DNA of 64,000 nt, from IMG/VR virus record IMGVR_UViG_3300020205_000565, positions 18,030 to 82,029 of that record. One strand, given 5' to 3'. Below the pieces are notes generated by a model. That model made no database searches. It had not been told where the DNA came from and was given only the letters and a program-made list of their open reading frames with translations. This DNA is from a virus. Positions 1 through 64,000 of the stretch are shown here, one piece after another (the stretch's first letter is position 1; the number at the start of each line of letters is the position of its first letter). The position numbers were made by a program, and so were the translations under genes.

Positions 1-3000
1 TGCTAAGTATTCTTCTAGCTGTTCTTCCGTAGCCTCTTTAAAAGTTACAGTACTTCCGTCAAATGCCACAAACGATCCTTTGTTGGATCTTGTCTCGTCA
101 TATAGTTTCTCTCTTTCTACACTAGTCAAGAACATCTGTGTAAAGCCATGCCATGCTTCGTGGTATAGATCAGAGTAATCCGATCCTTTAAACAGTGTAA
201 TACCGTTTACATCCCAGCGAGCAATACCGTTTTTAGTAGCAGTATTGATAGCATTGAACATTACCTTAAATGGTATATGTTCCTTAAGCGGACTGTTCTC
301 GTACCAGGTTTTAGCTAAGGCAATCTGTTCTCTAGTTGCTTTAAGATTACCCTGAATACCTAACTTGTTCTTACCGTTCTTATTGATGAAGTCATCATCG
401 TTCATCAAGTCATCTAATGCGCTGCTATCAGCACTTGATCTTCCCCTACGGAATATCTGTTGAGCCTCTATCTTCTGTACAACCTCTTCTGCTTTTTGCT
501 CTACTGGCGTAATATCAGTAGGAGTTTTAGTTCCCTCTAAAATAGATAGTTCTGTATCATAGTTTACGGATTTACCTAATTGATAATAGAACGGACTCTG
601 TATAAGAAATGAATCAACAACATCTTTTAATTCTGATTCACTTATATTACTCTTATCTAACTTACCTATTTCTTTTAGCGTACGATCAATGAGACTTAAA
701 GTCATATCATCTTTACCTACTGGTGTATACACAGTAGATGCTTTTTTAAGTACGGCCTCAATTGTATTAATTGTAGAAAGTGGAGTACCCTTAGCAAGAA
801 GTTCTTTAAATGCCTTACGAATATTCTTTCCTCTAACACCTATAAGTGCAGTAATACCACGAAAGTCAACTTGCAGCTCGCCTGCTGCTACAGCTTCTTG
901 TCTCTCCGCTCTTTGTTTTATTAAACTTTCATCATTTTTTGTTGCACCTTCTATTTGAGATTTAAATGCCTTAACTGCCTCAGATCCTGGTAGATTAACT
1001 TCTTTTGCAGCTTTAGGAGCTTGCTTAGTCTTGCCAAAAGTTTTTTCGTATACTTTACGTATAGCTCTTGAAGCAGCCTCCTCTTTTTCTTTTCCCTTAT
1101 ATTTTCCAGTATCTGTGGTAGTACCCCACTTAGTTACTTTACCACTAGCGTCTTTTTCTAATGGCATAGGGTATGATTCAATATCTCTTGATCCTACGCC
1201 TGCAAAGTTCTTAGTAAGGGTTGGAACTTCAGTATTTGTAAATTTAGTTCCGTCCCATTTTGTCCAGCTCTCACTTGTAATATCCCAAACATAAACAGGT
1301 TTGTTTAACTTAATACCGAGTTGTACTGCCGTATTAGTTCCGCCTGTTACAGCATCTCCTTTTTTATTTAAAGTAGCAACCGCAAATACAGAATCTGAAT
1401 TAGCAACTTGGTAGTAGTTTCTTACTTGTAAGTTTCCTTCAGTAGTGTTTGGATATCTTTTACCTAATAACTTTTCTACCTCATCTCTTGCAGCTTCCAT
1501 TTGTTCTTCTGTAAGAACAGTAGCTTGCACACCGGCAGCTTTAAGTTGTTTAGATAAGGTAGTATTAGCTTTTTCTCTATAGTGTCTATGTTGTATAACA
1601 CCGAATTCTCTACCAACTAAATCCCAAAAAGTATCTCCGCCGTATGCTCCTCCAGAATGATTAACAAACTCTTCTGGTTTATTTTCTGTAGTAGGTTTAG
1701 TTTCTTTTAAAGCAGCTAGTTCTGCATTGTATTTAGAATCTAACCATTCTTCAGCAGCCTTGTATGGATCAGGATATTCATTGATATCAAATGATTTTTG
1801 TTCTCCGTGATTCTTAATTATATACGAGTCCTGTGCAATTGGCTTTACTGCGTCTAACTCATTATAATTAAAAGGTCTTACATAAGTAACAGTAACAGCA
1901 GTTACTTGATCTGTTTCATTATCTACCCTCTCTCGTAAGCTAATTAAATTTTTTCTTCTTTCTATATCAGCTACTCTAGGATCTGTAGGTTTAGTTCCTT
2001 GTAAACGGCTAATTATTATATCATACTTATCATAAATAACTTTATAGATACCATATAAAACACCTGGCATGTTACCCTGCTTTTCACCATAGGTATCAGG
2101 ATAGTCATCTATATTAGGTATTGCTTTACGAAGATCTATTTGTTCTTGCGCTCTAAGCTTAGTTACTTTTTCATCGTTAGTTTCTTCAATCTCTTCCTCT
2201 ATATTTTCCTCATCTAGTAATACCTTGTCGCCATTGCTAGGATCAATAAGTAGAGTAAAGTATGGGTTATATCTTTTAAGTTCCCCATCTTCGTCTAACT
2301 CCACATTCATGTTTGTGTTCTGCTCCAAGTAAGTCATGTAAGGAACAGAGTCTATATTGAATGTACCATTAGGATTTCTAGAAAACACTGTAACATTTTT
2401 GTTGCTGTTAGCAAGTGGTAATGCTATAATACTCTTTCTATTAAATCCGTCAGGTTGTTTTAAGAAGACACTCTTTAAAGTTTCGGCTGCGTCGCTTGCT
2501 GAAAGCATGAGGGGTTGACCCTCTAACTTAACATATATTGCTCCGCTACTTTTATCTAGACCATACTGGATATCTTTAACTGAGTTAAGTATGTATGTAG
2601 CAAGTATGTCAACCTTCTCTTTGTTGCTTAGAGGTTGGCCGTCAGTTTTATTAACGGATTTCGTTAACATTTCTGCTAGGTTTGTTGCAACTTCTTCTGA
2701 TATATTTTTAGGCGCTACTAATACAGGGTACTTGGATAAAGCTGGAGTAACGTATACTCCTGAAAAAGCTCCCGGCTTTAATTTATCCTTACTATAGAAA
2801 GCAAAGCTTAACGGTTCATTTTTAAAAATTCTAGTTTGAAACGGAACCATTTCAGGATTCTTATCTACTATAGCACCGTAGCTTCCTCCAGCAATAGAAT
2901 ACATGATGCTATTACCTTCTCTTGCTTTAATGTAATCATAAGCTTTCGCTAGTTGCTCAAATCCACCTCTTAGGTATTCTCTTGCTTCTTCAAGAGACAT

Positions 3001-3909
3001 TCCTAAGTTCTTAGCTACCTCTGCAGCAGTTTGGGTATTGTTAACGTTATCTACATCGAATAACTTGTTAGGCCCTCTCTTAGGTAAGAATCGAGTATTG
3101 TAATAAGCTAAAGTTCCATTTTTGGTAACTTCTGCCTTATCGTTAAATCGAAGCTCGTTACCATTTTTGTCAACTAATACGTAGACAAAAGCATTATTAT
3201 AGTCTTCGATTATATAGTCTTGATCAACACCAGATTCAATAACTTCTTTTACATTAGGGAAGGTATCGTTAATAGCGATTTTATTATATCGCATCATCTT
3301 AACAAAGATTCCTCCAACTACTCCAGGGTATTCAGTTCCTTTTGCTAATATAGCTTTAGTAATTGTGCTATATATTTTCATTCTAGGATCTCTTGGTGAG
3401 CCGGGCTTACCAGATAATATCTCCTGCATACTTGTTGACACAGGATCAAATGGTTTTCTTGTCTCCTGATAGATCGTAGAATTAGCAGCATTTTTTTTTG
3501 CTACGTATTCTTGCTGTTGTTCTTTCTCAAGATCTTCTTTTACTTCAGCAAGGTTCTTAGCTGGATTAACAGTAACGCCTAAGTAATCTACTACGACTTG
3601 GAAACCTTTCTTATCGTCTCCTGCTAGTCTAGCTGTCTTATATAATTCAGCAATATCTAATCCTTGCTCAGGTAAGTTCTCAAGAGTACTATCTACTCCT
3701 AAAAGCTGTTTGATGAAAGGAAGGGATACTCTAGCATAGTCCAAAGCTAAGTTCTGGTTCTGCGTTGCAGTATTAACTTGATTGTAGAGACCAGATAGAT
3801 AATCTTTGAGATCAAAGTTATTCTTGTTATCTACATAAGTCAAAAGATCCTTCGCGATTTTAGTACGAAGGATCCTTAATTGTTTATTACTTAGGGTACA
3901 GTTAATCAT
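1..3909 (-). CDS. Giant virion-cargo-like protein with SLOG-like and HExxH zincin-like domains (partial, runs off left edge)
   Basis: An open frame begins with ATG at 3909 and stays open for 1303 codons to the window edge, so the C-terminus is missing. The start overlaps the previous stop as TAATG, suggesting coupled translation. Residues about 750-910 look like a SLOG/YspA-type Rossmann domain: a Ser-Gly-Gly-Ala loop followed by GGD, then a GGTNTAVQLGI helix and the strand PVYVWDI. Near residue 1250 lies HEAWH in the context DLYHEAWHGFTQMFL, a zinc-metalloprotease HExxH signature. The remainder is charged helical sequence. As the last of six giant genes after the muzzle-like gene, it is probably an internal virion protein injected with the DNA. 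I see no DxDxD RNA-polymerase motif in the visible part. The domain calls are motif-based; the overall role is inferred. Confidence 0.8.
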   Translation of the reverse strand, partial: MINCTLSNKQLRILRTKIAKDLLTYVDNKNNFDLKDYLSGLYNQVNTATQNQNLALDYARVSLPFIKQLLGVDSTLENLPEQGLDIAELYKTARLAGDDKKGFQVVVDYLGVTVNPAKNLAEVKEDLEKEQQQEYVAKKNAANSTIYQETRKPFDPVSTSMQEILSGKPGSPRDPRMKIYSTITKAILAKGTEYPGVVGGIFVKMMRYNKIAINDTFPNVKEVIESGVDQDYIIEDYNNAFVYVLVDKNGNELRFNDKAEVTKNGTLAYYNTRFLPKRGPNKLFDVDNVNNTQTAAEVAKNLGMSLEEAREYLRGGFEQLAKAYDYIKAREGNSIMYSIAGGSYGAIVDKNPEMVPFQTRIFKNEPLSFAFYSKDKLKPGAFSGVYVTPALSKYPVLVAPKNISEEVATNLAEMLTKSVNKTDGQPLSNKEKVDILATYILNSVKDIQYGLDKSSGAIYVKLEGQPLMLSASDAAETLKSVFLKQPDGFNRKSIIALPLANSNKNVTVFSRNPNGTFNIDSVPYMTYLEQNTNMNVELDEDGELKRYNPYFTLLIDPSNGDKVLLDEENIEEEIEETNDEKVTKLRAQEQIDLRKAIPNIDDYPDTYGEKQGNMPGVLYGIYKVIYDKYDIIISRLQGTKPTDPRVADIERRKNLISLRERVDNETDQVTAVTVTYVRPFNYNELDAVKPIAQDSYIIKNHGEQKSFDINEYPDPYKAAEEWLDSKYNAELAALKETKPTTENKPEEFVNHSGGAYGGDTFWDLVGREFGVIQHRHYREKANTTLSKQLKAAGVQATVLTEEQMEAARDEVEKLLGKRYPNTTEGNLQVRNYYQVANSDSVFAVATLNKKGDAVTGGTNTAVQLGIKLNKPVYVWDITSESWTKWDGTKFTNTEVPTLTKNFAGVGSRDIESYPMPLEKDASGKVTKWGTTTDTGKYKGKEKEEAASRAIRKVYEKTFGKTKQAPKAAKEVNLPGSEAVKAFKSQIEGATKNDESLIKQRAERQEAVAAGELQVDFRGITALIGVRGKNIRKAFKELLAKGTPLSTINTIEAVLKKASTVYTPVGKDDMTLSLIDRTLKEIGKLDKSNISESELKDVVDSFLIQSPFYYQLGKSVNYDTELSILEGTKTPTDITPVEQKAEEVVQKIEAQQIFRRGRSSADSSALDDLMNDDDFINKNGKNKLGIQGNLKATREQIALAKTWYENSPLKEHIPFKVMFNAINTATKNGIARWDVNGITLFKGSDYSDLYHEAWHGFTQMFLTSVEREKLYDETRSNKGSFVAFDGSTVTFKEATEEQLEEYLA

Positions 3910-6900
3910 TATTCGCAGCCAAATGAGTTAGTAAATTCATCATCTATATCTTCGGCAGAATTGTTCTTCGCCTTTTCCATATCTTCTTTGATAACATCGG
4001 TATTGTTGATGTCTGTTGCTGTCTCCATATTAGAATTGGAGTTCTGTTTTTCATCTGCCGTTATGGTAACAGTTGGTTCAAGCTTCTCAGTACCAGCACG
4101 ATACATGTACTCGGCACCATTTTCGAATTCGTCATTTGTGATATTCATAACTTCGTCTGAATTAAGTCGTTTGAATTTAACGGTCCCATTAGTAGTGTTC
4201 TTTCCGAGAATTTGTACAATACCGCTTCGGCCGTACGTTTTTCTATCTTTCATTACCACTAAATCGTTCTTCTCTACTTCTTCAAAGGTAGGAATTTTTG
4301 AGGACAATTCCTGCATTTTTCTGTCCATAAGTTCTTTAAATTCTTCAGCAGTCATGTTCTCATCCTCAAGAACTAAAGAACTAGTTTCAGTATTGATGTC
4401 ATCAAGTTCCTCCATAGATTTAGCATTCTCAATGCTCTCTCTTACTTTGCCTTTGTACTTCTCTTTAAGAGTTGTAGCTTTAGCTTTTCCTGTAAGTACA
4501 TCTACAATAGGGGAATCAATCTCTAGGATCTGGATGCTTCTTTTAACCTTTGTTTTCTTAGCGGCTGTCTCGTATGCTCGTATTCTAGCTACGGCATCTT
4601 TACCGGCTTTATCAACAATAACATTATCATTAGTGTGGATAAGTACCATATCTGCCTTCTGAGCAAATCTACCAATAGTTGTAACTACAGTATCTCCCGC
4701 GTTAACAGCGGCTTCCATTTTAGCTAAAGCATCGTCGTAAATCTTTTCGGCTAATTTCTTATCCTTCACGAACATCTTATACATGACTGTATCTATCTTC
4801 TCGCCCTTAAGATCAACGCCGTTATCGGCCATAGCTTCTGCTAGTAAGGTGTCTCCGTTAATAACGCCTTCTTTCAGGCTATCTACATCATCTACGCTAC
4901 TTGCTAAAGTGGTGTATATTAAAAGACCTTTAAACTTATCCTTAAGTTTAGACTTAGGTTTTCCACCCTTCTTATGTAGTTCTATAGCCGCAAGTGCCTC
5001 AGCTTCAGTACTTAATGCAATTCCTATAATCTCTCCATCTTTTGTTACATCTATAATACCATTATCATAAGTAGTGACTTCATAACCGTCTACCATTTTC
5101 TTAGATACTACGTTAGACGTACTCGTACTTGTAGGAGTACCTGTGAGATTATTTCTTTTATTATAACCTTCGATAACCTTTTTAGCTCTTTCACTTTGTT
5201 TAATAAACTTTGTAATCGCGCTATCTGGGATAATTGGTTTATTATTAGTAATCTGCTCTTGGTTAAATATCTTAAGTTCTGCACGTAATATCGTTTGCAG
5301 ATCTTTCGGCATATCGTTGAATGGTGTATCTACAGTAATTGCAGCAGCCCCAGTATCAGTTGGAGTAATTCCTGTGTCATCCGTGCTACCTATAATAGGA
5401 TTGTTTTCAACCTTATTAGAAATAATACCAATGGCCTCAGTTAAAGCTGTATTAGAAGAACTGTTAACAAATCCTAATATCTTAGCTATGAATTGTCTGA
5501 TTCCATCTAAGACCTCCTGCCACATATTCTTGTTTGTATTCTTATAAGGAATAGCTTCTAGTTCCATCTGAGCAACCGGATTGGTTAATGCTTCAGATAA
5601 AAAGGCTTGTGGACTAGACAACATAAATCTAAACATTGCCTGCAGATTAGGATCCTTTATAGAATCTTTATTTGCTTCATAATATTCTCTTGCCGCATCC
5701 ATAAGATTTGTAGTAGCCTTACTAAACTTGTCGTCTAATAATCCTTCATCTACAACTTTTTGAATCATCGGATTTAATACAGAGTATTCTAAAGATACCT
5801 GAGCTTCGCCATAGTCCTTTGAAGAATATCTTAAATCTATCGTTATACCCGCAGTTTTAGAATACGTAAATGCTTTAGATGCAGTAGAAGCAATTTCTAT
5901 TTGATCTGTATCTTTAACCGTAGTCAGCATTCGTCGTGCTAATGCTTTGGCCCCAGGCTTACTAAACTTATTCTTAATGATATAGTTTAGTAAGTCTTTA
6001 GTTGCCACCATTTGACTCTTAAGCTTAGGATCTAATCCTAGAGCTTTCATAAAGTCTTTGTATGTTCTAGTATCGTCTTTTTCTGTAAAGTCGTAAGGTC
6101 TTTGGAAAGACTCTGCACCTTCCTCAGCAATTTGTTTTCCTGCTAACGTAAATCCATTAGCCTCTTCAAACTCTTCTAAGAATTCTAAGATTTCTCTATA
6201 TTTAAGACTACTTGGTTCAATAGCTTTTTTACTACCAGCATCTATAAACACAGAAGGAATACTTTCTCCCTTTACAAGTTTATCAATTTCCTCTGGCATA
6301 AAGAATACATTGAACTTTGTATAGATCTCACTAAGAAGTTTGTTAGTTTGCATACGAGCACTATAAGTGTTCCAAGCTTCCTCTAACTTCTTAGCTGCAA
6401 TTTCTTGTGCAGCTTTAGCAGCAGCACTAAACTTTTTAGACGCTTCTGCAAAATACATAGGATCGTTAAGTAAGTTAACGTTCATACTAGCTGCTCTTGC
6501 ATCTACTCCTAATTCTAAATAATCTTCTAAGTATGAGAATACTCTATCTACATCTGTAGATATAATAGGTTGGCCACCGTCTTCTGAATTCTCAGCAAGT
6601 ACTTTTAAATACTCTTCTAGGTCAGCCTTAAGTTCTTTTTTAAAATAGTCTACACTACGAGAAGCTGGATCCGATCCTTCAAAGTCTATTTCTAGCTGTT
6701 GAGCACTCGTTCCTATCCCTTTTAAAGTCTTAGCGTTTATACTAACAACTTTAGTTTTTACTTCCCCGTTCTTATCAGTATACTGGATCGTTACTTTGGT
6801 ATTTGTCTTTTTAATTACTTTACCAGAAATAGGTAATCCAGATTTTGGTTGGTAACTAACTGTTGAACCTACCGCAATACTTTCATTTGTTGTAACATCA

Positions 6901-9542
6901 TTTTTAATTTCATCAGTTCTTTCTGTACTAGTTGCAGCTTTACGAGCTCTCTCTACCTCAAGACCATGATTGATCATGCTGTTCTTAATACGCTCTAAAG
7001 AATCAAACTGCTTTTGTTTCTTAGCAGAAATCTCTTTCTGTTTAGCATCACCTTGAGCATAGATCTTAATTTCATCTTTAAGTGTCTCAAGCTCTGCATC
7101 TAATTGAACCTCATTAAAAATACTTGTTATTCTTCCCGCTTTAGCTTTTGCTAATACAGGATCTGCTGCCACAGCCTCCAGCAAGGAAGCCATACGACTT
7201 TGTGCTCTGTCATATGTATATTCATTATATATAGCCTGTTTTCTAGCTTCTTCAAATCCAAAGTAATCTAATCTTTCGACAAAATCTTCAGCCTCTGCCG
7301 AAAATGGATTTTTAATGCTAGAATATTTTTCGTGACGAGCTTTAATATCATTAGTTTTCTTTAGGATAGAATCTAATCTTCCTCTTAGATCTTTATTAAA
7401 CTCATCTTTATTTCCCGACTCTGACGTATAACCAAATGCTTGAGAAAGCTCGTCATCATTTAGTTTCTGGTAATCTTCAATTTGATTTGTAAATAAATCA
7501 ACATACCCTTTATCTAAAAGGGTTTGTACATTACTAAATATTGAATCTTGTACCGCGTCCCCGTGTTCTTTTTTATCGCCGTTTGCTTCAGCACGATCCA
7601 TAATTTCTGAAAAGTCTTTCTGAGCTTTAATGTTAGCGCTCATAGGATCAAATACTTTTTTAGGATCTGCCGCAACATCATTCATGAAGCTCGTGATCTT
7701 AGCTCGTTCTGTTTCTCTTTCAGCTTTTTGTCTAGCGTATGCCTCAGGATTTTTACGTTTATTATAAATATCTTGTGCAAGTTGTGGAGCAGCCTGTGTA
7801 AGAAGAGACTGTGGTCCTTGTACCAAACCTCCCATTAAGAAACCTGATAAGAATGTTTCAGCTCCTTGTCCACTTAACTGTGATCCAAATCCTTCAGATA
7901 ACATTTGCTTATAATAAGCTGTTCCAGCTATCTCCGGGCTAATGTATGAGTTAACATAGTAATCGGTCATAGCCTTAGAGATAGACTCTTGATATGATTC
8001 TTGTAAACCTTCTGCTAAGTTAGCTGCCATATAACGCATACCATTCTTAGCTAAGTTTGCTGGCTTAAACTGATTAATAGTATGCTTAACATACTTTTTA
8101 GTAAACCAGCTCCTAGGGTTAGCTGTATCTATAAATCCTGAAAATTTATTCTTTCCTGCTTTCTGAACTACATTTTCTACCATTGTGCCTAAACCACCTT
8201 TAGTAAGTTCTCTAAATGGTTTAAATCCGCCTAGGGCTTTTTCAAATACAATCTTGTTAGAAAAAAATATAGCAGGTACGTTAGCAAGTGTTGTATTAAC
8301 TCCAGCCTTCTTAGCTTGAGCCATAATATTATTAAGGTCATCTCCTACTGGAGCTTGTCCTGTTTCGCTAATGTGATTTTGAATTAGTTTATCAAATGTT
8401 TCATTCTGAACCATTCCTCCTTCTAAACGTGATTCTGCTAAAGCTGTATTCATCATACGGATATCCCTATAGAATGCTCCAAATGTTTTAGACGTTTTAG
8501 CAAAGTCCGTCATCTTATCAAAACCATTTGCTCCAGTACGTAAGTTTTTTACAGTCTCCGTTAAGTCACCAAAAGGATTTACAAAGTTACCTACGCCATT
8601 CCAAAACTTCCGTGCTCCATTAACATCATTAAGTGAGTTACTGGCAGTACTTAATGAATGACCAACCTGTTCAACAGTTTTACTATTTTTAATTGCATCC
8701 GCAGACTTATCAGCAATATTACCCAAGTCTTTAAGTCTATCAAAATTCTTTGCTGTACGCAGTAATGCTACTTCACCTAAAGCCCCTTCAGTAAGAGCTG
8801 TTGCTCCCCATAACGCTACTTCCTCTGCTACAATTTCTCCAATAACTCCAAAGGTATATGCAGAGTTTGCAAACTGATTAGTTACAAATCCTCCTACACC
8901 TCCTCGAGTTGATGCAGCAATCCCCATTGCTTTAGACATTTCTCTAGCTGCTTTTGTATCTCCGTTTGCATTTAATGAGAATAGATCATCCCAGTTATTA
9001 AATGTTTGTGATGCCCCAATACCAGCAAGTCCCATCCATTGTCCTGCAGCTCTACTAAAATCATCAGTCCAAGTACTATTTTTATTATAGTATGCTTCGT
9101 TATCTGCAGATGGATTCCAACCTAACTCTTTAAACTTAGGGTGGTTATAGTATCGATCAAAATTAAATTGTTTTCCTGTTCCGCTTGCTATTCCCCAAAC
9201 CTTTGCTTGTTCAAGACCTCTGACTTGAGGATATGCTCCAGGCTGATAGTTATTAGCAATAAGTTTATTAACATAATCAGACGTACCCGCAGCTTTACTA
9301 GGTGGAGCTTGGTTAAAATTAGCGTAGCCACTTTTATACGGTTCGTAAGCATTGGTGCCTAAGTTCTGTGGTATTCCATTAGGTATTTGTTTACCCATAG
9401 ATGTTCCCATTATTTGACTAATGCCCGAATGAATCCTTGGCATATTTTGATCTATGTAACTTTTAGCATTAGCTAAAGCACCTAGATATTGATCTATTGG
9501 ATCTTGTTTAACATCCGGTTGTATATCAGAAGCAAATCTCAT
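3909..9542 (-). CDS. Giant internal virion protein, 1877 aa, with degenerate zincin-like region and SH3-like segments
   Basis: The protein has 1877 residues and no single family I can name. Its N-terminal third carries hydrophobic, Gly/Ala-rich stretches (about residues 210-260 and 560-590) that could insert into a membrane; the middle is charged coiled coil. SH3/KOW-like beta segments occur near residue 890 (VGSTVSYQPKSGLPISGKV) and again near 1780. Residues about 1230-1330 resemble the metalloprotease-like domain of large phage polyproteins: a segment SLEYSVLNPMIQ sits where HExxH is expected, followed by a retained FLSEAL segment with a possible third-ligand Glu. The histidines are gone, so this copy is probably inactive. 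Near residue 1560, LLIYTTLASS plus VINGDTLLAEAM recalls a kinase-like P-loop that has lost GK(T/S). It starts directly at the stop of the 1097-aa gene. An ejected cargo role is inferred from position. Confidence 0.85.
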   Translation of the reverse strand: MRFASDIQPDVKQDPIDQYLGALANAKSYIDQNMPRIHSGISQIMGTSMGKQIPNGIPQNLGTNAYEPYKSGYANFNQAPPSKAAGTSDYVNKLIANNYQPGAYPQVRGLEQAKVWGIASGTGKQFNFDRYYNHPKFKELGWNPSADNEAYYNKNSTWTDDFSRAAGQWMGLAGIGASQTFNNWDDLFSLNANGDTKAAREMSKAMGIAASTRGGVGGFVTNQFANSAYTFGVIGEIVAEEVALWGATALTEGALGEVALLRTAKNFDRLKDLGNIADKSADAIKNSKTVEQVGHSLSTASNSLNDVNGARKFWNGVGNFVNPFGDLTETVKNLRTGANGFDKMTDFAKTSKTFGAFYRDIRMMNTALAESRLEGGMVQNETFDKLIQNHISETGQAPVGDDLNNIMAQAKKAGVNTTLANVPAIFFSNKIVFEKALGGFKPFRELTKGGLGTMVENVVQKAGKNKFSGFIDTANPRSWFTKKYVKHTINQFKPANLAKNGMRYMAANLAEGLQESYQESISKAMTDYYVNSYISPEIAGTAYYKQMLSEGFGSQLSGQGAETFLSGFLMGGLVQGPQSLLTQAAPQLAQDIYNKRKNPEAYARQKAERETERAKITSFMNDVAADPKKVFDPMSANIKAQKDFSEIMDRAEANGDKKEHGDAVQDSIFSNVQTLLDKGYVDLFTNQIEDYQKLNDDELSQAFGYTSESGNKDEFNKDLRGRLDSILKKTNDIKARHEKYSSIKNPFSAEAEDFVERLDYFGFEEARKQAIYNEYTYDRAQSRMASLLEAVAADPVLAKAKAGRITSIFNEVQLDAELETLKDEIKIYAQGDAKQKEISAKKQKQFDSLERIKNSMINHGLEVERARKAATSTERTDEIKNDVTTNESIAVGSTVSYQPKSGLPISGKVIKKTNTKVTIQYTDKNGEVKTKVVSINAKTLKGIGTSAQQLEIDFEGSDPASRSVDYFKKELKADLEEYLKVLAENSEDGGQPIISTDVDRVFSYLEDYLELGVDARAASMNVNLLNDPMYFAEASKKFSAAAKAAQEIAAKKLEEAWNTYSARMQTNKLLSEIYTKFNVFFMPEEIDKLVKGESIPSVFIDAGSKKAIEPSSLKYREILEFLEEFEEANGFTLAGKQIAEEGAESFQRPYDFTEKDDTRTYKDFMKALGLDPKLKSQMVATKDLLNYIIKNKFSKPGAKALARRMLTTVKDTDQIEIASTASKAFTYSKTAGITIDLRYSSKDYGEAQVSLEYSVLNPMIQKVVDEGLLDDKFSKATTNLMDAAREYYEANKDSIKDPNLQAMFRFMLSSPQAFLSEALTNPVAQMELEAIPYKNTNKNMWQEVLDGIRQFIAKILGFVNSSSNTALTEAIGIISNKVENNPIIGSTDDTGITPTDTGAAAITVDTPFNDMPKDLQTILRAELKIFNQEQITNNKPIIPDSAITKFIKQSERAKKVIEGYNKRNNLTGTPTSTSTSNVVSKKMVDGYEVTTYDNGIIDVTKDGEIIGIALSTEAEALAAIELHKKGGKPKSKLKDKFKGLLIYTTLASSVDDVDSLKEGVINGDTLLAEAMADNGVDLKGEKIDTVMYKMFVKDKKLAEKIYDDALAKMEAAVNAGDTVVTTIGRFAQKADMVLIHTNDNVIVDKAGKDAVARIRAYETAAKKTKVKRSIQILEIDSPIVDVLTGKAKATTLKEKYKGKVRESIENAKSMEELDDINTETSSLVLEDENMTAEEFKELMDRKMQELSSKIPTFEEVEKNDLVVMKDRKTYGRSGIVQILGKNTTNGTVKFKRLNSDEVMNITNDEFENGAEYMYRAGTEKLEPTVTITADEKQNSNSNMETATDINNTDVIKEDMEKAKNNSAEDIDDEFTNSFGCE

Positions 9543-12500
9543 TATTGTTGCGGTTGCGGTTGGAAAGCGTTAACATCTTTTATTTTATTTGTGCTTGCAT
9601 TAGAAAGGTCTCCCTTCATTTGCATATTTGCCTGGCCTACATTAGATATTGTTCCTTTCCATGTGTTATAAACTGAATTAATATTTTCATTATATACTGT
9701 ACCGAAAACAGGAGTATTTACAGTTTCACCATTTGCGTTTATAGACGGGATAGATCCATTAAGACTAATTCCCCCTAGAGCATCTCTAGAGAATTTAATG
9801 CTACCTCCATTAGGATCACTAACTTCTAGTTTACCGCGCTCGTATAGAAATTCTTCCATTGTGCTTTGCATACTTCTAAATGGAGCAGACTCTGCTTTAT
9901 CAGAATCAATAAAGAATGTTACTTCAGGTAATTCACCTTTTGACATTCTTGTTGCTAATTCACTAGTAATGCCGGGACTATCACCGCTCCCTTTATGAGC
10001 TTCAACAAATGCAGGATTAAACGTAAAAGTTGCTGCTACTTTGTTACCATCATTAGCTGCTACATTGTAATAAGTCCATTTACCTGACGGACGTTTTGCG
10101 GCAGCTTCTGTATCATTCTTACCGCCATAATTTAAAGAGGCGGCTTGCATAGCAAAGTATACTGATGCGGCTGCTGTTTTACTATTTTCGGTATCCTCGT
10201 AAACGTCTCTAGTAATATTAAAACCATTACCAAACATAAACTTGGCACCCTTTTGATTTCTAAATTGATCAGATGTAGCAGCAGGACCTAGATCTTTTGC
10301 AAATAAAGACATTGCATCTTTAAATGGTAATTCGTTATAGAAGACAGGATCAAACTTAGCGCTAAGAGCTTCACCAACTAAAGCGCTAACTCCTTCAGCA
10401 CTAGACATTAGGTTAGGGTTAAATGTTGTAATACCTACGTATGCATCTGGATTTTTAGAAAGAGTTTCATATGCTTCTTGTAAATCTTCATAGTGATCAA
10501 TTGCATCTTCTCGCATATCAGCAAGACGTTCTTCTTCTGGTATAGCATAAGTATCAGCTCTCTGATAACCGCCTGCTTTACTTTTAGGATAATATTGTTC
10601 GTTGTCTTTATATGTTGCAAGGAAGTCGCTTACATATTCTTCTTGCGTTTTTATTCTTGATTTATCAGCAGTAAAAAATTGACCAGCGTTGTATGGATCA
10701 ACTCCTGATTCGTTTGACAAAACTGGAATTAATTTATTATGATTTTCTACAGTTACCGCCTGCATTTCAGAAAGAACTTTATTTACAGTTCCTATTCTAC
10801 TATTATTATCATTAATAACTTTAAGGGCATATTGTGCAGCAGGATTAGATTTATCAGTAATACCTATTGTTCCTGTTCTTGATGCAATACGATCATTTAC
10901 TTTCTGCCAGTAGTCTCCGCTATTTGGATCAGTTATACCTATAGATTGGTCAAATGAAATTAATTCATATTTACCATCTGCTGTTTGTTTAACAAGTCCC
11001 GATTGAGATTTAACTTTATCAGGTACTGTTATCGTTTGGTCTCCTGCTAATCCATAATACAAGTCTGAACCTCCCTTAGCTCCTATTGTCACACCTGCTG
11101 CAATACCTGCTGCTGCTACTGGAGTAGCTGCGCCAAAACTAAAAACTTCTCCTGCACCAGATAAAGCTGTTAAACCAATTCCTCCTATAGTTTCTAGTAA
11201 GCCCATTCCGGCTTGTCCCCAATCTGTGGGAGCATCTTGACTATAAGTATATCCTTTTTCTACAACCTCGTTATATAAACCTAAGTCTTCGTTGACTTGC
11301 TGACGGATCATATTTTTTTCCTCTTCCGTCTTAGCCTGGTCTATTCTATTATTTTGTAAATCAAGATAGGCTTTAGCATTTGTCTGTGTACCTATTCTAC
11401 CAGCTTGTGATACAGAAGATTGTGCGGATGCATTCTGGTCCATTACTGCAATATCTCCGGCAACATTTCCTCCACCGGTACCAGATTCTTTAGTATATCC
11501 AGAATATTCTCCGCCGGTAGTAAAGGGAGCTTGTCCTGGTAAGCCTCCGCCATTTTCTTTTATCATGGCCAGCATGACATCAAGTTCTGCTAACTTCAGG
11601 TCGTATCCAAACTTCTGAGCATTTTCTGCTACGCGGAAAGCATGCTCTTGGGCGTTAACGGCAAATGGATCTGCTTCAAACTTTAAGATTTTCATCTTAG
11701 CGTTAGCATAAGATCTAGCTGTTTCATTAACTAGATTATCCATTAGGAAGTAGCTCATGGCATTGTCTACTCTGTAGCGTAATCCTTCTATATCTTGTTC
11801 GTCAAAGTTTATAGCATCTGTTTGAGATAGTACTTCTTTGTTTACTTGATCTACAGTAGCCATTACCTGTTCATCCTTAATACTATTTTGATATAAGGCA
11901 ATAAGGTCTTTATCAAGATCTGGGTCAACCCCTTCAGTTCTAATTTTATTCTCTAATACCTTCTTAGTACTTTTGGCATTATCATTACTTTTGGTAGTAA
12001 CTGTATTTCTCTCTCTGTAGTAAGCGTTAATCTCGTCTACTCTAGTTTTTAAGTATTCTTTTTCTGCAGCTAATTCATCTCCGCCGTACTTTTCAGCTCC
12101 TGCCTTCATAGCATTTTTACGGTCTACGTAAGCTTGCGTTGCAAACATGTCTTTAATACGAGGGTCTCCTGCTACAACGGATCCAAATATATCTTGTAGT
12201 TTAGGAATAGCTGCCTCTCCATTGGCATATACAATATTGTACATTCCAGTTTGGGTAAGAGTCTCTGGGTTAATGTCGTTATCTTTACCAAACTTATAAA
12301 GCTTTTCTGCTGCATTTACAAATGGTACATATCTAGGAGCTGAGAATCTAAGTGACTGCTCATCAGTAGACTTAGCAAAGTCTTCTCTCTGAAACTCTAA
12401 TCCTCTATCTCCTTCTGCCCACCATTTAACTTCTGTTTCTTTTGGATCCGGGTTATCTCTAAGGGCCTGGCTTTTCTTTCTAGCGTTACCATACTGCTTA

Positions 12501-12835
12501 GTATAAGATAAGTCAGCTCTAAAATAATCGTTATCGATAAGAGGTTGAAATAACTTATTAGCTTTCTGGACGTTCTCAGGTAGAGATAAGTCTACTCCTG
12601 ATAAACGTTTAATTTCATTGTCTATCCCTGTAAAGAATTCGTTTCTTCTTTGTACGTTAGGTTCTCTAGTTAGCTCAGAATTAAGTAGTTGACCATAAGC
12701 CGCGCTAATTTTAGCGTAGCCGGCATCGTACTGTCCTTGCTTGGTCTCTAGGGCCTTTTGAAAGAAGTTAAAGTCCGGCTGAAAAGGCTGGAGCTTAGGG
12801 ATGTAATCTGTTATTCCTTGTATGTAGGTTGCCAT
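9542..12835 (-). CDS. Large virion (ejection-type) protein, 1097 aa, with glycine-rich hydrophobic segment
   Basis: This family recurs in large Bacteroidota phages; the N-terminus MATYIQGITDYIPKLQPFQP and the following QYDAGY...LLNSELTRE...R..EF pattern are what I recognise. The N-terminal 450 residues are predicted mostly helical. Around residues 540-600 there is a long Gly/Ala-rich hydrophobic stretch with glycine-zipper spacing (GGIGLTALSGAGEVFSFGAA, then AAAGIAAGVTIGAKGG), suited to forming a membrane channel during DNA entry. The C-terminal third is more polar, rich in Asn and Thr, and ends Gln-Pro-rich. It sits between the 959-aa and 1877-aa giant genes, with a 64-base gap upstream and a 1-base overlap downstream. 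No enzymatic motif was found. Function as an internal or ejection protein is inferred. Confidence 0.85.
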   Translation of the reverse strand: MATYIQGITDYIPKLQPFQPDFNFFQKALETKQGQYDAGYAKISAAYGQLLNSELTREPNVQRRNEFFTGIDNEIKRLSGVDLSLPENVQKANKLFQPLIDNDYFRADLSYTKQYGNARKKSQALRDNPDPKETEVKWWAEGDRGLEFQREDFAKSTDEQSLRFSAPRYVPFVNAAEKLYKFGKDNDINPETLTQTGMYNIVYANGEAAIPKLQDIFGSVVAGDPRIKDMFATQAYVDRKNAMKAGAEKYGGDELAAEKEYLKTRVDEINAYYRERNTVTTKSNDNAKSTKKVLENKIRTEGVDPDLDKDLIALYQNSIKDEQVMATVDQVNKEVLSQTDAINFDEQDIEGLRYRVDNAMSYFLMDNLVNETARSYANAKMKILKFEADPFAVNAQEHAFRVAENAQKFGYDLKLAELDVMLAMIKENGGGLPGQAPFTTGGEYSGYTKESGTGGGNVAGDIAVMDQNASAQSSVSQAGRIGTQTNAKAYLDLQNNRIDQAKTEEEKNMIRQQVNEDLGLYNEVVEKGYTYSQDAPTDWGQAGMGLLETIGGIGLTALSGAGEVFSFGAATPVAAAGIAAGVTIGAKGGSDLYYGLAGDQTITVPDKVKSQSGLVKQTADGKYELISFDQSIGITDPNSGDYWQKVNDRIASRTGTIGITDKSNPAAQYALKVINDNNSRIGTVNKVLSEMQAVTVENHNKLIPVLSNESGVDPYNAGQFFTADKSRIKTQEEYVSDFLATYKDNEQYYPKSKAGGYQRADTYAIPEEERLADMREDAIDHYEDLQEAYETLSKNPDAYVGITTFNPNLMSSAEGVSALVGEALSAKFDPVFYNELPFKDAMSLFAKDLGPAATSDQFRNQKGAKFMFGNGFNITRDVYEDTENSKTAAASVYFAMQAASLNYGGKNDTEAAAKRPSGKWTYYNVAANDGNKVAATFTFNPAFVEAHKGSGDSPGITSELATRMSKGELPEVTFFIDSDKAESAPFRSMQSTMEEFLYERGKLEVSDPNGGSIKFSRDALGGISLNGSIPSINANGETVNTPVFGTVYNENINSVYNTWKGTISNVGQANMQMKGDLSNASTNKIKDVNAFQPQPQQ

Positions 12836-12854
12836 ATCTTATTGTAAAAATACG

Positions 12855-12884
12855 AAAAAAAATCTTTAAAGTTTAATAAACTTT
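12855..12884 (-). terminator. Possible weak AT-rich terminator
   Basis: In the 64-base gap between two giant genes, the minus strand has a 7-bp AT-only inverted repeat (AAAGTTT, loop ATT, AAACTTT) followed five bases later by eight T residues. With no GC pairs, termination would be weak at best; the gap may instead be an A/T-rich translation leader. Confidence 0.3.
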
Positions 12885-12899
12885 TTAAGTTTAAATTTA

Positions 12900-15779
12900 T
12901 TATAGTAAACCAACTATATAACTATAAGGAACACTTCCTCCCTCTTCGAAATAGTAATTAGGATTATTTCCTACCCCTGGATCTACTGAAGCGGGCATCA
13001 TACCGTTGTAAGCATTATAGAAGTTAGCATCCATAGGATTTCCCATACCTACATTACCTTTACCTTTTGTCCAAACGTTTGATAAAGGTCCGGCGTATTC
13101 TCTAGCTAAGTCTGGGTTATCTCTTAAGAACTCTGCAAACTGTTGAGCATCATTATGACTAAGCATTGCATTTTGGTTAGCTACCATTTCTCTATTTGGA
13201 GCAAAGAATAGTTCACCGCCAGCCGCAGGATTAATTCCATATTCTGGATACATCGTATTCAGGGTTTGTGCTTTAGCTCTATTAGTAATTCTATTAGCTT
13301 CAGCTTGAGCATATGCATCACGAGCCTCACGTTTAGCGTTATCGTAGTTCTGGTTGGTTGTATTAACTTTATCTACGTAAGCCATCATCTGGCCGGCATT
13401 AAACTTCTGAGCGTCGTTCATTATATCAGCTTGCTTGTAAGCAAATTCGTTAGCTGTTCCAACGTTAAGATTATTATACTTACCCATTATCTTAGCAACG
13501 TTATCTGCCAAACTTCCAGATGCTCCTGCTATTCTAGCGCCTAATGATTGTGAAGATCCCGATGTACCTCTAAATGCATCGGACGTTTCTGTAAGCAAAG
13601 CATTGTTAGCTTGAATTTCTTGCTCTGGATTATAAGGAGTTGGCTCAGGTAACATAGGTTCGTATGATGAAAGAGACGGATAATATCTGTTGATATTAAA
13701 CATGTTTCTTCTAGCATTACCTTCTAGTATGCGGTCCTGTATAAAGTCTGGCGTAGGTTTTCCTGTTTGATACCTTGGAGATTCTCCAGCAGTAGGGTCT
13801 AATAATCTTTCGGTCTCTTCTACTGTATCTTCAAGAGGATTTACTTTTCTATCGTATGTAAATGCATCAGCATGCTCTAATCCTAATTTCTTATCATCGC
13901 TTAATCCTGGACGGAATTGATCTGGTTTAAAGAAATGTTCTACAGCATCTACATAGTTAAGATTAGGTATAACGTTACCGTCTTTATCTTTAATCTCCCT
14001 AGCCGTTCTAACTCTCTTATTACCTTTAACAAATGCAGGTGTGTACAAGAGATCAGGATTATTAATATTAGCAGAAATATGTGGATCATTTATATCCATA
14101 CCTAAAGAGTAGAACATATTTTTTCTGTTCTTTAACTTATCTTCTGCTGATGCCGCATCCCAATCATCTGCCGTCTTACCAGGATTTCTAGCTTGCCAGA
14201 AACGGTACTCATAAAACTTAGGGTCTGTATAACCAAAGAAACCTGTATTCTCAGAAGACTGTAAAGCAATCTGGTATTCTTTTTCACCAGGTACGCCTAG
14301 TACATTATCCTCAGCGCCGTAAGATAAAAACTTAGTTAGGAAATCTTTTTCTGCAGTAGTCATCTTATCACGTGCAGCTTTAAAAATATGCCATCCTGGA
14401 TCTTTATCTGCTTTGCCATCGTTGTCTGAATCCCATCTAGTAGCATGGTATTCTGCTCCTCCGGCCGCTGCTAATTTATCAAGAATTACTTTGGCTTTTT
14501 TCTTATCTTCTTCAAGATTTCCAGTATAGTTTGTTTTACCAGACTTAGTTGAAGCAATAGGTTTAGTCACATCATACTCTTGAACTTGGTAGTACTTACC
14601 ATCCTCTTCGTAAATATCTCCTTTGGTTACAGCTTCAATTTTAGGCTTAAGCTTAGTCTTATCAGCTACAGCAGGTTTAGTAACTTTCTTTACTATATAC
14701 TGTTTACCGTTCTTTGTTATAAGCTTTTCTCCTTCTTGTAATGTATAGTCCTGACTAGTATTACTAGTTGATATATTATTAATATCATTTATACGAACAC
14801 CTCGGCCGTCCTCATAGTAAGTATTGCCATTAGCATCTTTACGAAGATAGATACCAGTACTTGCATCTGGTCTAGGTCCTCTGTTATTATTTGCAGCATA
14901 GGTAGGTTGATTTCGAATCTGCTCTAACAACTGAGTATAATAGTTATTATAATACTCTCGTTCAGCAGTTCTTTGTGCTCTACGCTGCATCCGTCTTTCC
15001 ATTCTAGGATTATATACATCCTGTTCAGGATCAGTTTGACCTCCAGGTGCATACTGTCTTAAATGATTCATCTGTCCCCCGTGTCTAGCCATAGGCATTT
15101 GCTGAGGCATCATTTCAGATTGTTGACCTTCCATAGCGCCTTGTTGCATAGCCATCATTTCTTCTTGCCCAGGTTGAGGTGCTCCCTCAGGCTGTGGATT
15201 CATATCTCTTGGTAAAAACATTGCGGGATCTAAGTTATACTTAGCCATGTATGGCATAGATGCTGTAGCTATTCCTCCCGGAAATCCTTTCATTGATTCT
15301 TGGATCATAGCTAGCTTACCTAACTTAACGTTATAGTTAGCAATAACCATCTCCGCTGTATTAACTTGTAATGCATCAGAATTAGGATCTTGTAATATCT
15401 TACGGTAAGTATTCATGTCGTACTTCTTTGCAATCTCTGCTGGAGTATAACCTCCTTTTTTTGCCGGTAACCCAAATTCTGCAAGTAATACGTCATCCTT
15501 AATTCTCATAGATCGTGTATCACTAAAGATAAATGATTCAGGCGGGACAGCTAAAGCAACTCCCCCTTCAAAGTGACGCTTACCTCTAATGTTATAGTGT
15601 GCAGGTCCTCCTTGTTTATTAGGAATGTAAACTGTTTCGCCTCCTTCGGCTTCTAGATTAGCAGCATCCCTAGGTACTGCACTTAACGTATTACGAACTT
15701 CTACTTGTTTTTTACCAAGCTTATTCGGAATATACTGTGGGGCCATTTGGTTCCCCGTCTTTATGTTGTTACCGTACAT
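12900..15779 (-). CDS. Conserved virion protein of Bacteroidota phages, 959 aa
   Basis: The first 200 residues form the recognisable part: VRNTLSAVPRDAANLEAEGG, then a His-Tyr-containing beta segment (PAHYNIRGKRHFEGG), SFIFSDT, and a helical region with TPAEIAKKYDMNTYRKIL and LAMIQESMKGFPGGI. I remember this arrangement from many large Bacteroidota phage genomes, where it has no assigned function. A Met/Gln-rich linker (about 200-235) contains GGQMNHLRQYAPGG, a loose version of the GG-type motif of the neighbouring giants. The C-terminal half is helical and Asn-rich and ends in an EEGGSVPYSY tail. It follows the 1291-aa gene by two bases. A cargo or tail-associated role is inferred from the cluster. 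No catalytic motif was seen. Confidence 0.85.
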   Translation of the reverse strand: MYGNNIKTGNQMAPQYIPNKLGKKQVEVRNTLSAVPRDAANLEAEGGETVYIPNKQGGPAHYNIRGKRHFEGGVALAVPPESFIFSDTRSMRIKDDVLLAEFGLPAKKGGYTPAEIAKKYDMNTYRKILQDPNSDALQVNTAEMVIANYNVKLGKLAMIQESMKGFPGGIATASMPYMAKYNLDPAMFLPRDMNPQPEGAPQPGQEEMMAMQQGAMEGQQSEMMPQQMPMARHGGQMNHLRQYAPGGQTDPEQDVYNPRMERRMQRRAQRTAEREYYNNYYTQLLEQIRNQPTYAANNNRGPRPDASTGIYLRKDANGNTYYEDGRGVRINDINNISTSNTSQDYTLQEGEKLITKNGKQYIVKKVTKPAVADKTKLKPKIEAVTKGDIYEEDGKYYQVQEYDVTKPIASTKSGKTNYTGNLEEDKKKAKVILDKLAAAGGAEYHATRWDSDNDGKADKDPGWHIFKAARDKMTTAEKDFLTKFLSYGAEDNVLGVPGEKEYQIALQSSENTGFFGYTDPKFYEYRFWQARNPGKTADDWDAASAEDKLKNRKNMFYSLGMDINDPHISANINNPDLLYTPAFVKGNKRVRTAREIKDKDGNVIPNLNYVDAVEHFFKPDQFRPGLSDDKKLGLEHADAFTYDRKVNPLEDTVEETERLLDPTAGESPRYQTGKPTPDFIQDRILEGNARRNMFNINRYYPSLSSYEPMLPEPTPYNPEQEIQANNALLTETSDAFRGTSGSSQSLGARIAGASGSLADNVAKIMGKYNNLNVGTANEFAYKQADIMNDAQKFNAGQMMAYVDKVNTTNQNYDNAKREARDAYAQAEANRITNRAKAQTLNTMYPEYGINPAAGGELFFAPNREMVANQNAMLSHNDAQQFAEFLRDNPDLAREYAGPLSNVWTKGKGNVGMGNPMDANFYNAYNGMMPASVDPGVGNNPNYYFEEGGSVPYSYIVGLL

Positions 15780-15781
15780 AT

Positions 15782-18700
15782 TTATAGATATGAAAGTTTA
15801 CCACCTCTTTTTATAATCTGGTTTATTTGATCTTCTGTCAAATATACCTCGTCTCCTTCTTTTAAGTTCTCCATCATGCTGCCGCCCATCTGAGCATAAG
15901 TATTAAATCCAGAATGGAAAGCGTCATTACCATCAGGGTTTCTCTTACCTCTACGGAAGTCACCAGATAAAATATCATAGTTTCCTTCTGTGCTTCTCAT
16001 AGGATTAAAGTTATTAGACGCTTGACTCCTTGTTTTGTACTCAGTTTCGGCATATGCTGCATCTCTTCTTTTAAGCAAGTTAGTTGCAAAGTTAATAGCT
16101 GCAAGATCTTTCTCAGGATTACGAACTTTTTTCTTTTTAAACTTTGATTCTACATCAAAGCCATCGCCCATAGCTGTATCCTTATCTTCACTTTTCATTT
16201 TTCTTGAAAGATCACTTAAATCAGTAACTATAGGCTTTCCATTAAGGTCTTTAACGCCTAGATCTATTTTATCTGTCGAAAAATCATGCGACATAGGTTT
16301 ACCAAACATATCTGTAACACCTAGGTCAAGTTTGTTATCATATAAGCTATTCATATGATTCTGTATCATTTCTTGTGAACTAGGTAATGACCAATCCATA
16401 ATAGGAGTTGTACCAGGTTGTGCAGAACCAAATGGTCCACCATCATCGTATCTTCTCATAAATCTATGTAAGGATCCGCCTTCTTTTTTAAAGTATTGAG
16501 GTGCAGTATAACCAGTAGCTGGGCTAAAGTAAGTCTGATCTATGTAGTCTTGTACAGCACCAGATCTTCCTGACCAAGCGTTATACTGAGTACCCGGTCC
16601 ACCACTATTACTAGGAAAATCTGTTAGTACCCCACCCGCTAAATCATCAGTCCTAAGATTAGCATAAATAACTTTTCTATGATCTGTTATAGAAGATGTA
16701 AATGCTTGAGGATCATCCGCATACTGTTGATTAATAAGATCTTTGTTATCCTTCCATAACTGATCAGCATTTGTTTTTAACCAACTTCTATATTCAGGAT
16801 TACTAATTACTGGACTACCTTTTCCTGTATAACCTTTATCTACACCAGCAGCTCCTAACACCATTACTCTAGGATCATAACCCGCATTAAATACCTGATC
16901 CGCAGCAATCTCTCTAATTGGAGCAGGCATGTCATTAAAAGATTCCCACAGAGCTTTCTTTTTTGGATCTTTGGCCATTACCGAATCCCAATCTTGTTTT
17001 ACCTTATTAGCATCAGGGTACATGAATTGTCCAGCACTTTTATCTACGGCATAGTTTTTCCAGCTTGGATCATAGTTATCCGGAAGAGCAAGTCCCGCAG
17101 GTTTAGTGCCAAACCACTCACCTTCTGTTTTAACTATTTGATTTTGCGTTCTGTTTAAATCAAAATCAGGAGGAGTATAAGAAGGTGTTGATGGATTAGA
17201 AGGAGTTGATGGAGCCGACGGATTTTTACTAACAGTATTTCCTGGCTTTTGATTAGTACTATTAGCTGTATTAGTACTATTAGCTGTATTAGTAGTATTA
17301 GTAGTATTAGTAGTATTAGTAGTATTAGTAGTATTAGAACTGCTACTAGGATTTGCAGTGTTATCGGCATTTCCATTATAACTAAAAGTCATTGACTTAA
17401 GTCTATTACCCGGATCCCTTGCTATACGAGTTTTAATCTCAGATACACCAAGTAACTGTGGATTACCATAACTACCAGCTAACATCTTTTCTCTAAAGTC
17501 TTTTGTAAGTCTGTTCTTAGAGATAACTCCTAAGTTTCTACCTCTCATGCTTCCGTAAGCAGCATAGGGATTATATCCACCGTAAGGATTATAATTGTCA
17601 TAATCCTGAGTTCCTCTTGAAGATTGGGGATTATATCCTAGAATTTCCCTTGTGACAGGATCTACAGCATATCTTACTCCGTTAATTACTGTTGTATTCT
17701 CATTAGTCGAGTTATTATGACCATCATAAAGTATATTACGATTGTCAGTTCCAATGATCTCAGATCCGTTTGGAGCAGTTTTTTTCTCTGTTTCTTTAGG
17801 AAGGTTATTTGGTTTATACCAACCCCCATTAGGGTTTTTAACATACCCTTGATCAGTAAACATTTTATCTTCTTCTGGACTACCAGTAGTAGTTAATGTA
17901 TTATTAGCAGTAGTACTAGGCTCTTTATCTCCTTGATACTTTTTTAAAGCTCCTCCGTCTCTATAAGGGATTTGCTCATAGCCAATACCTTTATTAAATC
18001 TATCTAAAGCATTTCTTTGTCGGGTATTATCTAAATTAGGAACAGACCATCCTGGTCCTTCTTTAGGGTATATATACTCTGTGCCAGCAGAATTATCAAG
18101 AGAATCGCTATAAGCACCTTGCATCATATCTCTAAACTGAGCACCATACTGGGGACCAACTCTATTAAATATATTATACGCCCCTATTTGTTGTTCAGAC
18201 ATAGCCTCCTCATTAGCAAGATCTCTGTTGTACTTATCTAAAAACTGATTGTAGGCAGCATTTTCTGGATGCCCTAAAACATTCCTTTCGAGGTCCAAAG
18301 TACGTTTTCCATAAAGTTTATGTTTCTTCATGTCAATTCCGGAGTTATCTAAATCCACCCCATAAATGCTTTTCATAGGAAAACCATGGTAGTCTAATTC
18401 TGTCCAAGGGTAGACAGTACCATAACCATTATAAGCTTGTCTTCTAAGAAGTTCATCATTGCCATATCCTAGTCTAATAGCTTCTTTATCTTTTTCGGTT
18501 TTAGCAAAAGCCATATCATATGCCGCACCCCTATTTTGAGGATCGCGATAATCTAAAACATGACCGTAGTTAGGATCAGTTTTTCCTAGATTTGATTCTT
18601 GAAGAGCAATAGACATTAATTCTTGAGGACTCTGACCATACTCTCTAGCCGCTCTTGCAATCTCACCTATTACGCCTGTATGATAATCACCACTTTTTAG

Positions 18701-19657
18701 ATCCACATTTGGATTAATAGGTTTACCCGAAGTAGCATTAATAGTACGAGGGTCATTGATATGTACACGACTTGGATAACTTGGTGCTTTATATTGTGGA
18801 TGTTTCTTACCATAACCCCAATTAGACTTTCTATAACTATCAATATCATCGTGCCCCATTTCTAAGGCGCGTTTATATACATCTAGGTTCATTGCATTCT
18901 CAAGTACCCCACTTAAACCGTCCTGAGCTCTTGGTAAAGCTCCTCCATCTCTTTTAGTAAAGAGTAAGTCATCTCCAAAGTTGTTAGCGTAGTTAGGATC
19001 GTTTGGTCTAAAAGGTTCTTGAGGATATGTGCTTGTAGGGGGTTGTGAGGGAGGAGTAGGTTTTTTAACGCCCGGTCTATCCCTATAGATATTCTTTTCT
19101 TTATAGTAATAATCATTAGGACCTAATGCTCCCATTCTTTGCACATAACCGGATACAGCATTTTGGCTTAAACGATTAAGGTAGTTAGAATTTTTTGCGT
19201 ATGCGTTTAAGTTTCCGGGATCATATGAATTCATAGGGTCGCTGCCCATACCCATACCATACTGAGCCATAGGCTGTTCTTGGTCTTGTTCCATGACGGC
19301 TTTCTCAAGATTTTTCTCAGCAGCATCGCGAATCTTTTGAATAAAAGTATTCATTCGATCACTATAAAAGCTCGTGTCTTCGTCCTCTTCTTCTACTGCG
19401 TTTGGATCGCCTCCTTCTTGCATCATAGGAAAACCATTGCTATAGTAATGGTCAAAGTCCTGCATAGTTTTTTCGTTTACTCCTCCTAAGTTTGCACCTG
19501 TTTGGTATTCAGGTAATCCCATAGGAGAAGCTCCCATAGATCCTACCGAACCTCCGTCAGGCATCCTTAAGAATAAATTACTTCCGCCATTCTGGAATCT
19601 TAGAGGAATCATTGTTCCTCCTTCCTTAGACTTATATCGATTGATCATTTTATTCAT
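15782..19657 (-). CDS. Giant virion protein with lytic-transglycosylase-like and possible second lysozyme-like domain, 1291 aa
   Basis: The N-terminal 240 residues contain several GG motifs (FQNGGSN, MPDGGSVG, MQEGGDP), ending in RDGGALPRAQDG, the same motif that punctuates the 2926-aa protein. Residues about 325-480 look like an SLT-type peptidoglycan lyase: an ARAAREYGQSPQELMSIALQ helix followed by ESNLG, with the catalytic-type Glu near residue 353. A Thr/Asn-rich linker (about 765-800) is encoded by a 9-base tandem repeat. A second region (about 840-1040) has VKTEGEWFG and AADQVFNAGYDPRVMVLGAAG, which recalls lysozyme/GH108 folds, but only weakly. The C-terminus contains KKEGGSLHRF and ends with RGGKLSYL. 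A plausible role is local cell-wall digestion during DNA delivery; virion location is inferred. Confidence 0.85.
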   Translation of the reverse strand: MNKMINRYKSKEGGTMIPLRFQNGGSNLFLRMPDGGSVGSMGASPMGLPEYQTGANLGGVNEKTMQDFDHYYSNGFPMMQEGGDPNAVEEEDEDTSFYSDRMNTFIQKIRDAAEKNLEKAVMEQDQEQPMAQYGMGMGSDPMNSYDPGNLNAYAKNSNYLNRLSQNAVSGYVQRMGALGPNDYYYKEKNIYRDRPGVKKPTPPSQPPTSTYPQEPFRPNDPNYANNFGDDLLFTKRDGGALPRAQDGLSGVLENAMNLDVYKRALEMGHDDIDSYRKSNWGYGKKHPQYKAPSYPSRVHINDPRTINATSGKPINPNVDLKSGDYHTGVIGEIARAAREYGQSPQELMSIALQESNLGKTDPNYGHVLDYRDPQNRGAAYDMAFAKTEKDKEAIRLGYGNDELLRRQAYNGYGTVYPWTELDYHGFPMKSIYGVDLDNSGIDMKKHKLYGKRTLDLERNVLGHPENAAYNQFLDKYNRDLANEEAMSEQQIGAYNIFNRVGPQYGAQFRDMMQGAYSDSLDNSAGTEYIYPKEGPGWSVPNLDNTRQRNALDRFNKGIGYEQIPYRDGGALKKYQGDKEPSTTANNTLTTTGSPEEDKMFTDQGYVKNPNGGWYKPNNLPKETEKKTAPNGSEIIGTDNRNILYDGHNNSTNENTTVINGVRYAVDPVTREILGYNPQSSRGTQDYDNYNPYGGYNPYAAYGSMRGRNLGVISKNRLTKDFREKMLAGSYGNPQLLGVSEIKTRIARDPGNRLKSMTFSYNGNADNTANPSSSSNTTNTTNTTNTTNTTNTANSTNTANSTNQKPGNTVSKNPSAPSTPSNPSTPSYTPPDFDLNRTQNQIVKTEGEWFGTKPAGLALPDNYDPSWKNYAVDKSAGQFMYPDANKVKQDWDSVMAKDPKKKALWESFNDMPAPIREIAADQVFNAGYDPRVMVLGAAGVDKGYTGKGSPVISNPEYRSWLKTNADQLWKDNKDLINQQYADDPQAFTSSITDHRKVIYANLRTDDLAGGVLTDFPSNSGGPGTQYNAWSGRSGAVQDYIDQTYFSPATGYTAPQYFKKEGGSLHRFMRRYDDGGPFGSAQPGTTPIMDWSLPSSQEMIQNHMNSLYDNKLDLGVTDMFGKPMSHDFSTDKIDLGVKDLNGKPIVTDLSDLSRKMKSEDKDTAMGDGFDVESKFKKKKVRNPEKDLAAINFATNLLKRRDAAYAETEYKTRSQASNNFNPMRSTEGNYDILSGDFRRGKRNPDGNDAFHSGFNTYAQMGGSMMENLKEGDEVYLTEDQINQIIKRGGKLSYL
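17254..17336 (-). repeat. 9-base tandem repeat encoding a Thr-Asn linker
   Basis: Five near-perfect copies of a 9-base unit (plus-strand TATTAGTAG) at about 17287-17336 continue into degenerate copies back to 17254. On the minus strand they encode repeated Asn-Thr-Thr, then Asn-Thr-Ala/Asn-Ser-Thr, separating the two lysozyme-like regions. Because the unit is a multiple of three, slippage would change linker length without breaking the frame. Confidence 0.9.
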
Positions 19658-19697
19658 AATGTGCTAAGATAAGCATTATACTATAAGATACTGATTT

Positions 19698-22640
19698 TTA
19701 CTTGGTTTTCCAATTGTTAGGTAAGGCGTTTATTTTTACGCGTTTAGTCTCTCCTCCCTTTTTTTGTTTAGGATAAGTTGGACCATAAAGCTCACGTAAC
19801 TTAGTTTGTAAATCGGATAGGTATTTTGCTTGATTAGGGGTAAGCTCCCGCATTTTTACAGTTCCTGCGGCATCATCCCAGTATTTCATGCTGTTATTAA
19901 AATCACCTATTTCAGATAAAAGTCTTTTACGTACATTCGATACATGTTGTGTAGATGTGTAATCTAATAGACCATGTGACATAAATGGTTTTCCAATAAA
20001 TTTATCAAGCTTAACTGTAAAACCCCTTGGTGTTTCCATAGTTTGCGGTAGATTTGGATTTGTTGCACCTGTAGGAATGGTTTTCATAAAAAGTTTGTCT
20101 TGTACTTTTGTAGGGAGTAACCCTTGTATTTTTTTGGGAACTAAATCTGAAAATTTTATGAATGGTTCTATGTCCCATATGTCATTATATTCTAAACCAT
20201 TTTCCATTAATCTTTGGTTATATCCGCCCAGCAGGTAGTTATCTCTATGTAATGTTATAGCCTTGTCTAAAGGTTGCATAACCTCAGAAAACTTACTAGA
20301 TCCTTCGCCTGTAAGTCCTCTAGACATCCTATCAACTACTCCTGCAAATACTTTATCTTCAGGAATATTATAAATATCCATTCCTCTTAAAGATCCCGGT
20401 GGATAAGCAGCATGCAGGCTAGGAGCAGTATTCGCCATATTAAAAGTTCCGAATTGTTGGGGCATACCTAGATATGCTCTCCATCCGTCACTTCTTATTT
20501 GATTTTCAGCAAGTCTTTCTTCCCAAGCAGCCTTACTCATTTGAGTTCGTAAATTATTTTTCCAACCACCCCCTCTAATATTACTTATCGTCTGCTGAAC
20601 TTTATTTTGAGCTGGACCGAAACCCGAATATCCAATAGGTGTGAGATAATGATTAGCTAGTTCTGAGAATATTGGTTTATATCCTTGTCGTTGATTAGAT
20701 GTTATACCTACTTCAGCAAGTTGTCTCTGAGCAATTTCAAAATCAGTTAAACCTGCCTGTAGTCCTTCATTTTGAATTTGAGCTAATGCTCTTCTTGTAT
20801 TATACGATTCCATAAAAGCCGAAGTAATAGGCATTGCCGCCTCTACTCCTGTTTTTATTATAGCTCCTGCAAAAGGCGCTATTTCTAAAGCAGTAAATAA
20901 ATTCTTAGCAACAGCATCTGCATAATCAAGCGGATTACCTGTAGAGTTAGCATGTTTCCAAGGTTCCGAAACTCCTCCGCTCATTATTGTATTTGCCCCC
21001 TTTACTCCAAATCCGTAAGTTAAAGCATTACCTGCATTAAGCCAAGGAACAGCTTTTGGGGCTGCATTTAGGAGTTGTCTTACACCAGCCCCCGTAGCTT
21101 GCATAAGGGGGGATGATGATGTTGCTCCGTAAAGCATTTCTCCAAGACCTGCTAATCCCGCTTCACCAAGAGCAACAGGGGCCATTAATAAACTTTCAAA
21201 AATAGGCACACTAGGTAAACCTGCCGGATCGTTAGGATACGGCATCTGCCAGTCCGGATCTCCCGGTTGAGGAATCCTAGGTGTTAAACCATTTACCTGA
21301 TCCCATTTTGCAACAAATTCATCTTCTGCCATTCTTCTATCAGCAGCAGCATTAGCGTCAGCTTCTTCTTTAAGTTGTTTAAAATTAGCTGGTAACTTTT
21401 GTGTAGGTACTTTAGTAGACTCTGATACTGCTGTAGGTCTAGCAACTTTCCTTACATCTCCAACAAGATTTTGTTTTACAGGAGGAGCTGCATTTTTATA
21501 GTCAAGTATGTTTCTCCAATCTGGTGGGCCGTACTGAGCTTTAGGTAAACTATTTATCTTAACTCTTCTTAGATCTGGTACAGAGATACCTCCTCCGCTT
21601 TTATACTTAGGGTATTGACCGCTTTTTAACAAATCTATCTTTTGTTCTAAGTCAAGAGCTGGTCTATAGTTACGTCCAACTGATGGAGAGGCTGAACCAA
21701 AAGGAGCAATTTGATTCAGTTCAGTCTGAAGTGCTTTTGACAAATCGTCAACATACATGGTTGATGTATAGTTTAGGTTACCGTGCGACATGAATGGCTT
21801 TCCAACAAATTTACTTACCGGAATTTTCATTTGTCTAGCTTGTGTAACAAAGAATGGTTGATTACTATAGCCGCTAGAAGTATGGCTAGGATGTGTTGAG
21901 GCACGTGATATAGGAACCTCCTTATAAAAAAGTTTTTCTTTCCATTTTTCCGGCATGACCCTTTTAACGCTTTTTGGTACCAAGGATGAAAAATTAATTG
22001 TCGGATCTAAATCCCATATATCGTTATACTGTAATCCATCTTTTGTTAGTACTTTATTATACCCTCCCATAAGTATAGGATCCCTATCTAATAATATTGG
22101 TTTATCTAAGGGGCCCATACCATCTTCGCGTAGGCCGTATCTTGGCCCAATTGTATTAGTTACTTCGTCAAAGCCGGTACCAAATATTCTGTTTTCGGGA
22201 ATATTATAAATATCCATTCCTGCTAAAGATCCAGGCTTATAGGCCGGATGCATTACTGGAGCAGTATTTGCCATATTAAAAGTAAAATTTTTCTGAGGCA
22301 TACCTAAATAAGTTCTCCATGCGTCATCTCTTATATTCAGATCACGATTTGCCTGACGTATAGCATTTGCTTCAGCTGCAGATGTTTCTGCAGTTATGTT
22401 TCCCATAGCTGCTCGTCTTGGAGCTTCCCATCCATTAGTTTTAATATTACTCAAGGTTTGTGCAATCTTTGACTCACCTGCTCCGGTGTATCCAAAAGGC
22501 GTTACATACTTATTAAATAATTCTGATGCACCTGGGAAATACCCCCTACGTTGATTAGCTGTTATACCTACATCTGATAATTGTTTTTGTGCAATTTCAA
22601 AATCGTTTAGTCCTAGGGCCCTACCTCTTCTTTCAATTTC
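19698..22640 (-). repeat. Tandem duplication B1/B2 within the 2926-aa gene, still visible in DNA
   Basis: B1 (about 21530-22640) and B2 (about 19698-20780) are offset by 1860 bases at the 22561/20701 match. Nucleotide identity is visible by eye, for example the shared GCAATTTCAAAATC and GCCATATTAAAAGT blocks, so the duplication is more recent than A1/A2. A non-duplicated Ala/Gly-rich hydrophobic stretch (near 21160) lies between them. Confidence 0.8.
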
Positions 22641-25600
22641 AGATAGTTGTCGTCCTACTTTTGTAGTATAATTACTAATCTGATTAGGGAGTCTAGGTAT
22701 ACCCCTAACAGCAGGAACTGCTGCAGATAAATCTAAATAATTACTTACTGCGTGATCTCTATATTTAGGGTCAAATAATCCTAAGGTTTGTCCTAATAAA
22801 TATTCACCCGGATGATCTACAATTTGTTCTCCTTGCCTATAAGCAGCGTTCCCTAAAAATCCTGGTAGACCTGCTGCCATATCTACTACAGAAGTCATAG
22901 GCGATCCTACACCATAACCTTCATAAGGATTATGCATTCCCATGTATCCACTTGGAATATCATAACCTCTATTAACAGCAGCTATAGTTTCCATAGGATG
23001 GCTTATAGCAGTCCATGCTCGTCTTGCAAATTTCTCAGTATCACTTCTAGTATCTGCACTAAGTTCATCCCTGCGTTTCAGTGCCTCCGGTAAAGCATCA
23101 TAAGCTGCTTTTTCTTTCATCATATCTAAAATCTGCGGACCACTTAAACCTTCCCAATCTATAGGGGCATTAAACATATTAGCAGGCCTTGTAGATTCTG
23201 CTACGGCTGACCCTGATATTAGATCCTGATTCATTTTTTTGAAATCAAAATCTGAAAAAACATTTTCATTTGCTGGGGCTGCTGATGCAGTCTTAGGTCT
23301 TGGTCGGAGATCAAATGTATGTTTATATTCATCAGGGATATTAATCCCAAGTTGAGGTTTAAAGTTAATACTAGGAGTAGGTAGTTTCTTTTGTTGGAGA
23401 TTAGCTGGAATATTTAATTTAACCTGCCCTTTAAGTTGATACTTATCTAGTTCTCCGCCTTCCTGTAATTTAAAACTTTCACTTGCTTCGTTCTTTCTCC
23501 TTTTTTGTAATCGTTTCTGTTGTTCTCTAAAGTCCTCAACTTCATTGATAGCATCCTTTACATCAGTATACATTTTAATATCAGGATTATAATTTACACG
23601 AGCTGTACCCCCGCTTGGACTATAAAATTGATTTTGTTGCGCATCATCTAACCATTGTGATGTAAGGGTAGCACCTAATAATTTTGAGGTATAAGTACCA
23701 TCGCCATTATCTTTCTTGTAATGCAAATAAGAAACACCAGGATTACCACTATCTTGTAATGTATAATTTTCACTGGAATCCTGAAATGTCTTAGAGTCTT
23801 CTTTAATATCTTCCGGTTGACCTTTTACTTCTACAGGTTTATCTATTACAGGTGTTTCTTGTTGTTTAGGTGTTTCTTCTTTTTTAGGAGGATTAAGTTT
23901 TGCTTTTAATTCTTTAATTGCGGAAGCCTTATCTTTATAAGGACTACCGCTTGTTCCAAACTTTTCTAAACGTTGTATCCTTTGTTTAGTAGTAAGTTTT
24001 TTCCAAGGAGTTACTGCAAGTTTATCGTAAGTATAAATAGAAACCTGGTCACCTGATACTAGATCTTCCATGCCCTTTAAATACTGAGGAGATATTCTAG
24101 TGTCATATAGCTGCATAGGTGAATCCATATTAAGAATAGTATTTGCGTTTTCCCTCTGTTGAAACTTATAATCATCTAACTTTTGGTATGCGTCAGTATC
24201 CCAAACGGGGTCTTGAAGACCATTGGTTGTCATGACTTCACCATTTTTGTATTTAGTTCCAGGTATTGATTTACCAGGAATAAGTCTAGAAATTTTCATA
24301 TTGTCATATATCCATTCTCTATCCTCTGGTTTAAACTGAACAGGTCCGCTATGAAAGCGTTTAGTATATCCAGCAGACTTATAAAAATTCATTATATCAT
24401 TTGCATGGTTTGCTACCATACTAGAATCTGCTGCCGTTGCTAATCCTCTTTGTGCTTTAGGTAATTCACCGCCCTTCTTACCCATTGGTATAGCATATGG
24501 ATCTTTTTTATTACCCGTAGATACTTGAGAGTCATGAATCTTTTTTAGTAAGTCTCCTCTACCACGAATTAATTTGTATAGGTCAAAACTTGTACCATCG
24601 TTATTTTTAATATCAGCATCAATGATGCTTTGTATTTCCTCATTAGTATAATCTTTTACAGGATCAATATTATTTTGCATACGCCATTCATTTAGTCTGG
24701 CTCTTATTTCAGTAGGATTATAATAATAGTCTGTTAATTTCTGCTTTTCACCAAAAAGACTTCCTAAACCACTTGATGAGTCCATGTCCTCCTTATTAGC
24801 AAAGGGTAAATAAACACCGCTTGCTTTATTAACTTGATCGGTACCTTCAGGACTTGGTTGTTTATATTCCTGCGGAATAATATTATCTAGTACGGCATCT
24901 TCTTTATTGTATGCTGGAGTTAACATTCCAGCAGGATTTTGAGGATGATTATAATCTAAATAGTGACTCTCTTCATGAGCCATTACACTTGGATTTTTAA
25001 ATCCACTTGGTGGTATGAATATAGAATTCATTAACGGTAATATGTTTACAGCGCGCGAAGCCATGTATACCCCTCCTGTATCAGGATGATCTTTGTCATA
25101 CTCTTCTTGAGAACCATAAGGCTGAAAGTCTACATTTGGTAGTCCCGCAAGTCTTCTATTAGCAACTTCTGTAAATTGCGGAAGTGCTGCTCTTTTAGTA
25201 TACCAGTCCCTATAAAAATCATTAACCTGATCCCTACTTTGAAAATAGTCATTTCTAAGTTCAGGATCATAACTATTCCAATCAATGTAATTCTGTGAAT
25301 GTCTTACTCCTGATGGTATTCTTGCTTCTGGTAAATCACCTGTAAATCCTAAACCCGGATATAACCCATATGGGTTATATCTTCCAAGATAAGGAACCTC
25401 ACCGTCGTATGAATATTGAATATCAGGTGATGGACCTAATTCAGCATCTACCTGACTCATAGAAGGTACGTTATCCATTCTAAAGGCAGAGGAACCATCA
25501 GGGTCATTTATGTGGCTCATGAAATAGTCAAGTCGTTTTTCCCCCAACTTCTGATCTCTAAAAAACCTATCTTGCTCTTCTAAAGGAAGTTGTTCTTTTT

Positions 25601-28478
25601 GAAGTGGTGTTAATTTCATAAATTTATCCCAATCATCCCACGTAGGTGTGCCCCCGTTTTGAAATTTAGCAGGTGTATATTTAGTATCAGGAGCTTTCGT
25701 AGGTTTAGGTGCTCCTGTAATAAACCCTTTTAAAGTTCTTCTAACTGAGCTGTTAGCATAATCTTGAATAGCATTAGTTCCTACTCTGTTATAAAGGTAG
25801 TTACCATCTTTAGATTTACTTTTATGTCTCCAAGGTTTTTCAGGATCTACAGCTCCACCATATGCATAGCCTCCTGCTTTTTTCTCCGCTTCTATTTCTT
25901 CTTGTACTTTTTTCAGTCTTGCTTTTTCTTGATCTCTTTGTTGCTGTTGATATTGTTCATAGGCAGCTTTTTCAGCATTTACCTCATCAACATTTCTCTT
26001 TTGCATTTCTAAAGCTTTTTTTCTAGTCCCGCGTCGTTCTTCAATAATATCAAGAGGTTGTCGTAAGTCATGCCACATCCGGGCATTGGGATTAAAGTCC
26101 ACACGTGCGGTACCTCCAGCTATGCTATCAAATTCTTTTTGTTGGTCAGGAGTTAAATAGTCTTCTGTTAAAACAACCCCCATGTTGCCACTTTTACCAT
26201 GGACAACCTCGCCATTCTCATCATAAACTGTTCTATACAAATAAGCAGCACCTCCCCCATTACCTGTTTCATGTAATGAATAATTTTCTCTTGCGCCACT
26301 CTGTACAGTTTGTTCTGACTTCTTCCCAGTATTACTTTTATTATCTTCCTGACCTACCTGCTCTTTTGAATTAGAGGTTGACGTAGTGGCGCCGCTACTT
26401 GTACCTGTGTTAGAAATAACATCTGTTGTTTTACCGGAAAGAAGATTTATTACAGTCTCTCTAGGATTACTTTCAGATTTAATCTTATTAAGCAATTCTA
26501 TGTTTTGCTTACCGGTACCACTATAATCTTTTATTCCGTATTTCTCAGCTAGTTTTTTCCTTTCGGAATAGCTACTTTGTTTTTTATCTAATCCTAATTC
26601 GGTTCTCATATAGTAACCTATATCAGTATTAGCGTTTGGTTCTTTTTTAACTATATTAATAGCTTCGTAAACACCATTTCCGCTAGTTGAATTACTACGA
26701 GTTTTTGGTTTTTTGGCCCACTTATTTTGGTCATATTCAGCCGCCCCCGACTGTGTAGCAGGGTACCCAGACTTAGCAGCATTAGCTATTGTCTGTGCAT
26801 CATATACCATAGGGTTTTTACCCCATTTATTTTTTTCGTATAGCGCCGCTCCTTCTTGTGTTGCAGCATATCCTGATTTAGCAGCATTACTTATGGTTTG
26901 TTTATCATACCCTTCAGCACGTCTTCCGCCATGAGCCATAGCAATGTCTGGATAATTTTGGATAAGTCTTGGATCATTCCAATCTTTAAATGGAGTACCG
27001 TCCAATATGCCATACTCTAATCTTTTTCTTTTATCTTCAGGACTTAGTATAGACCAAGGAGCCGTATAAAATTTTTCATATATCGGCATGTCGACAATAT
27101 CCGCGTTACCTGAAAAATATCCCGGAGCCGTACCTTGCAAACTAAAAGTAGATCTTGGATCTATTCTGATGTCGTATAATGCTTTTGGGGCATCTGTATT
27201 AAGAATTTTCTTATGGTCATCAGCATATTGTCTAAATCTATACGCGTTTTCCCATTCGGCAAGACTTTCGTTAGTTAAATTTTGTACACCTCCAATAAGA
27301 TTAAGTCCTCCTGCTAGCGCCATTGCCCCAGCTTCCCCTAAACTAAGAGAAGGTATTTCAACGTCGAACTTAGGTAAGTCTATTGCAAGACCGCCCTGGC
27401 CTAAATCATCTGATCCTATAATTGTTTGTCTTCCTCCCACATGCAAAGTTGTCGGAGTAGTGGATTTATCTGCAGCTTTTTTAATCTTATCCATACCTAT
27501 CATCCTCACACCATTTCTAGATCTGGCTGGTTCTTTATCTCCAACTTTAGATCCTCCATAGTAACCTTGAGAATTATACCAATCTATGACTTGTTGAGCA
27601 GAGTTTGCTACATCAAGGGAATCTTGAAAACTAGCAGGGCCACCAGGACCACCAGGGCCACCAGAGCCTCTTCCATACTGTGCTTTAGGTAATGAATGTA
27701 TCTTAACTCTTTTCATTGCCCCGCCATTTTTCTTATTTGGAAAAATAGATGAGTTACCCTCTTTTATATATTGCTCATATTGTCTAGCCTCCCCCTCTAA
27801 TGTTGATGGATCTGCATATTGTAAATTTTCAGCACCAACAAAAGATAAGTGACCATTCTCGTCTGGTTCAGAACCATTTCTTAGTTTATCCCTAGGAATA
27901 AACTGTAAACTTGGATCTTGCGCAATCATGTTATCTATAGTTCTATTTACGTCATTATCTCTTCTATTATAGTAACCTTCAATTGCTTCATTAGATGCTG
28001 TAGTCAAATTAGGTCTTTTACCTAATGGACCTAGAGAACTCATTCCACCGCTTAAATTTTGCAAGTGATGTAATAGTTCATGCTGCATCCACCAATCATT
28101 ATTCTCTATTGAGCCTGGTCTTGTATCTTGATTAATTTGACCTTGTACTGGGTTATATCCTGTATACTCATCTGTTTCATTTATTCTAGGATAAACAAAA
28201 TTTTGTAAAGCCTCTCTATATTGTGGAGGTAGTTGGTAGGATGGTCCTCCCATTTGAGCCATAGGAATTTCGTAGACCGAATTACCCGGAAACTGATAGT
28301 CTGCGCCAGGCATCATAAGTTTCCGGTTGCCAAAGTTATCAATACCTAGTATGGGTCCTTTTCTTAAAGGTGTTCCATCATCTTCTTTCATGGTAATCAT
28401 GCCAGAAGGAATTTGAAGATAAGGTTCGTTCTTGTCCTTAGAATTTTTTTTATAACCTTTGGTCGAAACTTTAGCCAT
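19698..28478 (-). CDS. 2926-aa modular virion polyprotein with two HExxH metalloprotease motifs and tandem duplicated modules
   Basis: This is the largest gene here. Module A1 has HELLHHL at residues 133-139 (zinc-protease type), a later EGEARQYEQY stretch that could supply the third ligand, then the motif NGGAMKRVKIHSLPKAQYG (about 251-269) and a beta-rich part with ALYDIRIDP, YSLHETG and GGTARVDFNP. Module A2 repeats the order: HEESHYLDYNH at 1168-1178 (HExxHxxxxxH spacing), NPTEIRARLNEW, KKGGELPKAQRG near 1335, LYDTRISP, YTLQDSG and GGTARVNYNP. Modules B1 and B2 (about 1945-2315 and 2565-2926) are clear duplicates sharing DFEIAQ(K/R)QL, WR(T/A)YLGMPQ, FNMANTAP, GMDIYNIPE and GKPFMSHG. B1 ends in RRVKINSLPKAQYG; B2 ends the protein with KRVKINALPNNWKTK. 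It overlaps the muzzle-like gene by one base. A packaged, perhaps processed, host-entry protein is inferred. Confidence 0.9.
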   Translation of the reverse strand: MAKVSTKGYKKNSKDKNEPYLQIPSGMITMKEDDGTPLRKGPILGIDNFGNRKLMMPGADYQFPGNSVYEIPMAQMGGPSYQLPPQYREALQNFVYPRINETDEYTGYNPVQGQINQDTRPGSIENNDWWMQHELLHHLQNLSGGMSSLGPLGKRPNLTTASNEAIEGYYNRRDNDVNRTIDNMIAQDPSLQFIPRDKLRNGSEPDENGHLSFVGAENLQYADPSTLEGEARQYEQYIKEGNSSIFPNKKNGGAMKRVKIHSLPKAQYGRGSGGPGGPGGPASFQDSLDVANSAQQVIDWYNSQGYYGGSKVGDKEPARSRNGVRMIGMDKIKKAADKSTTPTTLHVGGRQTIIGSDDLGQGGLAIDLPKFDVEIPSLSLGEAGAMALAGGLNLIGGVQNLTNESLAEWENAYRFRQYADDHKKILNTDAPKALYDIRIDPRSTFSLQGTAPGYFSGNADIVDMPIYEKFYTAPWSILSPEDKRKRLEYGILDGTPFKDWNDPRLIQNYPDIAMAHGGRRAEGYDKQTISNAAKSGYAATQEGAALYEKNKWGKNPMVYDAQTIANAAKSGYPATQSGAAEYDQNKWAKKPKTRSNSTSGNGVYEAINIVKKEPNANTDIGYYMRTELGLDKKQSSYSERKKLAEKYGIKDYSGTGKQNIELLNKIKSESNPRETVINLLSGKTTDVISNTGTSSGATTSTSNSKEQVGQEDNKSNTGKKSEQTVQSGARENYSLHETGNGGGAAYLYRTVYDENGEVVHGKSGNMGVVLTEDYLTPDQQKEFDSIAGGTARVDFNPNARMWHDLRQPLDIIEERRGTRKKALEMQKRNVDEVNAEKAAYEQYQQQQRDQEKARLKKVQEEIEAEKKAGGYAYGGAVDPEKPWRHKSKSKDGNYLYNRVGTNAIQDYANSSVRRTLKGFITGAPKPTKAPDTKYTPAKFQNGGTPTWDDWDKFMKLTPLQKEQLPLEEQDRFFRDQKLGEKRLDYFMSHINDPDGSSAFRMDNVPSMSQVDAELGPSPDIQYSYDGEVPYLGRYNPYGLYPGLGFTGDLPEARIPSGVRHSQNYIDWNSYDPELRNDYFQSRDQVNDFYRDWYTKRAALPQFTEVANRRLAGLPNVDFQPYGSQEEYDKDHPDTGGVYMASRAVNILPLMNSIFIPPSGFKNPSVMAHEESHYLDYNHPQNPAGMLTPAYNKEDAVLDNIIPQEYKQPSPEGTDQVNKASGVYLPFANKEDMDSSSGLGSLFGEKQKLTDYYYNPTEIRARLNEWRMQNNIDPVKDYTNEEIQSIIDADIKNNDGTSFDLYKLIRGRGDLLKKIHDSQVSTGNKKDPYAIPMGKKGGELPKAQRGLATAADSSMVANHANDIMNFYKSAGYTKRFHSGPVQFKPEDREWIYDNMKISRLIPGKSIPGTKYKNGEVMTTNGLQDPVWDTDAYQKLDDYKFQQRENANTILNMDSPMQLYDTRISPQYLKGMEDLVSGDQVSIYTYDKLAVTPWKKLTTKQRIQRLEKFGTSGSPYKDKASAIKELKAKLNPPKKEETPKQQETPVIDKPVEVKGQPEDIKEDSKTFQDSSENYTLQDSGNPGVSYLHYKKDNGDGTYTSKLLGATLTSQWLDDAQQNQFYSPSGGTARVNYNPDIKMYTDVKDAINEVEDFREQQKRLQKRRKNEASESFKLQEGGELDKYQLKGQVKLNIPANLQQKKLPTPSINFKPQLGINIPDEYKHTFDLRPRPKTASAAPANENVFSDFDFKKMNQDLISGSAVAESTRPANMFNAPIDWEGLSGPQILDMMKEKAAYDALPEALKRRDELSADTRSDTEKFARRAWTAISHPMETIAAVNRGYDIPSGYMGMHNPYEGYGVGSPMTSVVDMAAGLPGFLGNAAYRQGEQIVDHPGEYLLGQTLGLFDPKYRDHAVSNYLDLSAAVPAVRGIPRLPNQISNYTTKVGRQLSEIERRGRALGLNDFEIAQKQLSDVGITANQRRGYFPGASELFNKYVTPFGYTGAGESKIAQTLSNIKTNGWEAPRRAAMGNITAETSAAEANAIRQANRDLNIRDDAWRTYLGMPQKNFTFNMANTAPVMHPAYKPGSLAGMDIYNIPENRIFGTGFDEVTNTIGPRYGLREDGMGPLDKPILLDRDPILMGGYNKVLTKDGLQYNDIWDLDPTINFSSLVPKSVKRVMPEKWKEKLFYKEVPISRASTHPSHTSSGYSNQPFFVTQARQMKIPVSKFVGKPFMSHGNLNYTSTMYVDDLSKALQTELNQIAPFGSASPSVGRNYRPALDLEQKIDLLKSGQYPKYKSGGGISVPDLRRVKINSLPKAQYGPPDWRNILDYKNAAPPVKQNLVGDVRKVARPTAVSESTKVPTQKLPANFKQLKEEADANAAADRRMAEDEFVAKWDQVNGLTPRIPQPGDPDWQMPYPNDPAGLPSVPIFESLLMAPVALGEAGLAGLGEMLYGATSSSPLMQATGAGVRQLLNAAPKAVPWLNAGNALTYGFGVKGANTIMSGGVSEPWKHANSTGNPLDYADAVAKNLFTALEIAPFAGAIIKTGVEAAMPITSAFMESYNTRRALAQIQNEGLQAGLTDFEIAQRQLAEVGITSNQRQGYKPIFSELANHYLTPIGYSGFGPAQNKVQQTISNIRGGGWKNNLRTQMSKAAWEERLAENQIRSDGWRAYLGMPQQFGTFNMANTAPSLHAAYPPGSLRGMDIYNIPEDKVFAGVVDRMSRGLTGEGSSKFSEVMQPLDKAITLHRDNYLLGGYNQRLMENGLEYNDIWDIEPFIKFSDLVPKKIQGLLPTKVQDKLFMKTIPTGATNPNLPQTMETPRGFTVKLDKFIGKPFMSHGLLDYTSTQHVSNVRKRLLSEIGDFNNSMKYWDDAAGTVKMRELTPNQAKYLSDLQTKLRELYGPTYPKQKKGGETKRVKINALPNNWKTK
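23425..28478 (-). repeat. Diverged tandem duplication A1/A2 within the 2926-aa gene
   Basis: Copy A1 (about 28478-26000) and copy A2 (about 25650-23425) keep the same order of landmarks: HExxH (28068-28082 and 24963-24977), GG...LPKAQ motif (27673-27732 and 24445-24483), LYDxRI (near 27175 and 24105), GGTARV (near 26110 and 23605). Similarity is seen at protein level only; boundaries are approximate. Confidence 0.6.
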
Positions 28479-31400
28479 TAGCGAGGGGAGTTAAGTAGTT
28501 TATTATTAGTCACCTTAAGTAGCATCTTCACATTATCAGATACAGTTCTTATTAACACAACGTGATTAGCGTAATGTCTAAACTTCTTTCTTTCGAAAGG
28601 TGACTTATTTAAGTTAATGTTGTTATTATTTAATGTACGAATATAACCGTTAAGTTCTGTATTCCAAATAGGTTGTTGTACTAAAATTCCTCCGGCCTGA
28701 AATTCTCCACGGTTTCTAGTGAAGTCCCAGAACTGATTGAATCTATACTTTTGTTCTTCCTTAGAGAATAAAATGTTTATGATGCCTGTTGTTGCATCTA
28801 TCTGAGGATAGTTTACAATTATCGGGGCATTGTTTTTAGGACTAAGATTTAATCTTAGGTTACCGGAAACTTGCTCGTTATTATAAACGATAGCTCTATC
28901 AAAGTTAAAGTCTAATACCTCGTAACGATCAATACCATCTTGGTCATAAACATAGCATTCAAGTAAGTACTCTATGCTTCTTGTTGTAGTAACAGTTTGA
29001 CCAGTAGCAGAAATATAATCTATCTCAAATGGATAGTCTGCCCCATAGTAGTTACAGAACTTAGATGTATTATTATAGTGCTTCCAGATCTTACCAATTC
29101 CGTTATCGGTCTTAGTAGTAAGGAATCCTTTAATGTTAGATATACCAAGTTCCGGATGCCAGTCGTGGAAGGATAACCAAGCTTTAATTTTAGGATCAAA
29201 GCTTATTGTCCAGGATACGTTATCGAAGTAAATCGGATTTCCTAGTTCGATAGCATTATTACCATAGTAAAATTGATCCCCTTTCCGAATAGTAACCACA
29301 CCAATAAACTCGTCTTTAACTTTATAGTCAGTTTTAGAGAAGTATATAATTTGGTTTTCGTTATCAAACGTTGTTTGACATCCGATACCCATTATGGGAT
29401 TTCCTACCAGCGGGAAGTCTGGGAACTGATCTAATAGGAAATAATGTAGGTACTTAGAGAACCACCACTTCATTCCTAAGTCTGAGATAGGCTGCATTCC
29501 TTCTGCTACTGTAAAGATCTTACCTTGAGAAGCGCTCATCCAGTATACACCGGCCGGAGTATTAATTACTGATAGTCTATCCTGGCAAGAGCCATGTTGG
29601 AATTCTATATCAGCGTTACTTAAAGTTTGTAACGGTTGGCTAAATAGGCCACCGTCTCCAATAGTAATCTTTGTACCTGATGTAGTTTGTAAACTATCTA
29701 CAGCATTAAACATTACCGGGCTAGCTTTCTCTTGAAGAATAATAGCACCGTTTCTATTGATAGATTTAAATGCCGTTACCTTACTATCGAAATCATAGTA
29801 GTTATTTACTAAGAATATCTGCCAGTAATCTTTCTTGTCCTCCTGACTATTTGGTAAGGAGTAGATTACTCTATACGGATAATACTGATAGCATGTCTCG
29901 GCAACATATGGATCGTAAGATCTATTCTGCATAGATCCCCATGTTATATAATTATTCATCGTACGAGATACTCCTAGGGAGATGTCGTAGTTAAAGTAAT
30001 TACCAAACTTGATTATACTTGTATCAAATAATCCTTTAAGATCTTTAGTACCATAAGGATTGTAGAACTTCTCTTCTGGTAATTCTCCTTCATCTCTTAA
30101 GTCAATATTATATTCAGATTCTACAAAGAAGTCTCTTACTCCAGATTGGAATAAATACATTGTTCCGCGTAAAACACCTATGATGCCTTTATTTAAGCCT
30201 ACACCACCTGTATCATCATTTACAGCTTCTGTTGTTTGTGCACCTGCATACTTATCTAGATTATATTTTCCAGAAGGCATTGCGTCCCTTATATTACCAG
30301 CAGATATACCTAGTATCCCGTTTGAAACGTTTTGCATAAACTCACTTGCTGAAAACTTAGTAAAGTCTGCCCAAAAACGAGGATAGCTTATCATGTACTT
30401 GAGCGTATAGTCTATCTCAGTTCCTGCGGGAACATCATATAACCAGTCATAGAAATAGAAGAAAGTATTTTTCTCTGTATAACGACCTACATACGTATCG
30501 CCTCCAAATACAGCTGGGGATTTTATAACTACTACCTGCCCAGCATCAGCTTGAGTAAGTTCCTGGTTGAAAGACGTTTTAAATCTATTAACACAACCTG
30601 TAGTAATTTGATTAGCTGATTCTATTTGACCATACTGATTACGAAGTCTAATTTTAAGAGCTCCATACATACAAGATGTTGTAGCAAAGAATTTACCTGA
30701 TGTTGGATTGGCCGTAGTTATATCTCTGTTTATAACATCGTATGGTGTATTATCTCCCGGATCGCCACCATTTATTCCAGCATAAGCTCCTGCGTAAATG
30801 CTATTCTGAATAGCGGAACCAACAGTTTGTATAGATCCATCTGTGACAGTTGGCGCAAAAGCATTCTGCATGAAGATAGGATTATCTACAATAGAACCAT
30901 TAAGATTTTTACCTAGATGAATTGCTACGCAGTTAGGTCTAAATAAATTATTAACTTTATAGTTACCTATAAACTGGAACTGACCTTTTAAGTAAGAAAC
31001 ATCATTAATTAATCTTCGAGTATTACCGCTTCCTTGATACGCTGTTTTAATATTACCCGGCTGCAGTTTATGTAGATCAAGATGACTAACAGTACGAAGA
31101 ACAAAATCTCTATACGGTGCTAGAGCATACATTAAATCAAGTATACTATCTATACCTTGTGACCAGTAGTATGCAAAAGTTACAATACTATTTCCGGCTA
31201 ATACACCTGTTGGAACATATTGATAATCTCCATACGTAAGAGATCTACTTAAAGAAGGTGGTGCTAATCCAGCTGATGATGTACCCGATGTTGCTGATTG
31301 GGCTATTATATAAGCTGCTAATGCTTCATTCTCATCGGCATTAAGAGATGGATTTAATCCACCTAGTGCAGCAGCAAGTAAATGCACCGATGTCGCTGCA

Positions 31401-33823
31401 AGCGCGTCAATTCCCGTTATTCCTAAAGCAATAATTGCAGACTGTACTGCTGTAGCAGGAGATGCAACTGCGGCATTTACCGGTATAGCCTGATTTGTAA
31501 TTCTTTGACCACGAACAGCTTTTGCAGCAATACCTAAACCAGCAACAGCTGCTATAATAAAGGCTCTATTTGTTAATAACTTCTCTCGTGGATGATCGGG
31601 CACAGATTCAAACTGACCCTCCATATTATATTTATCTCCTAATTGGCCATATAATTTTAATTCATTTACAGATAAAAATGGATACTCTAAATTTGTATCA
31701 GGGGAATGAAATGTAAGATACGATGACTCATATGGTACTACATTTGAATTATAACCTAACCAACTAGAAGGTTTATTCTGCTCACTACCTTGCATGGAAT
31801 CTAGTGGCACAGCATCATTATAATTTGTTAAGGTAAAGTCGATACCTAAATAATTACCAACGTAGTTAGGATAGAGAATCTTATCTCCAGTAGCAATACC
31901 AAAGGGTGCTCCACTTCCTGTTGTAGATGCGCCAGCTTCTCTATAAGAACGCATGTTATTAACGGCTCCTTTTGCTACAACCGTTTTATTTCCTTGTCTT
32001 GAAGCACGGAGTATTTCATATCCTACAATACCCGGAATAATATTTCCTTGATTATCTCTAGGAGCTTTTATATTTCCAAATCTAACACCTAGTAAACGAA
32101 TTGCTTTAGGTTTAGCTGGAGTAAGATTTCCGTTTGTTGCAAGAAAATAATCATCTACACGGATGTGCGTAGTATTCTGGTTAACATAAAGATCGCCAAA
32201 CTGACTACCGTTCGAATTTAAAAAATCAGAAGGCATCTTGTGATGTCTTATCTGTTTACCGCATAAATCATATGCTGGATTATTTCCAGAAATTGTAAAC
32301 AAACTAGGATTAGATGATGCGTCCCATACCTCTGGATTATTATTTGGATACTGCTCAGTTGATTCCCAGTAACCCATTTTACCTGATGCTATAATCTGAC
32401 CAGGAGTTACTGCAGAATTATTTAGCGGTAGCCCTTGTAAGTCTAATGGATAAGCAGTATTAATTACTTCCCATACTTTTGTTTGGTAGTCATTATCTTG
32501 AGCATATTCAATATTGTCTAGATCACTAGGACTATAATTTTGTAATTCCCAGTCAAATGCTTCTCTCCCAGGTATATGATATGAGCTAGATTTCTTACCA
32601 TCGTTGTATACAAATCTTATCCAGAATGCATATACTTCATCTCGCATGTAACCAACTGTACTACCACCTTTACGGTAATAGTCCCAAGGCTGCTCTACCA
32701 TAATCCATTCAGTATCAATCTGATTAGCAAATGGTTGGTAGTTAAAGTCAAACTTTTCTGTTGGCGCTACACGAATAAGATATCCATTAACATCGTACAT
32801 TGCCTCAGATTTATCATAGCCCGGAGTACGTAACGGAATGTATTCTAATGGAATAGAAGTTAATGTAGCTGATACATAGTCAAAACTTATAGAATGTGTT
32901 TGGGTACTATAGAATCCTACTTGAGATGCGACAGTTTGCTGATCAGTAGTATGTACTACAACTAACTGAAACTCAGTAAAGTTTTCTGTATCTAAATTAG
33001 TAAAGCTTACATCTAAAGAACTACCTGCCGTATTAGGCGAAAACAAAGCTTGTATATTAGACGGAGAAAAATAATCAGTAACTCTTTGCTGATTATCTGA
33101 GTAAGCAATTACCGCATAGTATGATCCGTTTCGTAATTGACCCCCTGACAAACCCTTACTAACTGTAACACAAGGGATTAGCATGCGTTTATTTAAACGT
33201 ATTTTTTCGCAGTCTAGAGCAAGCGGGATTTGGTTTTGGCATATAGTGCAGTCGGCATTTATTCCGGCCTGTACATTATCGCAGATATAAGGAACTCCTG
33301 GCCAAGGTTCGTTAATATATATATCAGGATAGCTAGCTAGTTCAACCGGGCCAATGTTTAATTTACGACTTACATTTAGACCATCGTCCCAATATAGATC
33401 CCAACTACAGTCAAATTTAGTTTTAGCATCTCCAATAATTAAGTTCTCCCTATTGAAGTTTAGACACTGATCATTTACTATAGGTATATAAGTACAGCTT
33501 GGTTCGTGAAATAATCCAATCTCTGAATTAGTATCATCAGTAGAAAAGACTGCAAAGTAATCTTGATAAATAGGAATAGTACCTATTATGGTATACGGGG
33601 CCTGTGTACAGAACTCGTTTGCTGGCTCATTGCCAAGCAAACCTATATCTCCGGACTTACTATTATTAGCAGCATTTCGTGCATGATTCCACGTACCCTC
33701 AGGAGCATACGTGACATCATAGTCTTTAACCATGCCTTTGTTAAAAGCATTGGTAGTTCCATCAGACGTATTAGCCTGAGGTGTGCTATCAGCACTAGCT
33801 TGGGATGCTCTTTGTTTAGCCAT
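28478..33823 (-). CDS. Muzzle/stabilisation-like tail protein of crAss-like phages, 1781 aa
   Basis: The N-terminus, NAFNKGMVKDYDVTYAPEG followed by W.HARNA.N and later IG-type beta repeats, matches what I know of the large tail protein located directly after the ring proteins in crAss-like phages (the muzzle in the crAss001 structure, earlier annotated as stabilisation protein). Sequence is beta-rich throughout with many Tyr, Asn and Gly. An Ala-rich stretch of about 90 residues (around 745-840, AVASPATAVQSAIIALGITG) interrupts the beta pattern and might be membrane-active. The gene starts two bases after the 317-aa tail gene and ends on the start of the 2926-aa cargo gene, the expected order. 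No catalytic motif was recognised. Confident as a tail structural protein; the exact structural position is inferred. Confidence 0.85.
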   Translation of the reverse strand: MAKQRASQASADSTPQANTSDGTTNAFNKGMVKDYDVTYAPEGTWNHARNAANNSKSGDIGLLGNEPANEFCTQAPYTIIGTIPIYQDYFAVFSTDDTNSEIGLFHEPSCTYIPIVNDQCLNFNRENLIIGDAKTKFDCSWDLYWDDGLNVSRKLNIGPVELASYPDIYINEPWPGVPYICDNVQAGINADCTICQNQIPLALDCEKIRLNKRMLIPCVTVSKGLSGGQLRNGSYYAVIAYSDNQQRVTDYFSPSNIQALFSPNTAGSSLDVSFTNLDTENFTEFQLVVVHTTDQQTVASQVGFYSTQTHSISFDYVSATLTSIPLEYIPLRTPGYDKSEAMYDVNGYLIRVAPTEKFDFNYQPFANQIDTEWIMVEQPWDYYRKGGSTVGYMRDEVYAFWIRFVYNDGKKSSSYHIPGREAFDWELQNYSPSDLDNIEYAQDNDYQTKVWEVINTAYPLDLQGLPLNNSAVTPGQIIASGKMGYWESTEQYPNNNPEVWDASSNPSLFTISGNNPAYDLCGKQIRHHKMPSDFLNSNGSQFGDLYVNQNTTHIRVDDYFLATNGNLTPAKPKAIRLLGVRFGNIKAPRDNQGNIIPGIVGYEILRASRQGNKTVVAKGAVNNMRSYREAGASTTGSGAPFGIATGDKILYPNYVGNYLGIDFTLTNYNDAVPLDSMQGSEQNKPSSWLGYNSNVVPYESSYLTFHSPDTNLEYPFLSVNELKLYGQLGDKYNMEGQFESVPDHPREKLLTNRAFIIAAVAGLGIAAKAVRGQRITNQAIPVNAAVASPATAVQSAIIALGITGIDALAATSVHLLAAALGGLNPSLNADENEALAAYIIAQSATSGTSSAGLAPPSLSRSLTYGDYQYVPTGVLAGNSIVTFAYYWSQGIDSILDLMYALAPYRDFVLRTVSHLDLHKLQPGNIKTAYQGSGNTRRLINDVSYLKGQFQFIGNYKVNNLFRPNCVAIHLGKNLNGSIVDNPIFMQNAFAPTVTDGSIQTVGSAIQNSIYAGAYAGINGGDPGDNTPYDVINRDITTANPTSGKFFATTSCMYGALKIRLRNQYGQIESANQITTGCVNRFKTSFNQELTQADAGQVVVIKSPAVFGGDTYVGRYTEKNTFFYFYDWLYDVPAGTEIDYTLKYMISYPRFWADFTKFSASEFMQNVSNGILGISAGNIRDAMPSGKYNLDKYAGAQTTEAVNDDTGGVGLNKGIIGVLRGTMYLFQSGVRDFFVESEYNIDLRDEGELPEEKFYNPYGTKDLKGLFDTSIIKFGNYFNYDISLGVSRTMNNYITWGSMQNRSYDPYVAETCYQYYPYRVIYSLPNSQEDKKDYWQIFLVNNYYDFDSKVTAFKSINRNGAIILQEKASPVMFNAVDSLQTTSGTKITIGDGGLFSQPLQTLSNADIEFQHGSCQDRLSVINTPAGVYWMSASQGKIFTVAEGMQPISDLGMKWWFSKYLHYFLLDQFPDFPLVGNPIMGIGCQTTFDNENQIIYFSKTDYKVKDEFIGVVTIRKGDQFYYGNNAIELGNPIYFDNVSWTISFDPKIKAWLSFHDWHPELGISNIKGFLTTKTDNGIGKIWKHYNNTSKFCNYYGADYPFEIDYISATGQTVTTTRSIEYLLECYVYDQDGIDRYEVLDFNFDRAIVYNNEQVSGNLRLNLSPKNNAPIIVNYPQIDATTGIINILFSKEEQKYRFNQFWDFTRNRGEFQAGGILVQQPIWNTELNGYIRTLNNNNINLNKSPFERKKFRHYANHVVLIRTVSDNVKMLLKVTNNKLLNSPR

Positions 33824-33825
33824 GA

Positions 33826-34779
33826 TTAAACACCGTTATTTACTCTTAGGTTACTCATTGGACTAGGATATGACTTAAACATATCATAGTACTTACCATA
33901 CATTGCTTTACGGTTCATAGTCCATACTTTCTCCATCTCAGAGAAGTTAGGAGTATTAACTACTGTAAGTGCATTGTTTCTTGCTGCACGATATTCTTGT
34001 GCAACTAGCTGAACTTGATTTGTTACGTTTACCCCATCCATTACCAAGTTCTCTAGAATACGTTTCTTTAATCCATATTCGTAATACTCGTTAAGATAAG
34101 GATGATCAGGAACCATTAAGTGCCCTTCAGCATCCTCTAAAGTTCCCTGGTAGTTTATATAAATTTTAGCTTCATCAGTACAGTGATTAGTACCATCATT
34201 ATTTCTACGGTCATGATTATTATGCGTATTAAGATAAAGCCAACCGTCTTTAATATAAGCTTCATCCCTTGCCATAGATTGAAGATTCGGACAATCGCAA
34301 TCTATAAATTGTGAGTTTCTAAATCTAATTGGGGCAAATGTTTTATAAGTTCTCGTTTGATTATTAATTACTTGAATCAACTGGTATTCAGTTCCGCACT
34401 GTGTTAGACATACAGGTTGAGATGGTAAGGATACATCTGAACAATAGTTAGCCTCTACCCACGGTCTCCATTTTGGAGTAACATCTTGAATATTAGTACC
34501 TTGCGGCATTGACACATCCTCTGTGTATTCTCCGCATATCAATGCGAAGTTCATTACATAGAAGTCATCTGGTAAGCGTACGCGACCCTTTTCTACGTAT
34601 AATAATCTTTCTTTAGTCATGTATATACGTAGGCCAAGATCATAATTAATACGTGTAGCTACTTTGAGTAGCTGCGAAGGATCTACGCTTCCGTCGGTAA
34701 CTAAACTTTTTAAATCAAGCTTGACATCTTCAAGTAGTGATTCAAAAGTTCTATATTTAAGAGTGTAATTATAGTTCAT
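33826..34779 (-). CDS. Tail ring/hub protein of crAss-like type, 317 aa
   Basis: The segment TRINYDLGLRIYMTKERLLY followed by VEKGRVRLPDDFYVMNFALI is the family signature I recognise: a helical start, then LPDDF leading into beta structure. Related proteins sit in crAss-like genomes between a 200-220-aa tail protein and the muzzle protein, exactly as here. The middle is Cys-containing (C-D-C around residue 160) and beta-rich; the C-terminal third is helical (YYEYGLKKRILENLV). The start overlaps the stop of the upstream gene by four bases (ATGA), indicating coupled translation. Which of the ring or hub proteins it corresponds to cannot be decided from sequence reading. Confidence 0.75.
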   Translation of the reverse strand: MNYNYTLKYRTFESLLEDVKLDLKSLVTDGSVDPSQLLKVATRINYDLGLRIYMTKERLLYVEKGRVRLPDDFYVMNFALICGEYTEDVSMPQGTNIQDVTPKWRPWVEANYCSDVSLPSQPVCLTQCGTEYQLIQVINNQTRTYKTFAPIRFRNSQFIDCDCPNLQSMARDEAYIKDGWLYLNTHNNHDRRNNDGTNHCTDEAKIYINYQGTLEDAEGHLMVPDHPYLNEYYEYGLKKRILENLVMDGVNVTNQVQLVAQEYRAARNNALTVVNTPNFSEMEKVWTMNRKAMYGKYYDMFKSYPSPMSNLRVNNGV

Positions 34780-35444
34780 GATCTATATACGGATTGTTTA
34801 TCTGAAATAAATTGGTCTTGAGGTATTTGAGCAGACTTCATGAAGTCAGCAACTACCTGCTGCTCTATCTCTGCAAAAAGTTCAGGTGGTACCCCTAATA
34901 ATTCTTGTTGACGCTGCATGCATGGATCTTCACAACTAAAGCCCATAACTCCAGCATCAAAGATTCCTTCTACGGATAATCCTTCCCATTCAACATTTGG
35001 AATATAGATATAGTTATCCATAAGCCAGAAGTAGGTATTCTTATTATATCTAAAAGCGGATGTCTTACTCATGCTATTATATAACGTAGGAGTTGTCCGA
35101 TAGGCTTCTGTAAAGCCGTCCATAGAAGTTACAGTACGTAGCAATGGACCCTGAGGTCCTTCCATTATATTTGGTATTCTAGTTTGTGTACGTTTAATTG
35201 TACAACCTGATTTAGGCTCACAGCAGGCTTCTACTTTATCTACGTCTATTAGTGGTATGCAGGGTAGACGTTTAAACATACTAGAGAACTTTGTTCCTGT
35301 TCCCTGGTTACTTTGACGTTTAATATACATCCCAGCGTATTTCATTATAAGACTATAGATAACACGGTCTGTGATAAAGTCATCCATGTCTACAGCCTTA
35401 ATAATGTTTCTAACACGAGATACTGCTTCTCCTACTGTTTTCAT
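34776..35444 (-). CDS. Tail protein of crAss-like type, 222 aa
   Basis: The N-terminus (GEAVSRVRNIIKAVDMDDFI, then TDRVIYSLIMKYA...IKRQ) and the following region with CIPLIDVDKVEACCEP and a Cys-containing loop resemble a conserved tail component found next to the ring and muzzle genes of crAss-like phages. Cysteines near residues 62-82 and 171-175 may be paired or bind metal. It lies two bases after the 195-aa gene and overlaps the 317-aa gene by four bases, forming a tight four-gene block (195, 222, 317, 1781 aa). Role in the tail barrel or hub is inferred from this order. Confidence 0.7.
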   Translation of the reverse strand: MKTVGEAVSRVRNIIKAVDMDDFITDRVIYSLIMKYAGMYIKRQSNQGTGTKFSSMFKRLPCIPLIDVDKVEACCEPKSGCTIKRTQTRIPNIMEGPQGPLLRTVTSMDGFTEAYRTTPTLYNSMSKTSAFRYNKNTYFWLMDNYIYIPNVEWEGLSVEGIFDAGVMGFSCEDPCMQRQQELLGVPPELFAEIEQQVVADFMKSAQIPQDQFISDKQSVYRS

Positions 35445-35446
35445 AA

Positions 35447-36034
35447 TTAATCTTTTAGATCAAATTCGTTATATTCTATTAACTTCTCTTTTGTTTGTCT
35501 AGCTATTCGATTCTTCATGCAGGCTTTATCAAATAGTTTTGATACAGTAAACATCTTATCTATTACTATAAACTTCTTCCAGTTGTCCCGGAACTCTTTA
35601 GTAACAGCTCGTTTAAAATATCTGTTAGCAGTAAATCCCCATAGAACCCTGTCTCGTAGTTTGTATCGAGACTGATAGTTGCTGTAGAATATCTTACTAA
35701 TGTAACCATCTGTATCCCAGTTCTTATGAGTAACCTTAACGCCATACTTAATGGACTTACCATAATCTATATTTTCTTTAATAGGTTGCTGACAAGCTCC
35801 AATAAAAAGGTAACCTAGATTCTCTGGTAACTCTATACCGTCTCTGTTTTCAATCGTTTCTCTCCAAAGCTTTTCGTTAAAAGCCTTTACTATTTTTTTA
35901 GTTAACGCTAGGTCAACATCTTTGTGTTCTGGATACTTAGCTTTAAAGTCTTTAATATACTGTTTAGTAATTAACTTAACTTTTGGGGCTCTATATCTCG
36001 GGGCATTTAAGTTTGGTTTTTTGAAGTTCTGCAT
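35447..36034 (-). CDS. Conserved tail/collar-associated protein, 195 aa
   Basis: A basic protein (many Lys and Arg) with a pattern I associate with crAss-like structural clusters: helix TKKIVKAFNEKLW, then ELPENLGYLFIGA, a central HKNWDTDGYISKI beta segment, and a basic RYFKRAVTKEF helix. The family has no firm biochemical role. It is the first gene after a terminator and a -7 promoter-like box at 36099, so it probably begins a transcript covering the tail and giant cargo genes. An alternative is a DNA- or tail-binding accessory protein rather than a structural one. Confidence 0.7.
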   Translation of the reverse strand: MQNFKKPNLNAPRYRAPKVKLITKQYIKDFKAKYPEHKDVDLALTKKIVKAFNEKLWRETIENRDGIELPENLGYLFIGACQQPIKENIDYGKSIKYGVKVTHKNWDTDGYISKIFYSNYQSRYKLRDRVLWGFTANRYFKRAVTKEFRDNWKKFIVIDKMFTVSKLFDKACMKNRIARQTKEKLIEYNEFDLKD

Positions 36035-36098
36035 ACGCCTTAGTACAATTTACGAAATTTATTCTAGCTTTAAAAGTAATACATCATTGAATACTAAA

Positions 36099-36106
36099 CA
36101 AATATA
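36099..36106 (-). promoter_or_regulatory. Bacteroidota -7 element ahead of the tail operon
   Basis: The minus strand reads TATATTTG, an exact TAnnTTTG match, 65 bases upstream of the 195-aa gene and only a few bases after the preceding terminator. No TTG lies at the usual -33 spacing, since that position is filled by the terminator hairpin. Assignment rests on the -7 match and location. Confidence 0.55.
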
Positions 36107-36109
36107 GTG

Positions 36110-36137
36110 AAAAACCCCCAAGCCATTGCCTGAGGGT
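36110..36137 (-). terminator. Rho-independent terminator after the Fn3-like gene
   Basis: On the minus strand a 10-bp stem with two G-T wobbles (ACCCTCAGGC against GCTTGGGGGT) with a four-base loop is followed by TTTTT. It lies 38 bases after the stop of the 188-aa gene and closes the surface-protein region. Confidence 0.85.
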
Positions 36138-36174
36138 CTCTCTTGTTTAGTCACGCTAAACCAACAAACGTGGA

Positions 36175-36741
36175 CTATAATGCCGGTAGTGTCTTTATAA
36201 TTATAATAGCGCTGGTAGAACTTGCTGCGTCATCTATACAATTTGTTCTTACTTGAAAATAATAATTAGTATTAGGAGTTAGCAAAGTAAGCGTATAACT
36301 ATTCGTAGTTAAGTTAGCCGTAGACGTCCATACCCCGGGGATAGTTCCGTAATCTACATTATAATAATCAGCTCCAGTAAGTTCCCACGTAAGTATAATT
36401 GTAGTTGTACCTACATAAGTAGGATGTACATTAATAGGGGGAAGACAGTCAGTATCCCAGCTTTGTACAGACATGGCCTGATAAGCGTTCTCTAGAGATG
36501 CTCCTGCAGGTAATGCTGGATAGTAACCATTATCTGAAATAGTATTACCAAACTGATATATAGAATATAGAGAACTATGTTTTACACAAGTATCCTGGAT
36601 AGTTTCATAACACGGAGTTGGATCCGGGCAAGTTATATCTGGAGGACATGTGAAAACAGCAGCAGTTGTAAGGGGTAAATCCTTACAACCGCATAAGTTA
36701 GTTGATGATACTGTATTAGAACCGCAAGTTGTGCAAGCCAT
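36175..36741 (-). CDS. Cys-rich plus fibronectin-III-like virion surface protein, 188 aa
   Basis: The first 70 residues are a cysteine-rich module (CTTCGS, CGCKDLPLTT, CPPDITCPDPTPC, then QDTCVKH) of a type common in Bacteroidota phage structural proteins. The C-terminal 90 residues read as an Fn3 domain: PPINVHPTYVGTTTIILTWE, then YNVDYG, and SYTLTLLTPNTNYYFQVRT. Fn3 domains in phages usually decorate the virion surface and may help attach to carbohydrates. It follows the 491-aa gene, which has the same two-part design, by 12 bases, and is followed by a terminator. A surface role is inferred. Confidence 0.75.
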   Translation of the reverse strand: MACTTCGSNTVSSTNLCGCKDLPLTTAAVFTCPPDITCPDPTPCYETIQDTCVKHSSLYSIYQFGNTISDNGYYPALPAGASLENAYQAMSVQSWDTDCLPPINVHPTYVGTTTIILTWELTGADYYNVDYGTIPGVWTSTANLTTNSYTLTLLTPNTNYYFQVRTNCIDDAASSTSAIIIIKTLPAL

Positions 36742-36753
36742 ATTTTTAGTTTA

Positions 36754-38229
36754 TTAAGCCGTCTCTACTGATTGATAATCACAATCCTTAATGATACCGC
36801 CTACGATTACTCTTACTCTAACATTATAGGTAGTACTTGGTGTAAGCCCCGTTAACGTTCCAGTTATGGCACCAGATGCAGGATTTACAATAGTAGCTGT
36901 TGTTACTACAGCAGTTATACCGTTGTTCCAACATTCTACTATGTAAGTTACACCTGCACTAATAGGGTTAGTAAAGCTAAAATCTATATAGTCCCAAGGC
37001 GACCCTACAGCGTAGCTCATAGCGGGGCAAGTATCAAAGTTCTCTACTCCTACAGTTAAACATTTGTTACATGTAAGGTCTCCGTCAGAAGCACATACAT
37101 CTAATTTAACTGTATAGTCTGTATACAAGTTTAATAACGATACTGATAGATCAATAAGTTGCGTAGCTCCACCAAGGTTAGGTATAACCGATACCTGTGT
37201 TGTATATGTTAGGCCGAAGGCATCTGTAATAGTAACAAACATACCTCCCGCAAAACAGTCTACAAATGATCCAGCAGATCCTGTAAATGCTAGCTCTATA
37301 TTAGGAGTAGAAAACTGAGCATCCATTATTATTTGAACATCGTCACAAGTAGTATTGCAACAGTTTGTAACTATGTTTTGTACAGCAGATCGCATATCAC
37401 ATACAGTAACCCATAGGTTATTTACAGCTGCTGCCATAGTATTTACATCTCCCGCGTTGAGCCAACCTGGTAAACCAGCCATAGAAATGGTAGGATTACT
37501 TAAGGTAGGTGAAGTATCAAGATTAATACACTGTTGTCCAATTGCTGAAGTAATTTCTCCAGGATTTCCAGTAGCGGTTCGTAAATCACAAAATGCTGCC
37601 TCAAGCTCTTCTACAAAATCTACTATAGGAATATTTGTAGCGCCTGTTATACATACACTAGACGGTACAATTATCTGATCTTTTATAGACTTAACTAAAC
37701 CTCCCGCTGGAAATACAACTTGAGATATAGAGTCAATTTCTTTAGTATGTAAAGTAAGAGTTTTATTTATAGTTACTGTGCCATCTATAATTCCACAAAT
37801 AGTGTTTCCGATTAATGTAGCAAAGTCAGTAACTGAAAGTTGAACAACCATATCCCCTAAAGGATTAGGAAATTGCAAACATTCAGGAACTGGTACTAAG
37901 CAAGCTAATGTTGCAGCACAGTCCGCTGGTGAATTAGTGGACGGAGTACTTTGCATAGCACAAAGCTGATCCAAAATGAATTGGATAATATCCTTAACAC
38001 TTGTTGGCACAGGTGAGATAGGAGGGAAACAACTTACGTCAAATCCGGATACTTTTAATTCATCAAGAAGTGTACATAGTTCCGTTGCAACTTTATAAGT
38101 TACATCGGAAATACTATCTCCTTTGCATAAGTTAATGCAAGAGATATCTGGACCTTGCCAGATAACACAGTTACTTGATAACGGTGTACAGCCTCTTTGT
38201 GTATTCGTAGGTTCTAGTGGAAGTGCCAT
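36754..38229 (-). CDS. Cys-rich virion surface protein with C-terminal Fn3-like domain, 491 aa
   Basis: The N-terminal module has the arrangement C.PLSSNCVIWQGPDISCI followed by LCKGDSISDV and LCTLLDEL, a signature I recall from Bacteroidota phage fibre or decoration proteins. The central 250 residues alternate helices with Cys-containing segments (for example CDMRSAVQNIVTNCCN). The last 90 residues end with GLTPSTTYNVRVRVIVGG, a typical Fn3 strand pattern. About 25 cysteines suggest extracellular stability through disulfides. It is flanked by two more Cys-rich surface proteins. Receptor-binding or head/tail decoration are both possible; no enzymatic motif was seen. Confidence 0.7.
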   Translation of the reverse strand: MALPLEPTNTQRGCTPLSSNCVIWQGPDISCINLCKGDSISDVTYKVATELCTLLDELKVSGFDVSCFPPISPVPTSVKDIIQFILDQLCAMQSTPSTNSPADCAATLACLVPVPECLQFPNPLGDMVVQLSVTDFATLIGNTICGIIDGTVTINKTLTLHTKEIDSISQVVFPAGGLVKSIKDQIIVPSSVCITGATNIPIVDFVEELEAAFCDLRTATGNPGEITSAIGQQCINLDTSPTLSNPTISMAGLPGWLNAGDVNTMAAAVNNLWVTVCDMRSAVQNIVTNCCNTTCDDVQIIMDAQFSTPNIELAFTGSAGSFVDCFAGGMFVTITDAFGLTYTTQVSVIPNLGGATQLIDLSVSLLNLYTDYTVKLDVCASDGDLTCNKCLTVGVENFDTCPAMSYAVGSPWDYIDFSFTNPISAGVTYIVECWNNGITAVVTTATIVNPASGAITGTLTGLTPSTTYNVRVRVIVGGIIKDCDYQSVETA

Positions 38230-38257
38230 ATATATAATTTACAAAATTTTTATCTAA

Positions 38258-39058
38258 TTAACTAGGTTCTGGACAAATAATTGGGATTACGGCAACCGGT
38301 ATCGTACAAGCATTTGGATCTGTCATTACAGAATAATCGGATTGCTCTTTCTTAATCCATAGTTTATCTAAGTCTATAGTATCGCAACAGTTACCATATC
38401 CGTTTTTAAGGCCAAGGAATAACTTATAGTATCCGTTAGCAAATTTGATATTAGCATTGATGTCGCATTCTCCTTGAGTAACCTGATAAAATAATCTAGG
38501 GGACTTAGGGATTGTTTCAGAATAAGGTAATGGTAATGTGTCAGGCGAGCTTCCGGGTACTGGAAAAGGATCTGGTGGTGGGGGATAAGGTCCTCCCAAA
38601 CAACAAGGACAGTCCTCAAATGAATTTAAGAATGTTACTGTCTCAGTAGATGCAACTACCGAAATACTTACTTCCCAACAACCGGGGTACTCCGAAATGG
38701 TTATAACTGATCCATCATAGCTAACATCAATCCCATCAACATTTAATATTGTACCGTCTTGACAATTAGTTAATTCAATACTTGATACCGGACAACCCGC
38801 TGCTCCAAAAGTAGCTAAAGCAACATCTGTAACAATAGCTCCTACTTGACAGTTTGCTGCATAATCTCCGCAAGTACCACTGCAACATACGCTATCTATC
38901 AGCCAGGTTCCTGGTAATAGTGGATCAGTCGTACTAAAGTTATTACCAACTTCGGCATCCCATATAGTATACGTTGGAGATCCTTCTAGACCAATATTAA
39001 GCCATACTATAGTTCCAGTTTCACAGTTTACTATTTTTAAACAGCAGATTATAATCAT
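38258..39058 (-). CDS. Cys-framed beta-repeat surface protein, 266 aa
   Basis: Contains two copies of a roughly 75-residue beta module of the form L.NC..GTI...CW.V...F.DC..C (clear at residues about 90-155: SIELTNCQDGTILNVDG to FEDCPCC). A Pro-rich hinge follows (GGPYPPPPDPFPVPG), then a C-terminal domain of about 90 residues with another three cysteines. The same module occurs twice at the C-terminus of the 938-aa gene immediately upstream, so the two proteins have exchanged or share domains. It begins one base after the stop of that gene. Function is probably structural and surface-exposed; no homologue with a known role is recognised. Confidence 0.65.
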   Translation of the reverse strand: MIIICCLKIVNCETGTIVWLNIGLEGSPTYTIWDAEVGNNFSTTDPLLPGTWLIDSVCCSGTCGDYAANCQVGAIVTDVALATFGAAGCPVSSIELTNCQDGTILNVDGIDVSYDGSVITISEYPGCWEVSISVVASTETVTFLNSFEDCPCCLGGPYPPPPDPFPVPGSSPDTLPLPYSETIPKSPRLFYQVTQGECDINANIKFANGYYKLFLGLKNGYGNCCDTIDLDKLWIKKEQSDYSVMTDPNACTIPVAVIPIICPEPS

Positions 39059-39059
39059 A

Positions 39060-41876
39060 TTAGCAGAGATAAGATAAGCAGGTTGGACAATCGTTATAAG
39101 CTACATCTACAGTTACTACTACTTGTGGTAAGAATGTAAATGTTTCTTCTATAGTAAAGCATATGTCAGGATATTCTACAAATGTTAGTATAGGTAGATT
39201 CTGGTTTGTACCGCCGGTTAAATATGATGACAAATCTGTAGTAGTTTGCAATAGTGGAGTAGTCTCTCCGCACCTTATTAAATTATAATAAGGGGTAACT
39301 TCGTTATCCTGATTACAATCTATACAGTCTGTATATGCCGTAATCTGATCAACGGTAATGTTTAAAGTAGTAGAATTAGTGCATGCGCTATTTAAACTTA
39401 CATATAGACATACTTCAACGCCTTCAATAAATATATACTGGTCTATAAACTGAGCCATAAAATCGTTATCCTGACCCGTAGTATTTACAGAGGCATATAC
39501 TGTATTATCAGCGCAGTTGATTAAATCATAGCAACAGGTATTAAACGGTATTGCCGATACACAGTTACAATAATAAACTAGTGTTGTTGGATCCTGTATT
39601 ATTTGACAAGGGTTCGTACACGTTAAAGACGACTGTGAAATAGCACAAACTATTGACGCCGATATAGATAGGCCTATTCCAGCATATGCACTAGGAATAA
39701 GATCAGTTTGATAATAATCCGGTAAGCCTGAAACAGCATTACTAGGGAATTTATCTGACGTTGTATAACTTCCATTCCAGCTTGGGCAAGTTCCAATATT
39801 TATTTCACCAGCAGTTTGTGAAATGTTATCACCACCATCTTTTAAAACATTTCCAAAAATAGATGAGTTATCTAAATAGCAAGGTGTTACTAAGTCTGTT
39901 GGATCTATTCCAACAAAAGCGCCTTTAGTAATATTTTGCTCTATAGTTTGTCCTGTAATTAATAATGTTATTTCAGTTGATCCTCCACTTCCTACATTAG
40001 GTACAGCAGTTCCCGCTTTAATTTCTTGAGCTAAATCCATTGTAGCAATGTAATCAGCAAGTCTTCTATTTTGATAAGTAGTTTGAATGATGCTGGTAAT
40101 ATCATTTACACCATAGAATCCGCATACCTGATTTGCAGGAGTAGTTCCAAATGATGTTATAATAGCTGGTAATGTAACACCATAATTCGTAAGTAAGGCA
40201 TTAGGATCAATATAATTAGGCCAACCATCTGTCACAAATAAAATCTTTTTATTTGCAGCAGGTCTACTATTTGTTCCCCAAACTACATCATAACCCCTAC
40301 CTAAACCCGCAAAACTATTTGTAAAACCGATTCCCTGCGTAGGAAGTATTCCATATATATCAGGAGTAGTTCCTGAGGCTCCTGCTAAGGGGAGACCCAT
40401 AGCATTAATTGCATTTTTAAGTAATCCCGCATTAGATACAGTACCCGCCGGAGAATTATTAGCTCCTCCTGATTCCCAGGCTGTTGGGCCGTAATTTAAA
40501 CTAACGCCTCCCACTGTTGCATAAGAAGCTGCATCAAAGAATACAACTCCTACTCTAATGTCTCCAGAAGTAATTCGACCTAAGCTGTTCGCAAGAGTAT
40601 TTAAGTTGCCATTAATGTCATATCCCATCTCTAGACCATCAACAATACTCCTAAGCATATTCTTATACTCCGGCATTTCTTCTTGAGTAATAGATCCTGA
40701 GATATCTATAACTATTGCTACATCAGTTTCACAAGCTACAGGATTTGTCCCTTCGCAATCACCTGTTACTGGATTATATACTAACCCCTCTGGACACATT
40801 GGGGTATTACTAATACATTGTTGGGATGTCTCATCCCATGAGAAACCTGGTTCACATCCGCAGCCTACTATAGCCGATACAGCCGGAAACATTGGGAAAA
40901 ATGTAGGATCAGTATTTGTATTATTAATATTACTACCGTTATCAGCTGTATAAAATATATCTGTTCCATTACCTACAGCAAATCCTTTACCACTTAAGTA
41001 AAAATCTATTCCACTAAGATTGGGCCCACCAAAATCATAAACTGTAGTAGGTGTTGTAGCAAAGTCATCTGTAGTAGCATATAATTTTGTACGGCTATTT
41101 ACGTAGAGCGTTCCTTCAGCATAGCTTATGTTTTTAATACTCGTAACTACAAAATGCGCATCAGGAAATGAATAAATTAAAGTAAATGCTGCGGACGCCA
41201 CTGACCTATATACACCGTCTAAAGTAACAGCATACAATGTATCTGTTGCTAGGACATAGTGTAGGGCGCCTACAATATTAGATGCCCCAGGAGTTCCAAG
41301 TAAGGCAAATGACGCAGCATTATCTATACTTTTAAATACTCTTGTTGGATTTAGTGCCGTACCTAAACCTACTGCTGCATATACATTTATATCGTCTCCT
41401 GCTAGCGCATAAATCTCAGGATTTCCTGAACCATAAATTGCTGCTGAAGTAATAGTAGTATTAAATCCTCCGGCAGGATTTGATGTAATACGTTTTAATA
41501 TATAAGCAATAGTTGGTTGGTTGCTTGCTGCCGTATAAGCATTAAGCCCATCCTCTGTAAAAAGAGTAGTATTATAACCACCTATAGATGAGCCGACAGG
41601 TACCGTACTTGCCCAAGTGCCTGGGGCAGGAGCAAACGCTGTAGTACCACCATCGTAAGAAATAACAATACCAGGATGTGTTAATGCAGTTAAATATGAC
41701 GTAGTGCATACAACAGTATTTGAATCATCGGGGCTTACTATTAACCCTGCTATTATCCCATCATACTGAGGAAAGTACGATGTGTAAGTCCAAGTTGCCC
41801 CTAAATCATTAGAGTATTTAAGTTGACCTTTACCACCAGCATCTATTCCCGATACATATACTTTTACTGCAGACAT
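39060..41876 (-). CDS. vWA-domain virion adhesin with N-terminal beta-propeller, 938 aa
   Basis: Residues 1-330 contain propeller-like blades of BNR type (YSNDLGATWT, VISYDGGTTAF, VFKSIDNAASF, YTADNGSN). A short Cys module follows (CGCEPGFSWDETSQQC). Residues about 385-650 form a von Willebrand factor A domain: the MIDAS motif DISGS at 391-395, a VGVVFFD strand, and FVTDGWPN near 547. The C-terminal 190 residues hold two Cys-framed beta modules (CCYDLINCADNTVY and YYNLIRCGETTPL starts). A MIDAS would bind Mg2+ or Mn2+ and a ligand, so a host-surface adhesion role is likely but inferred. It sits among other Cys-rich surface genes between the 503-aa virion protein and the tail block. Confidence 0.85.
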   Translation of the reverse strand: MSAVKVYVSGIDAGGKGQLKYSNDLGATWTYTSYFPQYDGIIAGLIVSPDDSNTVVCTTSYLTALTHPGIVISYDGGTTAFAPAPGTWASTVPVGSSIGGYNTTLFTEDGLNAYTAASNQPTIAYILKRITSNPAGGFNTTITSAAIYGSGNPEIYALAGDDINVYAAVGLGTALNPTRVFKSIDNAASFALLGTPGASNIVGALHYVLATDTLYAVTLDGVYRSVASAAFTLIYSFPDAHFVVTSIKNISYAEGTLYVNSRTKLYATTDDFATTPTTVYDFGGPNLSGIDFYLSGKGFAVGNGTDIFYTADNGSNINNTNTDPTFFPMFPAVSAIVGCGCEPGFSWDETSQQCISNTPMCPEGLVYNPVTGDCEGTNPVACETDVAIVIDISGSITQEEMPEYKNMLRSIVDGLEMGYDINGNLNTLANSLGRITSGDIRVGVVFFDAASYATVGGVSLNYGPTAWESGGANNSPAGTVSNAGLLKNAINAMGLPLAGASGTTPDIYGILPTQGIGFTNSFAGLGRGYDVVWGTNSRPAANKKILFVTDGWPNYIDPNALLTNYGVTLPAIITSFGTTPANQVCGFYGVNDITSIIQTTYQNRRLADYIATMDLAQEIKAGTAVPNVGSGGSTEITLLITGQTIEQNITKGAFVGIDPTDLVTPCYLDNSSIFGNVLKDGGDNISQTAGEINIGTCPSWNGSYTTSDKFPSNAVSGLPDYYQTDLIPSAYAGIGLSISASIVCAISQSSLTCTNPCQIIQDPTTLVYYCNCVSAIPFNTCCYDLINCADNTVYASVNTTGQDNDFMAQFIDQYIFIEGVEVCLYVSLNSACTNSTTLNITVDQITAYTDCIDCNQDNEVTPYYNLIRCGETTPLLQTTTDLSSYLTGGTNQNLPILTFVEYPDICFTIEETFTFLPQVVVTVDVAYNDCPTCLSYLC

Positions 41877-41878
41877 AT

Positions 41879-42025
41879 TTAAGTTGTTTGTGGCAAAGCA
41901 GACTTTGGAGCCGGCTTAGCCTGTAATTGTTTAATACAGTTTGTACATCCTTGTTTTCCGTCAGGTGTTACTCTTTTCTGACATCCGCAGGACATCATAT
42001 TTCCGCAGTTTGAACATTTTGCCAT
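41879..42025 (-). CDS. Small zinc-ribbon protein, 48 aa
   Basis: A short frame fills the gap between two annotated genes: it starts MAKCSNCGNMMSCGCQKRV and continues with a CTNC pair. Four to six cysteines arranged CxxC...CGC...CxxC suggest one bound zinc. Its stop lies just two bases before the vWA gene, and it follows the 190-aa Cys-rich gene by 27 bases. The spacing and the tight fit between neighbours support a real gene. Similar small ribbons occur in phage structural clusters without a known role. Confidence 0.75.
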   Translation of the reverse strand: MAKCSNCGNMMSCGCQKRVTPDGKQGCTNCIKQLQAKPAPKSALPQTT

Positions 42026-42052
42026 TGAAGTAATATATTGGTTTTTAACTAA

Positions 42053-42625
42053 TTAGCAATTTCCGCATCCACAGCTACAAGCTAATTTATCTAGTCTCGT
42101 AAGCACATAATTATAAATAGCCATCCCCTGCGATGGAGAATGGCAATATTCTACTTTAGCTTTAGCTGCCTTAAGCATAGTAGTAAGAAGTTGTACTTCT
42201 TGTAGTTTCGCTTTAATAGGAGCCTGAGGCTCGCAGTTTGGTACATCTAGACAACATAGAAGCTCATTGATTTTATTCATCGCCTCTGTAGTCCTCAGAT
42301 GGTTATATTCCACATAAACAAATTGGTGTGGGGCTACGCTATATCTAATAACATAAACTCCATCTACAACATTGTTTCTATAGCTATCGCAGTTAGTAGT
42401 TTGTGTATCTAATCCACAAGCTGTGATATTAACATCAAAGCTGCTTGTCGTACTAACGGTACCAAGGTCTTCAAATACGGAAGCCGTGGTAAAACCAGGA
42501 CAAGTTATCTCTAATCGAGGACATTCAATAGGTACGTTAATATTGTACGTACTTGTATCTACTATACGAATTACGCAAGTAGTTAACGTATCTGGAATAT
42601 CTAAAGATAATAAGTGTTGTGCCAT
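42053..42625 (-). CDS. Cys-rich structural protein, 190 aa
   Basis: The N-terminal half is beta-rich with spaced cysteines and the C-terminal half is helical: KAKLQEVQLLTTMLKAAKAK followed by VEYCHSPSQGMAIYNYVLTR, ending in CSCGCGNC. The helical part with the V-E-x-C-H-x-P-S-x-G pattern is familiar from Bacteroidota phage virion clusters. The Cys-only tail could coordinate metal or form disulfides. It is the first gene after a terminator and a -7 box at 42638. No function is assigned to the family as far as I know. Confidence 0.7.
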   Translation of the reverse strand: MAQHLLSLDIPDTLTTCVIRIVDTSTYNINVPIECPRLEITCPGFTTASVFEDLGTVSTTSSFDVNITACGLDTQTTNCDSYRNNVVDGVYVIRYSVAPHQFVYVEYNHLRTTEAMNKINELLCCLDVPNCEPQAPIKAKLQEVQLLTTMLKAAKAKVEYCHSPSQGMAIYNYVLTRLDKLACSCGCGNC

Positions 42626-42637
42626 AGTACTAAGTTA

Positions 42638-42645
42638 CAAAGATA
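42638..42645 (-). promoter_or_regulatory. Bacteroidota -7 element ahead of the surface-protein operon
   Basis: The minus strand reads TATCTTTG (TAnnTTTG), 13 bases before the 190-aa start and right after a terminator. The preceding bases ACACTA are partly shared with the site at 51008 (AACTA before TAGATTTG). No -33 TTG is present because the hairpin occupies that position. Confidence 0.5.
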
Positions 42646-42651
42646 TAGTGT

Positions 42652-42696
42652 AAAAATAAAAAAGGGAAGGAGTTTTTTTTGGCTCCCTCCCTTTTT
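42652..42696 (-). terminator. Strong rho-independent terminator after the 503-aa virion gene
   Basis: A 14-position stem with one mismatch (42659-42672 against 42683-42696; GGGAGGGAG-type arm) and a 10-base A-rich loop is followed on the minus strand by TTTTTTATTTTT. A-tracts on the other arm make it potentially bidirectional. It ends the transcript of the abundant head proteins. Confidence 0.92.
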
Positions 42697-42713
42697 AAAA
42701 GTATTAGTTAAGA

Positions 42714-44225
42714 TTATCTTTCGTTGTTCTGGTTAGGATCAACTGGTGTGCAAGTCTCTGGACAGTTATAAGGAGTCATGCTCTCACAAGCGCCACAGTT
42801 CTCTAACCAGGTATTTACAAACTTTTCAAAGTCTATCAATGATGGGTCAAAGAATGTGATTAGATCACCTTCTGAATAAGTACTATAATCACCTGTAACA
42901 GTAATTGTAGTACCAGTGATTCCAGCAATGATACCATCATCATCAAATCCAGTACCATCGTATAGAAAACCGACTCCTCCGCCTACGTAAGCACCTAGGG
43001 TAGATTCTACAGTAAATGTAGTTAAACCAGTTCCTGCATTATATGTAGGATTAGATGTAGCAACTGTATTCAATTGTGGAGCACCAGCGATCTCTAACAA
43101 GTACTGCTCATTATCAAATGTTCCAGTTGGGTTGTTAAAGCGAGGTACACTATGTTGGATATAGTAACTAGTGTAGTACGATGTACGGCTAATTGCTGCA
43201 GTAACGTCATTACCGTTAGTGATCTCACGAATACGTAAGTCAGTTCCAGTATAGAAAGGTTGTTGCATGTAACCTTCGGTTAAGATAAGTTCACGAATAA
43301 CATTTTCTCCTGTTCCTTTTAACTGAATTGGTTGACATTTATCATTTTCACAAAGACCTGTAAAAGCACAAGGATCTCCGTTAAGATCTACTTCAGAAGC
43401 ATAAAGCTTAACTGGCTCCAAGAATGATATAATAGAATCATTAGGGTAGAAAGTACAATCTTGGAAACGAGTATCAGCATAAGCTCCAGTGATAATTAAA
43501 CCAGCAAGAGTGTTCTCATCTGTTCCTGGAGGGAAAGCAGCACCTTCTAAAGTATAAGGTAACAATGCTTCAGCAGTTGTGCTATCGTCAGTATTAACTG
43601 GTTCGAATGCCTGCCAAGTCAATCCAGCATCAGTAGAGTAAGTAATTGTTACGTGGATGAATGGGTTAATCAAAATGCTATTCAAGAAGTCATAAGCCCA
43701 TTTAGTGTAAACAATTAAAGGGTTAACAGCTACTGGAGCAATTGCATCATCAGGACAACATCCTGTGTAAGCACCAGAAGTGTAGTAAGAGTTACGAGTT
43801 AAGTAACGTAATGCAGGTGATCCTTTAATATCCAAACGCAAAGAATAAGTTTCTCCACATAAGAATTGCTTAGCGCAAGTTCCTTCATAATTGTCTCCGT
43901 TAGCGCCTACAGTAATCTGTGCTTGCTGTGGAGTACAAGGAAGAACCTTGTAGAAGCGGTGTACATACTTAGGGTTGATAGTCTTAGACTTTACAGACTC
44001 GGAATATCCACCGTGGAATTTACCAATTTTGTCATTTGGATGAATAGATGCAGAAACTAAAACTGCTGGGCAGCATCCTTCAGGAGCTGACTCAAACTGT
44101 TTCCAAGTTTTAGGATCATAAAATGCAAATTGTCCAAGAGTAAGCTCGTTGGTAGCATCACCATTTGTTACGAAACCAGCGGTCCCGACAAAGGTTTTGT
44201 TAAAGGCATGATTAAAATAAGCCAT
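42714..44225 (-). CDS. Probable abundant virion protein (decoration or tail-tube type), 503 aa
   Basis: The family signature is MAYFNHAFNKTFVGTAGFVT, then CCPAVLVSASIHPNDKIG and FHGGYSESVKSKTINPKYV with RFYKV. I have seen this arrangement in many large Bacteroidota phages, without a proven function. The rest is beta-rich and ends in a Cys-rich stretch (ENCGACESM...CPETC). Expression signals suggest high output: an A-rich leader containing AACCCTTAAA ten bases before the start, shared only with the major capsid gene, and a very strong terminator after the stop. It follows the ferritin gene by 67 bases. Alternatives are a head decoration protein, an auxiliary capsid protein or a tail tube/sheath protein. 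Confidence 0.75.
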   Translation of the reverse strand: MAYFNHAFNKTFVGTAGFVTNGDATNELTLGQFAFYDPKTWKQFESAPEGCCPAVLVSASIHPNDKIGKFHGGYSESVKSKTINPKYVHRFYKVLPCTPQQAQITVGANGDNYEGTCAKQFLCGETYSLRLDIKGSPALRYLTRNSYYTSGAYTGCCPDDAIAPVAVNPLIVYTKWAYDFLNSILINPFIHVTITYSTDAGLTWQAFEPVNTDDSTTAEALLPYTLEGAAFPPGTDENTLAGLIITGAYADTRFQDCTFYPNDSIISFLEPVKLYASEVDLNGDPCAFTGLCENDKCQPIQLKGTGENVIRELILTEGYMQQPFYTGTDLRIREITNGNDVTAAISRTSYYTSYYIQHSVPRFNNPTGTFDNEQYLLEIAGAPQLNTVATSNPTYNAGTGLTTFTVESTLGAYVGGGVGFLYDGTGFDDDGIIAGITGTTITVTGDYSTYSEGDLITFFDPSLIDFEKFVNTWLENCGACESMTPYNCPETCTPVDPNQNNER

Positions 44226-44235
44226 GTTTTTTGTT

Positions 44236-44245
44236 TTTAAGGGTT
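44236..44245 (-). promoter_or_regulatory. A-rich translation leader box of the 503-aa gene
   Basis: The minus strand reads AACCCTTAAA, then ten A-rich bases and the ATG. The same 10-base box precedes the major capsid gene at nearly the same distance. In Bacteroidota, A-rich leaders rather than Shine-Dalgarno sequences raise translation; the CCC in the middle is unusual and may be a binding site or structural element. Confidence 0.4.
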
Positions 44246-44292
44246 ATAAATATATATTTAATATAAGGAAAGTTTTTGTTCCTTCCAAATTT

Positions 44293-44886
44293 TTACAAAT
44301 AATCTTTCATCTCGTGGTCCAGTAAGCGCATTGCTGTCTTATCTGTACCAAAAGCATTTAACTGGTCAACCCAGTTCTGCATCTTGTTATGCTCCTCTAC
44401 CTGTTCTTTTAAATAAGCTAAAGCAAACTCATATAACATATGGTCCGCTTTCTTCATAGCGTCACCTGCTAAATCTTTGATCTGCTTAGTCACAGTGATC
44501 TCATGATCATAAGACATCTGTATAATTTCAGGAAGACCGTTAAAGGTTTGGTTAGGCGAATCTAGTTTTGGGGTAAGCGGTTGTACTCCCATGGATAATA
44601 AGTAGGTTCTTGCTAAGTCTGAATGAGACATCTCTTCATTAGAGTATCTGCGCCATAGTTTAGCAGCATTAACATAACCGTTGTTATCTAACCACATCGA
44701 CATAGCCAAGTATATTCTACCTGAGTATTCCTCTTGTTGTACACGATAGTTTAGATACTCTACACAGTCATCTGATAAAAGTATGTTCTTACCTTTTGTA
44801 GATGGTGCTTTCTTTATAGTTGATGCGGCAGGACTGGTAATACCTACTACTTCTCGCTTCAATAAATTTCTCGGTTGTTCCGCCAT
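44293..44886 (-). CDS. Ferritin (non-haem, FtnA-like) with N-terminal extension, 197 aa
   Basis: Residues 37-197 align by eye along the full length of bacterial FtnA. The ferroxidase residues are all present: E52 with Y59 (EEYSGRIYLAMSMW), E85 and H88 (NEEMSH), E129 (YDHE), Q162 and E165 (EQVEEH). So the encoded protein should oxidise Fe2+ with O2 and could form a 24-mer iron-storing shell. Unlike FtnA it carries about 36 extra N-terminal residues rich in basic and Ser/Thr residues, which may bind the virion or act as a cargo tag. It lies between a connector protein (12 bases after its stop) and a likely major virion protein, so late expression and virion association are inferred. Codon style matches the neighbours. 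Confidence 0.93.
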   Translation of the reverse strand: MAEQPRNLLKREVVGITSPAASTIKKAPSTKGKNILLSDDCVEYLNYRVQQEEYSGRIYLAMSMWLDNNGYVNAAKLWRRYSNEEMSHSDLARTYLLSMGVQPLTPKLDSPNQTFNGLPEIIQMSYDHEITVTKQIKDLAGDAMKKADHMLYEFALAYLKEQVEEHNKMQNWVDQLNAFGTDKTAMRLLDHEMKDYL

Positions 44887-44898
44887 TATTTCTAGTTA

Positions 44899-45606
44899 TT
44901 AAGTGTTTTCTTCTCCAGATGATTTAGCAATCGAGTATTGATTCATAGACTCAATATCTCCTGCAAGTACCTGTACTGTTTCATCTATAAGTACTTCTAT
45001 AATATTATCTGCAAATTCGCAAATAATATCAGCAGTAGATACCTGTAATGTGTAAGGGTCAGTACAGCCCTCTATCTGAATTAGGACAGGATTCCTATAG
45101 TACATCAGATAACAGTTAACAACTTCAAAGTCGTTATCATTATATATACGTACTCTATCTCCTACAAGAGTACAGAATGTTTCTCCCCATTCAAAACTAG
45201 GCTTACGTAAATAATCCTGTAGGTAAACGGGAACATTCTGTTCTTCAGCAAGATAAGTAACGGTTATACTCTGTGGATCTTCGCAACATCCTTTTCTAGC
45301 ATTAGCGTCTATACGCTTAAACTGTAGATAGTCTGCTGGAAAAAGTTCAGTTTCTTGGTATAGGTTTTTTGGATAAAGTTCTACCAATACCTCTTTTAGT
45401 AAGTTCTGAAGATCATCTACTTTACGGGTAGACTGTTCATCTCCTTGCTTTTCAGCATTCATACCAATAAGTTGGCGACGGACCCATTGAATCTGTGCCT
45501 TATTAAAGGCCTCTACAATTTGCCAGCATTCGAAGTTATCGTAATCATTGCTGGCAAGCTTATTAAGTCGTTGCTTAATCTTAAGCTGTAGAGTAGTATT
45601 GTTCAT
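44899..45606 (-). CDS. Head-tail connector/ring protein, 235 aa
   Basis: The N-terminal region is helical (LKIKQRLNKLASNDYDNFEC, then QIVEAFNKAQIQWVRRQL) and is followed by KVDDLQNLLKEVL, FPADYLQFKRID and a Cys pair, then KPSFEWGETFCTLVGDRVRI. This order is one I know from connector proteins near the capsid gene in Bacteroidota phages. The C-terminal helix (ADNIIEVLIDETVQVLAGDI) would line the ring. It overlaps the previous small gene by one base. Probably a ring attached to the portal; which ring cannot be decided here. Confidence 0.75.
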   Translation of the reverse strand: MNNTTLQLKIKQRLNKLASNDYDNFECWQIVEAFNKAQIQWVRRQLIGMNAEKQGDEQSTRKVDDLQNLLKEVLVELYPKNLYQETELFPADYLQFKRIDANARKGCCEDPQSITVTYLAEEQNVPVYLQDYLRKPSFEWGETFCTLVGDRVRIYNDNDFEVVNCYLMYYRNPVLIQIEGCTDPYTLQVSTADIICEFADNIIEVLIDETVQVLAGDIESMNQYSIAKSSGEENT

Positions 45607-45803
45607 TATCCGTTAACGCGTTTCAAGTTTGGGTTTGCTTTTTTAGCAGCAGAAGAAGCCTTACGAGCAGCAGAAGCTAAGATAGCTCCAGCAGCTGCTT
45701 TAGACACACCTTGCTTTTTTGCAATACTTGATTGTACTGCTTTAAATCCTGGATGACTTCCTCCTTTTTTATAGGATCCGCCACATTTTGCACAACCTGC
45801 CAT
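45606..45803 (-). CDS. Small basic protein with Cys pair and ASRKAS-like helix, 65 aa
   Basis: The start MAGCAKCGGSYKKGGSHPGF leads into VQSSIAKKQGVSKAAAGAIL and a basic tail ending NPNLKRVNG. Small proteins of this pattern (short Gly/Lys start, KAAAGAILASAARKAS helix, NP.LKRV end) are widespread in phage structural regions but have no proven function. It overlaps the connector gene by one base. Strongly positively charged, so DNA or capsid-interior binding is plausible. Confidence 0.7.
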   Translation of the reverse strand: MAGCAKCGGSYKKGGSHPGFKAVQSSIAKKQGVSKAAAGAILASAARKASSAAKKANPNLKRVNG

Positions 45804-45815
45804 AGTACTATAGTT

Positions 45816-46064
45816 TTAACATTTCCATTTTCTAAGCGACTTGTTGATTCTGCTATCAGGATCATTAGCCGTTTTTGTGCTAGTAAGCTTCTTCTTCATA
45901 CCAGACATTCTAGCACAGAAGCTTTTCTTTCTAGAACCACCTTCAGGTTGAGGAGCTTTCAGGTTCCCGCCTGTTTCTTTATTATAAGAAGCACGCCCTT
46001 TAGCGTTGAGGCCTCCGCTTGGAGCCTTACCTTCTTTTCTTTGCCACGCTGGACTTTTTGCCAT
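45816..46064 (-). CDS. DUF6321-like small basic protein, 82 aa
   Basis: The sequence SPAWQRKEGKAPSGGLNAKG followed by RASYNKETGGNLKAP and RKKSFCARMSGMK matches a small phage family I remember as DUF6321: GGLNAKGR...NLK.P...R..SFCARM. Its role is unknown; it occurs in many phages and a few bacteria. It overlaps the upstream 87-aa gene by 38 bases. Rich in Lys and Arg. Confidence 0.75.
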   Translation of the reverse strand: MAKSPAWQRKEGKAPSGGLNAKGRASYNKETGGNLKAPQPEGGSRKKSFCARMSGMKKKLTSTKTANDPDSRINKSLRKWKC

Positions 46065-46290
46065 TGTCTTTAGGATAAGGATTTTCTTTATGCCATTTCT
46101 TTGTGGCAGCTACTCCCTGTTTAACAGTCTTAGCTCCCGCTTTCTTAGTAAGGTCTATCGTATCCCATTCGCCTTTATCTTTAGTAGGATGATTAACCAT
46201 GATGTTACCAACCTTACCTTCTCCTTGTTTAGTAGTCTTTTTATAGACTACATGCTTTTCACCGCCCGCAGATACTCTAGCTTTAGCCAT
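46027..46290 (-). CDS. Small basic protein, 87 aa
   Basis: A Lys-rich protein with MAKARVSAGGEKHVVYKKTT, a central IMVNHPTKDKGEWDTIDLTK segment, and a basic C-terminus ending KKSSVAKKRR. I recognise the NHP...G.WDTIDLTKK.G arrangement from other phage structural clusters but know no function. It starts on the stop of the 48-aa gene and overlaps the DUF6321-like gene. Capsid-interior or DNA-associated role is only a guess from charge and place. Confidence 0.65.
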   Translation of the reverse strand: MAKARVSAGGEKHVVYKKTTKQGEGKVGNIMVNHPTKDKGEWDTIDLTKKAGAKTVKQGVAATKKWHKENPYPKDNGKKSSVAKKRR

Positions 46291-46436
46291 TACTTCTTAG
46301 CTTTAATCTTTTTTTCTTGCTTTAGCATTTCTGCTGTAGGTTTCTTTCCAGAACCTTTATTAGCACGGATGTTATCCCAGAGACCTCTCTGGGAAACACT
46401 ACCGTCCTTGCGTTTAAGCATTTCTTTTTTAGCCAT
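46290..46436 (-). CDS. Small basic phage protein, 48 aa
   Basis: A short frame from ATG 46436 to TAA 46290 encodes MAKKEMLKRKDGSVSQRGLW followed by DNIRANKGSGKKPTAEMLKQ and a Lys-rich end. The pattern RGLWDNIRANKGSGKKPT.EMLKQEKKI occurs in many phages. One-base spacing to the gene before and overlap with the gene after (shared T at 46290) support it as a real gene in the small-protein series. Confidence 0.8.
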   Translation of the reverse strand: MAKKEMLKRKDGSVSQRGLWDNIRANKGSGKKPTAEMLKQEKKIKAKK

Positions 46437-46437
46437 G

Positions 46438-46656
46438 TTATTTTCCTTTTACCATACCGCCAAGCATTTTAATCTGCTCTTGTGCAAACTTCTTTACATC
46501 AGTCATCATCTTAGGATTGCTACGAATTTCTTCGGCACGACGTAAAGTATTCATAGCTGATTCAATTTCCCATTTACGCATCTCCGCTTTATTTGGAGAA
46601 GAAATGCTAATCGAAGCAGTAGATTTTTTAGGAGTAGCTGTTTTTTTTGCTGCCAT
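46438..46656 (-). CDS. Small basic helical protein, 72 aa
   Basis: An N-terminal Lys/Ser/Thr-rich tail (MAAKKTATPKKSTASI) is followed by a helical hairpin: KAEMRKWEIESAMNTLRRAE, then MMTDVKKFAQEQIKML. The tail resembles histone-type or DNA-compacting tails, while the helices could pack on the capsid. No family name is known to me. It sits two bases before the next small gene. Confidence 0.7.
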   Translation of the reverse strand: MAAKKTATPKKSTASISISSPNKAEMRKWEIESAMNTLRRAEEIRSNPKMMTDVKKFAQEQIKMLGGMVKGK

Positions 46657-46658
46657 AG

Positions 46659-46781
46659 TTATTTCTTTTTAGGAAGTTCTACTAAACCACATTTAGAAGC
46701 GCCTCCTCCTGAAAATTTAGGAGGAGAGCCCTTCTTATAATGTACTAAATTTTTAGCTTCCTTGTTAGTAAGGATAGCCAT
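46659..46781 (-). CDS. Very small basic protein, 40 aa
   Basis: A short frame MAILTNKEAKNLVHYKKGSP with a Gly-rich middle (FSGGGASKCG) and a KKK end. The start overlaps the stop of the 62-aa gene by one base and the stop lies two bases before the next gene, which fits the tight packing of this block. No function is recognised. Confidence 0.65.
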   Translation of the reverse strand: MAILTNKEAKNLVHYKKGSPPKFSGGGASKCGLVELPKKK

Positions 46782-46969
46782 TAACGTCCTGGTTTAGGCT
46801 GTGGTTTATTAACTCCTCCAGATGATTTACCTGCAGATTTCTTAGTAGCAACTGCGTTAGCGTTTACGCCACCAGATGACTTACCAGCAGATTTTTTAAT
46901 AGCGTTAAATACGCCCATACTGTTTGGATTAGATTTTCCACCAATACCTTTTGCGCCTGAATTTTTCAT
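46781..46969 (-). CDS. Low-complexity basic repeat protein, 62 aa
   Basis: The protein contains two direct copies of KKSAGKSSGGVN joined by ANAVAT, plus a Gly/Lys/Asn-rich start and a PQPKPGR end. It has almost no acidic residues and resembles the basic tails of H1-like DNA-binding proteins. It is the first of seven tiny basic genes after the 339-aa gene (27-base gap). Real-gene confidence comes from packing and repeat coherence; the function is unknown. Confidence 0.65.
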   Translation of the reverse strand: MKNSGAKGIGGKSNPNSMGVFNAIKKSAGKSSGGVNANAVATKKSAGKSSGGVNKPQPKPGR

Positions 46970-46996
46970 TTCTTTAAGTGTTTATATATAAGATAG

Positions 46997-48016
46997 TTAT
47001 TGATTCCAATATTTTTCTACTTTTTTTAATAAATCTACTAGAACGTCTTCGTGAAGAGGATTGTTTAAATACTCTACGGCATCTGCTTGATTACGTCCAA
47101 TAAGGATGTTCTTATCAGCAGTGTATACAAATCCATCAGCTTTTGTTACAATAAATTTATAGAAGGTGGCGTCCTTAACAAGTGCCTTTAACTTAAGTAT
47201 TTCCATAGCTAAGTTAGCAGAGTCTAAGAACATTTGTGCAGCGCGGTTAGCATTCTTTTCAGAACCTTGTCCACTAATGAAATTATCCATGTTATCATAA
47301 ACAACATCATTAGGCGTACTCTTTCTATACTGCGCGCTCGCGGTATCTACAATTTTAGCAACGTAAAGAAGTTTATTTGTATTCTTATCAAACAACTTCT
47401 GTAGTTCAGAAAGAGCTTTATTACGTAATTTCTTACTTTCTGTTTTAGTTGAAACGGTTTCAACGTGTCTGTCTAAGAAGAACTTAGGAACAGGCATCTT
47501 TGATCTAGCGTCATCGTAGCTTTTAGCTATGATGCTAAAACCTCCAGCATTAATAGCATAAAGTTTTACCAAGTCATAAGGATCTTTTGGATCCAAGTAG
47601 ATTGGCTCATTTCCAGCTTTAATTTCAATCTTTGACCAAAAAGCATCGTTATCTGGTCTAAGTAATTTTATTTTATTCCAGAATTCTTTATCATCAGGAT
47701 CAACTACGTTAGCAGCTAATTCTTTTTCAAGCTCTGCTACTACCGCTCTGATTTCACGAATCGTGGCTTCTCTTGTTTCAGGATCAGGAATGTTTTTAAT
47801 CTCTGGAGCAAATTCATTAAGTCCTGTTACATATCTCTTGATCCCGTTGAATTCAAGACAGGCTAGCTGTTCCATATGTTTGACTCCTTCGTAAAGAGAC
47901 ATACCATATTTCTCTAACCCCATGTTACTAATTCGATCATCGAAGTAGGGTTTAATTGCGATGGGACTTCTTTTAGTTTCAGAGTACCTCTCGACTTTTG
48001 TAAATGCTGTTGTCAT
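46997..48016 (-). CDS. Conserved head-region protein, 339 aa
   Basis: A mostly helical protein, no signal or membrane segment. Landmarks are EGVKHMEQLACLEFNGIKRY, EAWN-free acidic stretch around 90-130, FFLDRHVETVST, and a C-terminal helical half with NRAAQMFLDSANLAMEILKL. Similar genes follow the capsid gene in large Bacteroidota phages but have no assigned role. It lies immediately downstream of the capsid terminator and has a leader with AAAACCAAC just before the start, similar to that of the scaffold gene. It may be an auxiliary head or assembly protein. Confidence 0.7.
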   Translation of the reverse strand: MTTAFTKVERYSETKRSPIAIKPYFDDRISNMGLEKYGMSLYEGVKHMEQLACLEFNGIKRYVTGLNEFAPEIKNIPDPETREATIREIRAVVAELEKELAANVVDPDDKEFWNKIKLLRPDNDAFWSKIEIKAGNEPIYLDPKDPYDLVKLYAINAGGFSIIAKSYDDARSKMPVPKFFLDRHVETVSTKTESKKLRNKALSELQKLFDKNTNKLLYVAKIVDTASAQYRKSTPNDVVYDNMDNFISGQGSEKNANRAAQMFLDSANLAMEILKLKALVKDATFYKFIVTKADGFVYTADKNILIGRNQADAVEYLNNPLHEDVLVDLLKKVEKYWNQ

Positions 48017-48044
48017 TTAGTTGGTTTTTATTAATTGGTTTTTG

Positions 48045-48052
48045 TAAAGGTA
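48045..48052 (-). promoter_or_regulatory. Imperfect -7-like element after the capsid terminator
   Basis: The minus strand reads TACCTTTA, one base off TAnnTTTG, two bases beyond the terminator T-tract and 28 bases before the 339-aa start. Position matches the other terminator/promoter pairs, but the mismatch leaves it uncertain. Confidence 0.3.
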
Positions 48053-48054
48053 GT

Positions 48055-48089
48055 AAAAAAGGGGGAGATTTTAGCCTCCCCCCGTTTTT
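48055..48089 (-). terminator. Rho-independent terminator after the major capsid gene
   Basis: A 7-bp GC-rich stem core on the minus strand (GGGGGAG-type arms, 48061-48067 against 48076-48082) with an 8-base loop is followed by TTTTTT. It lies 15 bases after the capsid stop, so the capsid message can end here. Confidence 0.9.
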
Positions 48090-48104
48090 ACAGATTATTT
48101 AAGA

Positions 48105-49724
48105 TTAGAATGATCCGCCAGTAACTGGGTTACGCATAACGATTTTCAATACTTTGGTCGGGTCTTTAACCCAGATCGCAGGCATGTTTTGCGTCATGTA
48201 TACGCGGTAACCGTTGAATTGTCCAGAAGACGCGAAGCCTTGGCTACGTCCCATGTAATCCATAGTTCCGTTTTGGTACCACCATTTCAATTGGTTATCC
48301 CAGTTAAGTTTCAACAAGAAGATATTATCGTTAGTGTTATCGGTAATATCAAAGATGATGAAGCTATAAAAAGACAATGGGAAACCATCAATGATTGGGT
48401 TCTCAATATCGTTAGTATGTAAGTTATCGAACGCTGGGTTCAACACGAACTTAACGTTAGCCAAGAATGGGATAACATAAGAAGTGTAAGCGAATCCGAA
48501 GTTCAAATCCATACCCTTACCAGTAATTGCTCCGATGTCAGCAGCTTGGATCAACAATCCTGAAGACATTGCTTCACGTGCGATTGCTGCATTAACCATG
48601 CGCATACCTGCCATACCGGTTTGTACGATAAGCTGACGCTTAGGATCTGGTCCTTGGAAGTCAACTTTACCTGCGTAGAAGTTGTACAATTCAGAACGGA
48701 ACAAATCTAAGTTGAAACCAGCCTTGTTATATACGCGCTTGAACGAGTTGTCCAATTGCTTCCAAAGACCGACTGATAAACGGATATCATCTGGACCGTC
48801 TTGACGAACGCGTCCACCTTGTCCCCACATTAAGTAAGTCTCGATATCGCTAGCTACTTTGCTCAAGTGAGCTGCTTCCATAGTAGTCAAGAATGTACGA
48901 GATAATGAACCATTACCCATAGCGCGCTTAACATAATCCTTACCCATGCGAGAAACCATAGTATCTAGGTTAGCTACAGATGGATCCATGTTCTTGTCAA
49001 AGTTGCGCCAGATTTCAGTAACAGGTACAGTACCGTCAGCGTTCATTCCGCCTTTGATCATAAGATCAGCGCGAGAAGATACAGAATAGTGTACGTGTGC
49101 TTCAGCTCCTCCTACGAAGTTGTAGAATTCACGGAAACCGGTTTGTGTAGTGATGTCAGAGAAACGCTCTCCGTATTCTCCACGAGCAGAACCTTTACGG
49201 AAGATTTTAGTACCTGGTGCAAGATAGTTAGTTGATAAAGCAAAAGAGCTATCATTGTTAACTAATTGTACAGTGTACAAGAAACCATCTCCCAAAGGAA
49301 TAATGTCGTCTACAGTAATGTACATCTCAGCACCGTTATATTTGTCATAAGTGATGATATCACCATGTCCAAATTCGCGACGTGAAATTTTAATTTTGAA
49401 CGTTTGTCCATCAGTACCTACTGTCTCGGCACCATTTAATTCTACATCGTCAACAATGTAAGGAAGATCTAATACAACCGGCGTCTGCCATTTGTATTCT
49501 CCTCTTGCGTTATCGACATTAATTACGTTCTTTCCACCAAAGCTAGACATTTGGTACAAAGGCATTTCTACCTTTTGTGCCATTGCCCAAAGATCTACTG
49601 GTCCTAAATCCATAGGTTCAGAGTTCTTGAGCATGTTAACCAAGTGGTAAGAATCTACGTGTGAACTAGCGGCGTAGTTGGTATCTCGTAGAAATATACC
49701 ATTGTTTAAAACTGGAGTTGACAT
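48105..49724 (-). CDS. Major capsid protein, HK97 fold, 539 aa
   Basis: Length, position after a scaffold candidate, and strong expression signals point to the major capsid protein. Landmarks: the N-terminal arm (MSTPVLNNGIFLRDTNYAAS), an extended loop region with SRREFGHGDIITYDKYNGAE, the long helix with LDTMVSRMGKDYVKRAMGNG, LSRTFLTTMEAAHLSKVASD, and C-terminal beta strands with NPAFDN. I recognise the overall pattern from capsid proteins of crAss-like and related phages. The leader has the AACCCTTAAA box, and a terminator directly follows. No separate protease gene is evident next to it. Confidence 0.9.
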   Translation of the reverse strand: MSTPVLNNGIFLRDTNYAASSHVDSYHLVNMLKNSEPMDLGPVDLWAMAQKVEMPLYQMSSFGGKNVINVDNARGEYKWQTPVVLDLPYIVDDVELNGAETVGTDGQTFKIKISRREFGHGDIITYDKYNGAEMYITVDDIIPLGDGFLYTVQLVNNDSSFALSTNYLAPGTKIFRKGSARGEYGERFSDITTQTGFREFYNFVGGAEAHVHYSVSSRADLMIKGGMNADGTVPVTEIWRNFDKNMDPSVANLDTMVSRMGKDYVKRAMGNGSLSRTFLTTMEAAHLSKVASDIETYLMWGQGGRVRQDGPDDIRLSVGLWKQLDNSFKRVYNKAGFNLDLFRSELYNFYAGKVDFQGPDPKRQLIVQTGMAGMRMVNAAIAREAMSSGLLIQAADIGAITGKGMDLNFGFAYTSYVIPFLANVKFVLNPAFDNLHTNDIENPIIDGFPLSFYSFIIFDITDNTNDNIFLLKLNWDNQLKWWYQNGTMDYMGRSQGFASSGQFNGYRVYMTQNMPAIWVKDPTKVLKIVMRNPVTGGSF

Positions 49725-49733
49725 GTTTATTTA

Positions 49734-49743
49734 TTTAAGGGTT
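49734..49743 (-). promoter_or_regulatory. A-rich translation leader box of the capsid gene
   Basis: The minus strand reads AACCCTTAAA followed by nine A/T-rich bases and ATG. It is the same box found upstream of the 503-aa virion gene. No Shine-Dalgarno sequence is present, as is usual in Bacteroidota. Confidence 0.4.
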
Positions 49744-49750
49744 AATTTTA

Positions 49751-50968
49751 TTATCGCTTAAAGAAGTTCCCATTTCTAGGTATCCTTCTCTGAGTTGTTT
49801 CTTCTTTTTCCACAACAGGAGTACTTGTAGCCATCTTAGCTTGTTCAGTCTTAAGCTGACGTACTGTTTTCTCCACTTGTGCTGCTTTACCTTGTTCCTT
49901 TACTTTCGATTCGTATCCTTCCTCGTCTGCAAGTAACCAAAGTACTTTAGCAATTTTGTTATAGTCAGGCTCAACGTATTGATACTTCTCTAATAGGTGC
50001 CCTAATAGATTAGTTTGCTTACCTGATATAGACGGGTAACTAGGTTGTACTAGTCCTGTATATATCATATTCTGCGTACGTTTGTCTAACTTAATTCCGT
50101 TAAGGTCTGCTGCTGCAACTGTATTATATACATTTTGCATGTAAGCCTCAGAAGCTGCTTGTTGTTGTCTCTTCATTTGTTCTTGCCTAGCAAGTTTTTG
50201 AACTACAACTGACTCCTGCATTTTATCCAACTTTGGCTTAAACTTGTTAGCTTTTGATTCCAAGTCTCCACGGTCTCTCCAACCATCGATCTCTTCTTCA
50301 ATATCTTCTGCTGTACCAAAATTAGTAGCACGTAAATATTCACGTACAATTTGTTCTTGGTCTCTTTCAGAACTTGGATCTAATTCACGAACTTCTTCAG
50401 CTTGTGCAAGGACTTTAAATAATCCTTTTAGATCTTGACCTCCATCAGCTACATATTTAGCAGCGTACTGGAGTTCCCCTGGAAGAGATTCAAAAAATTC
50501 TACTGGAGTTTCCGCTCTTACTTTGTTCTCAATATCAGCAAAATTTGCTTCAATAAGTTCTTCGTAATCTTTAAGCGTATACTCGTCCATAGGTTTTTCG
50601 TCCTCAAACGGAACTAACTTACCTGCTTCTATAAGTTTGTTAACTAGCTCAGCCATTCCGCTTTTGTCAACCTTTGGTCTTCCACCTTTTGGTTTATCAT
50701 CAGCGTCTTCTTTTTTTCTAAAGTCTCCATCAGGATCAACTTCGCTAATTACATCATCTATAGATGCAGTTTCTTTATCATCATCGCCTTCGTTATTATC
50801 GTCGGCCTTGTCAATAAAACTGAGGTCTACTTTAGCTGAACTAAATACATTCGGCTTTTTCTCCTCTTCTGGAAGCATAACGTTTTCTGCTCCCGGGGTT
50901 CCTAGAATCTCATCTAGGTTCATCTCTACTTGTTCAATAGAGGTAGTTTCTGTATTCTGTGTAGACAT
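49751..50968 (-). CDS. Probable capsid scaffolding protein, 405 aa
   Basis: Highly acidic N-terminal half (many Glu and Asp, KADDNNEGDDDKETASIDDV region), long helices in the middle, a coiled coil around 255-290 (VVQKLARQEQMKRQQQAASE), and a short basic C-terminus ending GNFFKR. This distribution, with a basic C-terminal tail that could bind the capsid shell, fits a scaffold, and the gene sits directly between portal and capsid genes. A -7 element (51008) precedes it by 40 bases. No sequence family with proven scaffold function was identified. Confidence 0.75.
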   Translation of the reverse strand: MSTQNTETTSIEQVEMNLDEILGTPGAENVMLPEEEKKPNVFSSAKVDLSFIDKADDNNEGDDDKETASIDDVISEVDPDGDFRKKEDADDKPKGGRPKVDKSGMAELVNKLIEAGKLVPFEDEKPMDEYTLKDYEELIEANFADIENKVRAETPVEFFESLPGELQYAAKYVADGGQDLKGLFKVLAQAEEVRELDPSSERDQEQIVREYLRATNFGTAEDIEEEIDGWRDRGDLESKANKFKPKLDKMQESVVVQKLARQEQMKRQQQAASEAYMQNVYNTVAAADLNGIKLDKRTQNMIYTGLVQPSYPSISGKQTNLLGHLLEKYQYVEPDYNKIAKVLWLLADEEGYESKVKEQGKAAQVEKTVRQLKTEQAKMATSTPVVEKEETTQRRIPRNGNFFKR

Positions 50969-51007
50969 ATGGTTGGTTTTTTAAATTCTCTACAATATTA
51001 ATATACG

Positions 51008-51015
51008 CAAATCTA
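51008..51015 (-). promoter_or_regulatory. Bacteroidota -7 element upstream of scaffold and capsid genes
   Basis: The minus strand reads TAGATTTG, an exact TAnnTTTG match, in the 107-base gap after the portal gene. No TTG at -33 spacing is seen. It would drive extra transcription of scaffold and capsid genes. Confidence 0.5.
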
Positions 51016-51075
51016 TAGTTTAAACTTTAGAAATTAAGACGTTAAAAAAAATATAGTTGACTTTATAGCAAAAGC

Positions 51076-53826
51076 TTACTTTTTCTTATTCTTTTCAGTT
51101 GACTTCTTGTCAAATTTGTTCTTATTTTCTCTAGCAATATCTAATTGTGTCTGCGCAATTCTTAGTTGTGTATTAATTTTCTCCTGCTCAATACCCATTT
51201 TATCCCGATGTTCTGTCATTCTAGAGACTTCTTTTTCTCTTTGAAGGTTAATATTATCGTTCTGTTCTTGGGTACGGGTAATTTCTTTAAGAGCATCTTG
51301 GTAATCGCTCTGCTGATTTTGATTAATATCTACAGCCGCTCCGAAACCTGCAGATTTAATCTTGGCTTCGTATATACGGTTCTGTCTATCTTTCTCATTT
51401 TCAGCAGATTCAAACTCCATCTTCATTCTAGCTTCTTCCTGCTTAGCCTGAATCTGTTGTTCTTGCATCTGCTGTTGTTGCTGCATCTCTTGCTGACGCT
51501 GTTGCTGAGCTTTAGCTTCAGTCTTCTTAAGTATCTGCGTAACGTCAGGAATCGAATCAGCCATAAGTACATTACCCAGATCATAAATGGAAGCACCAGA
51601 AGTGTTATTAGAAACAGCCATTTGTTTGAGCTGGTCCAAAACGGCACGATGATTAGCTTTAGTAGTACAAAAAACATTAAGGTCTCTAAGAAGAAGGTCA
51701 GTGCCATTAATCTCGAAATTTTTTCTTTCATCTGCTGTAGTAATATATTGTAAACGTACTGATGGTTTAGTAGAGTTATAGTACTGGGCTAGATCCGTAC
51801 GCATAGTATGTACGCGAGGCATCAAGTAATCACAGTGCTGGATAAAGTAGGTCTCAGTCTGAGCATAACTAGCATTAACTGATTGTTCAACACCTGTAGC
51901 AGTTTGTTGTCCAATCTGTTGTCCTAGACGTTGTGGAGTAATACCTATTACCTCAAAGGCCTGTGATTTAAAATACTGGGCTAATTGAATACGAGACATC
52001 AAACGATTAGTCTGTTCTAGATCCAACTTTTGATAGTGCTGGAACGCTAAAGGATTCTCCGTATTAGAAATAGTAGTATCTAATGGAAGCATCTGGAAGT
52101 TCTTCATAGCCACATATGCTTTGGCTAAGTTGTTCTTTCCCCAGTCTTCTCCTAGTGAATGTCTTGGTAAAGCATTCTGATCCAGTAAGATAACTGTTCC
52201 TAGTTCATCTACAAGGATGTCGGCAATCTGGTTATTTACAATATTGTATCCAATCTGGAATGGCTTCATTAAGTCTACTAGAGATGTAGATCTTGTATTA
52301 CGATCCGAGAATACAGATCCTTCTACAGGAAGTTTACATCCATATAGGCTATCGTCTCCCTTAAATTGGAATTTCATAGATCCAATTTGGTTCTGATTAA
52401 TACCTAAGTAGATAGGATTAATACCGCCGGGGTTATTAGTTCCCCAATATGTAGGGTGATTAGGTCCGATCTTAACTCCTCCCCATACCTCGTTAATCCA
52501 GATCCAGTCAATGTGTTCTCCGAATAACAAGTTATCCTTAGTCTTATTTTTAAATAAGTCTGTATTGTACAGAGGCTTATCTGTAATCTTATATGATTCA
52601 TCTATAAGGTCTGTAGTAACAGTTCCCATATCATCAATCTTAGTTAAATGCCCCACCTTACGTTGTGACTTCCAGTAAACTGTAGTAACACGAAGTAAGT
52701 TAGTCATACCCATATCGAACCAGTCTTCGCTATCTGAAAGGATCCAGTTAACAATATCTCCTCCGCGTAGAGTATTATCCCACATTGAGGTATACTGACG
52801 ATATCCTAAAGAGGGCATATTAGTATTCCAGTCGTGAGACTTAGTACCGTCATAGTAGGTACCATCATTTTGATAACCTTGAATAGGGTAACCCGCAGAA
52901 CGTACAGGATAAATTTGTTCTAATGTTTCCATTTGTAGCTCTGTCATTAACCATCCGTAGCGGTCAATAACGTCAGCTACCGTCATCATATCGTATTTAC
53001 CAACCCATTGACCCTGAGATATATAACGAGCATCTGGAGATTTATGGTAGAATGTAAGAACCGGATTCCATAACTCTACATCATAGTCATCTTCCATCAT
53101 ACGGAAATGCCAGAACTCTCTATCTGTAATAAGCATGTCGCGGAAGCCACGTTCCTCTAATTCATCCATCTTAAAACGTTCTACGTCTACTTGATGTTGA
53201 TGCGAAGCCCATTGCTCCACTAATGACTTATAAGATTTAGTAAAGAAGTCTTGTATTTCTGGTAGAGCTTTAACACTTTCTGGAGATAGGGCTTGTTGAT
53301 ATTCTTCCGAATTAACGTCTACACCATCCTCAGCAAGTTTCATCATTAACTGTTGTTCAGCACCTTTAGTAAGAGACTCCTCAATTTGGCTTCTCTTAAG
53401 TTCCATCATCTCATTATAAGATGTCTCATCAACAGATCTATATGTTATTGCGCTAGAACGTTTTGCAAATTCTGCTACAAGAGTATTAATAACGTTTGGG
53501 ATAATCGGATAGAATTTAAGTTCTAATGCGGATGCATCCTCTTTTGTAAGCGTTTCCAGTAGATCCGCATACTCATTATCCTCTTCTATAATATAATCAC
53601 CTTTGTCTATAATACCTTTTGCAAGTTTATAGTTCTTCATTAGACGGCGTGCGTTACGACGTACATGCTGTAAGCCCTTCCATTCTAACCAGTCTAGATT
53701 CCAAGCCGCCCAGTCTGTATCTTTTTCACTTCTGGGAATAAACTGAATAGGCTGATTAAGAGTACCCATTTTGTTGTACTCTACTTTGGCCCCAGCCTTA
53801 ATCTGCATTGCGTTATATATCTGCAT
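51076..53826 (-). CDS. Portal protein with long glutamine-rich C-terminal barrel, 916 aa
   Basis: Located directly after the large terminase (start 2 bases from its stop). The N-terminal half has the helical and beta content of portals: VRRNARRLMKNYKLAKGIID, LELKFYPIIPNVINTLVAEF, DVELWNPVLTFYHKSPDARY. The clip/stem region is around 500-560, with the helix LVDLMKPFQIGYNIVNNQIA, and IGITPQRLGQQIGQQTATGV near 660. The last 150 residues are a Gln-rich coiled coil (QQQRQQEMQQQQQMQEQQIQ), probably a helical barrel projecting into the head as in phage P22. Family length and position give a confident call. Confidence 0.9.
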   Translation of the reverse strand: MQIYNAMQIKAGAKVEYNKMGTLNQPIQFIPRSEKDTDWAAWNLDWLEWKGLQHVRRNARRLMKNYKLAKGIIDKGDYIIEEDNEYADLLETLTKEDASALELKFYPIIPNVINTLVAEFAKRSSAITYRSVDETSYNEMMELKRSQIEESLTKGAEQQLMMKLAEDGVDVNSEEYQQALSPESVKALPEIQDFFTKSYKSLVEQWASHQHQVDVERFKMDELEERGFRDMLITDREFWHFRMMEDDYDVELWNPVLTFYHKSPDARYISQGQWVGKYDMMTVADVIDRYGWLMTELQMETLEQIYPVRSAGYPIQGYQNDGTYYDGTKSHDWNTNMPSLGYRQYTSMWDNTLRGGDIVNWILSDSEDWFDMGMTNLLRVTTVYWKSQRKVGHLTKIDDMGTVTTDLIDESYKITDKPLYNTDLFKNKTKDNLLFGEHIDWIWINEVWGGVKIGPNHPTYWGTNNPGGINPIYLGINQNQIGSMKFQFKGDDSLYGCKLPVEGSVFSDRNTRSTSLVDLMKPFQIGYNIVNNQIADILVDELGTVILLDQNALPRHSLGEDWGKNNLAKAYVAMKNFQMLPLDTTISNTENPLAFQHYQKLDLEQTNRLMSRIQLAQYFKSQAFEVIGITPQRLGQQIGQQTATGVEQSVNASYAQTETYFIQHCDYLMPRVHTMRTDLAQYYNSTKPSVRLQYITTADERKNFEINGTDLLLRDLNVFCTTKANHRAVLDQLKQMAVSNNTSGASIYDLGNVLMADSIPDVTQILKKTEAKAQQQRQQEMQQQQQMQEQQIQAKQEEARMKMEFESAENEKDRQNRIYEAKIKSAGFGAAVDINQNQQSDYQDALKEITRTQEQNDNINLQREKEVSRMTEHRDKMGIEQEKINTQLRIAQTQLDIARENKNKFDKKSTEKNKKK

Positions 53827-53827
53827 A

Positions 53828-56041
53828 CTATCTTATGTTTCTAAATGGATTTTTAGGTAACTTCATACCTTCAAATTTATGACCTCCTCCGCCAATATGA
53901 CGAAAAGGGCTCATATTTAATTTACTGAATTTATTGGTGCTTTCCAAGTTTTTTGATGCGGTCGTTTCCTCAAACCGCTTTTTATAACCCCTATTAGCTT
54001 GTTGTACTTTAGCAAAAGCTACTAAAGCTGCAAATGATACGAGTCTATCGACGTTTACTCCATCTCTATATGCCATCATTTCTTTAAGTAACATGATGTC
54101 CGGAATACGTTCTATACCAAATATTGTTTTAACAACTTTACCATCCTCTAAAGTTACTTGATCAAGTTCTTGTCTAACAAACTCGATTGCATAACTTATC
54201 ATATGGCTTTTAAATAAAGTACCTGTATTACGCCATCCGTATTCTTGGAATACATTAGCATTAGCTCCTATATCTTTTAAGAATAATATTTGCTGTCTAG
54301 GTACCAGATACTTTTGCTTCTTCCGGTTAATCATGTGGGTAATAAACTGCGGAATGTTATTCTCCACAATAGTCCATGCATTATACCATTCTATAATAAG
54401 CTCTAGTCTCTCATGTGTTTTATTAATATCATCAAACCGGCCACACCATGCTGCTACTATTTTATCATTTTCTATAAAGGTCTGAATACTATCTACATCT
54501 TTCTTAGTTACCTCTACAGATGTTTTGTAAACATATATAGCGCATAGGGAATCCGACGTGGTAGTTTTTCCTTCTCCCACAGGATCGACCGATGCATAAT
54601 ACATTCCGAACTCTGGGTTTTCTACAGGTCTATCCCATACTACAAGACATCCTGTTTTATCTTCGGTAGTTTTTGTAATAGGAAACTCTGTTATAGGTAA
54701 TTTATTGGTAGAGGTTACCGCCGGTTCACCCTTGTCGTTTCTATATATATCCAAACGTTCTTCAGCATAAAATTTATCTTCAATACGTCGAGTTTGTGCT
54801 GTAATAAGATGGCCCGGAAATACCGATACTGATCTAAAGTCAAAGGCCTCTTTAATAGATCTAGGATGCTGAGATATACGAAGCTGAAATTCTTGGGGGT
54901 CCAGTTCGGATCTCCATTGTGTAAACTGGTCATCTAAGGCAACCAAGGCTTCTTCTACTTTAGAGTTACCAAACTGGTCTATATAAGGCGGCATAGACCA
55001 TTGTTCAGGAATAAATAATCCTGTCATTCCTCTGGCGCCTGTTTCATCTAATAGGGTAGATTCAATAGCATATATATCATTACCCTCAGGTCGCGTAATC
55101 ATTTTCTTTAAAGGTTCGCACTGAGATAAATCTCCTACAGATCCTGCAGCAATAAACATTCCGGTGGTCATAAATCCCGACTTCATAGCAGGGCGTATGT
55201 ACTCGAATGTTGTATTCATCTTAGGGGCAATTCCTGCCTCCTCGTGAAAGAAGTATTTACACGGTCCCCCTACACCATTAGTAGGATCCTTCTCAAAGGA
55301 CATACCTTGCATAACTCCTTTAAGGCCTACTTCAGACTTACGTCTATTTATTCCTGATACTGTTTCAATCTTCTGCTGCCACATCATAACCTTATTAGGG
55401 TTCATTGGTCTATACCAAGCTGTATGTTGATTCAGGAACGCCTCATATTCATTTAAGAATTTCCAGGTTCCCTTCTCATTGATATAGTCTTTAAGACTAG
55501 CTCCCATCTTAAGGGTTACCCCTTCTTCAAACCATATCTGATTAATTAACTTACCAGCATGGTAATAGGATGATGCAATCTGACGTTTCTTTAATATGGC
55601 TACATGTTTATAATGTAGCTCTGCTAGACATTCGTATAACGCCATGTGATACTGAGCATCTCTGACATCGGCAAAACCAAACTTCTGAATCTCTTTATTG
55701 AAGATAGGTAAGAAGTTTAACCACATGTAATAATCACGTGGTATATACCAAGCATTGTTCCCATCTTTATAAATAGCCCCTACACGACATTTATTCTTCT
55801 GGTCATTCCAGTACATAATAAAGTCCTTAGTTCCTTGAGGAGAAGCACAATAGAAGCCACGTTCATTAAATAGACTAGCCTGTTCGTTAAACTTAAGACT
55901 AGTTTCCGTAAAGTTATATAAGCCGGGTTCTTTAAAAATCGATAATACAAAATCTCTGAAGTCTTCTCTAGTATCAAAAGTAGATACTGTCCATACTCCG
56001 TTTTCATATGTAGGAATTTGTATGTCGTTGGTTTTCAGCAT
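53828..56041 (-). CDS. terL: Terminase large subunit with lambda-like deviant Walker A, 737 aa
   Basis: The ATPase part contains KKRQIASSY at 151-159 in the P-loop place. It lacks GK(T/S) and instead has its lysines at the start of the loop, like the deviant Walker A of lambda gpA. A Walker B-like strand with FFHEEAG follows at 264-270, and a coupling-type segment AAGSVGD at 298-304. The RNase H-type nuclease shows D486 (YYASVDPVGEGKTTTSDSL), E560 (WTIVENN) and D649 or D665 (GVNVDRLVSFAALVAFA) as metal ligands. The enzyme would translocate and cut concatemeric DNA at the portal. It starts 5 bases after the 172-aa gene. The conserved LKMGASLKDYINEKGTWKF segment is familiar from large Bacteroidota phages. 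Confidence 0.93.
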   Translation of the reverse strand: MLKTNDIQIPTYENGVWTVSTFDTREDFRDFVLSIFKEPGLYNFTETSLKFNEQASLFNERGFYCASPQGTKDFIMYWNDQKNKCRVGAIYKDGNNAWYIPRDYYMWLNFLPIFNKEIQKFGFADVRDAQYHMALYECLAELHYKHVAILKKRQIASSYYHAGKLINQIWFEEGVTLKMGASLKDYINEKGTWKFLNEYEAFLNQHTAWYRPMNPNKVMMWQQKIETVSGINRRKSEVGLKGVMQGMSFEKDPTNGVGGPCKYFFHEEAGIAPKMNTTFEYIRPAMKSGFMTTGMFIAAGSVGDLSQCEPLKKMITRPEGNDIYAIESTLLDETGARGMTGLFIPEQWSMPPYIDQFGNSKVEEALVALDDQFTQWRSELDPQEFQLRISQHPRSIKEAFDFRSVSVFPGHLITAQTRRIEDKFYAEERLDIYRNDKGEPAVTSTNKLPITEFPITKTTEDKTGCLVVWDRPVENPEFGMYYASVDPVGEGKTTTSDSLCAIYVYKTSVEVTKKDVDSIQTFIENDKIVAAWCGRFDDINKTHERLELIIEWYNAWTIVENNIPQFITHMINRKKQKYLVPRQQILFLKDIGANANVFQEYGWRNTGTLFKSHMISYAIEFVRQELDQVTLEDGKVVKTIFGIERIPDIMLLKEMMAYRDGVNVDRLVSFAALVAFAKVQQANRGYKKRFEETTASKNLESTNKFSKLNMSPFRHIGGGGHKFEGMKLPKNPFRNIR

Positions 56042-56046
56042 GTTAT

Positions 56047-56565
56047 TTACGTTTGGTCATAAGCAAGACCGGCTCCTCCACGAACATGACTTGTCTGTTC
56101 TTCCTGAAGATCTTTATAAGCGCCTTTATAGCTTTCTCGGATTTGTTGGTACTTTGATGCAGCATTTACAAGTGCTGTAATATTACCGTCTCTTCCATCG
56201 GTTATCTGAGTTTTCTCCATATAGGTAGCGAGATTATCCAGCATTTTCTTAATACCATTGTAAGCTCTTGATGTTGGTGTTTCATATAGCTTCTTGCAGA
56301 ACTGTAATGCTCCGGGAATATAGTCATCCTCTGGACTAAAGTCTGCTTCAATTTCAGCTAAGATAATATCTTCCTTATGAATATCCTCAATATAAAAGAA
56401 AGGATTTAGATCAGGATTAGGGCAAGTCATGTAGAATAGGTACTCGTAAATCTTTAAGTACTGTTCCGGATACTTATCCATAATATTCTTTAAAGTACTT
56501 AAAGTATAGCAGTGTTCTGTAGGAATCACTTTGTGATTCTGTATATCGAATAGTTTAACAATCAT
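56047..56565 (-). CDS. Possible terminase small subunit or terminase-adjacent protein, 172 aa
   Basis: An acidic N-terminus with PNPDLNPFFYIEDIHKEDII and ADFSPEDDYIPGALQFCKKL is followed by helices and a conserved-looking end: NITALVNAASKYQQIRESYK, then DLQEEQTSHVRGGAGLAY. I recognise the last segment from proteins encoded directly before terminase genes in large Bacteroidota phages. Size and position suit a small terminase, but no helix-turn-helix is obvious, so the call rests on context. It overlaps the upstream 64-aa gene by four bases (ATGA). Confidence 0.55.
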   Translation of the reverse strand: MIVKLFDIQNHKVIPTEHCYTLSTLKNIMDKYPEQYLKIYEYLFYMTCPNPDLNPFFYIEDIHKEDIILAEIEADFSPEDDYIPGALQFCKKLYETPTSRAYNGIKKMLDNLATYMEKTQITDGRDGNITALVNAASKYQQIRESYKGAYKDLQEEQTSHVRGGAGLAYDQT

Positions 56566-56756
56566 TTTCTATCTAGGCTTATGTTTTTACAAAATCGTAT
56601 TTCTTTATTACTAAGAGTCCATATCTCTCCATCATCCATAGCGCAGGTGAACAGCAGATCGTGCTCCTGAGAGTAATCAATAACTAGGAAAGCATAACCC
56701 TCCATATTATCGGATACCCTTTTAATCGGGAGCATTGGATCTAACTGAAGCATCAT
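56562..56756 (-). CDS. Small SH3-like beta protein, 64 aa
   Basis: The sequence MLPIKRVSDNMEGYAFLVID, then HDLLFTCAMDDGEIWTLSNK and IRFCKN, is a five-strand-like beta pattern of the kind found in small phage SH3-type proteins (a promoter-proximal strand, YAFLVIDYS, and a TLSNKEIRF end). No function is known to me. It overlaps the genes on both sides by four bases, consistent with coupled translation in the packaging block. Confidence 0.7.
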   Translation of the reverse strand: MMLQLDPMLPIKRVSDNMEGYAFLVIDYSQEHDLLFTCAMDDGEIWTLSNKEIRFCKNISLDRK

Positions 56757-57562
56757 TCTGTAAGGACTTTAATAATGTTAATGACTTCCTCTTTTAAATA
56801 AGGTACATCATATTGTACAATTTTATCTACTACGGGTTCACCAAATTCATCGTATAGCACAACTCTGTTATCATATGCATCTCTGCCGGCCTCTTTAAAT
56901 ATGATGTGTTCTATAATCATCTTTCCCGCGCGCATGCGAGGGTTATGTTTAAGAATCATATACATATACAGACTTAGCTGTAATGCATAATGGTTAAGGT
57001 TACAATCGTCCAAGTGACTAACTGGATCAAGCATCCTATCAGTGATTCCTTCCCAGTTAGTATAACCCGAAATTTTAATTTCTTTATTAGTCTTGTAATC
57101 ATAAATATTTACTACGTTCTTTATTACTTCTACTCTATCTGCTTGACCACAGATACCAGCGCTCTTAAGATAAACCATGTGCTCAGGATAGATACCATCT
57201 ACTAGTTTCTGTTCAGGTGCTGTTTTAATCCCATCAGATTCAATAGGTTTAAAAATAGGAATAGTAAAACCATCTTGTTCAATGTTATCACAGGAGGTAT
57301 AAGCTGCTTCTCTTTGGTTATGGTACCATGTACCTAGATTAACAGCCTTCTGTGATTCGTTCTTCCAAGCTTCTTTAATATCCTCGGGAGACATACCATA
57401 CCATTTACTCTTCTTCTTTTTAGATGTAGCTATAGCTATAGCATCAGCGTCAAAAGATTTCTTAAGCTTTGATATAATACCAGTTACACTAGTCCATGTG
57501 ATGCTCTCACTAGGATCGCTACTTGTATAAGTATGCGTTTCTGGTTTAAATACTATCGCCAT
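56753..57562 (-). CDS. PD-(D/E)XK nuclease, 269 aa
   Basis: The motif set of the Cas4/RecB-type exonuclease fold is visible: GTWYH at 77-81 (the helix with a metal-associated His), D142 in CGQADRVEV, D155-x-K157 in YDYKT, and Q195...Y199 in LQLSLYMYM. It therefore should hydrolyse DNA with Mg2+ or Mn2+; exact substrate is unknown. The first 70 residues contain a basic KKKKSKW stretch. It overlaps the Cys-cluster gene by 17 bases and the 64-aa gene by four bases, directly before the terminase genes. Roles in genome processing or recombination during packaging are possible. No iron-sulfur cysteines of the Cas4 type were seen in this protein. Confidence 0.85.
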   Translation of the reverse strand: MAIVFKPETHTYTSSDPSESITWTSVTGIISKLKKSFDADAIAIATSKKKKSKWYGMSPEDIKEAWKNESQKAVNLGTWYHNQREAAYTSCDNIEQDGFTIPIFKPIESDGIKTAPEQKLVDGIYPEHMVYLKSAGICGQADRVEVIKNVVNIYDYKTNKEIKISGYTNWEGITDRMLDPVSHLDDCNLNHYALQLSLYMYMILKHNPRMRAGKMIIEHIIFKEAGRDAYDNRVVLYDEFGEPVVDKIVQYDVPYLKEEVINIIKVLTE

Positions 57563-57878
57563 TGTTTCCTAGTTTAGCATTTAATACATCCTCTTCTTCT
57601 TCAGTCATTACCGCAAACCATTTACCCTCAGGGCATTCGGAAGACATACTGCGGATTTTATATTTAAGAGAACAACCGCAAGAACCGCAACAAGGTTGAG
57701 TACCCGGTACTAGACACTTGTCTCCTATAAGATCTAGTAATGGGCAGTTGTTACATATCTCATTACGCCAGTAAGCAATCTTCTCTATTTTTTTGCGGGT
57801 AAAATAGTAGTTAAAAACCCCCTCAAGGATGAGCCATTTAGTGCTCCAAACCGTCTTGATCTTTTCTAAGATTTTCAT
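57546..57878 (-). CDS. Cys-cluster (zinc-binding) protein, 110 aa
   Basis: The N-terminal 30 residues are amphipathic and basic; the rest carries eight cysteines: C42, C45, C55, C63, C64, C67, C69, C82 (CNNC, CCGSCGC). This should hold one or two zinc ions. The pattern W.(R)NEICNNCPLL is one I recall from phage proteins near nuclease/terminase genes. Overlaps of 41 bases upstream and 17 bases downstream tie it to the IHF-like and nuclease genes, so they are made together. It might supply a metal module to the nuclease, but that is inference. Confidence 0.8.
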   Translation of the reverse strand: MKILEKIKTVWSTKWLILEGVFNYYFTRKKIEKIAYWRNEICNNCPLLDLIGDKCLVPGTQPCCGSCGCSLKYKIRSMSSECPEGKWFAVMTEEEEDVLNAKLGNNGDSI

Positions 57879-58233
57879 TTTTAGTTGCTTTAAATTGGTG
57901 TTTCAAACTTAGCTGATCTTCTAGCTTTTGCTTTAAAGAATAGAATCGTTTTAAACGTTGTTGAGCGGTATTATAAAACTGAAATTTTTTTAAGTTGGCA
58001 GGGTTGATAATTCTAACGTAGTCTTCATTCTTTTGTATTTCTCTATGAAGGCATTTGCTTTTTGTATAGAATACTCCAAGATTTTCCACGTCTATAACGG
58101 GTTCATCCATCGATTCTAAATATTTTCTAACGTTGCTCCAGTAATATGAAACAATATCAGAAACTTGTGATTCTGGTAGACCGAGTTCATCGGCTACGTT
58201 TTTATACAGGTTGTTGGACTTCTTTGGGCTCAA
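57838..58233 (-). CDS. IHF/HU-like DNA-bending or tail protein, 131 aa
   Basis: Residues 5-70 have the HU/IHF fold pattern: helices LYKNVADELGLPESQVSDIV and SYYWSNVRKYLESMDEPVID, then VENLGVFYTKSKCL. The DNA-binding arms are shortened or absent, and the C-terminal 60 residues are a Lys/Gln-rich coiled region, which is unusual for HU. IHF-like proteins are a hallmark of crAss-like phages, some being tail components. It overlaps the winged-helix candidate by 32 bases and the Cys-cluster gene by 41 bases. It may bend packaging-initiation DNA or be structural. Confidence 0.8.
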   Translation of the reverse strand: MSPKKSNNLYKNVADELGLPESQVSDIVSYYWSNVRKYLESMDEPVIDVENLGVFYTKSKCLHREIQKNEDYVRIINPANLKKFQFYNTAQQRLKRFYSLKQKLEDQLSLKHQFKATKNENLRKDQDGLEH

Positions 58234-58585
58234 CGTGTACGAATTTATAGTCTAATAAAATGTTTCCTGTAATCTGTATCTTTAAATCAGCACTTAAAGA
58301 TATCTTCTTCTTACTCTTTCCGTTCTTAATTACCAAGCTTTTCTTTTCAGCTTTAGCAATTGCATTACGAACCGATTGGCTGCTACCAAAAATCTTGTTC
58401 TTAGTAGCAGCGTCACAGAATTCCGTAAGTTCTTTCTCTCCTGATAGAGCTAAGAAAGTAAGACAGCTTAAGTCCTGATCAGATACATTTAATGCCTTTA
58501 AGTGGCAATGCACAGCTAGCTGGAACTTGACAATGCTCCACAAGTCCATTCTAACTGTTTTTCGTACCTGATTTACTACTGCCAT
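58202..58585 (-). CDS. Winged-helix-like DNA-binding candidate, 127 aa
   Basis: Helices LWSIVKFQLAVHCHLKALNV and LSCLTFLALSGEKELTEFCD are followed by SSQSVRNAIAKAEKKSLVIK and a beta wing (KKKISLSADLKIQITGNIL). The order helix, helix, recognition-like helix, two-strand wing resembles a winged helix-turn-helix. The gene begins on the stop of the small gene before it and overlaps the IHF-like gene by 32 bases. A regulator or small terminase role is possible. I do not recognise the family. Confidence 0.6.
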   Translation of the reverse strand: MAVVNQVRKTVRMDLWSIVKFQLAVHCHLKALNVSDQDLSCLTFLALSGEKELTEFCDAATKNKIFGSSQSVRNAIAKAEKKSLVIKNGKSKKKISLSADLKIQITGNILLDYKFVHVEPKEVQQPV

Positions 58586-58839
58586 TATTTCTCTTTCTTA
58601 AGAGTTCGTGGAGCAGTAGGTTCTTTAGGACCTTCAGCTGGTGATTCAGGAGCAGGAGCTAAGATCTGAGCAGCGCGCATCTGTGCTACTAAAGCACGTA
58701 GACGTTGTTCTTCGATATCAGCAATAAGGGTTTCGTACTTTAACTGCACGATTAACATTTCAGATTGTTCAGCAAATGATGCGATCAATTCTTGTTTTTT
58801 AGCAGCCATTTCTTCTGCTGAAACTTGTTGGTTTTCCAT
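58585..58839 (-). CDS. Small helical protein, first gene after the strong promoter, 84 aa
   Basis: I take the start at ATG 58839, with protein MENQQVSAEEMAAKKQELIA: an upstream in-frame ATG at 58902 would add 21 residues encoded by the promoter region itself, which is unlikely. The mature part is one long helix (EMLIVQLKYETLIADIEEQR, LRALVAQMRAAQI) followed by a Pro-rich tail. The gene is the first downstream of the 58862 promoter and overlaps the 127-aa gene by one base. No known family. Confidence 0.7.
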   Translation of the reverse strand: MENQQVSAEEMAAKKQELIASFAEQSEMLIVQLKYETLIADIEEQRLRALVAQMRAAQILAPAPESPAEGPKEPTAPRTLKKEK

Positions 58840-58861
58840 GTCTAACTTATTTAGGTTTAGA

Positions 58862-58891
58862 CAAATATATGTAAAAAGTTTAAACTTACAA
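58862..58891 (-). promoter_or_regulatory. Full Bacteroidota promoter (TTG, 19 bases, TATATTTG)
   Basis: The minus strand carries TTG at 58889-58891 and TATATTTG at 58862-58869 with 19 bases between, within the spacing typical of Bacteroidota sigma promoters (TTG and TAnnTTTG). It lies 23 bases before the chosen start of the 84-aa gene and just after a strong terminator, so it probably starts the packaging/head transcript. Confidence 0.8.
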
Positions 58892-58900
58892 CATTTAAAC

Positions 58901-58944
58901 AAAAAAAAGACCCGCTAGCAGATCTTACGGTATGCTAGACGGGT
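58901..58944 (-). terminator. Strong rho-independent terminator after the fibre module
   Basis: Arms ACCCG-A-bulge-CTAGCA (58910-58920 against 58933-58944) form an 11-bp stem with one bulged base and a 12-base loop; the minus strand then runs TCTTTTTTTT. It sits 17 bases after the 117-aa gene. Confidence 0.95.
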
Positions 58945-58960
58945 ACCTAATACTTAAGAG

Positions 58961-59314
58961 TTAAGCTCGTTTACCGTCTTCTTCTCTCTTAGCCTTTATA
59001 TATCCTGTTAACTCCGCAATGTTAGTACTCAATTGAGTCATATGCGTAGTAAGGTTATCCATCTTTAGATCAAGCTTCTCGTGAGCAGCTTTCTGATCTT
59101 CTTTAAGTATTTCCATTCTATTATAGATGCTTGTCTCTTTAGCCATAAGATCTGTTTCTAGGGAGTCCATATCACCCGTAAGTTTATCTACTTTCCCTCT
59201 CAACTTTCCTAGTTCCTGTTTAAGAGCATAATATGCTGATAAACCTGTACCTATTGTCATCACTATCCAGATAACATCTTTAGTGGTAAATATCCACGCT
59301 TCTGCTGATCCCAT
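58961..59314 (-). CDS. Membrane-anchored coiled-coil protein (spanin- or holin-like), 117 aa
   Basis: A short N-terminal stretch is followed by one membrane helix (DVIWIVMTIGTGLSAYYALK, about residues 13-32) and then a long coiled coil (residues 35-105, LGKLRGKVDKLTGDMDSLET onwards) with a basic end. One TM plus periplasmic coiled coil is the shape of an inner-membrane spanin; some holin-like phage proteins look similar. No endolysin gene lies next to it, though lysozyme-like domains exist in the 1291-aa virion protein. It is the last gene before the terminator at 58901. Confidence 0.7.
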   Translation of the reverse strand: MGSAEAWIFTTKDVIWIVMTIGTGLSAYYALKQELGKLRGKVDKLTGDMDSLETDLMAKETSIYNRMEILKEDQKAAHEKLDLKMDNLTTHMTQLSTNIAELTGYIKAKREEDGKRA

Positions 59315-59350
59315 AACTTAAATATATATACTTATAATATACGAAATTAT

Positions 59351-59503
59351 TTACTCAGAGCTAGGAACTATTTCTACCAATTCATTTACTTTAGTCAAAG
59401 CTTGTAAAATAAAAGACACATCGTTAAGAGTATATGCTCCTTTTAAAGTTGCTGAGTTAAGCGCTTGTGTAATAGTCTCAATAGCTTGTTCTTTAGTCAT
59501 CAT
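59351..59503 (-). CDS. Small helical protein, 50 aa (paralogue of the gene at 62406)
   Basis: The frame begins MMTKEQAIETITQALNSATL and continues KGAYTLNDVSFILQALTKVN. Its sequence is clearly related to the 40-aa protein at 62406-62528: both have AI.TI.QALN.ATLKG.YTL.DV..ILQAL. Two helices linked by KGxY are expected. The second ATG at 59500 is an alternative start. It sits 24 bases after the 205-aa fibre gene, as its paralogue sits right after the 465-aa fibre gene. The repeated link to YadA-like fibres suggests a chaperone or assembly partner; that is inference. Confidence 0.8.
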   Translation of the reverse strand: MMTKEQAIETITQALNSATLKGAYTLNDVSFILQALTKVNELVEIVPSSE

Positions 59504-59527
59504 AAGATTATAGTTTCTATTATTCGA

Positions 59528-60145
59528 TTATACTAATAAAATCTTTTGTACTACTCCGTTAATTTTTACGGACCAGGTTTTGCTAGATGATACTGTTGTT
59601 TCTGTAGTTACAGTTCCGCTAGGAGTACTAGCTGTACCAACAACAAATTGATTATTAGCTGTTGCCGTTGCTTGATAACCTAGTATGATACAACTTGAAA
59701 AATTACCTATAACAGTTTGAGATCCAATTACAGTATTAAGACTACCTGTTGTACTGGCACCTCCAGAACTAAGTCCTATAGAGACATTATTATTACCAGT
59801 AGTATTAGAAGATAATGCATTAACTCCTATGGCAGTATTACTAAAACCTGTTGTATTAAATGAAAGTGAGCCATCACCTAATGCAGAATTATTATCTCCT
59901 GTAGTAGTAGCAAGCATACTGCTATACCCAATAGCAGTATTACTAGCTGCTGTCGTACTATTAAATAATGCATTATGACCAATAGCTGTATTAGCTGAGC
60001 CTGTAGTATTGATTCGCAAAGCCCCATCACCATATGTGGTATTTGTTGCAACATTACCTTTACCATTACTCCAAATAGTAAGGTCAGTTGCATTGGTTTC
60101 TACCCAAGAAGGTAGACCACCTTTAATCCCAATTTGAGTACTCAT
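59528..60145 (-). CDS. YadA-head-like fibre protein, 205 aa
   Basis: The middle (about residues 40-155) is built of 14- to 15-residue repeats of the NTAIG.NAL..N..G type (SNTAIGYSSML, NTAIGVNALSSNTTGNNNVS), the left-handed beta-roll of trimeric autotransporter heads. The C-terminus (ANNQFVVGTAS, GTVTTET, KTWSVKINGVVQKI) matches the end of the 465-aa fibre. Expected to trimerise and form a receptor-binding or fibre tip part. It follows the 279-aa gene by two bases. Confidence 0.85.
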   Translation of the reverse strand: MSTQIGIKGGLPSWVETNATDLTIWSNGKGNVATNTTYGDGALRINTTGSANTAIGHNALFNSTTAASNTAIGYSSMLATTTGDNNSALGDGSLSFNTTGFSNTAIGVNALSSNTTGNNNVSIGLSSGGASTTGSLNTVIGSQTVIGNFSSCIILGYQATATANNQFVVGTASTPSGTVTTETTVSSSKTWSVKINGVVQKILLV

Positions 60146-60147
60146 AA

Positions 60148-60987
60148 TTATATAAGTGAAATTATTAGTAATTCAGCACCTGCAGTTGTAGTACTATAAG
60201 TTATTGCAGCTAAGGTATTATTAATAGCACCAGCATCAAAATCCATAGTTTCCCCTGGCTTAAGTGTAATACCACCAACCGTAGCATCAGCAGTTCCTAC
60301 ACTAGCAAATGATATAGAGTATCTACCTGCTGGTATAGTACCTGATGTACCTGCAGGTCTAAGGAATGTTGGAGTTCTTTGCACCCCTGTTCCTCCGTCT
60401 ACAGTAATAGAACCTCCACCATCTGCAATATTAACGTGTCCGCTTGCATTTACCTCAACAGTTTGCTGAACTCCACCAGCTGTAACACCCGCTATGACAA
60501 AAGAGTTTGCAGGTGCTGCAGCTCCATCTGTTCCTACACAGTTATCTATAAGCTCAACACTAGTTTCAATATCAGTAAGAATAACATTACTAGCTTGAAT
60601 AGCCCCTAATATAAGTGCTAATACAGCAGAAGGATCCGCATATACTAAACATCCTGGGGTAGCTGCTCCTGGAGGAATTACAGGTGTTGTACTACCTGGT
60701 AGATAATATGTAATTGGACCCCAAGTAGATGTATCAGGATTCCATACCCGCACCTCTAAATATACTGTATCACCATTACAAGTATCTACTGTAAATTTAG
60801 CTTCATACTCTGTACTAGCTTGAAGTGTAGTAAGTATTGATGAAAGTATAAATTCTATATCATCCGTATTACCATCAATAATTTTAAGTTGATCACAAGT
60901 ACATTGAAGCCCTTGTAATACTTTTAGCTCGTAGTTAAAGTTAGAGCCTTTGTCTCCTTCTTTTTTATTTCCGTTACCTAGTGACAT
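60148..60987 (-). CDS. Virion fibre/surface protein, 279 aa
   Basis: The N-terminal 70 residues (ELKVLQGLQCTCDQLKIIDG, then DIEFILSSILTTLQA) look helical and may attach to the virion. The rest is beta-rich with low charge, rich in Gly, Thr and Ala, and ends AGAELLIISLI. It lies between a 60-aa protein and the YadA-like fibre. Similar Cys/Gly beta proteins are common in Bacteroidota phages; I cannot name a domain. A fibre or decoration role is inferred. Confidence 0.65.
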   Translation of the reverse strand: MSLGNGNKKEGDKGSNFNYELKVLQGLQCTCDQLKIIDGNTDDIEFILSSILTTLQASTEYEAKFTVDTCNGDTVYLEVRVWNPDTSTWGPITYYLPGSTTPVIPPGAATPGCLVYADPSAVLALILGAIQASNVILTDIETSVELIDNCVGTDGAAAPANSFVIAGVTAGGVQQTVEVNASGHVNIADGGGSITVDGGTGVQRTPTFLRPAGTSGTIPAGRYSISFASVGTADATVGGITLKPGETMDFDAGAINNTLAAITYSTTTAGAELLIISLI

Positions 60988-61002
60988 AGTTTTATAATTT
61001 TT

Positions 61003-61185
61003 TTAAGCTTGCTTTGGAGCATCTTGACGATTTGCATAAAGTGCTAACTTAGCACGTGTATCAGGTTCTACCTTATCTTGATAACAGGTTGGTTTGTTAC
61101 CAGGTACAGGAGGTTTGCATCTTGCAGATTTCATACCAGCGACACTGTTATAATAATCTTGTAATGATCCTTTTCTTAGTGACAT
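61003..61185 (-). CDS. Small protein, 60 aa
   Basis: A short basic protein, MSLRKGSLQDYYNSVAGMKS, with a Pro/Cys-containing middle (CKPPVPGNKPTCYQ) and a helical end. Gaps of 14 and 15 bases to its neighbours and an A-rich leader support it as real. I do not recognise it. It may be an adaptor or assembly factor for the fibres encoded around it. Confidence 0.6.
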   Translation of the reverse strand: MSLRKGSLQDYYNSVAGMKSARCKPPVPGNKPTCYQDKVEPDTRAKLALYANRQDAPKQA

Positions 61186-61199
61186 ATGTTTAAGTTTTA

Positions 61200-61850
61200 T
61201 TAGTTAAAGTAAGATAGTACTTGGTTAGACATAAACTCAATATCTATGTATGCTGTGCCTACCCACGGTACTCCAGAAGCTGCTACAATAGATACAAAGT
61301 AGTCATCAAGACCTAATATTGTATTATCAAGTACAATCGTTGCAAATGTAAGCGGTATAGCTGCTCCTGTACTTGCATTTTTTACTAAAGCATTTACTGT
61401 AAACTTACCAGATACGCCACTAAATGTGGTTACCCCCTTTGCACCTATTACAGTGGCATCATTAATTAATCTAAGACCAGTGTCTCCTGAGATTACACCA
61501 ATTAGGTATGAATAAGAAGATTGGCCTGGTACATCAAATCTTACAATACCGCCTAATTTGTAAGTCTTAAGTAGGTCACCGTTATCCGTTGTAATAGTAT
61601 CAGGTAATTCTATAAAATCACTTTCTGCTTCTGGATCTAATATACCCGTTACATAGTTCATTTGAGTACCTGGAGCAGGTACTATTGATGCAGCAAAATC
61701 TTCTACGGTCATACTATAAGACTGGTATTTATCTCCGCGCTTAGCATAAGAAACATTGTTACCAAGAATTACAAGATCTTGTGTAGGATCCTGTACTGTA
61801 GTTTTTACTAGTTTGTTTTTGAGTAGGTATACCCAGTTTAGTATGTCCAT
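61200..61850 (-). CDS. Fibre-type protein with shared N-terminal anchor, 216 aa
   Basis: Residues 1-55 (MDILNWVYLLKNKLVKTTVQ, DLVILGNNVSYAKRGDKYQS, YSMTVEDFAASIV) are the anchor domain shared with the next two upstream genes. The C-terminal 150 residues are beta-rich (FSGVSGKFTVNALVKNASTG, FVS-type strands) with no recognised fold. Its start is one base from the stop of the 183-aa gene. A virion-attached fibre or decoration protein is likely. Confidence 0.75.
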   Translation of the reverse strand: MDILNWVYLLKNKLVKTTVQDPTQDLVILGNNVSYAKRGDKYQSYSMTVEDFAASIVPAPGTQMNYVTGILDPEAESDFIELPDTITTDNGDLLKTYKLGGIVRFDVPGQSSYSYLIGVISGDTGLRLINDATVIGAKGVTTFSGVSGKFTVNALVKNASTGAAIPLTFATIVLDNTILGLDDYFVSIVAASGVPWVGTAYIDIEFMSNQVLSYFN

Positions 61851-61851
61851 G

Positions 61852-62403
61852 TTAGTTGTTTATGGTATAAAGTTCATAATATACATACAAATCACCATCC
61901 CAGTTATTAACTCCAGCTATTGTAGGATTAGCGTTATAAAGATTAAACTCTAATCCGTTTGAAACCCCTGTAGCAATTAAATGAGGAATAGCATTATCAG
62001 TTATAGTATTTTTATAATACACTGAATATTGTACATATATATTATCTCTGTTAGTTATGGTAAGGTCTAGATCTGGGTTATTAATCAAGAAAGAAACTGA
62101 AGTAGCATAAGCTGCACCGGGAGTTAAAGGAGCAGATGTTCCCATACCTGTAATATCAATAATACCACGAATAGTGCTTACTGTTACAGTACTGGTAGCT
62201 GTAATATCTAACTCATAATGAGCAGTATTAGCAACAAGTCCTGCTTGAATAAAATCTTGTGCGGGCATAGCATAAGATTGATACTTATCACCACGCTTTT
62301 GGAATGATACATCAGCACCTAGTACTACTAAGTCTTGTGGACTATCTAGGACAGTTCTAATTAATTGTTGCTTCTTTATATGAAGCCAGTTAAGTATATC
62401 CAT
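61852..62403 (-). CDS. Fibre-type protein with shared N-terminal anchor, 183 aa
   Basis: Begins with the same anchor (MDILNWLHIKKQQLIRTVLD, DLVVLGADVSFQKRGDKYQS, YAMPAQDF). The remaining 125 residues are beta strands typical of a small jelly-roll-like domain (HYELDITATSTVTVSTIRGI, TISNRDN-type loops, WDGDLYVYYELYTINN end), probably a receptor-binding tip. It lies two bases after the 40-aa paralogue gene. Fold call is by pattern only. Confidence 0.75.
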   Translation of the reverse strand: MDILNWLHIKKQQLIRTVLDSPQDLVVLGADVSFQKRGDKYQSYAMPAQDFIQAGLVANTAHYELDITATSTVTVSTIRGIIDITGMGTSAPLTPGAAYATSVSFLINNPDLDLTITNRDNIYVQYSVYYKNTITDNAIPHLIATGVSNGLEFNLYNANPTIAGVNNWDGDLYVYYELYTINN

Positions 62404-62405
62404 AT

Positions 62406-62528
62406 TTACATTTTTAGTTCATTAAGGGCTTGCAAAATAACCTCTACATCTTTTAAAGTATATATACCTTTTAATGTAGCTGCGTTTAAAGCTTGCTCAA
62501 TAGTTTGAATTGCTTTTTCTTTTTCCAT
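62406..62528 (-). CDS. Small helical protein, 40 aa (paralogue of the gene at 59351)
   Basis: The sequence MEKEKAIQTIEQALNAATLK continues GIYTLKDVEVILQALNELKM. Its start overlaps the stop of the 465-aa fibre gene (TAATG), implying translational coupling. Related to the 50-aa protein downstream at about half of the positions. Both occur immediately after genes with YadA-like repeats. No known function. Confidence 0.8.
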   Translation of the reverse strand: MEKEKAIQTIEQALNAATLKGIYTLKDVEVILQALNELKM

Positions 62529-63925
62529 TATGCAACGTACATTGGGATTTTGTAGTTAACTCCGTTAACACGTACAGTCCATGTTCTAGTAGTAGCAGCA
62601 GGCGTTTCTGTAGTAACAGTTCCAGCGTTTGTAGCAGCTGATCCAACAACAAATTGATTAGATGCAGTTGCAGTTGCTCCAGCCCCTAAAATAAGTGACC
62701 CTACCCATCCTCCAGAAACAGTAGAATGTCCTACAGCTGTGTTACTGCTTCCAGTTGCATCAGTTCCTAAGGAATTATAACCTATAGCAGTATTAGCAAC
62801 TCCTGTAACTGAATTTTGATTTGCATAAGTTCCTATAGCTACGTTTTGTTGTCCAGTTGTTAAATTTACCATTGACGACAATCCTACAGCTGTGTTCTGG
62901 GCACCTGTAGCAGTTGCAAGAGAGCTATGTCCAACAGCGGTATTTCCTGAAGCAGTTAAATTACTAGCAAGAGCACTTTTACCAATAGCTGTGTTGAACG
63001 ATCCTGTAGTATTTGAAGTAAGGCTATTGTGACCTACTGCTGTGTTTTCAGTTCCTAAAGTATTGCTGTTTAAAGCAGAATGACCTGCAGCTGTGTTTTG
63101 ATTAGCAGTATTGCTATACAATGCACCTTTTCCAATAGCTGTGTTTTGATTCCCTGTGGTTGTAGTATACAAAGCTGAATAACCTACAGCTGTATTACCA
63201 TAACCTTGGCTAATATTTGATAAAGAATATGCTCCGAATGCAGAGTTCTCAAAATTAAAAGCATTAGCTGTACTAAGAGCAAATTGACCAAAACTTGTAC
63301 TGCTTACAACGTTACCTAAACCGTTATTCCAAACTGTTTTATCAGTGTTATTCCACTCTAAATGAGGGATCTGTGTTTGATATACAGGAATGTTAATTAC
63401 TCCACCGCCTAATGTTGCAGCACCACCTGTACCAGTAGTAGTTAAGCTATTAGTAGCTCCTGAAGGACCTGTTGCACCAGTTGGACCTTGTAATCCAGTA
63501 GCACCGGTTGCACCAGTAGCTCCTTGTGAAGCAAGTAATGCCCAGTTAGTAGGGTCAGAAGCAGGATTAGTAGCAGATGGACCTACGTTAGCAATACAGA
63601 ACCATGATGCTCCACCGTAACCTACTGCGTCATCAATTACATAAGTTCCTAAAGCAGACCATGATCCTTGCCAGTTTAATCCGGCAGGACCTACAGGACC
63701 TATGGGACCAGCAGGGCCAGTAACACCAGCAACTCCTTGAGGACCAGCTGGACCAGCAGGTAAGATTTGAGCAAATTCACCAATTTCCATTGCGTAGTTC
63801 TGATAAAGATCTCCGCGTTTATTGACTCCTACTTTAGCACCAAAGATCATTAAGTCGCTAAGGCTACCTGGTGTAGTACGTACAAATTTGTTTTTGGCTA
63901 GATAAAGCCAGTTTAGAATGTCCAT
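62528..63925 (-). CDS. Collagen-like and YadA-like fibre with shared N-terminal anchor, 465 aa
   Basis: Order of parts: the anchor (1-55, MDILNWLYLAKNKFVRTTPG ... KRGDLYQNYAMEIGEF), a Gly-X-Y collagen-like stretch (GPAGPQGVAGVTGPAGPIGP), a carbohydrate-binding-like domain (about 88-135, WQGSWSALGTYVIDDAVGYG), a second GAT/GP collagen stretch, then about 13 YadA-type head repeats (215-420) and a C-terminal trimer end (NQFVVGSAATNAGTVTTET, TWTVRVNGVNYKI). It is a strong candidate for a receptor-binding fibre. It is the first complete gene at the right end; the 75 bases upstream hold no clear promoter. Confidence 0.88.
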   Translation of the reverse strand: MDILNWLYLAKNKFVRTTPGSLSDLMIFGAKVGVNKRGDLYQNYAMEIGEFAQILPAGPAGPQGVAGVTGPAGPIGPVGPAGLNWQGSWSALGTYVIDDAVGYGGASWFCIANVGPSATNPASDPTNWALLASQGATGATGATGLQGPTGATGPSGATNSLTTTGTGGAATLGGGVINIPVYQTQIPHLEWNNTDKTVWNNGLGNVVSSTSFGQFALSTANAFNFENSAFGAYSLSNISQGYGNTAVGYSALYTTTTGNQNTAIGKGALYSNTANQNTAAGHSALNSNTLGTENTAVGHNSLTSNTTGSFNTAIGKSALASNLTASGNTAVGHSSLATATGAQNTAVGLSSMVNLTTGQQNVAIGTYANQNSVTGVANTAIGYNSLGTDATGSSNTAVGHSTVSGGWVGSLILGAGATATASNQFVVGSAATNAGTVTTETPAATTRTWTVRVNGVNYKIPMYVA

Positions 63926-64000
63926 GATTAGATTAGATTAATGGATTAGTATATAGTATAATATAAGAAGACTTGTTTAGATATCCAAATTATAACTGGA
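63926..64000 (-). other. Right-end non-coding sequence, nothing clear
   Basis: AT-rich sequence before the 465-aa fibre start. A near-match to the -7 element (TATAATTTG, one extra base) lies about 60 bases upstream, but spacing and a -33 element are not convincing. The window ends before further context is visible. Confidence 0.4.

Follow-up and report, generated by a model that had tools for sequence, protein, structure and literature searches.

Crassviruses dominate the human gut virome, and their protein cargo amounts to several megadaltons. How a phage selects the proteins that it loads beside its genome has, to our knowledge, been worked out well only in T4-like systems. In T4, a short and usually N-terminal peptide, the capsid targeting sequence (CTS), is carried by the divergent internal proteins IPI–III and Alt and lets differing cargo enter the virion (PMC9026906, PMC5694885). 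In crAss001, a single gene between those of the muzzle and C2 encodes the cargo protein C1 (gp45), which is present in both capsid and tail (PMC10172136). For the polyvalent proteins, passages of Iyer et al. 2017 propose zincin-driven processing, with P1 DdrB as a processed example, and describe the N4 virion RNA polymerase, which has a similar peptidase domain, as packaged uncut (PMC5512222). In the Cellulophaga phage phi4:1, gp038–gp042 are virion proteins by MS/MS.

Here we analyse a short motif that recurs in three neighbouring genes of a 64-kb stretch of viral DNA (the window), whose source record in IMG/VR spans 82 kb. The motif is apparently undescribed in the literature searched, where a text search for LPKAQ together with phage returned nothing relevant.

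The three genes downstream of the muzzle gene

By its profile matches, the window is a divergent crassvirus, from a crAss-like phage of freshwater. Crassvirus Pfam and PHROGs profiles for the major capsid protein (MCP), muzzle, ring 1, ring 2, portal and TerL were matched, the crassvirus profiles found being PF23898, PF25731, PF24228, PF25702, phrog_6547 and phrog_6681; the muzzle protein lies at 28478-33823 (PF25731) and the MCP at 48105-49724 (PF23898). Among the phage structural genes there is also a ferritin-like protein (44293-44886, minus strand; PF00210, E 4.7e-21), and a 465-aa protein at the window edge (62528-63925, minus strand) has a weak, below cut-off match to collagen-like repeats (PF01391).

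Downstream of the muzzle gene come genes A, B and C, then that of a 1097-aa protein, which occupies the place of C2 by gene order only, and then those of large RNA-polymerase-type proteins. Protein A (19698..28478, minus strand), directly downstream of the muzzle gene, is a giant multi-module protein of 2926 aa with five motif copies. Protein B (15782..19657, minus strand; 1291 aa) has three clear copies and a conserved C-terminal tail. Protein C (12900..15779, minus strand; 959 aa) has the gene position of crAss001 C1 and consists of a conserved N-domain, one GG motif in a predicted disordered linker, a variable middle and a conserved helical C-terminal part.

Judged from its sequence and from those of its relatives, protein A is best regarded as a candidate polyvalent protein. 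Its conserved N-terminal domain (residues 1-78; 28245..28478, minus strand) is also the N-terminus of Cellulophaga phi4:1 gp040 and phi17:2 gp041, with 38.8% identity over 78 aa (E 0.1) to the Cellulophaga phage counterpart. Two zincin-like signatures follow, HELLH at residues 133-137 (28068..28082, minus strand) and HEESH at residues 1168-1172 (24963..24977, minus strand); the protein has no Pfam match. One relative's 2507-aa A protein (L117:11746-19269) contains an ART-PolyVal ADP-ribosyltransferase (PF18760, E 1.2e-10, above cut-off), and another block protein (L205:2162-5383) opens with a SET-domain-like region (PF00856, above cut-off). Starts similar to the latter were also seen in block proteins of L197, L198 and L208; such SET-like starts suggest a virion-borne methyltransferase. 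A further nine proteins of the A and B types from relatives had mostly no Pfam match.

Protein C is likely the counterpart of C1. Its N-domain (15195..15698, minus strand; AlphaFold2 mean pLDDT 91.9) resembles predicted structures of phi4:1 and other phages, matching a phi4:1 structural protein in BFVD with probability 1.00; a BFVD entry named 'Cargo protein 1 compact domain' also matches, at E 0.7. HHalign gave a weak profile match to the gp45 family (61%, E 8e-5) over gp45 481-543, in the portal-bound domain, and only 1.5% against the single gp45 sequence. Foldseek searches with the full 959-aa model and with the N-domain returned no PDB match, although gp45 entries (for example, 7qog) are in the PDB, so the homology of C to C1 rests on gene order and the weak profile match.

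A motif at module edges and protein ends

The motif occurs in two forms with one common core, GGxLx[KR][AYF]Q and [KR]V[KR]IxxLPKAQxG. The copies that an earlier note had named are all present, each on the minus strand and no more than a few bases from its stated position. In protein A, they are NGGAMKRVKIHSLPKAQYG (27672..27728, residues 251-269); GKKGGELPKAQRGLATA (24432..24482, residues 1333-1349), with the core KKGGELPKAQRG at 24444-24479; LQEGGELDKYQLKGQVK (23418..23468, residues 1671-1687), which has the looser form EGGELDKYQ; DLRRVKINSLPKAQYGPP (21522..21575, residues 2302-2319; core RRVKINSLPKAQYG at 21528-21569), at the junction between two homologous modules; and the C-terminal ETKRVKINALPNNWKTK (19701..19751, residues 2910-2926; core KRVKINALPNNWKTK at 19701-19745). 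This C-terminus is conserved in the A proteins of two relatives, G001 and G004. Protein B carries KRDGGALPRAQDGLSGV (18905..18955, residues 235-251; core RDGGALPRAQDG), YRDGGALKKYQGDKEPS (17915..17965, residues 565-581; containing RDGGALKKYQG) and KKEGGSLHRFMRRYDDG (16439..16489, residues 1057-1073; containing KEGGSLHRF), and protein C carries ARHGGQMNHLRQYAPGG (15039..15089, residues 231-247; core HGGQMNHLRQYAPGG), whose residue G234 is at least 90% conserved among 35 relatives. In an AlphaFold2 model of C built with 35 sequences, residues 231-247 fall in a segment of pLDDT <50 between the confident N-domain and the variable middle; where tested, the motif thus lies in predicted disorder.

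The recurrence that the earlier note described is real and specific. Regular-expression matches in A, B and C number 9, whereas 2000 residue shuffles average 0.12 and never exceed 2; the other 30 proteins of the window (13,681 aa) have none. The same holds across related phages. A profile of the C domain retrieved 80 loci; automatic parsing covered 67 of them, and dereplication reduced these to 45. Over these 45, the motif is enriched about 40-fold in the A/B/C block and nearly absent from the flanking genes. The pattern GGxLx[KR][AYF] occurs 41 times in the block, against 1.0 in shuffled sequence, and in neither the muzzle nor the downstream proteins. For [KR][VYF][KR][IV]x(1-3)[LVIA]P, the block has 48 copies against 1.1 in shuffled sequence, the muzzle one and the downstream proteins none; 39 of the 48 are N-terminal and 6 C-terminal. 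L.[KR]A[QK].G has 44 occurrences, none in controls and none in one shuffle.

Because the N-terminal copies on C are orthologous and count as one conserved feature, we also enumerated, independently of the motif, 5-residue patterns that recur in two or more different proteins within a locus. The top patterns were KVRI.K (7 loci), KVRI...P and L.KAQ.G, with GG.L..AQ, K.GG.L.K and VKI..LP near the top; the shuffled maximum was one locus. These counts are modest, each exact pattern being found in 3 to 7 loci, and related fragments may be present in some of the multi-ORF loci.

A strict DNA pattern for KVKIxxLPKAQ matched 8 contigs among 2.9 million viral contigs (IMG/VR), in genes immediately after the muzzle. 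All eight are from crassviruses: the six genomes tested each have a crassvirus muzzle, and the other two matches are further records of phages already included. With the whole 2926-aa protein as query, tblastn against phage records gave no close relatives, and viral contigs yielded no confirmed one; the relatives were retrieved with the 959-aa protein and the MCP.

Crassviruses are known to infect Bacteroidota. In the Leptolyngbya phage Lbo-JY46 (PP438436.1; L129-L131), MKIRIIGLPKAQIG opens one protein of this block; this phage has the crassvirus gene order and the tag, yet its recorded host is cyanobacterial, which deserves a check. Two contigs from metagenome-assembled genomes (MAGs) encode C proteins starting KVKINKLP or KIKINKLP and B proteins with LPKAQFG or GGDLPKY. 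Three MAG contigs labelled Campylobacteraceae, Pseudomonadales and Woesearchaeota (L227, L228 and L229) have the C gene and crassvirus-like neighbours, and are probably phage contigs binned into MAGs.

The earlier note had placed the motif between domains or at a protein end, and N-termini, C-termini and module junctions all bear this out. Its range is broader than first noted, with an N-terminal tag on further proteins of related phages. Protein C has such a tag in 38 of the 45 loci by regular expression, and visual inspection adds a few (for example, MYYKVRIKKMPKARTG); the C proteins of the window phage and of the two relatives nearest to it do not have it. B proteins often start with a MKKKVRIYKAPDGNGKYINKTAQFLRKAQMGG-like sequence, which is the motif with an insertion, and the KV[RK]I part begins 23 of 43. 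Possible ends of A proteins at related loci are KRVKINALPNNWK, KKVKIKSLPRKNK or GGWLDKYK, and C-terminal ends of the (G)GWLD[KN] type were found in 9 proteins.

Modules are swapped around the motif. The relatives' MCPs are 94-99% identical, yet the A proteins have 2926 aa (window), 2286 aa (G001) and 1275+454 aa (G004), and these three have in common only their two ends and some modules. The N-terminal 78 aa of window A are 79% identical to those of G001 and the remainder is mosaic, homologous modules being flanked by different motif copies in the two phages. In G004, the A gene is split, and its second ORF starts at AYKKVKILSLPKAQYG, where the window protein is fused. In another relative (L140), a 652-aa ORF starts with MRKVKIKSLPKAQ, while the homologous window module starts after EGGELDKYQ, so the two motif forms appear interchangeable. 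Homology break points fall within 10 aa of a core motif 2.5 times as often as expected, against about 1 for control dipeptides, a descriptive ratio given that HSPs are not independent.

Such clustering of break points would also be expected if the motif were a flexible GG hinge, or a DNA homology patch that promotes shuffling, with no binding partner. In keeping with a patch, two protein A copies have 7 of 8 synonymous codon choices in common (3.4 expected). A third copy lacks this sharing, with 3–4 of 7 (3.2 expected), which indicates that the peptide and not the DNA is conserved; an origin purely from DNA repeats is thus not supported for all copies. A pure hinge, for its part, would neither retain KVKI, LP and KAQ nor sit at protein termini, and we consider the hinge or patch quite improbable.

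Processing, chaining or loading as possible functions

The earlier note offered two functions, a site for a virion protease and a sorting or loading tag, and it is the latter that our results support better. If the motif were a processing site, a phage or host protease would cut it and free the modules, either inside the virion or once they are injected; the motif might then serve for targeting as well as cutting, like the T4 capsid-targeting peptide. Its placement between modules and near termini would suit such cutting, and the short N-terminal tags of the T4 internal proteins are indeed cut off (PMC9026906). Window A has the two HExxH zincin signatures, and zincin processing is what passages of the polyvalent-protein account propose (PMC5512222). 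A cleavage site accounts for the internal copies but not for the extreme C-terminal ones (those ending in GGWLDKYK or KRVKINALPNNWK), which leave almost nothing downstream to release. Nor is a protease consistently present: HExxH is confined to 9 of the 45 loci and missing from at least 32 that bear the motif, the S77/S78 prohead protease (PF03420, PF04586) was not found in six genomes, some of whose records are fragments, and no protease family was found in the scanned structural genes. The uncut N4 polymerase, as those passages describe it, also speaks against processing (PMC5512222). Given the C-terminal copies and the many motif loci without a zincin, proteolytic processing is less likely, and we judge it unlikely overall; zincin self-processing as a general mechanism is rejected on the patchy distribution of HExxH.

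The block holds a second shared element. Protein B ends in an acidic tail, GGSMMENLKEGDEVYLTEDQINQIIKRGGKLSYL (15785..15895, minus strand), which is also found on relatives' B and A proteins. Its consensus, GDEVYMT.EEI..FL..GG.VEYL (the GDEVYLTEDQINQIIKRGGKLSYL type), ends 38 of 43 B proteins, 17 of 43 A proteins and no controls, and the tail is a possible second tag or docking element. It allows for a scheme in which cargo docks to cargo: the basic tag (KVKI..LPKAQ.G), N-terminal or internal, would bind the acidic C-terminal tail of a neighbour and chain A, B and C for ordered ejection. Tag and tail are opposite in charge and belong to the same block. Window C, however, has no N-terminal tag though window B has the tail, and crAss001 gp45 has GG motifs but no obvious tail, making this chaining improbable in our estimation.

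We tentatively favour a docking or loading role, with the motif acting as a short linear tag on the ejected (cargo) proteins of crassviruses, and give this a little less than an even chance; the motif itself is real and specific, and a function for it is probable on the sequence evidence. Unrelated cargo polypeptides encoded between the muzzle and C2-like genes would each bear at least one copy, in flexible linkers or at ends. During assembly, each copy would attach to one shared site, either close to the portal or tail lumen or on a partner cargo protein, and the modules between copies would be loaded, and threaded out at infection, regardless of their fold. Loading would then require the tag but no particular module, leaving modules free to be exchanged. 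A docking tag would explain why the motif is common to non-homologous block proteins, is either terminal or internal, lies in flexible sequence and has modules exchanged around it.

For the window phage, packaging and binding are inferred, as are the partner's identity and any influence on loading. A virion location of its A, B and C proteins is presumed from relatives only, the Cellulophaga counterparts being MS-detected in virions. In crAss001, RNA-polymerase and C2 proteins are also packaged; their window counterparts are without the motif, so it is not a general packaging signal. The missing N-terminal tag on C in the window phage and its two nearest relatives weighs against the tag reading.

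A common peptide tag would make crassvirus cargo selection directly testable. It predicts which unknown giant proteins are injected, and in phages of Bacteroidota it could be used to label selected proteins for loading.

Relation to known cargo and targeting systems

The closest precedent for such a tag is the T4 CTS. Similar to the CTS, one short tag is found on divergent proteins (A, B and C) with a presumed location in the virion interior, as judged from relatives. Unlike the CTS, copies here are also internal and C-terminal, with several per protein, the consensus is unrelated, and a gp21-like prohead protease (PF03420, PF04586) had no match in six genomes, some of them fragments.

Polyvalent proteins, in the passages of Iyer et al. 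2017 drawn on here, are giant mosaics of disparate enzymatic domains that are predicted to be injected; ART-PolyVal and SET in relatives' proteins, and the zincin signatures in window A, suggest a possible resemblance. In those passages, polyvalent proteins are described without a common boundary tag, unlike the window system.

Cellulophaga phi4:1 and phi17:2 share with the window the homologous A N-domain and the fold match to C. In phi4:1, gp041 (phi17:2 gp042) has a lysozyme-like domain and two zincin signatures, with GG linkers joining them, and is MS-detected in phi4:1 virions. Unlike the window, phi17:2 lacks LPKAQ copies, and only the GG part is recognisable.

In crAss001, gp45 has the repeats AYGGPL, AFGGSL and AFGGWL. 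This protein and its counterparts in eight relatives together have 51 occurrences of GG.[LMI], compared to 12 in shuffles, the nine proteins being related and not independent. From the shared GGxL and its position, we infer that these repeats may be the same motif as the window tag. Separately, the segment of crAss001 gp45 at 222-343, bracketed by GGGL and FGGSL, is common to Carjivirus communis KP06_gp47 and crAss002_30, otherwise divergent proteins from different gut crassvirus families, and is another module exchange near a GG motif.

A wider proposal is that such tags form an order-wide crassvirus system, bracketing swappable enzyme cassettes that are loaded at the portal and injected, with crAss001 C1 using an AFGGxL form. 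We hold this to be rather doubtful; if true, the tag would amount to a natural plug-in platform for protein delivery.

Gut crassviruses have one C1, whereas window-type phages have three motif-bearing proteins. Similar to the crAss001 locus, the C gene of the window and its relatives lies between the muzzle gene and a C2-like gene, and C has a helical C-terminal part. In C1, the [AF][YF]GGxL repeats adjoin defined segments: AYGGPL immediately precedes the resolved segment 214-245, and the portal-bound segment 425-552 starts with AFGGWL (ranges from PMC10172136).
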